This document shows, piece by piece, positions 1 to 43,061 of a stretch of 43,061 bases of DNA; positions within the stretch are counted from its first letter, which is position 1; the number at the start of each line of letters is the position of its first letter. This stretch comes from Candidatus Enterenecus avicola (GTDB taxonomy: Bacteria > Bacillota > Clostridia > Oscillospirales > Oscillospiraceae): assembly GCA_018715985.1 (NCBI GenBank), contig DVKO01000142.1, positions 1-43,061 on the forward strand. The letters run 5' to 3'. The notes below the pieces were generated by a model, which worked only from the letters and a program-made list of their open reading frames with translations, searched no databases and was not told the DNA's origin. Made by a program: the position numbers and the translations under genes.

Positions 1-12
1 AAAAACACATCT

Positions 13-167
13 CAGCCCGCCAGTGTGGAATCGGGTCGTCCTTTGACCCGATTCTGCGCGCAGCGGGCTGCATCCCCTCGAAAAAATGCTTGCATTTTTG
101 AGAAGCGTGTCGAACTTTTTCGACACGCTCAAGCAGCCGCTCCCGGAATCCTCCGGGAGCGGCTGCT
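13..167. repeat. cluster of consecutive and nested inverted repeats (structured intergenic block)
   Basis: Perfect arms: CAGCCCGC 13-20/GCGGGCTG 63-70 enclosing AATCGGGTC 29-37/GACCCGATT 45-53; AAAAATGC 82-89/GCATTTTT 92-99; GCGTGTCGA 105-113/TCGACACGC 120-128; AGCAGCCGCTCCCGGA 132-147/TCCGGGAGCGGCTGCT 152-167 (16 bp). Confidence 0.75.
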
Positions 168-299
168 CTATACGTTCCGAAAATGGGGCTTGAGAAACAT
201 CTAAGGTGGTTGAGGCAACAAAATGGAAATAAAAGGGATGTGAATTTCGCACAATCCCGTAAAAAAACCACGGGGCTTTTTCGTGATTACGCCAAGATA

Positions 300-342
300 A
301 TTAACATATGTTAATGCCGAAATAGGAGAATGGTGGTATAAT
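300..342 (+). promoter_or_regulatory. 16-bp palindrome plus extended -10 promoter for the downstream cluster
   Basis: ATTAACATATGTTAAT (300-315) is a perfect palindrome; extended -10 TGGTATAAT with TATAAT at 337-342; the first gene starts at 440. Confidence 0.6.
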
Positions 343-439
343 GTGGTGAACTTTAACAAAAGAGCGCGTAAAAGAACGAAGCATAGCTCAGGGAAGAGAT
401 CACAGGCAAATTCATTGGAACAGGAGAGGAGAGAGTGAA

Positions 440-652
440 ATGCTGTTGTTGGGCGCAATTTTTCTCGTTCTGGGGGCGATTTGTGCCGGGTATGGGTATA
501 TGCTGAACAATGATCTGGAGGCCCAGTTTACCAGTTTGATGCAGCACGGAACCACCAATCCCGGTACGATTTTTATTTTCATTGGAATCGGTGTGGCAGT
601 CGTAGGTCTGCTGATTTGCGTGTATGCCATTACCCGCAAAGGCAGGCGGTGA
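440..652 (+). CDS. small membrane protein, two predicted TM helices
   Basis: 70-aa ORF with two hydrophobic segments and a basic C-terminus (TRKGRR); purine-rich RBS gagaggagagag upstream; follows the 337-342 promoter. Confidence 0.65.
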   Translation: MLLLGAIFLVLGAICAGYGYMLNNDLEAQFTSLMQHGTTNPGTIFIFIGIGVAVVGLLICVYAITRKGRR

Positions 653-816
653 AACAGATGCGGGCAGATCCTCAGTAAGTGGGGTGTTTTGCCCGCATTT
701 TGCATAAAAGGACCCGTGAATGAGCGGAAATGAGAACGAGTGAGCCACAGATGAGAGAGATACAATGACCGGTGTGGTGCAAGAGGGAAACAACCACACC
801 CAGGGAGGATGGAAAG

Positions 817-3417
817 ATGAGAAAGATCCGTACATGGTTGGCGGGACTTCTGATCGCCTGCTGTGTCCTGAATGCTTTGGTACAGTTGGGCGTGCCTGCG
901 TCCGCTGCGTCCAAGCAGCAGACGCCTCAGCGGGCGATTGCCGTGGTGTTCGACAATTCGGGCTCTATGTACATGGGAGATTCCAGCCAGAGCAAGGCGT
1001 GGTGTCGAGCCACCTACGGCATGGAAGTGTTTGCGGCCATGATGAATCCGGGAGATGTGTTGGAAATCTATCCCATGTCTCCGGTGGAGGTGGAGGGCAA
1101 ATCCTACACCCAGGACAATCCTCTAGTCATCAGCGATGAAAAAGAGGTGTCCAAGATCCGGGAAATTTACACGCCCAGCGCGGGAGCCACCCCCATCGAG
1201 ACCGTCTCGGCGGCCTATGAGGGGTTGAGCAAGTACAAGGGGAAAGAGCAGTGGCTGATCGTGCTCACCGACGGCGCCATCTTCTATGAGAACGGTTCGG
1301 TAATCGGGGGAAACAATCAGAGCCAGTCCGCCATGGTTCAGAGCACAAAAACGGCCCTGTCCCAGCTGCTGACCCAGTACAACAACCAGGTCAATGTGCT
1401 CTATCTGGGCATCGGTCAGTCGGCCATTGACATCGGCGTCAACGGCAGCAAGCAGCATGGCTCCGCGGTTTCCAAGGACACCGCAGATGTGCTGAAAAAC
1501 CTGACGGCCATGTGCAACCAGATTTTCGGCCGGGATGCGCTGCCCAATGCAGGAAAGTCCATCAGCCTGGACCTCTCCATGAACAAGCTGATCGTCTTTG
1601 TCCAGGGCAAAAACGTCAGCGACATCTCCCTGCAAAATAAGGACGGAGACTCGGGGACGGTGTCGGGCAGCTATTCAGCCCGCTACGGAGAGCGGGGGGC
1701 GGGCAACTACCAGCCCAGCGTCATCGACAAAGACCTGCAAGGGATGATCGTGACCTACGAGGATTGTCCAGCAGGGGACTATGAGCTGAAGTTCAAGGGC
1801 TCCCAGAGCAACATCAGCGTATACTATGAGCCCAATGTGGATCTGGCAGCAGTTCTGGTGGATGAGGCGGGCAACCCAGTCACCGGCACCTGCACGGCCG
1901 GTACCTATTACATCCAGTACGGCCTGGTGGACGAGGATGGGAACTTTACCACCTCTCCGCTGCTGGGCAGCACGGACTATACCATCACCTACACCCTCAA
2001 CGGGGAGGAGCACGCCACAGAGAGCGCCAAGGCCGGGAAGGTAAAAGTGGACCTGGAGGCCGGGGACACACTGGATGTGGAGGCGGAGGCCTACTACCTG
2101 AGTGGGTACTACATCCAGCGCAGCGGGTCAGATCTGGGCTGGCCCTCCGGGGGCTACCAGGTGGCGGCCAGACCGGCAGGGGAACTGACCCTCCAGGTGG
2201 CCGGGGGAGAGGACAGCTACCTGCTCTCCCAGCTGGAGAGCCAGGCGGTATACGACCTGAAGCTGAACTATGAGGACGCCCCGTTGACCGGGGAGGCCCT
2301 GGATGCCGTCCAGATCAATGTGGACATGGGAGACGGCAATCTGGAACATGAGGTGGAGCAGACCCAGGACGGGCTGCAGCTGAAGCTGAAGTACAGCCAG
2401 ACGCCCCAGGACACCCAGTGCGGGGACTACACCATGCACCTCACCGCCACCTATACCACACCGGATGGCCCCCAGGCGGTCAGCCAGGTGACAGACATCC
2501 CCTTCACCCTGGAGGATGACCGCCTCCACCTGGAGGCGGAACTGGAAATCCCACAGAAGTACTACCAGCTGTCCAAAATTGACCGGGGCGAGCCCATGAT
2601 CCTCCATGTGACCAACCGGGGCCAGCCGCTGACGGATGAGCAGCTGGAGACGGTGAGGGTGGAGTGTCAGGCCGAGGGCTTGACCCTGAACTGCACCCCC
2701 ATGCCGGGCCAGTCGGCCTTCTCGGTGGAGCTGGCGGATCAGGAGGGCTATACGTCCGGCAAGTATGAAGTCACCGCCCGGGCCACAGCTGAGGACTACT
2801 TCGGACAGACCACCCAGGCGGAGGACGGCGGACGCATCGAACTGGGGCGGTTCCCCTGGTGGCTGCGCTGGGTGGTGCTGGCGCTGATCCTGTTGGCCAT
2901 CGCCGTATTGATCTGGCTGATCCTCAACCAAAAGATCCTGCCCCGGCAGATCTCGGTGCGCAGCGGAAGCACTCTCTTCAATGTGGACGGCAGCCGGGTG
3001 GCGGGCAATGCCAAGAGTGAGTTTACCGGGAAAAACCGACGAAATGGAGCGCTGACGGTGTCGGTGCCCAAATGCAGCGCCGATCCCCTGGTCAAGGGCG
3101 GTTTCAACCTGGAGCTGGTGGCGGTGAGCCCCAGAAAGGTGAAGTCTGCGGCCAGACGGGCGGGAATCGTCCGGGTCAACCCCATCAATGGCACCACCAT
3201 CCATACCATCCAGGTGGGCACCAGCACCTATAAGAAGGATGCCCAGGGGAAATTTACCAAGGTGGGGGCCAGGCCCAAGCCCGCTGCAGCCACCAAGGGC
3301 GGCAAGCAGCAAAACCTGGTTCAGTTTGAAGTGGGCAACAACGCCAACTGTGTCATTGCAGGGGAGACCGTGGCGGGCGCGTCCTTCTCCTGCACCTGCA
3401 AGTTGCAGTTCCATTGA
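817..3417 (+). CDS. VWA domain protein with signal peptide and C-terminal TM helix
   Basis: Start MRKIRTWLAGLLIACC...ASAAS signal peptide; MIDAS motif VVFDNSGSM; VLTDGA; TM WWLRWVVLALILLAIAVLIWLIL followed by a basic cytosolic tail. ORF track start (772) moved to the ATG after a GGAGG-type RBS. Confidence 0.85.
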   Translation: MRKIRTWLAGLLIACCVLNALVQLGVPASAASKQQTPQRAIAVVFDNSGSMYMGDSSQSKAWCRATYGMEVFAAMMNPGDVLEIYPMSPVEVEGKSYTQDNPLVISDEKEVSKIREIYTPSAGATPIETVSAAYEGLSKYKGKEQWLIVLTDGAIFYENGSVIGGNNQSQSAMVQSTKTALSQLLTQYNNQVNVLYLGIGQSAIDIGVNGSKQHGSAVSKDTADVLKNLTAMCNQIFGRDALPNAGKSISLDLSMNKLIVFVQGKNVSDISLQNKDGDSGTVSGSYSARYGERGAGNYQPSVIDKDLQGMIVTYEDCPAGDYELKFKGSQSNISVYYEPNVDLAAVLVDEAGNPVTGTCTAGTYYIQYGLVDEDGNFTTSPLLGSTDYTITYTLNGEEHATESAKAGKVKVDLEAGDTLDVEAEAYYLSGYYIQRSGSDLGWPSGGYQVAARPAGELTLQVAGGEDSYLLSQLESQAVYDLKLNYEDAPLTGEALDAVQINVDMGDGNLEHEVEQTQDGLQLKLKYSQTPQDTQCGDYTMHLTATYTTPDGPQAVSQVTDIPFTLEDDRLHLEAELEIPQKYYQLSKIDRGEPMILHVTNRGQPLTDEQLETVRVECQAEGLTLNCTPMPGQSAFSVELADQEGYTSGKYEVTARATAEDYFGQTTQAEDGGRIELGRFPWWLRWVVLALILLAIAVLIWLILNQKILPRQISVRSGSTLFNVDGSRVAGNAKSEFTGKNRRNGALTVSVPKCSADPLVKGGFNLELVAVSPRKVKSAARRAGIVRVNPINGTTIHTIQVGTSTYKKDAQGKFTKVGARPKPAAATKGGKQQNLVQFEVGNNANCVIAGETVAGASFSCTCKLQFH

Positions 3418-3456
3418 TAATCAACCATTCTGACAGTGAAAAATGGAGGGATCGAG

Positions 3457-6400
3457 ATGAGCAGAGAAATCATCAAAGACAATGTGGTGGATGCCCCTAC
3501 TCTGTTTGTAGGCGTAGGCGGAACCGGAAGCGACATCGTCAAAATGGTGGCCGAAATGTGCCGGCCGGGAGAGGTGGAAAACATCAGCTTTGTGTGCCTG
3601 GACACCAACGTGAATGATCTGTCCGGGGTGGCCAAGAGCAAGGCCACCATCAAGGCGGTGCAGACCTCCAACACCCAGACGGTGGGCAACTACCTGGATT
3701 ATGACCAGGACGCGCTGCAAAACTGGTTTCCCAAAAATGCGGTGCTCTACGACAAGACCGTGTCCGAGGGCGCCGGACAGGTGCGTGCCATCTCCCGTCT
3801 GGCCCTGAACAGCACGGTAAAGACGGGGAAAATCCGCCCCCTGTATGATGCCATCGACGAGCTGTTCCGCAAGACCGGAAAGGCCATGAAGCAGGCCATG
3901 CGCTGCGTCATCGCCTCCACCGCCTCGGGCGGCACCGGCTCCGGCATCATGCTGCCCCTGGCCATGCTGATCCGGGACTACGTAAAGAACAAGTACCCCA
4001 ACACCAGCCTGATTGTGCGGGCTCTGGTGATGCTGCCCGAGACGCTGGACAGCGTCATTGACTCCTCGGTGGAGCGAGACAGCCAGAGAAGAAATGCCTA
4101 TGCCACCATCAAGGAGATCAACGCCTTTATGATGAAGGGCTCCGGCTTCTTTGACATCGACGAGGACCTGAAGCGGTACAGCAACCTGCACATTGACTTC
4201 ACCAACCCCGGCACCGATGAGCTCAGATCTCTGTCCCTGCTGCCCTTTGACTTCTGCTTCCTGCTGGACGGGCAAAACGCGGAGGACAGCACCCTGGTGA
4301 GCTTGCACCAGTACAAGCTGCAGGCGGCCCAGTCCCTGTATGAGCAGAACATCGGCCCCATGCAGAAAAAGGCGTTTTCCGTGGAGGACAACATCATCAA
4401 GGAGATGTCTAACCCCGGCAACTTCGGGCGCAACCGGTTCGGCGGCATCGGCGCGGGTGTGCTGCGCTACCCGTACGAGGACATTGCAGACTATGTGGCC
4501 TACGACTGGGCCATCTCCAGCATCGGCGGGGAGGGCCAGGCAGCCAAGTGGACCCGGTACGACAATGCCTTCGAGATCAAGCGCCGGGAGGCCCGCAAGA
4601 AGGGGCTGTCCGATACGGAGATCCCCAAACGCAGCGAGGTGTACGTCAGCGAGCTGAAGGCCGGCACCGACCCCTTCTCCAAGGATTTGCAGAATAAGTT
4701 CCTGCGGGACGCCCAGAAGCGGGTGAGCAAGTATTTTGAGGCTTTGGCCAACCAGATGCACGAGTGCCTGAACAGTGACACCGCCATCCGCGGGGCCAAG
4801 GATATGGCCAACCACCTCTCGGAGGAGATTGACTACGAGCACGACCCCTCCATGCAGGGCAAGGCCCGGGAGAACCTGGAGCTGTTGCGGGACTATGAGA
4901 CGGTCATCAAGAAGAATGCCCAGAAGGTGGCGGAGAGCAATGCAGAGGCCCTGCTCATCAATGAGGCCAAGACCATCAACGAGAATAAGCCCTACTGCCT
5001 GGAGTCGGTACTGAAAAACGCCTTCGGAGACATCTGCCATCCCAATGCCGCCCGGTATATGCTCTACCTGGTGAAGATGGAGATGGATAAGCGGGTCAAC
5101 AGTGTGACCTCTGAGATCAACGATGTCATCACCACCAACCTGGAAAACTACTCCCCCGACGCCAACGACACGGGCTCCTTTGATGCCGGGTATACTCGTA
5201 AGAAGAAGGAGAAGAACCTGGATGAGCTGTGCGCCGCTGAGAAGGGCGCAGGGCAGGACCCCTCCATCCTGGACAAGCTGGGCGGATACAAGGGCATCTA
5301 TGCCAAGCTCAACGCCTGTTTCACAGACTACTATGCCAACATCACTGCCCTGGGAGATCGGACTGCCGAATTGGCCGCCTACAAGCTGGGTGCGGACTAT
5401 TTGAAGGATCTGTGCGAGAAGTACGAGGAGTTCTACGAGACCTTCCCGGAGAAGGTGACGGCGCTGGTCCGCAAGCAGGAGGAGATCGTGGACTCCCTGA
5501 AATTCGTCAAGGGCGACTCGGTGATGAACATCTGTGCCACCAAGGAGCTGCTGGAGGAGATCAGCCGCTCCAGCAGCAACACCAGCGAGGAAGGCTCCAT
5601 GATGGACAGCCAGCTCAACGGCAGGATTTTCGACGCGGTCAAGGCCAACGTGCGCTTTGCCCGGGAGATCCGCAGTGCGGACATTGTGGAGGATGACCGG
5701 CGCATTGACATCTTCGACAGCATTCTGCTGGGCTACTTCAAGGAGGATGTGCGCCAGAACTGCGACAGCATCGACCTGAACATTGTGGAGGCCATTGCCA
5801 AGGAGAACCGCCTCAAGGCCCGCATCAAGCTGCGGGAGCAGCAGGACGGCTCGGGGGACACCCAGGTGTTTGACAACGTCACCCACGAGGACAATCTGCG
5901 CTACATCCGAGAGATCATCGCCATGGGCGAGCGGCTGTCTGCCCCCGGCATCCAGCGCATCACCAACGAGGAGGCCAGAGAGGTCAAGCTGTGCGCCTAT
6001 AACAAGAAGCTGCTGGATATGCGGGCCTACCGCATTCAGGATCTGGTACACAAGGGGGACGCTGTGGACACCATCTCCAAGTACGAGATCCATTTCTTCA
6101 ACGCCCTCTACAACCTGACCCCCAACAAGCTGAAGAAGTTTGCCGCCCCCTACTCCACAGAGACGGGCAGCAAGGACGCGGGGCTGTACCACACCGCCTA
6201 CTTCAATTACTCCCGCCACATCGGGCCGGACTCCACCAAGAACATGATGATCTCCACCCACATCGACAAGCGGTGGGACTCTGTGGCGGTCATGCCTGAG
6301 ATCGACTTTGCCTTCCAGGATCACCGGATGATGCGCATCCATCAGGCCATGATTTACGGCCTGGTGCACGGGGCCATCCAGCGGCACGATCTCTCCCTGG

Positions 6401-7014
6401 CCGCACCGGGCAAGCGGGTGTACAAGTATGAGAATTCCGATGAGCGGTTTGTGGATCTGGTGGTGTCCAACGGCACCCTGTGCGATGAGTTCTACGAGAT
6501 TCTGGATGCGCTGTACATCAGCTCTGCCATTGTGGAGGATGTCCACTTCATCAAGCAAAAGAAGCGCACCCGGGACGAGGTGAGAAACTCCAACTATCGG
6601 GACACCAATTTCGCCAAGGATCTGGATGAATTCTCCATTGAGGTGCTCCACAAGGGCAAGACCAGCCTGTTTGAGATCCCCCTGGCCTACTACAACTCCC
6701 TGCCCAACAGCCAGCGGTTCACCGGTGAGATCTCTGCCCTGGTGGATGCGGTCATTAAGACCTTCCGGGACGAGCTGGAGCACTGGGAGCGGGGCAACGA
6801 CGCCAAGTTCATTCTCTGCCAGGTGCTGACCGAGCAGTTCAAGCTGCTGATGAACAACTACCGGGACTATGCCACGCTGAGAAATAACATTGAGGCCAAG
6901 GACAATCCCGTTATCAACATGGCATACCGCAAGATCAAAAAACTGCTCCTGGAGGCGCCGGAGCCCGACGACTACGAGCAGACGCTGATGGACATGAAAG
7001 CGATGATCTTCTAA
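3457..7014 (+). CDS. Tubulin_2-like (tubulin/FtsZ superfamily) GTPase
   Basis: N-terminal LFVGVGGTGSDIVKMV, GAGQVRAISRLAL and STASGGTGSGI (tubulin signature-like GGTGSG); RBS GGAGG before the ATG at 3457. Confidence 0.8.
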   Translation: MSREIIKDNVVDAPTLFVGVGGTGSDIVKMVAEMCRPGEVENISFVCLDTNVNDLSGVAKSKATIKAVQTSNTQTVGNYLDYDQDALQNWFPKNAVLYDKTVSEGAGQVRAISRLALNSTVKTGKIRPLYDAIDELFRKTGKAMKQAMRCVIASTASGGTGSGIMLPLAMLIRDYVKNKYPNTSLIVRALVMLPETLDSVIDSSVERDSQRRNAYATIKEINAFMMKGSGFFDIDEDLKRYSNLHIDFTNPGTDELRSLSLLPFDFCFLLDGQNAEDSTLVSLHQYKLQAAQSLYEQNIGPMQKKAFSVEDNIIKEMSNPGNFGRNRFGGIGAGVLRYPYEDIADYVAYDWAISSIGGEGQAAKWTRYDNAFEIKRREARKKGLSDTEIPKRSEVYVSELKAGTDPFSKDLQNKFLRDAQKRVSKYFEALANQMHECLNSDTAIRGAKDMANHLSEEIDYEHDPSMQGKARENLELLRDYETVIKKNAQKVAESNAEALLINEAKTINENKPYCLESVLKNAFGDICHPNAARYMLYLVKMEMDKRVNSVTSEINDVITTNLENYSPDANDTGSFDAGYTRKKKEKNLDELCAAEKGAGQDPSILDKLGGYKGIYAKLNACFTDYYANITALGDRTAELAAYKLGADYLKDLCEKYEEFYETFPEKVTALVRKQEEIVDSLKFVKGDSVMNICATKELLEEISRSSSNTSEEGSMMDSQLNGRIFDAVKANVRFAREIRSADIVEDDRRIDIFDSILLGYFKEDVRQNCDSIDLNIVEAIAKENRLKARIKLREQQDGSGDTQVFDNVTHEDNLRYIREIIAMGERLSAPGIQRITNEEAREVKLCAYNKKLLDMRAYRIQDLVHKGDAVDTISKYEIHFFNALYNLTPNKLKKFAAPYSTETGSKDAGLYHTAYFNYSRHIGPDSTKNMMISTHIDKRWDSVAVMPEIDFAFQDHRMMRIHQAMIYGLVHGAIQRHDLSLAAPGKRVYKYENSDERFVDLVVSNGTLCDEFYEILDALYISSAIVEDVHFIKQKKRTRDEVRNSNYRDTNFAKDLDEFSIEVLHKGKTSLFEIPLAYYNSLPNSQRFTGEISALVDAVIKTFRDELEHWERGNDAKFILCQVLTEQFKLLMNNYRDYATLRNNIEAKDNPVINMAYRKIKKLLLEAPEPDDYEQTLMDMKAMIF

Positions 7015-7140
7015 GGCAACACGGCACCATTGGGTTTGGAAGGCTTTGCGGATTTGGGTACACATTCTGAAAATCCATGCTGGATTGCCCCAAAATGATA
7101 CCATCTTCAAAGCCAACTTGACGAATCATGCGGTGCTGCC
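7015..7140. repeat. MITE-like intergenic element with imperfect terminal inverted repeats
   Basis: GGCAACACGGCACCATTG (7015-7032) versus reverse complement of 7123-7140 (GGCAGCACCGCATGATTC), 13/18 identical; internal hairpin AATCCA-tgc-TGGATT (7072-7086). Confidence 0.4.
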
Positions 7141-7159
7141 AAATCTGCCGACTTTACCT

Positions 7160-7188
7160 CCCTCCGGCCGGGTGTGCCGGCCGGAGGG
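7160..7188. repeat. GC-rich hairpin in the intra-operon gap
   Basis: CCCTCCGGCCGG (7160-7171) / CCGGCCGGAGGG (7177-7188), 12-bp perfect stem, 5-nt loop, no T tract. Confidence 0.7.
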
Positions 7189-7248
7189 GCAAACAAATAG
7201 ACTGCCGTGGGTTGCACGATCTCACAGCAGTGATGGAGGTGAGTTGAG

Positions 7249-9210
7249 ATGTTTACGGTGGTCATTGCGGAACAAGAGCATATCAGCGCCATTGAGGAGT
7301 TCCATATGTTTTTGCAGCCCTTTTTGGCATCCACACAGGTGGCCTTTTGCCAGTGGATTCCAGACGGCGCTGCGCTGGACGACATGGTGCCCCAGCTGCG
7401 CAAGACGGTGAATCGCCGGGAAGAATGGCGTGCCATCGTGGTGTGTGATGAGGGGGGGCTCAAGCAGCAGAATCCCTTCAACCGGGTGGTGTATACCCCG
7501 CCCCAGCATCAGCCGGGCCAGAGCCAGGAAGAGTATCTGGACACAGTCTGGCAGCGCAAGCGGGAGGCCTTTGACCTGGCAGCCCAGCAGCCGCTGACCA
7601 GGTTGATGAGCTATCTCTGCCAAGGCCCTCTCATCAGCGTGGAGAAGGGGCAGACCTATCAGGACCCGGAGTTTGCCCTGTACCAGAAGGAGGCGGAGTA
7701 CAAGCAGGAACTGCGCAGGGCCATCACCGCAGGGTGCGAGCTGGAGATTTCTGCACCCGCGCAGGTGCTGTGTCTGGCCAAACGGACCTATGTGGATGAG
7801 GAGCGTGCCCTACGCACCCTGTGGACCTCCCACGTGGATCACCAGTACTCCCGGTTTTATGACTGGAATCTCTACTTTGACAAAATGCGCTACCTGGTCT
7901 TTGACATTCTGCCAAAGAACCATGAAAACTACACGTTTGACTACATCCGGTTTCTCTACGGATTGCTGCTGCTGGCCAACCATGAGGTGCCCCAGAGCAG
8001 TTTGCAGCCCCGGCGGCTCTACATCCTCAACAGCGAGGACGACGAGCAGCGGCTGCGGGAGCTGTTTGGCCGCTACGAGGGAAAACTGGCGGCCACGGAC
8101 GAGATGCTTACCCAGAAGATCCGTCAGCTGGAGAACCGAACGAGACGCCGCCTGTCCGACCAGGAGGCGGAGGCCATCTTCTGCGCCCACGTCACCGTTC
8201 CGGTGACCATGATCCGGGAGTTTGAGGAGACGGACCTCTACGTGGATCACCGGGGTCTGGGCCTGGCCACGGACTGTCCCACCAGTGAGCTGTCCGTGTG
8301 GAGCACCGGGCATGACCGGTCCCGGAAGGCCCTGCACCGGTTTATGAAGCAACCCCGCCGGGCGGTCAAACGGGCGGCGGATGATGTGCGCAACCTCAAC
8401 CACGTGGATCTGGACCGTGTGGGGGAGCTCAACCGGTTTCAGCTGGAGGACGTGGCGGAGTACATTCAGACCGAGGAACTCAGCATGGTCACCACCCCCA
8501 CCCGGAGTTTGACGGACATTTCCGACTACGAGGTGCAGCTGGACGAGGCTGCCCAAGAGGTGGAGAAAAAAATTGACGCCAGAATGACCAGAAAGACCAC
8601 CATTGCCCTGGGTGCTCTGGCCCTTGGGCTGTTTTTGGTGGGATTCCTGCCCTCAATCCTAAAAAATTCGGGCGAGACGTCCGAGACCATGGGGGCAATT
8701 TGGCTCACCGTGGGGGCGTTGGGACTGCTGGCTGTCATCGGATTGGTGGGCCTGTACGTGCTGCGCAGAGCGCTGAAGCGAAAGTTCAGCCAGTACAACG
8801 CAGCCATGCAGGGACTGGTGGAGGAAGTGACCTCTGTCACCCGCCTGTTCTCCAAGTATCTCAGCCACGGGTGTAATGTCATGCGTGGCTATCAGGTGCT
8901 CAACAAATTCCAGTCCCATGAGGACCCGGAAGTTGGGCAAATCAAGGTATTGAAAAAGCACCGGATGGACATTCTTCGGTGCCGGGAGGAGCTGCATGAG
9001 GTGTTTGGGAAATTCCTGACCCAGACCCCTGTGGAACCTCAGACACCGTATCAGTATGATTTTCACAGGCCGGTGGACTATCCGTACCCCCTTCCCCATG
9101 AGGAGAACCGGGACGCCCAAATCGAGTTTGTGCAGCCTGGCCATGTGATTTCCGTGCCGGTGGACTTTGTGCGGCGGGTCACCATCAGAATGGAGGAGCT
9201 GTATGATTGA
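7249..9210 (+). CDS. uncharacterised protein of the tubulin-like cluster, two TM helices
   Basis: 653-aa ORF; hydrophobic segments TTIALGALALGLFLVGFLPSIL and IWLTVGALGLLAVIGLVGLYVL; stop overlaps the next start. Confidence 0.75.
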   Translation: MFTVVIAEQEHISAIEEFHMFLQPFLASTQVAFCQWIPDGAALDDMVPQLRKTVNRREEWRAIVVCDEGGLKQQNPFNRVVYTPPQHQPGQSQEEYLDTVWQRKREAFDLAAQQPLTRLMSYLCQGPLISVEKGQTYQDPEFALYQKEAEYKQELRRAITAGCELEISAPAQVLCLAKRTYVDEERALRTLWTSHVDHQYSRFYDWNLYFDKMRYLVFDILPKNHENYTFDYIRFLYGLLLLANHEVPQSSLQPRRLYILNSEDDEQRLRELFGRYEGKLAATDEMLTQKIRQLENRTRRRLSDQEAEAIFCAHVTVPVTMIREFEETDLYVDHRGLGLATDCPTSELSVWSTGHDRSRKALHRFMKQPRRAVKRAADDVRNLNHVDLDRVGELNRFQLEDVAEYIQTEELSMVTTPTRSLTDISDYEVQLDEAAQEVEKKIDARMTRKTTIALGALALGLFLVGFLPSILKNSGETSETMGAIWLTVGALGLLAVIGLVGLYVLRRALKRKFSQYNAAMQGLVEEVTSVTRLFSKYLSHGCNVMRGYQVLNKFQSHEDPEVGQIKVLKKHRMDILRCREELHEVFGKFLTQTPVEPQTPYQYDFHRPVDYPYPLPHEENRDAQIEFVQPGHVISVPVDFVRRVTIRMEELYD

Positions 9211-12200
9211 TTGGATCAAATTTCTGCTGGTGATGTGCGCGGTGGCCCTTCCGTTCCTGCTCTTTGTGCTCCTCAACGCCAAGGCCAACCTTCCCAAGAA
9301 AATCCGGAATCGACAGCTGCTCATGCCCATTGTGGCCCTGGTGTACGGCATTGCGGCGGTGTTTCTGCTGTCCTACATCAACCAGTGGATCGCCTGGATC
9401 CTCAGCCTGGTGCCGGGCTGGCTGGACCGCGTCCAGAGCTGGAGCGAAGAGGCCCTCAACGGCAACCTGAGCTTTTTGGGTGAGGCTGCAGCTTGGTTGG
9501 CGGAGGGGATTCGTACCCTGCTGGCCTCCAGCCAGCTCATGTTCTGGCTGTGCATTGCGGCCAACGCAGTGATTATGTTGGTGTTTGTCCTTATAAAGAA
9601 ACTGCTGTTGGCCATTTTCAAACGGGTGTTTGGCAAATCCACGGCTCTGGGAGATACGCTCAGCGGCCTGTTTTACGCCAGAGAGGAGGAGGGCTCAGAG
9701 GTATGGTATGTCCGGCCTCACCTGGGCCAGGCACGGACCTATTTGAAATTCTTCTACTATGGAGCGGTGGGCGTGTCCATTCTGGCCATGCTGGTATCTG
9801 GAGTACTGTACCGCAACCAGCTGCTGGGCGTTCCCTTTTACCCAGTGTTCGCCATTCTCATCCTGGGTGAGATGTACTTCTTTGTGGACGGACTGCTCAA
9901 AGGAGAAGAGGAAGAGGACCAGGTGGAGGGGGAGGACGACGAGGCCAAAAACGTGGTCAACTACTCTCTGCTGCGCAAGGCGCTGCGCAAGCTCTTCGGG
10001 GATAAGCTCCAGGCCGAGGGGACGGACGCCACCCATATGGAGGCGGACCTTCAGACCAACGAGGAGCTGCTCCATGCATGGCAGGCCGGTTCGGATGGGA
10101 TTGCCGAGGCGTACAGCCTGTTCATGCAGGGACAGGTGGCCCGGGGCGGGACGCTGGACCGCAATTATCTGGTGTCCGGTCTGGAACTGCTGCAAGGCAA
10201 GAGCATTCTGTTCAACAACCCCTTCTACTATGACCTGATTCCCTATGTGTCCTATTCCATGAACCGCACCCTGCTGCGCAACCGAAAGGTGCTGGTGGTG
10301 CTGGGCCGGCATGGCATTCAGGACGATTTGCAGCAGTGGTGTGAGGACGGCCTCACAGCGGTCACCAACGTGGAGCAGATGTGGCGGGTGGGGGTGCTCA
10401 CCCGCACCGCCCAGGAGCTGGACGTGGGCATTGTGACCCGCTCCAGTGTCCACGACTTGAAACTCCACGAGGCCAATGAGGATTTCTTCTCTCAGGTGGA
10501 ATTTGTCGTGCTGGTGGAGCCGTCCCGCCTGGTCACCACTGCCCAAATCGGCCTCAACTCTTTGGTGCAGGCGTGCAGACGGGAAGGGAAAAATATCACC
10601 TTCTGCTCGGTGGACAAAAACTGTGACGGCCTGGTGGATGCCCTCTCTCACATCCTGATGACCAGCCTCAGCGAGGTGGCGGCCACCAACCGCTACGACG
10701 GCGTGTGCTCCTATATGTGCTGGGAGACGGACCGGGAGCACTTGCAGCACCGGATGCTGCCCAACGTATCCCGGTATCTGGGTGTGGGCACCGAGCTGTC
10801 CTTTGCCGGACTGAAGCATCAGGTGGCCCACACGGCCTGGTACGGCGGAGAGGCATTTCCGGTGACGGATATGCACTGGATTGTCAAGCAGTATTACTAC
10901 GATCTGCTCCACTACGCCGGGCTGCCCATCTCACAAAAGAGCATCGACGACTATTTCCAGACTTCCCCCAACCTCTGGAATGCCAGAATCCAAAAAAATC
11001 AATACATCACGGTGGAGGATGAGTCCTGCAATATGTTCGAGATCAAGCGGGACTTTTCCACCCGCGCCACCGAGCAGAGCTTCATCAACATCATCTCTCC
11101 CGAGTACCTGCTCAAGGACTACATGGCGGACAACGGCAGCATCTTCAACACCGATCCCAAGGCCATCCCCTATGTGGTGGCCGACTATGCCAGAACGGTG
11201 CGGAATGTGGTGCTGCGGCTGTGCCTGCGGATGAGCGCCGGCATGGTGCCCGAGGAGGAGGTGCGCCAGGAGCTGATGCTGGTGGAGCAGGCACAGGGCA
11301 AGGTGGAGGACACCTTCTGGGATCTGGTGTGCAGCATCAACCGCCCCATTTCCAGCGGCCAAGACGACACCCAAGATCGGATCCTGCGGCGGGAGGCCTA
11401 TGGCAAGACCCTGGAGTTTGGGCCTGACGTCATCTGCGTGAAGAAAAAGTTCTCCATGAAAACCGGGAAGATGGAGCGGTACTTCCACATTGCCGACCCG
11501 GACTTCAAACAGATCCTGTTGTGGGATCTGCAAAGCGCCAGCTACATCGCCGAGGATGAGCACGGAGAGCGGCAGTATCTGGGCACCGAGCTTCGGGGCC
11601 AGATCTTCCAAAAGTATCTGCCCGGACAGTTCTTCACCTTCCATGGCAAGTATTATGAGATGCAGTCGGTGACCACTGACGGCCGGATTTTGCTCCGGCG
11701 CGCTGCCGACCACATCACCGGCAGACGCTCCTACCGCCAGCAGCGCAGCTATGTCATCACCCGCTGTGTCGATGCCCAGGGCATGGGTGACCAGCGGGAG
11801 GTCAACGGGATGCGGGTGATCCGCCAGTATGCGGATTTGCAGGTGGACACGCCGGCGTATTGGGAGATGGACCGGTACAACGATTTCGTCCATGGCCGAA
11901 AGGTGCTGGTCAACGGCATTCCCCGGCGCACCTACTACAACAAGCGCATCCTGCGTGTGGATCTGCCCCAGCCTGTGGATGGGGCGGTGTGTCAGACCAT
12001 TGCGCTGTTGTTTGATGAGATCTTCCGCACCATGTTTGCGGAAAACCACCCCTATATCGCCGTGACCGTTGCCTCTGAGACGGAACTTCCGTTCACGTAC
12101 CGCGTGGCCGGGCAGGACGGGGTGGAGCTGAACCCCAACAGCCTCTACTTCATTGAGGACAGCCAGATGGATCTGGGGCTGCTGGAGGCGGTGGAGCGAA

Positions 12201-13597
12201 ACCTGACCCGTGTGCTGGAAATCATCTGGGATTACCTGGACTGGCATATGGAGCAGGTGGAACAGAGCCTCAATCCGCCCCAGGAGCCGGAAGTGCCGGA
12301 CTACACCTTGCCGGAGCCCCCGGAGGGGACGGCGGCGGAGCCTGAGCCCAAGACCTGGATCGGACGTCTGTGGAAGAAAATCAAGAGCTTCTTCCGGCGC
12401 ATCGGGGAGTTCTTCCAAAAGCTGTTCCGGAGGAAAAAGAAAACTGAGGAGCCGGAGGAGCCTACCGGACAGGAGCCGGAGGAGCCCACCGGACAGGAGT
12501 CGGAGGAGCCCACCGGACAGGAGTCGGAGGAGCCCGCCGGACAGGAGCCGGAGGAGCCCGCCGGACAGGAGTCGGAGGAGCCCGCCGGACAGGAGCCGGA
12601 AGAGCCTGCTGACCAGCAGCCAAAGGATGCGCCGCTCCAGAGCAGAAGTATGTACTCCAGCGCCATGGACGAGAGCCAGCCCAACGACGCCAACGACACG
12701 TTGGAGTATGAGCCGGAAAAGGTGTTGAAACCCACGGAAATCAAGACCATGGAGCGCAAGCCCTACCATGAGCGGTACTATCTGCTGTACGGTGGCACTC
12801 AGGTGCCGGAGCAGCTGGACGTGCAGGGAACCTGGGACTACCTGAAGGAGCACGGCTATGCAGACGGCTCCCTGAAGCAGGCCAGAAGCGGGAAAGAGAT
12901 TGCGGAGATGATCGAGAACAACTACGATCCCCGCAAGCCTGGCAGCCATTTCTGCGATTTCTGCGGGGTGGAGCTGATGGGCACCGACTACCAGGTGCTG
13001 TCGGATGGCCGGGAGCGCTGCACCACCTGCGGTAAGACCTCGGTGAAAACGGCCCAGGAGTTTGACCAGCTCTACCGCACCATTGCCCGGAACATGGAAG
13101 CGTTCTTCGGGGCCCGGATCATGAAGCCGGTGCGGGTGCAGATGGTCAACTCCAAGAAGCTGCACAAGAAGCTGGGCAAGACCTTTGTACCCACCGGGAA
13201 ATTCGATGGCAGGATCCTAGGCGTGGCCATTCGGGACGGAGATGGGTATTCCATCCTGGTGGAGAATGGAGCGCCCCGGCTGAGTTCCATCATGACCATT
13301 GCCCACGAGCTGACCCATATCTGGCAGTACCTCCATTGGGACGACAAGGAGATCGTGCGCAAGTACGGGAAGGATATGGAACTGGAGGTCTATGAGGGAA
13401 TGGCCAAATGGGTGGAGATCCAGTATGCCTATCTGATTGGAGAGCCGGCCGCCGCCAAGCGGGAGGAGATTAGCGCCCGCCTGCGGGAGGATGAATATGG
13501 TCGGGGATTCCGAAAGTACGTGGCCAGATACCCCCTGTCCATGGGCACACAGCTGGAGCATTCCACCCCCTTTGAGGACCGTTCCAAGCCCCTGTAA
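9203..13597 (+). CDS. large multidomain membrane protein: N-terminal TM helices, uncharacterised (possibly degenerate helicase-like) core, E/P-rich repeat, Zn-ribbon, HExxH metallopeptidase-like C-terminus
   Basis: ATG at 9203 overlaps the upstream stop; several N-terminal TM segments; CDFCGVEL...CTTCGK; IMTIAHELTHIWQYLHW (HELTH) with a downstream E-rich segment. The helicase-like statement is weak; no clear Walker A motif seen. Confidence 0.75.
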   Translation: MIDWIKFLLVMCAVALPFLLFVLLNAKANLPKKIRNRQLLMPIVALVYGIAAVFLLSYINQWIAWILSLVPGWLDRVQSWSEEALNGNLSFLGEAAAWLAEGIRTLLASSQLMFWLCIAANAVIMLVFVLIKKLLLAIFKRVFGKSTALGDTLSGLFYAREEEGSEVWYVRPHLGQARTYLKFFYYGAVGVSILAMLVSGVLYRNQLLGVPFYPVFAILILGEMYFFVDGLLKGEEEEDQVEGEDDEAKNVVNYSLLRKALRKLFGDKLQAEGTDATHMEADLQTNEELLHAWQAGSDGIAEAYSLFMQGQVARGGTLDRNYLVSGLELLQGKSILFNNPFYYDLIPYVSYSMNRTLLRNRKVLVVLGRHGIQDDLQQWCEDGLTAVTNVEQMWRVGVLTRTAQELDVGIVTRSSVHDLKLHEANEDFFSQVEFVVLVEPSRLVTTAQIGLNSLVQACRREGKNITFCSVDKNCDGLVDALSHILMTSLSEVAATNRYDGVCSYMCWETDREHLQHRMLPNVSRYLGVGTELSFAGLKHQVAHTAWYGGEAFPVTDMHWIVKQYYYDLLHYAGLPISQKSIDDYFQTSPNLWNARIQKNQYITVEDESCNMFEIKRDFSTRATEQSFINIISPEYLLKDYMADNGSIFNTDPKAIPYVVADYARTVRNVVLRLCLRMSAGMVPEEEVRQELMLVEQAQGKVEDTFWDLVCSINRPISSGQDDTQDRILRREAYGKTLEFGPDVICVKKKFSMKTGKMERYFHIADPDFKQILLWDLQSASYIAEDEHGERQYLGTELRGQIFQKYLPGQFFTFHGKYYEMQSVTTDGRILLRRAADHITGRRSYRQQRSYVITRCVDAQGMGDQREVNGMRVIRQYADLQVDTPAYWEMDRYNDFVHGRKVLVNGIPRRTYYNKRILRVDLPQPVDGAVCQTIALLFDEIFRTMFAENHPYIAVTVASETELPFTYRVAGQDGVELNPNSLYFIEDSQMDLGLLEAVERNLTRVLEIIWDYLDWHMEQVEQSLNPPQEPEVPDYTLPEPPEGTAAEPEPKTWIGRLWKKIKSFFRRIGEFFQKLFRRKKKTEEPEEPTGQEPEEPTGQESEEPTGQESEEPAGQEPEEPAGQESEEPAGQEPEEPADQQPKDAPLQSRSMYSSAMDESQPNDANDTLEYEPEKVLKPTEIKTMERKPYHERYYLLYGGTQVPEQLDVQGTWDYLKEHGYADGSLKQARSGKEIAEMIENNYDPRKPGSHFCDFCGVELMGTDYQVLSDGRERCTTCGKTSVKTAQEFDQLYRTIARNMEAFFGARIMKPVRVQMVNSKKLHKKLGKTFVPTGKFDGRILGVAIRDGDGYSILVENGAPRLSSIMTIAHELTHIWQYLHWDDKEIVRKYGKDMELEVYEGMAKWVEIQYAYLIGEPAAAKREEISARLREDEYGRGFRKYVARYPLSMGTQLEHSTPFEDRSKPL
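12455..12598 (+). repeat. in-frame 24-bp tandem repeat, six units plus a degenerate seventh
   Basis: Unit gaggagcccaccggacaggagtcg encoding EEP(T/A)GQE(P/S); the degenerate copy continues to about 12621. Confidence 0.9.
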
Positions 13598-13608
13598 GTA
13601 CAGAGCGA

Positions 13609-13644
13609 AATGTGCCTGACGTCTGGATCGGCGTCAGGCACATT
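13609..13644. repeat. intercistronic hairpin
   Basis: AATGTGCCTGACG (13609-13621) / CGTCAGGCACATT (13632-13644), 13-bp perfect stem, 10-nt loop, no T tract. Confidence 0.8.
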
Positions 13645-13716
13645 GTGCGAAAGGAGAAAGATCAGCCGGACGCAGTGGGAGAGATGGGCGTCCGGACCGA
13701 ATGGGAGGCGTAATGG

Positions 13717-15831
13717 ATGAGAAGACGCTTGAGAGAGTGGATCAGTATGAAGGTGGCAAAACAGCCGGGGACGGTGGTCCTTTTGGCCATTTTGCTGTTC
13801 AATGTGGTGTTCTTTCTGCTGTCTGCGCTGATTGTCAGCAGTTTCTCGGTGACGGGCACCGAAAAAATGGGGTTTCTTGAGGCGGCGTTTTACACCATCA
13901 CCATGATCCTGGATGCCGGGTGCATTCAGTTTGTGCTGGATGAAGTGGGGCAGGTGGGCGTGTCCGTGGTGCTCATCTGCATTGGCATCATCATCGTGGG
14001 GATGATCACCTTTACCGGCGCAGTCATCGGCTATATGGCCAACTACATCTCCAGCTTTGTGGAGAAAGCCAATACAGGGAGCAAAAAGCTGGTGATTTCC
14101 GACCATGTGGTGATCTTGAACTGGAACACCAGGGCCTCAGAGATCGTCAACGACTTGTTGTTCTGTGAGGACAGGCAGAGCGTGGTGGTGTTGGCGTCCA
14201 GTCGAAAAGCGGAGATTGAAAAGGAGATCGAAGAGCGCCTGGCTGACACCATTCACCGGGAGAATGCCTCCCTCAGAGAGCGGTGCAAAGGGTATGGACC
14301 CATTCGGGGCACGCTGCGGTACTACCGGCAGCATATGCGCCAGACAGTGACGGTGGTGGTGCGGGAGGGCGACGTGTTTTCCTCCAAGCAGCTCCATGAC
14401 ATCTCCCTGGAGCACGCCAAGACGGCGATTATTCTGGGCAATGACATCAACAATACGGTGTGCAAGTTCGAGCAGCGAGAGCGGAATGAGCAGTTGTACC
14501 GGGGCAATGCCCAGACCATCAAGACCTTGATGCAGGTGGCGGATATTACCGGGGCGGAGAGCTCGGACGACGATCAGAAAATCATTGTGGAGATCACCGA
14601 CGACTGGACGGCGGAATTGGTGGAAAAGATCATTGCGTGCAAACAGGTGGATGGAAAGTGTAAGATCGTTCCCGTCAACATCAACCACGTGTTGGGACAG
14701 ATCCTCTCCCAGTTCTCCCTGATGCCGGAGTTGAACTTGGCCTATGGGGAGCTGTTTTCCAACCAGGGCATGACCTTTTATGCCCGTCGGCAGGAGATGG
14801 AGGAGGACGACACCTTTATCCGCCGTCACCTGGCCCAGCATCGGCGGTCCATTCCGCTGACCTTTATGATGAATGACCGGAAGAGCTACGCCTTCTATGC
14901 CGCAGGATCGGAAAAGGATATTTTGCGCCGGGATGAGGAAAAACCCTCTTCGTTTGGGGTGAAGCTCAACCACAACTACTGGATTGAGAGAAAAAACGTC
15001 ATCATTCTGGGCCACAACAGCAAGTGCAGAGAGATCATGGGCGGCTTCCAGGCGTTTCGGAGCGAGTGGAATTACAAGGACGGTTCTGGCGAGATCCTCA
15101 ACCTGATGGTCATCGACGATGAGAAGTCCCTGGAGCGCCTGGACTATTACAGGGATTACCCCTTTGTGACCCAGACGGTGGCTGCCAGCATTTACGACAA
15201 AGAGATCATCTGCGATACCATCAAACGGTTCATCGCATCCAACGAGGAGGACACCAGCATATTGATCCTCTCTGACGATGATGCGCTCAACGAGGACATC
15301 GACGCCAACGCCCTGGCCAATCTGGTCTATGTTCAGAACATCATTGAGGAGAAAAAGCTGTCCGATCCCAACTTTGATGTGGAGAGCGTGGACGTGATTG
15401 TGGAGATCATAGATCCCAAACACCACGATGTGGTCAACAGTTACAGCGTCAACAATGTGGTCATCAGCAATCGGTACATCAGCAAGATGATTACCCAGAT
15501 TGGGGAGAAAGAGGCGTTGCAGAGCTTCTATGCGGACATTCTCACCTATGACGCGGAGGGGGCGGAGGTCTACGAGAGTAAGGAGATCTACGCCAAGAAG
15601 GTCAGCCGCTTCTTCGAGGAGATCCCTCCACGATGCACGGCCAGAGAATTGATTCGGGCGGTCTATGAGGCGTCCGCAGATGAACGCCTGCCCGCCAGCC
15701 AGCGCAACCCCGCCATCGTCCTGGGGTATGTCAAGCCGGGAGGAGAGATGGTTCTCTTCCAGGGCGACCAGGAGGAGATATGGGTGGAGCTGACGGAGCG
15801 GGACAAGCTCATCGTGTTCAGCAATCACTGA
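13717..15831 (+). CDS. CASTOR/POLLUX-like ion channel with RCK/TrkA-N-like domains
   Basis: TM pair; pore segment AAFYTITMILDAGCI; following TM VLICIGIIIVGMITFTGAVIGYMANYI; then NWNTRASEIVNDLL..VVVLAS and a second nucleotide-binding-like half (VIILGHNSKCREIMGGF). Confidence 0.75.
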   Translation: MRRRLREWISMKVAKQPGTVVLLAILLFNVVFFLLSALIVSSFSVTGTEKMGFLEAAFYTITMILDAGCIQFVLDEVGQVGVSVVLICIGIIIVGMITFTGAVIGYMANYISSFVEKANTGSKKLVISDHVVILNWNTRASEIVNDLLFCEDRQSVVVLASSRKAEIEKEIEERLADTIHRENASLRERCKGYGPIRGTLRYYRQHMRQTVTVVVREGDVFSSKQLHDISLEHAKTAIILGNDINNTVCKFEQRERNEQLYRGNAQTIKTLMQVADITGAESSDDDQKIIVEITDDWTAELVEKIIACKQVDGKCKIVPVNINHVLGQILSQFSLMPELNLAYGELFSNQGMTFYARRQEMEEDDTFIRRHLAQHRRSIPLTFMMNDRKSYAFYAAGSEKDILRRDEEKPSSFGVKLNHNYWIERKNVIILGHNSKCREIMGGFQAFRSEWNYKDGSGEILNLMVIDDEKSLERLDYYRDYPFVTQTVAASIYDKEIICDTIKRFIASNEEDTSILILSDDDALNEDIDANALANLVYVQNIIEEKKLSDPNFDVESVDVIVEIIDPKHHDVVNSYSVNNVVISNRYISKMITQIGEKEALQSFYADILTYDAEGAEVYESKEIYAKKVSRFFEEIPPRCTARELIRAVYEASADERLPASQRNPAIVLGYVKPGGEMVLFQGDQEEIWVELTERDKLIVFSNH

Positions 15832-15886
15832 CGCAGGGCTGGGCCGCTGCGGGAAGGGGAGACCTCCATCCATCGGATCTAACGCC

Positions 15887-15926
15887 AACAGCAGCTGTTT
15901 CATGTTGGGGAACAGCTGCTGTTTTT
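15887..15926 (+). terminator. Rho-independent terminator after the channel gene
   Basis: AACAGCAGCTGTT (15887-15899) / AACAGCTGCTGTT (15911-15923) followed by TTTCTCT. Confidence 0.8.
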
Positions 15927-16013
15927 CTCTGCGTTATGAATTATAATGGGAAGTGCAACCAGTGCGCCTTGTTTTCGGGATATAGGGTGAGGGAAGAAAA
16001 AGGAGGAGTGGCC

Positions 16014-16574
16014 ATGGAGGACGAACAAATTGTGGCGCTGTTTTGGCGGCGGGACCAGGAGGCCATTGTCCAGAGCCAGCGGAAATACCACCCCTATCTG
16101 AGCAAAATTGCCTACAACATTCTCCATGACCAGGAGGACAGCCAAGAGGTGGTCAATGACACCTATTTCAAGGCGTGGCAGTCCATACCGCCCCAACGGC
16201 CCAGCAAGCTATCCATCTATCTGGGACGGCTCACCCGCCATGGGGCCATAGACCGATACCGTCACCACACCAGTCAAAAGCGGCAGGGGGACACCTATGC
16301 CATGTGCCTGGAGGAGCTGGAGGAGTGCTGTGCCACCGGGCAGGACCCGCAGCAGGTGCTGGATGGGAAATTGCTGGCTCAGGCCATCAGCCGGTTCCTC
16401 TGCACCCTAAAGCCCCAGACCAGGGCCATGTTTTTGGGCCGCTACTACTTTCTCGATTCCCTCAAAGAGGTGGCGCAGTATTGCGGTGTCCATGAGAGCA
16501 AGGCCAAGAGCACCCTGTTTCGGGTGAGAAAGGCCCTGCGTGCGTATTTGAGACAGGAGGGGTTTGACCTATGA
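16014..16574 (+). CDS. ECF-type RNA polymerase sigma factor
   Basis: Region 2-like LSKIAYNILHDQEDSQEVVNDTYFKAWQSIPP; region 4-like SLKEVAQYCGVHESKAKSTLFRVRKALRAYL; AGGAGG RBS before the ATG at 16014. Confidence 0.85.
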   Translation: MEDEQIVALFWRRDQEAIVQSQRKYHPYLSKIAYNILHDQEDSQEVVNDTYFKAWQSIPPQRPSKLSIYLGRLTRHGAIDRYRHHTSQKRQGDTYAMCLEELEECCATGQDPQQVLDGKLLAQAISRFLCTLKPQTRAMFLGRYYFLDSLKEVAQYCGVHESKAKSTLFRVRKALRAYLRQEGFDL

Positions 16575-17470
16575 GGGGAGAACAGATCTTAGACGCCCTG
16601 GAGCAGGTGGACGAGGAGCTTCTGTATGAGGCCCAGGGGTTCCGCGGCCAAAGGAGGAAAAAGAGCAGGTGGCCTCTTGTTTCCTTGGCGGCCTGCCTGT
16701 GCCTGGTGGTGGCCGGAACCATGGTGGCACAGCTGTGGCGCAGCCCCATGGAGTCCAATGGCTCGGTGGGCAAGGAGAGCCACAATCAGATGGAAACAGA
16801 GCTGGAACATGGAAGCGGAGGGGTGTATGTGCCCCCTCTGGAAGCAAATGAAGGGGGAAATATGGTGACCGAGGCGGATGTGGCCAGCTTTTTCACCTAC
16901 CAGGGCCGCAGCTATGTGGCGTGCAGCCGGATTCCCGACGGCTCCCATTTGGTGGGGAAAAAGCTGGGCACCTCAGACGGACACGTGGACGAATGGACAT
17001 TGGAGAGCGGCTATATGGAGGACAGCGCCAGGGGGGATTTCTATGCCGTCAACGGCTATGATCCCACCCATCTGCTGTGTATGCAGGATGAGGAGGGCAG
17101 CGTCACCCTGTACTGGAACAACAACGACATCACGGTGAAAACCGGCAGCGATGTGTTGGAAACGGTGTTCCACCTGCCCGGTCAAGTGGTTGAAGCTGCC
17201 GTGCAGGGGCAGAGCATGGCGGGAGGGAGAGACATCCCCCACCTGGATCGGCTCCATGCATGGTTGGAGGAGCTGTGTAACACCCCAGCTGTGTCCGCAG
17301 AGGAGGCCAATCTGACGAGTAAGGACGTCTACGGAGACCTGATTTTGAAGAAGGCGGACGGAGTTACCGTACACCTGGTGCTCTACGACGGTGGTTATGT
17401 CCAGATAGAGGGACTGGATCCGGTGTGCTGGCAGCTGGATTGGACACCGGTTGTCCAGGGAAAGGCGTGA
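16571..17470 (+). CDS. single-pass membrane protein, probable anti-sigma factor
   Basis: ATGA overlap with the ECF sigma gene; N-terminal cytosolic segment (LDALEQVDEELLYEAQ) then TM WPLVSLAACLCLVVAGTMVAQLW. Confidence 0.65.
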   Translation: MRGEQILDALEQVDEELLYEAQGFRGQRRKKSRWPLVSLAACLCLVVAGTMVAQLWRSPMESNGSVGKESHNQMETELEHGSGGVYVPPLEANEGGNMVTEADVASFFTYQGRSYVACSRIPDGSHLVGKKLGTSDGHVDEWTLESGYMEDSARGDFYAVNGYDPTHLLCMQDEEGSVTLYWNNNDITVKTGSDVLETVFHLPGQVVEAAVQGQSMAGGRDIPHLDRLHAWLEELCNTPAVSAEEANLTSKDVYGDLILKKADGVTVHLVLYDGGYVQIEGLDPVCWQLDWTPVVQGKA

Positions 17471-17491
17471 CAAGAAAGGGAGGAACGAGAC

Positions 17492-18724
17492 ATGAAACGA
17501 ATGCTGCGTGTGACGGCAGGGGTGTTGGCTGTTTGCTGCCTGCCTCTGGGAGGATGCTCGGCGCCAACTGCACGGGATCGGATGGAAGGGGTAAAGCCGC
17601 AGCCGCTGACCCTGACCCAGACCACAGAGGACGAGTGGAGCCGTGTGGCGGACTTCGGGGTGAGGCTGCTGCAAACCACCGCGGAGGAGGAGAAAAATAC
17701 ACTCATCTCTCCCTTGTCAGTGCTGTGTGCCCTGGCTATGACCGCCAACGGGGCCAAAGGGGAGACGCTGGCGCAGATGGAGGACACCTTAGGGGCGCCG
17801 GTGGAGCGGCTCAACCAGGCGGTGCACACCCTCATGGGCCAGGAGGATGATGCCATGCGTCTGGCCAACTCCATCTGGCTGGCCCAGCGGGATGACCTTA
17901 CGGTCAATCAAGACTTTCTCCAGACCAACGCCAACTACTACGGGGCCGGCGTGTACCAGGCCCCCTTTGACCAGACCACGGTGAGGGAGATCAACCGCTG
18001 GGTGGAGGAGGAGACCCACGGCATGGTTGAGGAAATTCTGGACGAGATTCCTGCGGATACGGTGATGTACCTGGTCAATGCGCTGGCCTTTGAGGCGGAG
18101 TGGGAGAGCGTCTACACCCAGGCGGATGTGTGGGAGGGAAGTTTTACCACCCAAGCGGGGGAGAGCCAGTCGGTGGAGATGATGCACAGCCAGGAAGCGG
18201 GGTTCTTGCAGGACGATCTGGCCACGGGTTTTTTGAAGCCCTATGCCGGAGGCAAGTATGCCTTTGTCGCCCTTTTGCCCAATGAGGGGGTGACGGTGGA
18301 GGAGTATGTGGACACCCTCACCGGGGAGCATCTCCGAGCGTTGCTGGGAGATGCAAAAAACACCCCTGTGATGGCTGCTATACCGAAGTTTGAATCCGGC
18401 TCCGATGTGACGTTCACCCAGGCGCTGGAGGACATGGGAATGACCATGGCCTTTGACGGCACCCAGGCGGATTTGTCCGGGCTGGGGACCTATGCCGGGG
18501 GGAATTTGTTCGTCAATCAGGTGCTCCACAAGACCTATATTTCGGTGGCGGAGCAGGGGACCCGGGCCGGGGCAGCCACAGCGGTGGAGGTGAACGGAGA
18601 GTCCATGCTGGAGCCTGACAAGTTCATCGAGGTGACGCTGGACCGCCCCTTCGTCTATCTACTGGTGGATATGGAACACCAGATGCCCCTGTTTTTGGGG
18701 ACCATGCTCACCGTTCATTCATGA
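17492..18724 (+). CDS. lipoprotein serpin (serine protease inhibitor family)
   Basis: Lipobox LPLGGC; SPLSVLCALAMTANGAKGETLAQM; hinge EQGTRAGAAT; C-terminal DRPFVYLLVDMEHQMPLFLGTM. Confidence 0.92.
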   Translation: MKRMLRVTAGVLAVCCLPLGGCSAPTARDRMEGVKPQPLTLTQTTEDEWSRVADFGVRLLQTTAEEEKNTLISPLSVLCALAMTANGAKGETLAQMEDTLGAPVERLNQAVHTLMGQEDDAMRLANSIWLAQRDDLTVNQDFLQTNANYYGAGVYQAPFDQTTVREINRWVEEETHGMVEEILDEIPADTVMYLVNALAFEAEWESVYTQADVWEGSFTTQAGESQSVEMMHSQEAGFLQDDLATGFLKPYAGGKYAFVALLPNEGVTVEEYVDTLTGEHLRALLGDAKNTPVMAAIPKFESGSDVTFTQALEDMGMTMAFDGTQADLSGLGTYAGGNLFVNQVLHKTYISVAEQGTRAGAATAVEVNGESMLEPDKFIEVTLDRPFVYLLVDMEHQMPLFLGTMLTVHS

Positions 18725-18761
18725 CAGAAGAAAACCTGTGGGCTATCATCTGATCGAAACT

Positions 18762-18793
18762 GAGAGGCTGTCCCTGCAAAGGGACAGCCTCTC
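18762..18793. terminator. hairpin between convergent genes, probable bidirectional terminator
   Basis: GAGAGGCTGTCCC tgcaaa GGGACAGCCTCTC. Confidence 0.75.
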
Positions 18794-18858
18794 GGTTTCT
18801 ATGGAATTGTACCTCACATTATGAAGTGAAGCTGATGGGATGGCCTATGGCCTGCCCA

Positions 18859-21800
18859 TCACTGGTGCTTGGCCTCGTTCCGTCTTCTGTTGTACCACAG
18901 CCCGGCGGACAGGAGGACGCCGCAGCTGGCCAACACACCCAACCATAGGGCCAGGTGACTGCTGTCATTGGTCTGAGGGGACTGGGAATCCCCGCCGGTG
19001 GCAGGAGGCGCCTGGATGGTAAACTCCGTGGTGGCTGTGCCGGTCTGGGAGACGACGGACAGGGTGTGCTTACCCACAGACAGGGTCTCCAGATAGGCGG
19101 CATTCAGGGAGACGATGGTGCTCCCCTCCTTGACGGTGTAGTTGGAGGGGGCCAGGTCTTTGCCATCCACCTGGACCTTTCTAAAGTCATCATAGGCTGC
19201 GTTGGAGGTGAACGAGAGGGGGTCTCTGCTGCCCTGCTGCCAGGTTCCATTGGCGCCGGCGATGATCTCAGGCTGGAATGCGGGATCGAGACTGCCGCAC
19301 ACCGTGCATTTGCCGCCTTGATAATCGTGGGCCAGCTTGGCGATCACCTGACCCGTTTCCACCACTTCTCCGCACACGGTGCACACGATGTCACCGGTGT
19401 AGCCTTCCTGTGTGCAGGTGGCCGCCTTGGCGTTGGTGACCTCCGTCTGGCTGTGCCCCAGAGCAGGGAGGGTCACATCGGACAGTTGGAGCTCCGTGGT
19501 GGCAGTCTCATCCCCAAAATACTTTCCGCAGGTCTCGCAGGTCCAGTGCTCCTTGTTTCCTGCCTGTGTGCAGGTGGGAGCCTTGGCCTCGGTCTTGGTC
19601 AGTTTGTGGCTGGTGGCAGGAATCACCTTCCAGGTCTCCAGATTGGTGATCTCCTTGGTGCAGGCCGCATCTTCAAAGAACTTGTTGCAGGAACAGGTGT
19701 AGTAGTCCTTTTCTCCCTCGATATCACAGGTGGGTGGATATCCGGTGTGCAGCACGCCCACATGGGTGTGGGGGATGTCCTCCCAAAGGGCGTAGAAGGT
19801 GGTGTCGGCCTCCAACAACACGGAATCGCCGGGCGCATACACCGTGGTGCCGTCGGTGCTGGTGGCCCATGCCTGGAACTGCTTGCCCTGGGGTGGGGTA
19901 AAGTCGCAGGGGGGCAGGGTATAGCTGGCACCGAAGGCGGCAGTGTCATCCGGCATGGTTCCGCTGCCGCCGTTGGCATCGAAGTGCACGGGGTACTCAG
20001 TGAGCAGGGTAATCATGGCGGAATTGGTCGCCTCGTTGCCTGCTGCATCCGTGCTGCTGATGGCCTGGAATATGCCATCATTGTCTGGAGCCAAGGTGCT
20101 TGTCAGGGAGAAGCTGCCGTCTGCTGCCGCCGTGGTGGTAATGATGTCGGCATAGTCCCACTCATTTGCGGGCCCTGCCATGGTCACGGTGGCGCCTGGC
20201 TCGGTGACGCCGGTGATGGTATAGGTGCGGGTGCTGGGATCTGCATAGAACACTTCCTCGTCCAAGGTGAGGATAGGCGGGGTATCGTCCCGGGAGACCA
20301 GCACATAGCGGGTGGTGGTGTCGGTCACCCCGTCATGGGTGACACTGCCCGTCACAGACAGCATCAGAGTGCCATCCACGGTGGGAATGATATAGCCACC
20401 ACCGTATAGTCTTTCCTCCAACGCTGCGCCGGTGTCCATTCGGGTCGCGGTGAAGGTGGCATCCACGCCCTCCGGAGCCTCCACGGTCAAGCCACTGCCT
20501 GTGTCATGGAATGTGGCCTGATAGATACCATTTTCATCTGCCGTCAACGGCTCATAGTTGACCATAATGGTCATGTCCAGGGGAGCATACTCCGGCAGCA
20601 TCTTTGCTTCAGACTGCTTCTCTATGCCGTAGTATTTGGCTGTCTGCTCCCCTATGGTTTCGCTGCGGTAGGCGGTGACGCCCACCTTGTATTCCTGCCC
20701 TGCATCCAGGGTGATGGGGGTGCCGTCCTCGGTTGTGGCTCCCCCGGCGGTCATGGCCATGTCGATGGAGAAGGTACCGTTGTCCAGGTTCAAGCCGGCC
20801 ATTTTGGCCTCGCCAGAGAACTGAGACACGTCGTACTCATAGCCCAGTCCCGTGTCGGTGCCATCGGCGTGATAAATGGTGATACGGTAGCCGTCGGCAT
20901 CGTCAACCTGGCTCCAGGAGGCCTGCATGGTCTCGTTGCCGGTGGCGGTGAGGGTCACGGTCTGCACCTGGCCGGGCTGCATGGAGTTGGTGTAGGTCAT
21001 CCGGCTCTCCGAACTGGCGTTGCCGATGCCCAGCAGAGCCACTTCATCCGCCTCAACGGTGCCGTCGCCGTCAAAGTCCCCCGTCTCCTGGCGCATCAGG
21101 TAGGTTGTGACATAGTAGCTGCCGCTGGGAGCTGCGGTGCCGGTGGCGGGAACGGGAATGCTGAAGCTGGTGGTATCGTCCAGCACCTGCTCATCCACCA
21201 GATAGTCCGCGCCGTCTGGGTCGCTGGACAAATAGGTGCGCACCACATAGGTCACACCGGCCTCGGGGTTGGCAACGCTGCCGGTGACGGTGTTGCCGCT
21301 GAAGCGGACCGGGCCCAGTTCATCCGGCTCTACGTTGATGGCGGCAGCCTGCGCGGTAAAGGAGAGATCCGTGCTGTTGAGGGTGGTGACCTTATTGACG
21401 CTGGCCGCAAATAGGGATTGCCCAGAGGCGGCGTCCAGGGTGGTAATGGTGTAATCGCCGTTGAAGCCGGTTCCCTTCCCCAGATAGATCAGGGCAACAT
21501 GGTCGTTCCCGGTTCCGTCCGAGCGGGCAACCACGCCGCTGGAGACATTGGCTGTGTCGGCATTGGTGATATTCCCATCCGCATCGGTGGAAAGCCATAC
21601 CAAGTTTACCTGGCTGCCGTTGGGAGCGGTCACCCGGAGATGTTCCTTCAGCTGTGCTTCTGTAATCGAGGAGTCAAAGGCCAGCACCAGATAGGCGCTA
21701 TCCGTTTCATTGGTCACATTTACGTTGACGGTCTGGCTGGTGCTTGCCGATGCAGACAGCAACCGCGATGCAGGTGCGCTTCGTTGGGATGTGGTGCGAA

Positions 21801-24600
21801 GCCCTTGGATCTTGCCATCCCAGCTCCATGCGGGCAGAGATTTCCAAACCTTAAAGGTGAAGTCCCACCAGTCCCCCGTCGCTGCGCTCTTGGGCAGGAT
21901 CACCCAGACCCGGGCATTGCAGCCCAGCAGGGAGGCCTGGCCCATGGCGCCCAGATACAGCTTCATGTTGTTGAATGCGCCGCTAAAGCCGTTGCCAATG
22001 CTGCCGCTGACGGGAATGACCGTCTGGCCGCCCACCACGATGTCCACGCCTGCACCCAGCAAATTCATACCGCCGATGATGGCCCAATCATCGGGGAATT
22101 GAAGCTCTGCGTTGATGTGGCTGTTGCCGCTGGCCTGGACATAGAGCTGGGTATTCGCATTGTTTAAGCCGCCGAACAGGCCCACGGCCACACCAGCATC
22201 CAGTTTGAGCCAATTCTCGCTCACCGATGGCAGTCCGGCCTCCAGATTCGCTTTACCGGCGAATCTCATGCCGGAATATTCCGTGCCGTTATAGTTGACC
22301 CGCTGGCCCCCAATGTACAGCCCCAACCCGGCTTCCTCAATGATGCGCAGACTTTCCATGCCTGCAATTTTGATGTCGGAGGCGGTAAACTCAAAGGCGC
22401 CGGGGCCAATCACCGTATCGGTGGTACCGGTGAACAGCTGCACGTATTTGCCCTTGACGGTACCCCGCATGGTGATGGGAGGAATGGCATAGTAATCGCC
22501 GTTGATGGTATCCGCCAGATTGTAGAATCCCAGGCCGCCGCCGGTGATCTGTGCCACGGGGATGGTGGGCACCACGGTCAGCACCGGCAATGCGCTGCCG
22601 CCCACATAGAGATACAGGTCGTCGGGGATGAGAGCGCCATTGGACTTCAAACGCTTGAGTTCCAGTTCTGCCTTGGCCTTCACCAGGGAGAACAGGTCCA
22701 GACTGACATCAAATCCGTAGCTTTCTTGCCCGGCAAAGGTGTTGATGGAGCCTTCCACCTCTGCCAAATCCAGCCCAATCAGCTTGGCGGTGTCAAAGCT
22801 GCCGGTGGCCCGCACACCGTTTACGGTGAAGCTGCCGTTTTTCAGCCCATAGCCCAGCTCCTCCATGTCAAAGGTGGCGCCGTCAAAGAGGGTGGAAATG
22901 CTCATCTCCCCGGTGAAACGGAGGTTGCCGTCTTTGTCTGCATAGCCCATCGCCACCTGGGTGGTGGCATGGGGGATGTCCAGGGAAAAGATCGCGCTGT
23001 TTTTCTCCGGCTCAAAGCCCATGGTCAGCCCGTCGGCGTCAAAGCCCAAGGTCAGTCCACCGCCGTTTTTGGGGGCATAGAACTTGAAGGTGGGAGCGCT
23101 GAGGCTCAGTCCGCTGTGGGTGATCTTGCCGTCGGATGTGATGGAGAAGGAGCCGCCGTCGCCCCAGGTGGCTGTCACGGTGGGAGACAGCGCCGCCGCT
23201 CTGTCGGTAAATTCATAGGTATAGATTGTGTTCCCTCCGGTGTATCCCGTCCACCACGAAAATAGGCCTGCAAAGGGATTGTCTGCTACCTTAGTGGTGG
23301 TTTTATAGTTGCCCCGGAGTGTGGCAACGTGGGTATAGTTGGGGTACAAGGCTTTGACTGCGGACAACCCCTGATCGCTGTCATAGGGTTGAACCGTCAG
23401 TACGCCGGTACTGGAACGTAGTATGGCCAGCTTGTCGGCGTTGAGCTCCACTTCCACCTTATCCGGCTGGGTGGGGGCCTCTGCGTCACCCTTGGCGTAG
23501 AGATCCCGGAATCCCCAGAGGGAGCACACGGTTTGAACGTGCTGGAAATCCACATTCCAAAGTCGTTCGCCGGGGGAGTAGGTGGTCACGGTTCTCCCAT
23601 CACTGGAAACATAGTCCGGCAGAAACCAGTGATGCCCCTCTACACCGTGGCTGTTGGCTGCGTCTAGAGCGTCTTTGTTAAAGGAAGAAAGCCCCACAAA
23701 GGGATTTGCTGCCAGATAGTTATTCGTGTAGACCTCTGTGTAATAGGTAGCTATCGCCTTTGTCCTCGTCCAAGTTACTCCTTCCACAGGAACCTCGTAC
23801 TCAACCCAGTTGTATGTTTGGGAATATCCCAGTCCAGCCGTAATATTCTGTGGGTAAAAATTCGTCTGCTGGTGAGTCAGCCAAGGATCATCCCCCCACA
23901 TTTCCTCCGCTACACTCAGCATCAGAGGGGCTGTTGCCGACACATTTCGGTGTCCCATAGAGGCCAGGGGATACTCCTTGACGTGATGGGGGTAGCCCAC
24001 ATCCTGAACAGAAGTATCGGTACTGGTCATGCGGAAGGAAGTGTAAGAGACCACTGACCAGTGATTTCCCGCTTCACTCAGGTCTTTGTAAATGGCCGGT
24101 TGGATGTCAGAAGTCCCGGTGTCTGTGCCTTTGTTCACTCGGTCCAGCCAGAAGTTCATGACGGCGTCCAAGCGAGAATCGGTGAAGGTAAGGGACACAT
24201 AGAGCATTTTTCTGTTTTCATCCTCCAGGTTCTCCACTTGGCCGGAAATGCTCTTGATTTGCAGCTGCCCGGCGTTTTGGAAGCCTTCTTGATTGCCCAG
24301 ATAGAACCGGTTGGTCTCTGCCGGGAAGCGGAAAATGTCGTTGTTGCTGTTTAGCTGTGCCGTTGGTACGGTGTAACTGCGCAGCACAGAGCCGCTGCCG
24401 GTGGTCTGCACGGCAAAGGTGATATAGTCGTTTTGCAGTACCAGATACTGCACACCGCCGTAGGTAATCCGGCTGGTTGTGACTGCGGCACTTTCTTCTT
24501 CCGTGGTACGTATCGCCCCCACATAGGCCAGCGCCTGCGAGGGCAGAAGTCCAATGAGAAGCACAAATACACACAGCAAACTAAAAATCCTTTTTTTCAT
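18859..24600 (-). CDS. large cell-wall-anchored surface protein with Listeria-Bacteroides-like repeat and Cys-rich repeats
   Basis: Signal peptide MKKRIFSLLCVFVLLIGLLPSQALA; repeat VHFDANGGSGTMPDD...FYALWE; repeats with CTQAGNKEHWTCETCGKYF / CTQEGYTGDIVCTVCGE; C-terminus SPQTNDSS + TM + RRRNEAKHQ. RBS GGAGGGAG on the minus strand. Confidence 0.9.
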   Translation of the reverse strand: MKKRIFSLLCVFVLLIGLLPSQALAYVGAIRTTEEESAAVTTSRITYGGVQYLVLQNDYITFAVQTTGSGSVLRSYTVPTAQLNSNNDIFRFPAETNRFYLGNQEGFQNAGQLQIKSISGQVENLEDENRKMLYVSLTFTDSRLDAVMNFWLDRVNKGTDTGTSDIQPAIYKDLSEAGNHWSVVSYTSFRMTSTDTSVQDVGYPHHVKEYPLASMGHRNVSATAPLMLSVAEEMWGDDPWLTHQQTNFYPQNITAGLGYSQTYNWVEYEVPVEGVTWTRTKAIATYYTEVYTNNYLAANPFVGLSSFNKDALDAANSHGVEGHHWFLPDYVSSDGRTVTTYSPGERLWNVDFQHVQTVCSLWGFRDLYAKGDAEAPTQPDKVEVELNADKLAILRSSTGVLTVQPYDSDQGLSAVKALYPNYTHVATLRGNYKTTTKVADNPFAGLFSWWTGYTGGNTIYTYEFTDRAAALSPTVTATWGDGGSFSITSDGKITHSGLSLSAPTFKFYAPKNGGGLTLGFDADGLTMGFEPEKNSAIFSLDIPHATTQVAMGYADKDGNLRFTGEMSISTLFDGATFDMEELGYGLKNGSFTVNGVRATGSFDTAKLIGLDLAEVEGSINTFAGQESYGFDVSLDLFSLVKAKAELELKRLKSNGALIPDDLYLYVGGSALPVLTVVPTIPVAQITGGGLGFYNLADTINGDYYAIPPITMRGTVKGKYVQLFTGTTDTVIGPGAFEFTASDIKIAGMESLRIIEEAGLGLYIGGQRVNYNGTEYSGMRFAGKANLEAGLPSVSENWLKLDAGVAVGLFGGLNNANTQLYVQASGNSHINAELQFPDDWAIIGGMNLLGAGVDIVVGGQTVIPVSGSIGNGFSGAFNNMKLYLGAMGQASLLGCNARVWVILPKSAATGDWWDFTFKVWKSLPAWSWDGKIQGLRTTSQRSAPASRLLSASASTSQTVNVNVTNETDSAYLVLAFDSSITEAQLKEHLRVTAPNGSQVNLVWLSTDADGNITNADTANVSSGVVARSDGTGNDHVALIYLGKGTGFNGDYTITTLDAASGQSLFAASVNKVTTLNSTDLSFTAQAAAINVEPDELGPVRFSGNTVTGSVANPEAGVTYVVRTYLSSDPDGADYLVDEQVLDDTTSFSIPVPATGTAAPSGSYYVTTYLMRQETGDFDGDGTVEADEVALLGIGNASSESRMTYTNSMQPGQVQTVTLTATGNETMQASWSQVDDADGYRITIYHADGTDTGLGYEYDVSQFSGEAKMAGLNLDNGTFSIDMAMTAGGATTEDGTPITLDAGQEYKVGVTAYRSETIGEQTAKYYGIEKQSEAKMLPEYAPLDMTIMVNYEPLTADENGIYQATFHDTGSGLTVEAPEGVDATFTATRMDTGAALEERLYGGGYIIPTVDGTLMLSVTGSVTHDGVTDTTTRYVLVSRDDTPPILTLDEEVFYADPSTRTYTITGVTEPGATVTMAGPANEWDYADIITTTAAADGSFSLTSTLAPDNDGIFQAISSTDAAGNEATNSAMITLLTEYPVHFDANGGSGTMPDDTAAFGASYTLPPCDFTPPQGKQFQAWATSTDGTTVYAPGDSVLLEADTTFYALWEDIPHTHVGVLHTGYPPTCDIEGEKDYYTCSCNKFFEDAACTKEITNLETWKVIPATSHKLTKTEAKAPTCTQAGNKEHWTCETCGKYFGDETATTELQLSDVTLPALGHSQTEVTNAKAATCTQEGYTGDIVCTVCGEVVETGQVIAKLAHDYQGGKCTVCGSLDPAFQPEIIAGANGTWQQGSRDPLSFTSNAAYDDFRKVQVDGKDLAPSNYTVKEGSTIVSLNAAYLETLSVGKHTLSVVSQTGTATTEFTIQAPPATGGDSQSPQTNDSSHLALWLGVLASCGVLLSAGLWYNRRRNEAKHQ

Positions 24601-24712
24601 ACGGCTCCCTCCTTACTTGACGGTTCAGACTTGCGCGGCTGGACCTAAAAGATTTTTTCCTGGGAAACTGCTTGCCGGAAAGACGCATTTTAGCCCAGAA
24701 TAACGTGCCTTT

Positions 24713-24741
24713 ATTATATCAAATATAAAGATTGGTGCCTA
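24713..24741 (-). promoter_or_regulatory. candidate sigma-A promoter of the surface-protein gene
   Basis: Minus-strand TATAAT (24713-24718) and TAGGCA (24736-24741), 17-bp spacer. Confidence 0.5.
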
Positions 24742-25027
24742 TCACCCGTTTTACCCCCAAAAATGGGTGATACCCGGGAGGGTAGTCCCGGGTATCATCT
24801 CTGGTGAGCATATCCTGTTTTTACTTTTTCTCATTCTCAATCCTTTATTTGTGCAGGGAGAAAAATGTTTGATTGCCCCAGAATTACCGATTTAACCCAG
24901 ATTTGTGCGGTTCACAGTTCCTGGAACGTTTTGTTAGGATCAGCTTTCTCACTGGGTCGTGTTCCTGGGTGGGAGTGTAAACTCTACGCCATGTGGAAGA
25001 GAAGTGGATGCTGGACCATAGAATGAC

Positions 25028-25065
25028 GCAGGACGGAAGAGAGGCGAGCCTCCCTTCCGTCCTGC
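25028..25065 (-). terminator. long hairpin downstream of the patatin gene, probable terminator
   Basis: GCAGGACGGAAGAGAGGC (25028-25045) / GCCTCCCTTCCGTCCTGC (25048-25065), 18-bp stem with one mismatch. Confidence 0.65.
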
Positions 25066-25164
25066 TTATGTATGGAAATGGATTGGTTCCAATCAATCCG
25101 CAATTTTGTGATGATCTGTGGAAAACGTGCTCATCGGATCGCTTTCATGGCAGAGCATTCACGC

Positions 25165-26034
25165 TCATGAGGTCTCAGAAGGTTGGGCCGTTGGGGCGGC
25201 GAGAAAATGGGCAATTTTCTCCCCATCTCCATACCCTTTTTCATAGAGGCGTTGGAGAGAATCCTTGCTCTTCTTCAGCGTGCTCACTCCACAGGTATCA
25301 TCGGGGGAGAGAATCAGCGCCTTCCCCTGCCGGGCATATTCCTGGGCCAAAGCTACGCTCTCATTATACCGCTGGGCCCTCTGGCACAGCTTTGCCGCAG
25401 CGGCTGGGTATGTTTTGCGGATGTGGGCGGCCAGTTTCTCGTCTTTTTCCGAAGTGCGCAGTTGGTGTTCCGGTTTGGTCAGGATCAAGACCACCTGGCC
25501 ACAGCCCAGCTCAAACGCCTTTTGGATGGGCACAGGGTCGCCCAAGGCCCCATCGTAGTAGGGAATCCCGGAGATCTCATAGGGGCGACACACAAAGGGA
25601 ATGGCACAGGAGGCTTTGCAGACGTTGTAATCGTCCTGCCGGATGTCACCTTTGTCGAAGTATTTCACCTGCCCGGTACGGGCGTCGGTGGCCACCACAT
25701 AAAACTCCATGGGGTTGTCCCGCAGGGCAGGGTAGTCCAGGGGATTTTCTCCATGGGAGCAGGAGAGGGTCCCGTAGACGTAATCCAGATCGATAAAGGA
25801 TTTTTTCCATATAAAATTGCGGAGACTCATGTATTTTTTGCGGAATGCGTATTCCGTGTAGAATTGATGATTTCGTCCCCGCTGTCTGGCTGCGTAGGAA
25901 GCCAGGTTGGCGCTGCCTGCGGACACCCCGATGCCCAGGTCAAAGGAAATGTGATGGTCCATACAATAATCCAGTACACCCACGGCGTAGATGCCTCTCA
26001 GGCCACCGCCCACATCCACTACACCTGTTTTCAT
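25165..26034 (-). CDS. patatin-like phospholipase family protein
   Basis: GGGLRGIYAVGVLD, GVSAGSAN (GxSxG), YYDGALGDPVPIQKAFE (D-G-G/A motif). Confidence 0.92.
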   Translation of the reverse strand: MKTGVVDVGGGLRGIYAVGVLDYCMDHHISFDLGIGVSAGSANLASYAARQRGRNHQFYTEYAFRKKYMSLRNFIWKKSFIDLDYVYGTLSCSHGENPLDYPALRDNPMEFYVVATDARTGQVKYFDKGDIRQDDYNVCKASCAIPFVCRPYEISGIPYYDGALGDPVPIQKAFELGCGQVVLILTKPEHQLRTSEKDEKLAAHIRKTYPAAAAKLCQRAQRYNESVALAQEYARQGKALILSPDDTCGVSTLKKSKDSLQRLYEKGYGDGEKIAHFLAAPTAQPSETS

Positions 26035-26060
26035 CGTATCAGCTCACCTTCTGGTCTATA

Positions 26061-26474
26061 TTATAAAAACAGTTCGCATTCCTTGCGGCTGGGGCAAACC
26101 TTCTTCAGCGCCACACCCACGGCGGCCAGCATCAGGGGATTCACCTTGCGGGCGTCGTGGGGGCAGAGGGAGACGCAGCGCATACAGGAGATGCAGGCCT
26201 TGTCGTCCACCTTTTTGGGATTGGCCTGGTCAATGGCCTGGACGTTCTGCCCCACCTGCACGACAACACCGGAACATTCGTTGCCTAAGGTCAGTGGCAT
26301 GGGATAGTCCTGAATGAGCTTGACGCTGCCGGTGAGGATCAGCAGCTCCAGGGGGTTGACCGCTGCTGCCTTTACCTGTATGAGAACTTCAAACTCGGAA
26401 ATGCTAGGCTGAGGAACGTCACACAACTGGGTGTGGATGGTTTTGGAATAACGGTTGATTTGAATGGCTTTCAT
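26061..26474 (-). pseudogene. chimeric remnant: N-terminus of zinc-type alcohol dehydrogenase (MDR) fused in frame to the C-terminal 4Fe-4S end of an EFR1-like ferredoxin protein
   Basis: MKAIQINRY...EVLIQVKAAAVNPLELLILTG...LTLGNECSGVVVQVGQNV then DDKACISCMRCVSLCPHDARKVNP...SRKECELFL. Confidence 0.7.
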
Positions 26475-26529
26475 ATAAGACCCCTTTCTTGCCATTGTAA
26501 TACTTGACATTAGAATACCATGGGTCAAA

Positions 26530-27593
26530 GTGGAACTGTGTGTCCACCGCGGCAGCTCCACCACCGGACTGCGCATCCGCCCTTTCTATCTGCAGGTTTT
26601 GAGTGATCCATCCGTGTAGGAGGGAGCCGCCGCCTATGTGCGGGATTTGCAGATGACCAAAGAGTTTTATGCCACCCTGGCTGAGGGAGGCAAGGCAGAG
26701 ACAGGACAGACGCAGGACCTGCAAGTCCTGGCCCTGACCAATCCGGAGCTGGAGCCTGCTCTGGACGAGGCCATGGGGGCGCCGGTGCTGTGGTTGACCC
26801 AAAATATATTTTATGCTTCCGTGGAGCCTGTGTGCGTGGTGTTCAAAACCATGTATCAGCAGATGGCAGAGGCCGACCAGTCGGAGCTGACGCTGCGCTT
26901 GCAGGACCCGCTGTCCCCAGAGGCAGGAGCGGTGGAGGTGAAGCTGACCGAGGCAGGGCTTCATGGGGGAGACACGTCCACGGTGTACCTGCCCTGGGGG
27001 TATGCGCAGCGGTTGATGGAGGAACGCTTCCAATCCATCAGCTGCGATTCCCTGCAATTTTATGTCAAGGACAACCGACAGCTTCAGGCCCTCCATGACT
27101 GGGTTCAGCGCTTGTTCCAGCCGGTGGACATTCAGGGTGGAGACACCCTCTATTCCTATGCACTGACCATCTATGACCAAACATACTGGAGTACCTTGGC
27201 CACCCTCCAGCAGAACATCCGCCGGAGCCGGTACACCATCCCCATTTTGTTGGTGCTGGTGATCCTGGCAGGAGCCCTGATCAGCTTTCTGGCGGTGCGC
27301 AGTGCCCGGCGCAGTGGCGCCGATACCCTACCCACCTCTCCGGCGGGGAGCAGCAGCGAGTGGCCATCGCCCGGACGCTGGCCATCCGATGTGAGATCAT
27401 TCTGGCCGATGAGCCGACCGGGAACCTGGACGAGGAGAATACCAGGAGCATCACGGACCTGCTGCTGCGCTTGGCACATGAGGAGAGACGGTGCGTCATT
27501 GTGGTGACCCATGATTTGTCCATTGCGGCCCGGGCGGATGCGGTGCTGGAGCTGCGGGATGGGCGGCTGCTGCCCACTTCGGAGCAGAGCTGA
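26530..27593 (+). pseudogene. ABC transporter remnant: permease (FtsX/MacB-like) fragment deletion-fused to the C-terminal half of an ABC ATPase in another frame
   Basis: Permease frame contains a TAG at 26617-26619 (...RPFYLQVLSDPSV*EGAAAYVRDLQ); runs to TM ...[25 protein letters not shown]; then in a different frame [40 protein letters not shown]...CVIVVTHD. Confidence 0.85.
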
Positions 27594-27794
27594 AACAGGC
27601 TTTGAGGCCTACCATTCGTTCTTCTGGCCTTGAAACATCAATGAAAAATTGTGACATAAATCTGGGAAAATATCCAGCCGCTTCAGACAAGGGGTTCACT
27701 GCATAACCCGCTGGAAACTGCTCATAATAATTGACAAAACAGGTAATTTCCCAGTAGAACCTGTGAGTTTTCAAATAAAGAGGAGTGGCAAAGG

Positions 27795-27980
27795 ATGAAA
27801 GCAACCGGCATTGTGCGAAGAATTGACGACTTAGGTCGTGTGGTAATACCCAAAGAGATCCGCCGAACCATGCGTATTCGGGAGGGTGACCCGTCACATA
27901 CAACATGGACACGGTGGGAAATGTTCTGCTTCGGAATGCTGGATCTGGCAAAACGGACCGGCATAGATTGTACATCATGA
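27795..27980 (+). pseudogene. truncated SpoVT/AbrB-type regulator (N-terminal swapped-hairpin domain only)
   Basis: MKATGIVRRIDDLGRVVIPKEIRRTMRIREGDP is typical of SpoVT; after GDP the sequence becomes unrelated. Confidence 0.75.
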
Positions 27981-28108
27981 CGAAACCTGTGGGCTCAACC
28001 GTGTAAATCCGGGAGGGGGTCCAGAGGGTATATATACCAGGGAAACACCCTGGATTTGCCACAGGCGTTATGATAAAATGAAAAACACAACCGTGGAGGT
28101 ACATACGC

Positions 28109-28984
28109 ATGGACGAGAAGATGCAGAACGATCAAATCCAACTTTTTGAGGATCAGCGCATTCGCACCGCTTGGGATGCCCAGCAGGAGGAGTGGTACTT
28201 CTCTGTGGTGGACGTGGTGGGGGTGCTCACAGACAGTAAGGACCCTACGGCTTATTGGCGCAAGCTGAAGCAACGACTGAAAGAGGAAGGAAATCAAACC
28301 GTGACAAATTGTCACGGTTTGAAGATGACCGCAGCAGACGGAAAAAAACGAATGACCGATGTGGCCAACACCGAGCAGCTCCTGCGTATCATCCAGTCCA
28401 TCCCGTCCCCTAAGGCAGAGCCGTTCAAGGTGTGGCTGGCCCAGGTGGGCCGGGAGCGGATCGAGGAGACCATTGACCCGGAACAGGCCATTGACCGGGC
28501 ATTGGAGACCTACCTGAAAAAGGGCTACTCGGAAGAATGGGTGCATCAGCGCCTGTTGTCCATCCGCATCCGTAATGAGCTCACCGATGAGTGGCAGAAA
28601 CGTGGCGTGGAAAAGGGACGGGAATATGCCATTCTTACCGACGAGATTTCCCGTGCCTGGTCTGGAATGACCACCAGGCAGTACAAGCAGCTCAAGGGGC
28701 TGAAGAAAGAGAACCTGCGGGACAACATGAGTGATCTGGAGCTGGTGCTCAATATGTTGGCCGAGGCATCCACCACCAGCATCTCCCGGGCAGAGCAACC
28801 CCAGGGGCTGGAGGAAAACCGCAAAGTGGCCCAACGGGGCGGCCGCATTGCCGGAAATGCCCGCAAGGAATTGGAGCAGGAGACCGGCGGGCCGGTGGTG
28901 ACCCATGAGAACGCCCACACCCTCCAGGCTTTGATCACTGGTGTGGTGGAGGACGCGGCAGACTGGACAGAAGAAAAAACATAA
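28109..28984 (+). CDS. dinD: DinD/BRO-N family (DNA-damage-inducible/antirepressor-like) protein
   Basis: IRTAWDAQQEEWYFSVVDVVGVLTDSKDPTAYWRKLKQRLKEEG...TNCHGLKMTAADGKKRMTDVANTEQLLRIIQSIPSPKAEPFKVWLA; C-terminal GGRIAGNARKELEQETG. Confidence 0.85.
   Translation: MDEKMQNDQIQLFEDQRIRTAWDAQQEEWYFSVVDVVGVLTDSKDPTAYWRKLKQRLKEEGNQTVTNCHGLKMTAADGKKRMTDVANTEQLLRIIQSIPSPKAEPFKVWLAQVGRERIEETIDPEQAIDRALETYLKKGYSEEWVHQRLLSIRIRNELTDEWQKRGVEKGREYAILTDEISRAWSGMTTRQYKQLKGLKKENLRDNMSDLELVLNMLAEASTTSISRAEQPQGLEENRKVAQRGGRIAGNARKELEQETGGPVVTHENAHTLQALITGVVEDAADWTEEKT
28294..28322. repeat. 29-bp perfect palindrome inside the dinD-like CDS
   Basis: TCAAACCGTGACAA-A-TTGTCACGGTTTGA, 14-bp arms. Confidence 0.95.
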
Positions 28985-29028
28985 AAATAGTGCAGGTGAC
29001 AAGGAAGGATACCCTGCCAAAAGAAAGT

Positions 29029-29056
29029 AAACTGTGACAATATTTCACGCTTTGAA
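29029..29056. repeat. degenerate copy of the dinD palindrome, downstream of the gene
   Basis: AAACTGTGACAATATTTCACGCTTTGAA versus AAACCGTGACAAATTGTCACGGTTTGAA, 22-23 of 28 positions identical by eye. Confidence 0.6.
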
Positions 29057-29262
29057 CATCGGAGCAGCCTGGTTGCCTGTGCAACTGGGCTGCTTGTATT
29101 TTGTGTAAAATCAGGAGTATGGCATTCGGGGAGAAGAATGGTGTGTTTACCTTTGCTTTACCGAAAACACCTGAAACCGTGGTGGAACGTGGGGAAAATC
29201 AGATGATATACTGATGGACGGAATTCGGACGGGACACGTCAACAAGGAGAGAATATATCAAT

Positions 29263-30483
29263 ATGTCAGGGAAACAACAGACCATACAGGCCAGAGAAAC
29301 TCCACAGTGCGGCAGAGATGAGCAGGCACACAATCGGGCTCATCTGCTGCCTCGTATTTTTTTAGGGGTGATGGTGCTGGCGCTGCTGGTGGCAGCGGGG
29401 GTGTGGCTCAACCGCCCGGTGAGCGGCCAGCCCACAGCGTCCAGCCAGCTGGTGTTTGTACCGGCCAAGGTGACGGCGGTGCTGGAGGACGATGCTGCCC
29501 CCGACTGGGAGCAGGGTGAAGGTCGCCGTGTGGGTACCCAGAAGCTGGAGATTCAGCTGCTCTCGGGGAGCCATAAGGGGGAAGTGCTGCCATTGACCAA
29601 CTACCTCAGTGCACTGTTCAACGTGGATGTGCAGGAGGGGGATCGGGTTATTGTACGTCTCATCACCCAGGAAGACGGCTCCTACTATGCCACCATGTTC
29701 AACTATGACCGAGGCTTTGTGATGGGGGGCGCACTGTTGATTTTCTGCGCCGTATTGGTGATTCTGGGGGGCAAAAAGGGCCTGAGAGCCTTGCTGGGGC
29801 TGGTATTTACCTTGCTGTGTCTGTGGTGTTTGCTTTTGCCCGGTCTCGTTCGTGGTCTACCCGCCATACCTCTCACCATTGGCATCGTGGCGGTGACTGC
29901 AGTGGCCTCTCTGGTGTTGTTGGATGGGCTGACCCGGAAATGCCTGTGTGCCAGTCTGGGCTGTGTGTGCGGGGTGTCTGTGGCGGGGTTGTTTGCTTGG
30001 GTGGCGGGGATGATCACGCCGCTGAATGGGTTTAACATGACTGAGGCCGAGAACTTGATGCTCTACGGCAGCGAGTATGGACTGACCATCCAGGGGCTGC
30101 TGGTATGCGGAGTGCTGGTGGCGGCTCTGGGGGCTGTGATGGATGTGGCTATGTCCATTGCCTCGTCGGTGTGGGAGCTGAGGGAGCAAAACCCCACCCT
30201 TTCGGCTCATGCACTTTTCCGTTCCGGAATGAATATTGGACGAGATGCCATGGGAACCATGGCAAACACCCTGATTTTGGCCTTTGCTGGCTCCTCCTTC
30301 AACATGTTATTGCTCATCCAGGTCTATGACATCCCGTTTCTCCAGCTGGTGAACACGGATTTTCTCTGTATTGAGGTGTTGCAGAGTGTGGCAGGCTCCC
30401 TGGGTATCCTGTTGACAGTTCCTCTGGTGGCAGGCATCAGTGCCTATCTGATGTTTCGCCCCTCCAGAGTTCTTGATAGATGA
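29263..30483 (+). CDS. YibE/F-family multi-TM membrane protein
   Basis: Multiple TM helices; GGKKGLRALLGLVFTLL; MDVAMSIASSVWELREQNP; GRDAMGTMANTLILAFAGSSFNMLLL. Confidence 0.88.
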   Translation: MSGKQQTIQARETPQCGRDEQAHNRAHLLPRIFLGVMVLALLVAAGVWLNRPVSGQPTASSQLVFVPAKVTAVLEDDAAPDWEQGEGRRVGTQKLEIQLLSGSHKGEVLPLTNYLSALFNVDVQEGDRVIVRLITQEDGSYYATMFNYDRGFVMGGALLIFCAVLVILGGKKGLRALLGLVFTLLCLWCLLLPGLVRGLPAIPLTIGIVAVTAVASLVLLDGLTRKCLCASLGCVCGVSVAGLFAWVAGMITPLNGFNMTEAENLMLYGSEYGLTIQGLLVCGVLVAALGAVMDVAMSIASSVWELREQNPTLSAHALFRSGMNIGRDAMGTMANTLILAFAGSSFNMLLLIQVYDIPFLQLVNTDFLCIEVLQSVAGSLGILLTVPLVAGISAYLMFRPSRVLDR

Positions 30484-30512
30484 AACCATTTGAGAGAAAG
30501 GAACGGATACTT

Positions 30513-33500
30513 ATGTATCACAGATTCAAAAGCTGGAGCAAGCGTGGGTTGGCTCTGCTGATGGTACTGGTTCTGTGCTTGGGCATGCTTCCTGTCATGA
30601 CCTATGCCCAGGAGAACACCTACACCCAGGTCACATCGGCGGCACAACTCCAGGCAGGCGGCAGCTTCGTGCTGGTGGCCAACACCGACCGTGGCGCCCA
30701 AGCTCTGGACACCACCATTGGCAGCAAAATTGACGGGGTACCTGTGACGGTGAACGGGACCAACCTCAGCGGCACCGACGTGCCGGTGTGGACGGCAGCG
30801 GCTTCGGGAACCGGAATCAGTCTGTCCAATGGCACCAACTATCTGGGCTATGGCAGCTCAGGTACCAACTTTACCAAGCCTCAGGAAGCCTACACCTGGA
30901 ATGTGACCGATAACGGGGACGGCACCTTCCGTTTTGTGGCCTCTGGAAGCAGCACCCGGGCCATTGCATGGCAAACCTCCGGGGCACGTTTTGGTGCATA
31001 CTCCACCACCAATTCCAGCGGCTATGTGTTTGATCTGCTGGTGTTCCAGGTGGACAGCGGAGACACAGGGATTACAGTGGCCGCACCCCAGGCACAGCCC
31101 CAGGGCGGAGAGGTGGCCTCCGGCACCGCCATCACTCTGACCTGCGCCACCCAAGAAGCTGCCATCTACTACACCACCGACGGCAGTAACCCCAGCGACA
31201 TCAGCACCCTTTATACCGACGAGACTAAGCCGGTGATCACCGGTGAGGCAGGGGCTCAGGTGACCTTAAAGGCGGTGGCCGTGCTGGATGGCACCCAGAG
31301 CGCCATCCAGACCATCCGCTACACCATTCAGGCGCCGGCCACTGCCCAGCGGGTGGAGACAATCGCAGAGGGCGACGTGGTGACCATCTACTATCCTGAA
31401 GCCAACAAAGTCATGAGCAGCCAGGGCTATACCTACACCAGTAGTTCCGGCAGCACCAAGGACGAGCTGGTGGCTGTGGATGCCCAAGTCAGCGATGATA
31501 CCCTGACCCTTCCCGAGGGTGCGGCCCAGTTCAAGGTCTATGAGCAGGACGGCCACTATGTTCTCAAAAGTGACAAGGGCTTCCTCTATCTGGACGGTAC
31601 CAACGTCCGACTGGTGGAGGAGCTGGGAGAGTATACGCAGTTTGATCTGGAAGAGGCAGGGGGTGGATTCTATATCAAGGGAGCCAATGCCGTAGCCTAC
31701 GGAAAGCCTCAGTATCTGGAATACTATGGTGGCTACTTTACCTGCTATGGCATGAACACCAGTAAGCCTGAAATTTATACGTTTCAGTTTTTCCGCAGTG
31801 GCAGCTTTGATGTGAACGACGAGCCTCTGGTGCCTGATGGCGGGCAGGAGGGAGAGACTCCCATTTCCGCTGGTGACCAGGTGGTGATCTACGCGCCGGA
31901 TACCATGCTGGCCCTGTCCGCCAACGTGAAGAGCACCTACTACCCAGTGGGTGTGACGGTGAAGCTGGAAGAGGGAACCCTCACCGGCTATGAGGCCACC
32001 GAGGTGTGGACGGTGGGGGGAGATGCTGAAACCGGCTTTACCTTCACCAATGGGGGTAAGACTCTGAGCATGGCGGGAAGCTATTCCAGCGTGTATCCTG
32101 GCGCAGGGGAGAACGAGACCTGGCTGCTGGAGACGGCTGATACCACTGGGGTTTACTATGTGAAAAACCAGGGTCGGGGCAACTACCTGCTTTGGGATGA
32201 CAAGTATGACGATTGGACCACCAGCAAAAGCGACAAAACCGGTGTGGTCTTCCAGGTGGTGGACGGTGTTCCTGAGCCTGAGCCGGAACCCAGCCAGCTG
32301 GAGGTGCGGGCTACCCCGGCCAGCGGCGCCTCTCTGACCGAGGGTGCCACCATTGAGCTGATGAGCATGGAGGGCGCCACCATCTTTTACACCACCGATG
32401 GCTCCGATCCCACCACCGACAGTACACCCTACACCCAAGCGCTCACGGTGGGTGAGGATGTGGCCGTCCCCACAGCAGACCAGCCGCTGACCCTCAAGGC
32501 TATCGCCTATCTGCCCGCCGATGAAGAGGCAGGTACCCAGGCTCAGACCAGCCCGGTGGCGGAGTTTACTTATCAGGCTCCTGTGTCTCTGAATGACTAC
32601 AACCTCTACTTTGGACAGCTTCACTCCCACACCAACATCTCCGACGGTGCGGGCAGCGTGGAGGAGGCCTTTGACCATGCCTCTCAGGTGGACAATCTGG
32701 ACTTCCTGGCCGTCACGGACCACTCCAACTCCTTCGACAATGAGAGTGCCGACGGGGTGGGCCTGGAAAATGACTGCACCACCATCAGCAGCGAGTGGGC
32801 CCAGGGCCACGAGGCAGCTGCCAATGCCACCACTGAGAACTTTGTGGGTCTCTATGGCTTTGAGATGACTTGGTCGGATGGGTTCGGTCACATCAACACC
32901 TTCAACACCCCAGGTTTTGAAAGCCGTAGCAACAGCGCGTTCGGCAATAAGTCCGGCAGCACCGAAGGCTATCAGAACTACTATAATATGCTGGTGCAGG
33001 TCAGTTCCTCTCTGTCCCAGTTCAACCATCCCGGCACCACCTTTGGTGATTTCCAGGACTTTGCGTTCTACTCCGCCGCACTGGATCAGCGCATCACCCT
33101 CATTGAGGTGGGCAACGGCGAAGGAGCCATTGGCTCCAGCGGCTACTTCCCCAGCTATGAGTACTACACCCGTGCTTTGGACAAGGGGTGGCATGTGGCC
33201 CCCACAAACAACCAGGACAACCACAAGGGTAACTGGGGCGACTCCAACACCGCCCGCAGTGTGGTGCTGGCCTCTGACTTGACTGAGCAGGGCATTTACG
33301 ATGCCATTGCCAACTACCGGGTGTACGCCACCGAGGACAACGATCTGTCCATCCTGTATTCTCTCAACGGCAACGCTATGGGCTCCATCCTGCCCAAGCA
33401 GGAGCAGGGGGTCACTATACAGGCCCAGATCAGCGACCCCACCGACTCCGGCGATGCCAAGGTGGAGGTAATCGTCAACGGTGGTCTGGTTGCAGCCAGC

Positions 33501-35729
33501 AAGACCCTGTCCGGCTGCAACGGTACTGTGACCTTTGCCTTTGACAGCAACGACTACTCCTACTACTATCTGCGCATCACTCAGGCCGACCAGAACATCG
33601 CCGTTACCGCTCCCGTGTGGACTGGTGAGGGGGTCAATGCCGGTATCTCCAGCACAGTGTGCGATCAGGAGTTGGTGGTGCGTGGCGAGGCGGTCAACCT
33701 CTCCAGCGAGATCTACAACAACGCCGGCAGCGATATGACCGTCCAGTCCATGACCTATTCCGTGGACGGTGAGGTGATTCACACCGTGAACGTCCAGGAA
33801 ATCGGAAGCAATGGCGTGTTGACCTCTGGAACTACGGCACAGATTTCTTTCCCCTGCACCTTTGACATGGCAGGTAAGACCACTGTGGATGTGTCCCTGG
33901 TCTCCACCATCGGCGGAACCGAGTACACCTTTACCGGGGTGCTCCAACTTAACGTCACCGATCCCTCTCTGGTCACCCGTATCCTGGTGGACGGCACCCA
34001 CTACAACGACTATGTCACCGGCTACTATTCCGGGAACATGGGGAACTTCACCGCCCTGGCCGCCGAGATGAACGCCCAGGTGACCATCAAACAGCCCGGG
34101 GAGACTATCACCGCGGAGGACTTGGAGAATGTCTCTCTGTTGGTGGTATCTGCCCCCCTGAAGAAAGAGCAAAATGGCGTGACACCCACAGAGGAGACCA
34201 ACTTCTCGGAGGAATACATCCAGCTGGTGGCGGACTATGCCAAGAATGGCGGTACCGTCATTCTCTGCGGCTTGGCAGACTATCAGGATAGCTTCAGCGG
34301 CGCTCCCTTCTGTTCCACCGAGCAGGTCAACCCCATTTTGGAGGCCATGGGATCTACTCTGCGCCTCAATGACGACGAGGTGCTGGACGACGACACCAAT
34401 TACAACGGAGGCGCCACCCAGACCTACCGCGTGTATATGGATAAATTTAACACACGGGATTTTCCTCAGCTCTTTGCTGGGCTGCAGGAGGGCCAGGTGT
34501 ACAGCGCCTACTCCGGCTGTTCTGTGGATCTGGGCGAAAATGGTCAGGCTCTGGTGATGGGTTCTTCCAACTGCTATTCCATCAACTCCAACCTCCGCCC
34601 TGAGGGCAGTGAAGGCCAGTGGGACAGCGGCAAGGAAAAGGGCAGCACCACCAGCGGCTCTTACGATGCCAGCACCGCTGTCGTGCAAAAGGGAGATGTG
34701 GTCACTCTGGCCACTGAGGCCGTGGGCCTGGGCCGGGTGTATGTGGCCGGTACAGTGTTCCTGTCCAACTTTGAAATCTCCGACAGCTCCAGCGTGGACT
34801 ACGGCGATGCCAGCTATGCCAACAAGGTCATTGTCCAGAACATCGTCTCCTCCATTCTGGAGGAGCGGGAGATTAGCACCATTGCCGAGGCCCGTCAGGG
34901 TGAGGTGGGTGACATCTTTACCGTGGAGGGTGTGGTCACCGCTGGCAATGTGGAACCCAACGCCTTCTTTGACACCATCTACATCCAGGACGAAACCGGA
35001 GGCATTGACCTCTATCCTGTCTCCAGCGCTGACGGCACTTTCCTGGTGGGCCAGACGGTCCGGGTCACCGGCAGCTGGGATCAGTACCAGGGCGATGTGG
35101 AGCTACGAGTCATTGACATCGAGTTGGTGGACAGCACCATCCAGCCTGTGGAGCCGAAAGAACTGACCCTGGAGCAGGCCAATGACTACGACAGCTATGG
35201 CGGCTGGCTGGCCAAGGTCAGCGGCACTGTGACCTCGGTGGAGCTGGTCAGCGAGCAGGTCAGTGAGGTGATACTCACTGATGGTACCCATCAGTTCCGC
35301 CTGCTGTTCAACAACTACATTGGCTACTCCCAAGACGGCAGTACCCCCCTGGAAACCTTTGTGAAGGTGGGGGCCGACATCTCCGCTGTGGGTGTGGTGT
35401 ACTATGACCCCGACGGGGCCTGCCTGCGCATCCGGGACCGTTCCGAGGTGGAGCTGGTGGATGATCAGCAGCCCGAAGAGGATGACACCACCAAGCCCGG
35501 TGACGGTACCACCACCCAGCCGGACGACGATGTCAACAAGCCTGGTCAGAGCACCGATGATTCCGGAAACAATACCGGCAACACCACAGACACCACTGCT
35601 AAGCCCGATGGGGACAAGAATCCCCAGACCGGCGACACCGATCAGATGATGGCTTATGTGGTGGTTCTGGTTGTGGCCATGGGAGCCCTGCGCGGCGTGG
35701 TGACTCTGCGCAAGCGGGTATGGCGATAA
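30513..35729 (+). CDS. cell-wall-anchored CehA/McbA-like PHP-domain protein with OB-fold-like C-terminal module
   Basis: Signal peptide; FYTTDGS(N/D)P repeats (chitobiase-like); PHP motifs LHSHTNISDG, FLAVTDHSN, FNHPGTT, TNNQDNHKGNWGD; NPQTGDTD + TM + RKRVWR. Confidence 0.88.
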   Translation: MYHRFKSWSKRGLALLMVLVLCLGMLPVMTYAQENTYTQVTSAAQLQAGGSFVLVANTDRGAQALDTTIGSKIDGVPVTVNGTNLSGTDVPVWTAAASGTGISLSNGTNYLGYGSSGTNFTKPQEAYTWNVTDNGDGTFRFVASGSSTRAIAWQTSGARFGAYSTTNSSGYVFDLLVFQVDSGDTGITVAAPQAQPQGGEVASGTAITLTCATQEAAIYYTTDGSNPSDISTLYTDETKPVITGEAGAQVTLKAVAVLDGTQSAIQTIRYTIQAPATAQRVETIAEGDVVTIYYPEANKVMSSQGYTYTSSSGSTKDELVAVDAQVSDDTLTLPEGAAQFKVYEQDGHYVLKSDKGFLYLDGTNVRLVEELGEYTQFDLEEAGGGFYIKGANAVAYGKPQYLEYYGGYFTCYGMNTSKPEIYTFQFFRSGSFDVNDEPLVPDGGQEGETPISAGDQVVIYAPDTMLALSANVKSTYYPVGVTVKLEEGTLTGYEATEVWTVGGDAETGFTFTNGGKTLSMAGSYSSVYPGAGENETWLLETADTTGVYYVKNQGRGNYLLWDDKYDDWTTSKSDKTGVVFQVVDGVPEPEPEPSQLEVRATPASGASLTEGATIELMSMEGATIFYTTDGSDPTTDSTPYTQALTVGEDVAVPTADQPLTLKAIAYLPADEEAGTQAQTSPVAEFTYQAPVSLNDYNLYFGQLHSHTNISDGAGSVEEAFDHASQVDNLDFLAVTDHSNSFDNESADGVGLENDCTTISSEWAQGHEAAANATTENFVGLYGFEMTWSDGFGHINTFNTPGFESRSNSAFGNKSGSTEGYQNYYNMLVQVSSSLSQFNHPGTTFGDFQDFAFYSAALDQRITLIEVGNGEGAIGSSGYFPSYEYYTRALDKGWHVAPTNNQDNHKGNWGDSNTARSVVLASDLTEQGIYDAIANYRVYATEDNDLSILYSLNGNAMGSILPKQEQGVTIQAQISDPTDSGDAKVEVIVNGGLVAASKTLSGCNGTVTFAFDSNDYSYYYLRITQADQNIAVTAPVWTGEGVNAGISSTVCDQELVVRGEAVNLSSEIYNNAGSDMTVQSMTYSVDGEVIHTVNVQEIGSNGVLTSGTTAQISFPCTFDMAGKTTVDVSLVSTIGGTEYTFTGVLQLNVTDPSLVTRILVDGTHYNDYVTGYYSGNMGNFTALAAEMNAQVTIKQPGETITAEDLENVSLLVVSAPLKKEQNGVTPTEETNFSEEYIQLVADYAKNGGTVILCGLADYQDSFSGAPFCSTEQVNPILEAMGSTLRLNDDEVLDDDTNYNGGATQTYRVYMDKFNTRDFPQLFAGLQEGQVYSAYSGCSVDLGENGQALVMGSSNCYSINSNLRPEGSEGQWDSGKEKGSTTSGSYDASTAVVQKGDVVTLATEAVGLGRVYVAGTVFLSNFEISDSSSVDYGDASYANKVIVQNIVSSILEEREISTIAEARQGEVGDIFTVEGVVTAGNVEPNAFFDTIYIQDETGGIDLYPVSSADGTFLVGQTVRVTGSWDQYQGDVELRVIDIELVDSTIQPVEPKELTLEQANDYDSYGGWLAKVSGTVTSVELVSEQVSEVILTDGTHQFRLLFNNYIGYSQDGSTPLETFVKVGADISAVGVVYYDPDGACLRIRDRSEVELVDDQQPEEDDTTKPGDGTTTQPDDDVNKPGQSTDDSGNNTGNTTDTTAKPDGDKNPQTGDTDQMMAYVVVLVVAMGALRGVVTLRKRVWR

Positions 35730-35782
35730 GTAGGTATCCAGCTGATCTAAAAAGATTCGCAATATAACAGAAAAAACGAGAA

Positions 35783-35816
35783 ACCCGCTGCAGAAGTTTC
35801 AATTCTGCGGCGGGTT
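35783..35816. terminator. probable bidirectional terminator
   Basis: AACCCGCtGCAGAA gtttcaa TTCTGCgGCGGGTT. Confidence 0.7.
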
Positions 35817-35881
35817 CTGTGTTCATGGAAAAAGCAGCAGAGCCACATTCCGCAGATGGAATGATGTTCTGCTGCTTTTGA

Positions 35882-36259
35882 TTATCGGAGATGCTGTTGA
35901 ATCCATTTGCTCAAATCGGTTTCATTGGCGGCTCCGCTGGCAATGGAAATGAACATATCCGCCAGTTCTCCTTCTCGTAGTTGGAGGGCATATCCATTCC
36001 ATTTGAGAAGCAGCTGTACCACCATAGCCCCGATGCGTTTGTTTCCGTCCAGAAAGGCGTGGTTGGAGGCTAGTCCAAAGCCGATACGGGCAATTTTATC
36101 GATGTCACCGGGGAATAGGTCTGTACCGCCAAAGGATTGCAGGGGAGCGGAGACGGCGGATTCCAAAACGGAACGATCCCTTAAGCCGTCAATACCGCCG
36201 ATCTTTTTGATCACTTAAGAATGAAGGGCGATCACATCATCTGCGGTAATCCAAATCAT
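35882..36259 (-). pseudogene. doc: Doc-type (Fic fold) toxin, reading frame broken by a premature TAA
   Basis: Fic motif HAFLDGNKR; frame from ATG (36257-36259) reads MIWITADDVIALHS*VIKKIGGIDGLRDRSVLESAVSAP; TAA at 36215-36217; the track ORF begins at the next codon (GTG). Confidence 0.85.
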
Positions 36260-36504
36260 TCTGCCATCCTCTTATAGTCGGCGGAAAAAGCATCCAGCAG
36301 TTCACTGGCGTCATCCAGCATTTGTGCACGGCTGACCTTAGCGGGGGGAGCCAACTTCACCGCAAAGGGCATACCGCCGGAGCGTACAAAGGCGTTGGCG
36401 AAGATATTGAAGGCAGTGGATGGGGTCATGCCTAACTGGGCGCAGATTTCCGTCATTTGTGCCTTGGTCTGGCTGTCCATGCGAAAGGTCATGTTGGTGT
36501 CCAT
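36256..36504 (-). CDS. RelB/DinJ-family antitoxin
   Basis: MDTNMTFRMDSQTKAQMTEICAQLGMTPSTAFNIFANAFVRSGGMPF; stop overlaps the doc start (ATGA); AAGGAGGGA RBS. Confidence 0.9.
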   Translation of the reverse strand: MDTNMTFRMDSQTKAQMTEICAQLGMTPSTAFNIFANAFVRSGGMPFAVKLAPPAKVSRAQMLDDASELLDAFSADYKRMAE

Positions 36505-36527
36505 AGAGAGTCCCTCCTTGCGCTACA

Positions 36528-36556
36528 ATTATAGTGCTTATTATGTGCATTGTCAA
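36528..36556 (-). promoter_or_regulatory. consensus sigma-A promoter of the toxin-antitoxin operon
   Basis: Minus strand TTGACA-17 nt-TATAAT, both hexamers perfect. Confidence 0.9.
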
Positions 36557-36746
36557 TACAACGGCGGATGCATGAGGGCGGAGCAGAGCAAGTAATTACA
36601 AACTGTAAGCAGTTGAAAGTATTTACAGGAAAGGCATTCATGTTTATACAAAGCGGGGACATAAACTCGTTGCAGTATTTGCATCAAAACAGCAAAAACT
36701 CCTTTCACTTTTTGTTCTGGCCTTGGATCGCATAGGGTGTGCTCGG

Positions 36747-37211
36747 TCATTCCTCATAAAAATCACCATACGAATCCAGAAAACGCTCAACCTGCCACTC
36801 CGGCCCTGTGAACAGAAGATCCAGCAGTGCCGTCTGGAGTTCCGATTTCTTCATGCGATGCACACGGTGGAGCAAACGATCCTCCAGTTGCTCCTGTGCC
36901 TGTTCTTGTTCGTTCCAATATGCCTCCACCTCTGCGATATACTGTGCAGCTTCTTCGGGAAAAACGGTGAGGTAGAGGGCGACCATGTGTTTGCAGATGA
37001 TCCGTCGTCCGGCGGCGTGGGGACAGGTGCATTGACTTTTCCGAGGGTGGGACAAGTCGATGGTCACGTCATATTGTGCGCCGTTGCTGCCGGACACAGT
37101 GCCGTGGTAGGAGGTGTCGCCGCACGGCTCCACACGCAAGACCTTTTTGTTCTGGAAATATTCGTAGCCACGGTAGGCAGACTGCCCGCTGGCAAGGGAT
37201 AAAATACTCAT
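36747..37211 (-). CDS. SWIM zinc-finger domain protein
   Basis: SQCTCPHAAGRRIICKHMVALYL (CxC...CxH). Confidence 0.85.
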   Translation of the reverse strand: MSILSLASGQSAYRGYEYFQNKKVLRVEPCGDTSYHGTVSGSNGAQYDVTIDLSHPRKSQCTCPHAAGRRIICKHMVALYLTVFPEEAAQYIAEVEAYWNEQEQAQEQLEDRLLHRVHRMKKSELQTALLDLLFTGPEWQVERFLDSYGDFYEE

Positions 37212-37230
37212 ATGATTGCCTCCTATCGGT

Positions 37231-38070
37231 CTATCTGGGGTTAACACAAACTTCCCGCACTGCCTTCCGAATGGCTTTCTGCATAGCAATCCACTGCCCA
37301 TAGGCACCGCCATTGAGCTGCTGTTTTAATTTGCGGATGGCACTTTTATAGGCCTTCTCTGCACCGCTGGGGCCGTTGTAGTTCAAGCGAATGGCCAACT
37401 CCTGAAAGGTCATGCCCCGTCCGTCCGCCTGATCCAGGCCCAGATAGTTGCGCACCAGATTTAACTCCCGGGGATTCAGTACTTCCTCCATGCGCTGGAG
37501 AAGTAGCGTCCGGCGCATAAATCGGTCATAGGCCTTGGCGGGATCACCGCCATAGCTTACATCAAAGACACGGTCGCCCAAGGATTCCGTGTGGAAAAAG
37601 GTGCGGTATTCCTCCAGCATCCGTTTGGCCACCAGGGCAGAGACCGATAGCTTTTTCTGGATTGCAGCGAGAAGCTCGTCTTCGGTTTCCTGTTCATGGG
37701 CAGCACAGAGAAAAGCCACCTGGCGCAATTGCTGATAACGCTCTGCTGGGAAAGACAGGGGGCAGGAGCTTTGTGCGGCAAAGTCCTGCATGGCCGTCTC
37801 TATGGCAGAGGTAGCATAGGTCAAAAGCTTGGTGCCTCTGGACGGGTCAAACCGCTGTGCCGCCTCCAGAAGAGCCAGCGCACCCTCTTGTTTCAAATCT
37901 TCCACCAAAGAGAGCTGGGAATGCTGCTTGGCATATGTGATGGCCAGTTTCGTGAGGTACCCCTCGTTCTGGGAGAGTAAGAGAAAAGACGCCTGAGTAT
38001 CTCCCACCTGGATTTGTCGGGCAAGTTCTTCATTGCTGCAAGAGGGGGAGGAGCAATCGTACATTCTCAT
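37231..38070 (-). CDS. sigma-70-like factor, element-encoded
   Basis: VEDLKQEGALALLEAAQRFDPSRGTKLLTYATSAIETAMQDF (region 2-like) and C-terminal HTH-like MTFQELAIRLNYNGPSGAEKAYKSAIRKLKQQL. Confidence 0.8.
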   Translation of the reverse strand: MRMYDCSSPSCSNEELARQIQVGDTQASFLLLSQNEGYLTKLAITYAKQHSQLSLVEDLKQEGALALLEAAQRFDPSRGTKLLTYATSAIETAMQDFAAQSSCPLSFPAERYQQLRQVAFLCAAHEQETEDELLAAIQKKLSVSALVAKRMLEEYRTFFHTESLGDRVFDVSYGGDPAKAYDRFMRRTLLLQRMEEVLNPRELNLVRNYLGLDQADGRGMTFQELAIRLNYNGPSGAEKAYKSAIRKLKQQLNGGAYGQWIAMQKAIRKAVREVCVNPR

Positions 38071-39245
38071 GGCTGTTTTCCTCGTTCCAAACGGCGTTGG
38101 GCCTGGGCATAGAGTGCCTCCAGCTCCATGTCTTGTGCATACCCGTGGGCGACGTAGTCATTGTCCATGAGAGCCTTGTCCCGATAGACTGCCGCCAAAT
38201 GGAGTGCCTCCTGCCGCAACTCGTCCGAAATTTTGCCCCGCTGATGATGCTTGCGGATGGTACCGGTGCGGGTATTGAACATACTGTAAATGGGGTGGTG
38301 TTTGTTTTGCTCCTTCTGGTGCATCATAGCTCCGTACTGTCGGCAGGTCATGCGGCTGTCCTGGGGAGCCATGCCGTCGCAGTACTTGGGGACATGGGCG
38401 TTGGTGGTGAGAAAATAATACCCACAGTTTTGGCACTGGCTGGGGGCATGGCCGTGGTGTAACCCGTTCAACAAATCGAAGATGTAAAAGTGAATGAGGG
38501 TGGGGAATTCTATCCGCTGGACAAACACCATGTCTGTTTCGTGTTTGGGATTGCGGGCAAAGGTATAAGTGGAGGATATAGTGGGGGAGATGGTGAAGGG
38601 CTCGATTTCTGCATAGGAGAGCTTATGCATCATGGCCCAGAAGTCCTCACTGTTGAAACAGTCGTGGGCAGCGGTGGCAAAGAAGGTCTCGTTGCGTTTC
38701 TTGAGCCTGCGCAGGTACTCGACCTCGAAATATAGACCTGCCACAGAAAAGTGGTAGATGCCCAGGGGGATGCTGAATGCGGCAGTGAGGTAGCGGAAGA
38801 AGAATTGCCGGACAGGGGAGGCCGGGTGCAGCAAATCGTTGTGAGAGGCTGGAGAAAACAACACGTCCACGGCATGAAGCTCCTGCGCCTTGTCCAGGAA
38901 GCAGTAGGGTGGACAACGCCACAGGATGTCCAGGAGTGGTTCCAGGGTGGGACGAGTTTCCTGCAACAGATGGACAAACCGAGAAGGCTCCGCAAAGGCC
39001 AGCGCTTCCACCTGGTGGCTGATGGTGCCGCCCAGAGTGAGTAATTCCTGCAACATCTCTGGGCTGACGTTTAACAGGTCGGCGGCAAAGTGTCCGGCTG
39101 GATAAGCGATCTCGTTGAAAAAGACTTGATCCTGCCAGATATCCAGGGTCAGGTGTAAGAGATTGTTGGTCTGCTGGATTCCCATTGGCATAGTCTCACC
39201 CCACTGTCCTATATCCTTTTTTGTGGTGTCTTGCGATACTCTCAT
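38067..39245 (-). CDS. DUF6076-like protein with CxxC zinc-binding motif
   Basis: CQNCGYYFLTTNAHVPKYCDG...MTCRQYGAMMHQ; stop overlaps the downstream sigma-like start. Start codon uncertain (39191, 39245 or 39305). Confidence 0.65.
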   Translation of the reverse strand: MRVSQDTTKKDIGQWGETMPMGIQQTNNLLHLTLDIWQDQVFFNEIAYPAGHFAADLLNVSPEMLQELLTLGGTISHQVEALAFAEPSRFVHLLQETRPTLEPLLDILWRCPPYCFLDKAQELHAVDVLFSPASHNDLLHPASPVRQFFFRYLTAAFSIPLGIYHFSVAGLYFEVEYLRRLKKRNETFFATAAHDCFNSEDFWAMMHKLSYAEIEPFTISPTISSTYTFARNPKHETDMVFVQRIEFPTLIHFYIFDLLNGLHHGHAPSQCQNCGYYFLTTNAHVPKYCDGMAPQDSRMTCRQYGAMMHQKEQNKHHPIYSMFNTRTGTIRKHHQRGKISDELRQEALHLAAVYRDKALMDNDYVAHGYAQDMELEALYAQAQRRLERGKQP

Positions 39246-39295
39246 TTTATCAAAACAACCAGAATAATCAAGTGAAAGGACAATCCCTTTCCTCA

Positions 39296-39320
39296 AAGCG
39301 CTCACGTCAAGTGGGCGCTT
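39296..39320 (+). promoter_or_regulatory. terminator/attenuator-like hairpin in the leader of the RepA-like gene
   Basis: AAGCGCTCAC gtcaa GTGGGCGCTT (one G-T pair) followed by ATTTTAT. Confidence 0.5.
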
Positions 39321-39344
39321 ATTTTATATTCGGAGGTGTTGATT

Positions 39345-40652
39345 ATGAATGAACCAATCCCAAAACTTCGCACTGTGGACGGAGCTGCACTGATGAGCCA
39401 GCCGCTGCGTCCGCCCAACTTTGTGGTGGACACGCTGCTGTCCCAAGGGCTGCATATCCTGGCAGGCTCTCCTAAAGTGGGCAAGTCCTGGTTGGCCCTG
39501 TGGCTTGCGGTGACGGTGGCCAAAGGAGAATCCATCTGGGGAATGCCTGTGCGGCAGGGGACGACCCTGTATCTCTGCCTGGAAGACTCGGTCCTCCGCA
39601 TCCAGAATCGTCTCTTTGAGATCACCGAGGACGCACCAGACAGTGTCCACTTCTGTACGGACTGTGCCCCCATCGGGCAGGGGCTGGAGGAGCAAGTGGA
39701 ACACTTCTTGGCTCAGTATCCCGACACGGTGCTGGTGATTGTGGACACCCTGCAAATGATTCGCCCAGTCCACGATGCCACCTACGCCAACGACTACCGG
39801 GACCTGTCGGTATTGAAACGAATGGCAGATCGGCACGGCATTGCCATTCTGCTGATTCACCATCTGCGCAAAGAAAAGGCGGCGGATGTGTTCTGCCGAA
39901 TCTCTGGCACCACAGCCATCAGCGGAGCCGTGGACTCCAGCTTCACGCTGGTGGAGGAGCGGCGGGGCACTGCCAGAGCAAAGCTCACCGGCATCGGGCG
40001 AGACATTGAATACCGGGAACTTGAGCTGCAACGGAATGGAGAAAACGTGTGGGAACTGGTTTCGGACAGCCGGGAACAGCTCTCACTGGGAGAGGGACGG
40101 ATCGTGTGTCTTCTCTCTGAACTGATGGGGAGACAGAAAACATTTATCGGCACTCCCACGGAGCTTTCCAAACAGATTGACCCTGAGGGGGCAGCAGGGA
40201 TCACACCGAAAAAGGTGTCCCGGATGACCCTGCAAAGCCTTGACGCTCTAAGGGAAAGGGGAATTACGGCGGTGGTTCGCCGCAGCAACGGGAAACGGAT
40301 TGTGGAGCTGCACCGTGCCGAAAGTGCCGATGCAGAGGGTGTCCCGGACATCGACCCTATCGACCCTGCCGCCGCTACGCTGCCAGCTAACAATGGTGAG
40401 ACGGGGGCCGGAGACGGGGAATCAGACCGCAAAATGGGGTCCCCGGCAAAACCCAGCGCAGCGGTTTTGCTGGGGAGAGGAGGAAGCACGGAGCGAGGGA
40501 GCTTTCGACCTCTGTCGGAAGCGATGGATGCGCAGTCGCTTCCGACGAGAGCGCAAGCAGAGCCTTCGTCCGACTTTGTCGGACTTGGCAGCGCCGGAAA
40601 ACCGGCGCATTGTGGGCAGAAGCCCACACCCACTTTTGAACTGGAGGTCTAA
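39345..40652 (+). CDS. RepA-like AAA/RecA-fold ATPase
   Basis: ILAGSPKVGKSWLALWLA (Walker A), TVLVIVDTLQMIRP (Walker B-like), ILLIHHLRKE. The last ~75 aa are low complexity and coincide with the hairpin array. Confidence 0.85.
   Translation: MNEPIPKLRTVDGAALMSQPLRPPNFVVDTLLSQGLHILAGSPKVGKSWLALWLAVTVAKGESIWGMPVRQGTTLYLCLEDSVLRIQNRLFEITEDAPDSVHFCTDCAPIGQGLEEQVEHFLAQYPDTVLVIVDTLQMIRPVHDATYANDYRDLSVLKRMADRHGIAILLIHHLRKEKAADVFCRISGTTAISGAVDSSFTLVEERRGTARAKLTGIGRDIEYRELELQRNGENVWELVSDSREQLSLGEGRIVCLLSELMGRQKTFIGTPTELSKQIDPEGAAGITPKKVSRMTLQSLDALRERGITAVVRRSNGKRIVELHRAESADAEGVPDIDPIDPAAATLPANNGETGAGDGESDRKMGSPAKPSAAVLLGRGGSTERGSFRPLSEAMDAQSLPTRAQAEPSSDFVGLGSAGKPAHCGQKPTPTFELEV
40441..40628. repeat. 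array of five consecutive hairpins upstream of mobC
   Basis: CCCCGGCAAAACC/GGTTTTGCTGGGG (40441-40475, one mismatch); GTCGGAAGCGA/TCGCTTCCGAC (40514-40546); GTCCGAC/GTCGGAC (40568-40584); GCGCCGG/CCGGCGC (40591-40608); TGTGGGC/GCCCACA (40611-40628). Confidence 0.92.
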
Positions 40653-40970
40653 ATGAAAGAGAAAAAAGAACGACGGATTACGCTCAGACTAACACAGGAG
40701 CAGTATGACAGCATTGCGGCAAAGGCGGAGTTGGCTCAAATATCTGTGGGAGCCTATGTGCGTGGGGCAGCCCTGCAGCACAAGGTCGTGGTGGTGGATG
40801 GACTGAAAGAGATCACCCACGAACTCAAAGGCATTGGCCGCAGCATCAACCAGCTGGCCGTGCTGGCCAACATGGGGCGCATCAAAGAAGTACATCTGGT
40901 GGACACATGGGAGGCCCTCAGCCAAATCTACTGGAAGCTGCAAGAGCTGTCGGGACAGGAGAAGCGCTGA
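40653..40970 (+). CDS. mobC: MobC-like relaxosome accessory protein
   Basis: RRITLRLTQEQYDSIAAKAELAQISVGAYVRGAAL; ELKGIGRSINQLAVLANMG. Confidence 0.88.
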   Translation: MKEKKERRITLRLTQEQYDSIAAKAELAQISVGAYVRGAALQHKVVVVDGLKEITHELKGIGRSINQLAVLANMGRIKEVHLVDTWEALSQIYWKLQELSGQEKR

Positions 40971-42322
40971 TGGCCACGGTCACATTTATCAAGTATCAAA
41001 AGCAGTCCGCTGGGGCGCTGCATGGCGTGGCGGGATATGTGTCTCAGGCGCAGAAAACCAGAGAGGAGGACGGCTGGTTGGTCAGTGGTCAAAACTGTAC
41101 GCCCCAACTGGCGGTGCAGGAATTCATAGCTACCCGGCATATGCACCACAAGGATAGCCCAGTCTGGTTCTACCACTACGTCCAGTCCTTCCATCCCCAG
41201 GAATCGGTTACTGGGAAAGAGGCGCACCAGTTGGCCCAGGATTTTGCTCGGCAGGCTTGGCCGGACAGCGAGGTACTCATTGCTACCCACACCGATGCCC
41301 AGCACATCCATTCCCATTTTATCGTCAATGCGGTGTGTTACCAGTCGGGGAAGATGCTTCGCCAAGGGCCCAACACATTGAAACGTCTTCGTACATTGTC
41401 CGATGCACTCTGTGAGGAACATGGTCTTTCTGTGTTGCCCAAACAGCAGAAGTCCAAGAGCAAGGGCATGAGCAGCCGGGAATATCGTTCGGCGGCAAAG
41501 GGGGAAAGTTGGAAGTTCCGCCTTGTGAACACCATTGATCAATGTATGCGGTATGCTGCCAGTCGGGAAGAGTTCATCTCCCTGATGAAAAGCGAAGGCT
41601 ACCAGGTGCGTTGGACGGATGGTCGGAAGAGCATTACCTACACCACACCCCAGGGGTTGAAGTGCCGGGATGACCGGCTCCACGAAGATAAGTACACTAA
41701 GGAGGTTATGGAACATGAATTTGCAATCCGAGCAGCACTTGTCACTGGAGGAATTGAAACAACGCAACGCCCCGCCGTCCTCGAAAGAACCGTCCCATCC
41801 GACTCAGGAGGAGTGGGAGGAACTGCTGAACATCCTCAGCGCCCTGTATCGACTGGAGACAGAACAGAGGGATATGCTGGACGACCTGGAGCGGCGCACA
41901 GCGGCTCACACAGCCCTTCTGCAGGAGCTTTCCAGCTGGAGGGGGTGGTACCTCATCCAGGAGAAGATAGAGGCACTGACGGGGGATGTGGCCCAAATGC
42001 GGAGGATGCTGCAACAGGCTGGGAAAAAGAAAGAGCGGCGTTTTTCTCTGCTCTCCATTCGCCTGCCCAGACCACACCTGCCCCATCTGGATGGGCCGAC
42101 CTGGGCCACACTGTTGATGATCCTGGCGGGGTTGCTGCTTCTCTGGTTGGCCTGGGGCGGAGGCTGGAGCAAACTCAGTCTGCTGCTCCCGTGAGGGATG
42201 CCACCACCATGCCTTCCCATACCGACCGAAAAACCCGGCGCAGACAACAGGAAAAGAAAATCGCCTTGGGACACAAGGCGGACGATTATGAGGATAAACC
42301 CACATGGGAACCATCCATGTGA
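40970..42322 (+). CDS. MobA/MobL-type (MOBP) relaxase
   Basis: Start overlaps the mobC stop; motif THTDAQHIHSHFIVN; YHYVQSFHPQESVTG. Confidence 0.88.
   Translation: MATVTFIKYQKQSAGALHGVAGYVSQAQKTREEDGWLVSGQNCTPQLAVQEFIATRHMHHKDSPVWFYHYVQSFHPQESVTGKEAHQLAQDFARQAWPDSEVLIATHTDAQHIHSHFIVNAVCYQSGKMLRQGPNTLKRLRTLSDALCEEHGLSVLPKQQKSKSKGMSSREYRSAAKGESWKFRLVNTIDQCMRYAASREEFISLMKSEGYQVRWTDGRKSITYTTPQGLKCRDDRLHEDKYTKEVMEHEFAIRAALVTGGIETTQRPAVLERTVPSDSGGVGGTAEHPQRPVSTGDRTEGYAGRPGAAHSGSHSPSAGAFQLEGVVPHPGEDRGTDGGCGPNAEDAATGWEKERAAFFSALHSPAQTTPAPSGWADLGHTVDDPGGVAASLVGLGRRLEQTQSAAPVRDATTMPSHTDRKTRRRQQEKKIALGHKADDYEDKPTWEPSM
41715..42194 (+). CDS. small coiled-coil/TM protein in an alternative frame within the relaxase gene
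   Basis: MNLQSEQHLSLEELKQ...LSALYRLETEQRDMLDDLERR...TWATLLMILAGLLLLWLAWGGGW; RBS aaggagg upstream; +1 frame relative to the relaxase. Confidence 0.75.
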   Translation: MNLQSEQHLSLEELKQRNAPPSSKEPSHPTQEEWEELLNILSALYRLETEQRDMLDDLERRTAAHTALLQELSSWRGWYLIQEKIEALTGDVAQMRRMLQQAGKKKERRFSLLSIRLPRPHLPHLDGPTWATLLMILAGLLLLWLAWGGGWSKLSLLLP

Positions 42323-42372
42323 ATATTTCTTAGGCGAACAGAGGAAAATGTTGGATAGGAGATGATAGCCCA

Positions 42373-42639
42373 TTGCAAATGAACGTACGTGAAAAAAGTA
42401 AAGTGGTAGAGCTGTGGCTGACCCGAGAGGAAAAGAATGACCCGGAGTTCCGGGAATCGTTGAAACCCATCTACCAGCAGTACAAGGCACAAAAGTATCT
42501 GGTGGCAGTGCTCCTGTCGGGAGAGGAAAACCTGTACGAGCAGACCCGAGATCTCCTGCTCTACAACCGTCGGCGGTCAGCGGAGAAAGAGGTGCAGAGG
42601 CAAAAGGAATTGCAAATGGAACCGATGATGACACAGTGA
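42373..42639 (+). CDS. small hypothetical protein of the mobile element
   Basis: 88-aa ORF, TTG start or ATG at 42379; charged helical sequence; follows the relaxase. Confidence 0.6.
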   Translation: MQMNVREKSKVVELWLTREEKNDPEFRESLKPIYQQYKAQKYLVAVLLSGEENLYEQTRDLLLYNRRRSAEKEVQRQKELQMEPMMTQ

Positions 42640-42642
42640 GAC

Positions 42643-42674
42643 ATGGGGGAGGCAGTGCGAACTGCCTCCCCCAT
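42643..42674. terminator. hairpin between convergent genes, probable terminator
   Basis: ATGGGGGAGGCAGT gcga ACTGCCTCCCCCAT, 14-bp perfect stem, GNRA-type loop. Confidence 0.75.
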
Positions 42675-42699
42675 TTGATACAATAGCCATTGTTGAATT

Positions 42700-43061
42700 T
42701 TATTTGGAAACTTGATACAGAGAGTAGAAATATCCTTTCTTTTCCAAAAGTTCGTCAAAGGTTCCGGCCTCTTCAATCATACCATTGTGTAACACTAGAA
42801 TTTCATCATACTGCCGCATTATTGCGGCCTCTAAACGGTGGGTGACCACAATGCGCAGCGTGGAGTCCAGATTGAGAATGGTCTGCAAAACAGCGTTAGC
42901 GGTTTCGTTGTCCAGGGCCGCTTCCGCCTCGTCCACCAAGATGATGGGTGACTTTCGAATGAGACAGCGGGCGATGGATACCCGTTGGCGTTCCCCGCCG
43001 GACAAATTGCAGCCGCCCTCACCGCACAGGTAATCCATTCCCTTTGTTTGGCATAGAGCGG
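42700..43061 (-). CDS. ABC transporter ATP-binding protein, partial (runs off the window)
   Basis: CNLSGGERQRVSIARCLIRKSPIILVDEAEAALDNETA...IVVTHRLEAA. Confidence 0.9.
   Translation of the reverse strand, partial: ALCQTKGMDYLCGEGGCNLSGGERQRVSIARCLIRKSPIILVDEAEAALDNETANAVLQTILNLDSTLRIVVTHRLEAAIMRQYDEILVLHNGMIEEAGTFDELLEKKGYFYSLYQVSK

Follow-up and report, generated by a model that had tools for sequence, protein, structure and literature searches.

Organisation of the locus

The window, the whole stretch of 43,061 nucleotides of Candidatus Enterenecus avicola DNA that was analysed, contains on the + strand of its contig the six open reading frames (ORFs) of the original prediction, the coordinates of which were confirmed as first given. 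The features are as follows:

301 to 342, + strand: putative promoter/operator, read from the sequence
440 to 652, + strand: lineage-specific 70-aa microprotein with two transmembrane (TM) segments, from tblastn
817 to 3417 (alternative start 772), + strand: core gene 1, VWA protein, from TM prediction and homologue alignment
3457 to 7014 (alternative start 3436), + strand: core gene 2, Tubulin_2 (FtsZl1) GTPase of 1185 aa, PF13809
7249 to 9210, + strand: core gene 3, cytosolic protein of 653 aa with a TM hairpin, from TM prediction and an AlphaFold model
9203 to 13597, + strand: core gene 4, 5-TM protein of 1464 aa, overlapping core gene 3 by 8 bp
10103 to 12292, + strand: predicted pseudo-helicase body of core gene 4 (residues ~301-1030), MrfA/DUF1998-type fold, from Foldseek
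12953 to 13030, + strand: zinc ribbon CDFC...CTTC of core gene 4, four Cys invariant in 56 homologues and present also in A10
13304 to 13396, + strand: HELTH zinc site and distal Glu E1398 of a gluzincin-like peptidase in core gene 4, invariant in 56 homologues
13717 to 15831, + strand: accessory CASTOR/POLLUX-like RCK channel of 704 aa, pore motif MILDAGCI at residues 63-70
15887 to 15923, + strand: intrinsic-terminator-like hairpin 3' of the channel gene, 15 pairs and then TTTTT

An extended -10 element, TGGTATAAT, can be read from the sequence at 334-342, 5' of the 70-aa gene, and just 5' of this element lies a perfect 14-bp palindrome, TTAACATATGTTAA (301-314), which is a possible operator. 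The palindrome was not found upstream of the gene in the locus of the sister species, Pseudoflavonifractor sp. An44. A sigma-70 scan listed no site on the + strand and did not recover the extended -10 at 334-342.

The original prediction placed six co-directional genes in one unit. All six ORFs exist on the + strand, but the conserved unit is one of four core genes. The 70-aa microprotein is not a conserved member, its only homologue by tblastn being at the same position in An44 (63%); in Pfam it has a DUF3185-like match below the cut-off. The channel gene had been regarded as a likely member in spite of a hairpin in the gap that precedes it. This gap, of 119 bp, holds an inverted repeat that lacks a T run, whereas a clear terminator-like site follows the channel gene. 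The latter thus appears to lie inside the unit, although as an accessory and not as part of the core.

Among the six ORFs, only the third gives a Pfam match above the cut-off, to Tubulin_2; the other five give none, the second having a weak match to VWA. PADLOC returned no credible match among the operon genes. A Cas7_IIId match that it reported spans only 60 residues (E=0.0088) and looks spurious.

Just beyond the operon the window contains an ECF sigma factor gene (16005-16574), a membrane anti-sigma-like gene (16571-17470) and a serpin gene (17492-18724, + strand; PF00079, 3.4e-84). Further along are the genes of two very large surface-type proteins of 1913 aa (18859-24600, - strand) and 1749 aa (30480-35729, + strand), which contain Listeria-Bacteroides repeats and Ig and CHB_HEX/Fn3_assoc domains; the second of these adjoins a YibE/F gene.

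A conserved four-gene core

The conserved core consists of four genes, encoding the VWA sensor, the Tubulin_2 GTPase, a 2-TM protein and a large membrane metallopeptidase. Their order and shared strand recur in 76 of the 77 assessable loci, that is, those not cut by an end among 92 non-redundant loci, and their arrangement is therefore not due to chance. The sole departure is L138, where core genes 3 and 4 occur but core genes 1 and 2 do not. The 8-bp overlap of core genes 3 and 4 is retained in most relatives.

Within the order, a Tubulin_2 relative is present in 28 of 394 genomes, and in the genus it is found in 3 of 37, a patchy distribution. The block of VWA, Tubulin_2, 2-TM and large membrane protein genes is constant in 23 of the 27 assessable loci of the order, both partner genes accompanying Tubulin_2 in each, so that the neighbourhood is conserved around Tubulin_2 homologues as had been anticipated. 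A profile scan with core gene 4 detected 179 relatives in named genomes, and the 80 of these that were examined come from Oscillospiraceae, Lachnospiraceae, Peptococcaceae, Solobacterium, Eggerthellales and Treponema. The relatives thus belong mostly to gut Clostridia, but the distribution crosses phyla, with Treponema nested beside a Peptococcaceae member from termites on the core tree. No relatives of core gene 4 were found in the plasmid and phage collections searched. The profiles with which the most divergent loci (L048-L054) were labelled had been built in part from these very sequences, and so the labels of these loci lean also on gene order, size and weak direct matches.

The VWA protein and its divergence between sister species

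The VWA protein has a signal or TM segment at residue 8, a second TM segment at residue 685 and a cytosolic tail of ~145 aa. Its MIDAS is intact, with D46xS48xS50, T125 and D152 invariant in an alignment of 20 VWA homologues. These features agree with the VWA sensor with a TM anchor that had been proposed. Searches of PDB sequences with profiles of the VWA protein, core gene 3 and core gene 4 gave nothing useful.

Comparison with An44 shows a DNA identity of 92-96% over most of the core. The two species are just as similar at ribosomal and tRNA-synthetase loci (92-95%), and recent transfer of the core from one to the other is therefore rejected. In the window genome, the assembly of which is incomplete, rpoB was not found as a marker of divergence. 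Codons 1 to ~400 of the VWA gene are set apart from the rest of the core, with about 65-78% DNA identity, and similarity to An44 ends with core gene 4, other genes sitting in the place of the channel there. Thus the sensor ectodomain and the downstream slot vary while the core is constant. In most segments of the diverged half amino-acid identity exceeds DNA identity, which would fit an old allele under purifying selection; recent positive selection on the VWA domain is unsupported.

The GTPase and core gene 3

The identification of core gene 2 as a member of the tubulin superfamily is borne out by the profile search (PF13809, E=1.7e-53), and the GGTG(S/A)G loop, which corresponds to the GGGTG(S/T)G-type loop of FtsZl1 proteins, is kept in all 21 Tubulin_2 homologues compared. 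No tested function for a Tubulin_2 protein was found in the literature.

Core gene 3 encodes a protein of long helices with two TM segments, starting at residues 452 and 484. Its fold is predicted with confidence (pLDDT 87.7), and no convincing fold relative of the model was found. A likeness to the pore toxins AhlB and SmhB was ruled out, since the TM-scores are below 0.25 and only long helices are shared.

A predicted helicase fold joined to a peptidase

The product of core gene 4 is built from five TM segments, a cytosolic body, an acidic repeat linker, the zinc ribbon and the HELTH site, in that order. An AlphaFold model of residues 301-1464 (pLDDT 81.8, pTM 0.79) was matched by Foldseek to the DUF1998 helicase MrfA (6znp_A; E=1.1e-20, probability 1.00, TM-score 0.52-0.61 of target), with further matches to Hel308, Brr2 and others. 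Walker A, GxxxxGK[S/T], is found in none of 91 copies of the protein and the DEAH motif is absent from the body. Instead, 78 of the 91 copies have hydrophobic-[E/D]P[S/T] at the position of motif II, the motif positions having been assigned from order and strand pattern and not from structural alignment. Profile homology to three DUF1998-type helicases was rejected (hhalign probability 0.3%), and the link to helicases hence rests on predicted structure. The body appears to have a helicase fold from which both motifs of the ATPase have gone and, judged by these motifs, is no ATPase. The original prediction had noticed neither this fold nor that accessories are exchanged and the sensor ectodomain has diverged.

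The linker contains an imperfect in-frame (S/P)EEP(T/A)GQ repeat (window 12545-12743), and this region is the most diverged internal part of core gene 4 between the sister species.

The combination of a zinc ribbon with a gluzincin-like peptidase, already suggested for this protein, withstood comparison: the four Cys, the HExxH and the distal Glu (E1398, residue 1098 of the model) are invariant in 56 homologues. All 36 members match DUF6782 (best 7e-8); for the window protein this match is below the cut-off, as are weak BSP and DA1-like matches, and the similarity to the DA1 family is only weak (E 0.0098 at best). The divergent clade of loci L049-L054 keeps the four-gene order and CxxC..CxxC, but its gene 4 has no HExxH towards the end. 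The peptidase is encoded by an ORF of its own at about a dozen loci, with core gene 4 split into a helicase-like and a peptidase ORF (L101, L105-L109, L111, L116, L124, L139 and L140); it can thus probably act in trans. A transglutaminase-like C-terminus has been added in three of 13 close homologues.

The channel

The CASTOR/POLLUX-like assignment of the channel is upheld by profile matches to CASTOR and DMI1 (hmmsearch: CASTOR, 6o7c, E=1.9e-4; 7vm8, 1.1e-3) and by an acidic filter motif. LDAG is present in 21 of the 27 channel-family (P6) entries listed and the pattern was not found in the other six, several of which are truncated copies. Every copy with the pattern has a pore of the form M[IV]LDAGCI, and TVGYG is absent from the pore motif. 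Plant CASTOR is a Ca2+-gated Ca2+ channel with the filter AD(S/A)GNHA, the Asp of which is required (PMC6697748). The window channel shares with CASTOR, POLLUX and DMI1 the RCK regions, the acidic D-A-G pore motif and the lack of TVGYG (PMC6697748). It differs in being bacterial and in sharing an operon with a tubulin core.

A channel gene is present in 21 of the 92 loci, upstream or downstream of the core and always in a same-strand run with it. On the core tree (P5) its presence requires 16 gain or loss changes, at least 13 of them forced by supported branches, with no clear clustering; some of the absences are uncertain, the flanks being short. It is missing from An44, in which the core is nearly identical. 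The channel is an exchangeable accessory, not part of the core. In L082 a gene (16564-18639, + strand) encoding sigma-70 regions fused to a TM protein lies directly 3' of the channel gene, recalling the sigma/anti-sigma pair that follows the channel gene in the window.

Other accessory genes

RyR-domain proteins with a TrkA_N-like part and 3-4 TM segments are found in the cluster at 22 loci, transglutaminase-like TM proteins at 11 and TIR-LRR TM proteins at five. There are other TIR proteins too, and PrsW is a further accessory at some loci. In a Lachnospiraceae-rich clade, an FtsK/EssC-type ATPase gene lies directly 3' of the core, followed by genes for EspC/WXG100-like small proteins of ~95 aa (L126, L127, L128, L130, L133, L134 and L136; seven of 92 loci), and a link to type VII secretion (T7SS) is possible. 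Many loci have a core with no recognised effector alongside.

Core flanks amounting to 0.74 Mb contain 23 TIR genes against 0.87 expected, about 26-fold, and 17 RyR genes against 0.16 expected, about 100-fold; the background was taken from 24 genomes, and the factors are rough because it was scanned with other profiles than the flanks. Genomes that carry the core commonly have TIR genes. RyR domains bind, and TIRs make, immune signals of the cADPR type (PMC13232231).

Apart from the core, another contig of the window genome has a gene for an RyR-type membrane protein adjoining the gene of a TIR protein of 1135 aa (L141, 4637-9500, - strand), and a trio similar to these genes is found in L142 (3523-10046). 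The L141 genes could be a defence pair of a TIR and an RyR channel.

Relation to known systems

Operons of FtsZl1 (Tubulin_2) and a VWA protein were described by Makarova and Koonin (2010; PMC2875224), who proposed a role in membrane remodelling. Going by the text of that article, the window locus shares with these systems a Tubulin_2 protein of ~1000-1200 aa next to a VWA protein with an intact MIDAS, extra TM proteins of unknown family and a patchy distribution. Divergent P-loop GTPase, Ser/Thr kinase or OmpA-like partners are frequent, though not universal, in the systems that the text describes, whereas none of these domains was found in the window operon or in the accessory proteins scanned. 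Core genes 3 and 4, the latter with its metallopeptidase and pseudo-helicase, and the link to channel, TIR and RyR proteins are absent from the FtsZl1 description in the 2010 text (PMC2875224).

The closest relative of the window locus belongs to Pseudoflavonifractor, the genus to which we take Bacteroides capillosus now to be assigned. As the FtsZl1 of B. capillosus is named by a reviewer in the 2010 article (PMC2875224), a related locus may already be in its supplement.

A tubulin theme also figures among the GAP1-N2 GTPase-centric conflict systems of Kaur et al. (2020; PMC7159879), which likewise have tubulin with an extracellular VWA near the membrane, a core with variable components and a proposed conflict role. 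Their DO-GTPase, GAP1 and FNIII-repeat components are absent from the window operon. Among the loci scanned, GAP1-N2 occurs only in L148, a locus of Paenibacillus type, as read from its gene content, in which core genes 3 and 4 are missing. The present module is therefore a distinct variant within the Tubulin_2 and VWA operons.

Two further comparisons concern single components. The body of core gene 4 shares its fold, in the predicted structure, with the MrfA/DUF1998 SF2 helicases, but unlike them the protein is membrane anchored, fused to a peptidase, without Walker A or DEAH and without detectable sequence homology to the three DUF1998-type helicases compared. With Thoeris and other TIR-cADPR defences there is in common the presence of TIR and RyR-RCK proteins beside the core at some loci; however, no TIR is encoded in the window operon and neither member of the defining Thoeris pair is in the core.

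The original prediction did not recognise the locus as a named system. This stands for the full gene set: a description of the four-gene core with its accessories was not found in the open-access literature searched. It does not stand for the pairing of Tubulin_2 with VWA, known from both 2010 and 2020.

Proposed function

The reading that we favour, tentatively and at a little under an even chance, is that the four proteins form a membrane complex which senses an extracellular ligand and drives exchangeable effectors, with a likely role in conflict. The VWA ectodomain would bind a ligand from a surface or from envelope damage through a divalent metal. Binding would alter the state of the tubulin-like GTPase, or its polymer, under the membrane by way of the TM proteins. 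The pseudo-helicase may serve as a scaffold or as a receptor of the signal, and the peptidase of core gene 4 may cut a partner or an effector. In the window the outcome would be the opening of the CASTOR-like channel, which is probably permeable to Ca2+. Judging from the anatomy of the complex and the company it keeps, the role is most likely in conflict with phage, with competing bacteria or under host attack. In favour of the reading as a whole are the conserved core order and catalytic and metal residues, the pseudo-helicase fold, the swapping of accessories, the enrichment of TIR and RyR genes, the diverged ectodomain and changed downstream slot in the sister species, the patchy distribution across phyla, the part of RyR domains and TIRs in cADPR-type signalling and the Ca2+ gating of CASTOR.

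Several observations do not sit easily with such a complex. PADLOC matched none of the operon genes, no relatives were found in the plasmid and phage collections, and the diverged half of the VWA gene would fit purifying and not positive selection. TIR genes are in any case frequent in such genomes, and their counts for flank and background come from different profiles. In most loci no effector is recognised beside the core, which may thus work by itself or take part in housekeeping control of the envelope, and L049-L054 maintain the gene order with no HExxH at that place.

A more specific proposal, which is rather doubtful, is tubulin-based immune signalling, in which a VWA receptor would act through the GTPase and the helicase-derived protease on CASTOR-type channels, RyR-gated RCK channels and TIR enzymes. 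It is also somewhat unlikely that the locus is a cytoskeletal machine for membrane remodelling of the kind proposed for FtsZl1 in 2010, in which VWA would tether the complex to the wall or a partner, the GTPase would polymerise under the membrane and reshape it, and the peptidase and channel would regulate this, with the effectors being mere neighbours. The FtsZl1 family and its VWA partner are indeed shared, every component is cytosolic or membrane bound, and many cores have no recognised effectors. Against it, the core has none of the partners proposed in 2010 (GTPase, kinase and OmpA), TIR and RyR proteins are strongly enriched among the accessories, the distribution is patchy and the ectodomain has diverged in the sister species.

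Sensing of envelope stress or cell contact tied to secretion, whereby the core would read the cell surface and support T7SS-like export or adhesion, is unlikely. It would account for the FtsK/EssC-type ATPase and EspC/WXG100-like genes directly after the core in the Lachnospiraceae-rich clade, for the ECF sigma and anti-sigma-like genes after the channel in the window and for the sigma-70 fusion in L082, but the secretion genes occur at seven of 92 loci, none is beside the window core, and a terminator-like hairpin separates the channel from the sigma gene. A variable island in which the channel and the remaining accessories are carried along as passengers, unlinked in function to the core, is very unlikely: the channel's absence from An44 and its near-random presence on the core tree would agree with it, but all five strong channel matches in the 394 genomes of the order adjoin a core, with none elsewhere, and all 21 channel genes are in same-strand runs with it, that of L070 overlapping the VWA gene by 4 bp.

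An operon type already known for Tubulin_2 and VWA has here, with core genes 3 and 4, a form not found described. It looks like a machine for sensing and defence, a role in conflict or sensing being our best inference. Tubulin_2 has been known since 2010, and the module offers a tractable, fixed set of partners for testing it, with a VWA protein that resembles a receptor, two obligate partners in the membrane and a protease site open to mutation. The membrane-anchored helicase fold without ATPase predicted for core gene 4 is unusual in itself. If the channel is selective for Ca2+, it would be a bacterial relative of CASTOR coupled to one particular sensing complex. That RyR-RCK and TIR proteins occur together suggests that nucleotide immune signals are linked to ion flux in gut bacteria. 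A tubulin-based immune complex, if true, would represent a new class of system, in which a cytoskeletal GTPase signals across the membrane with a bacterial ion channel as output.
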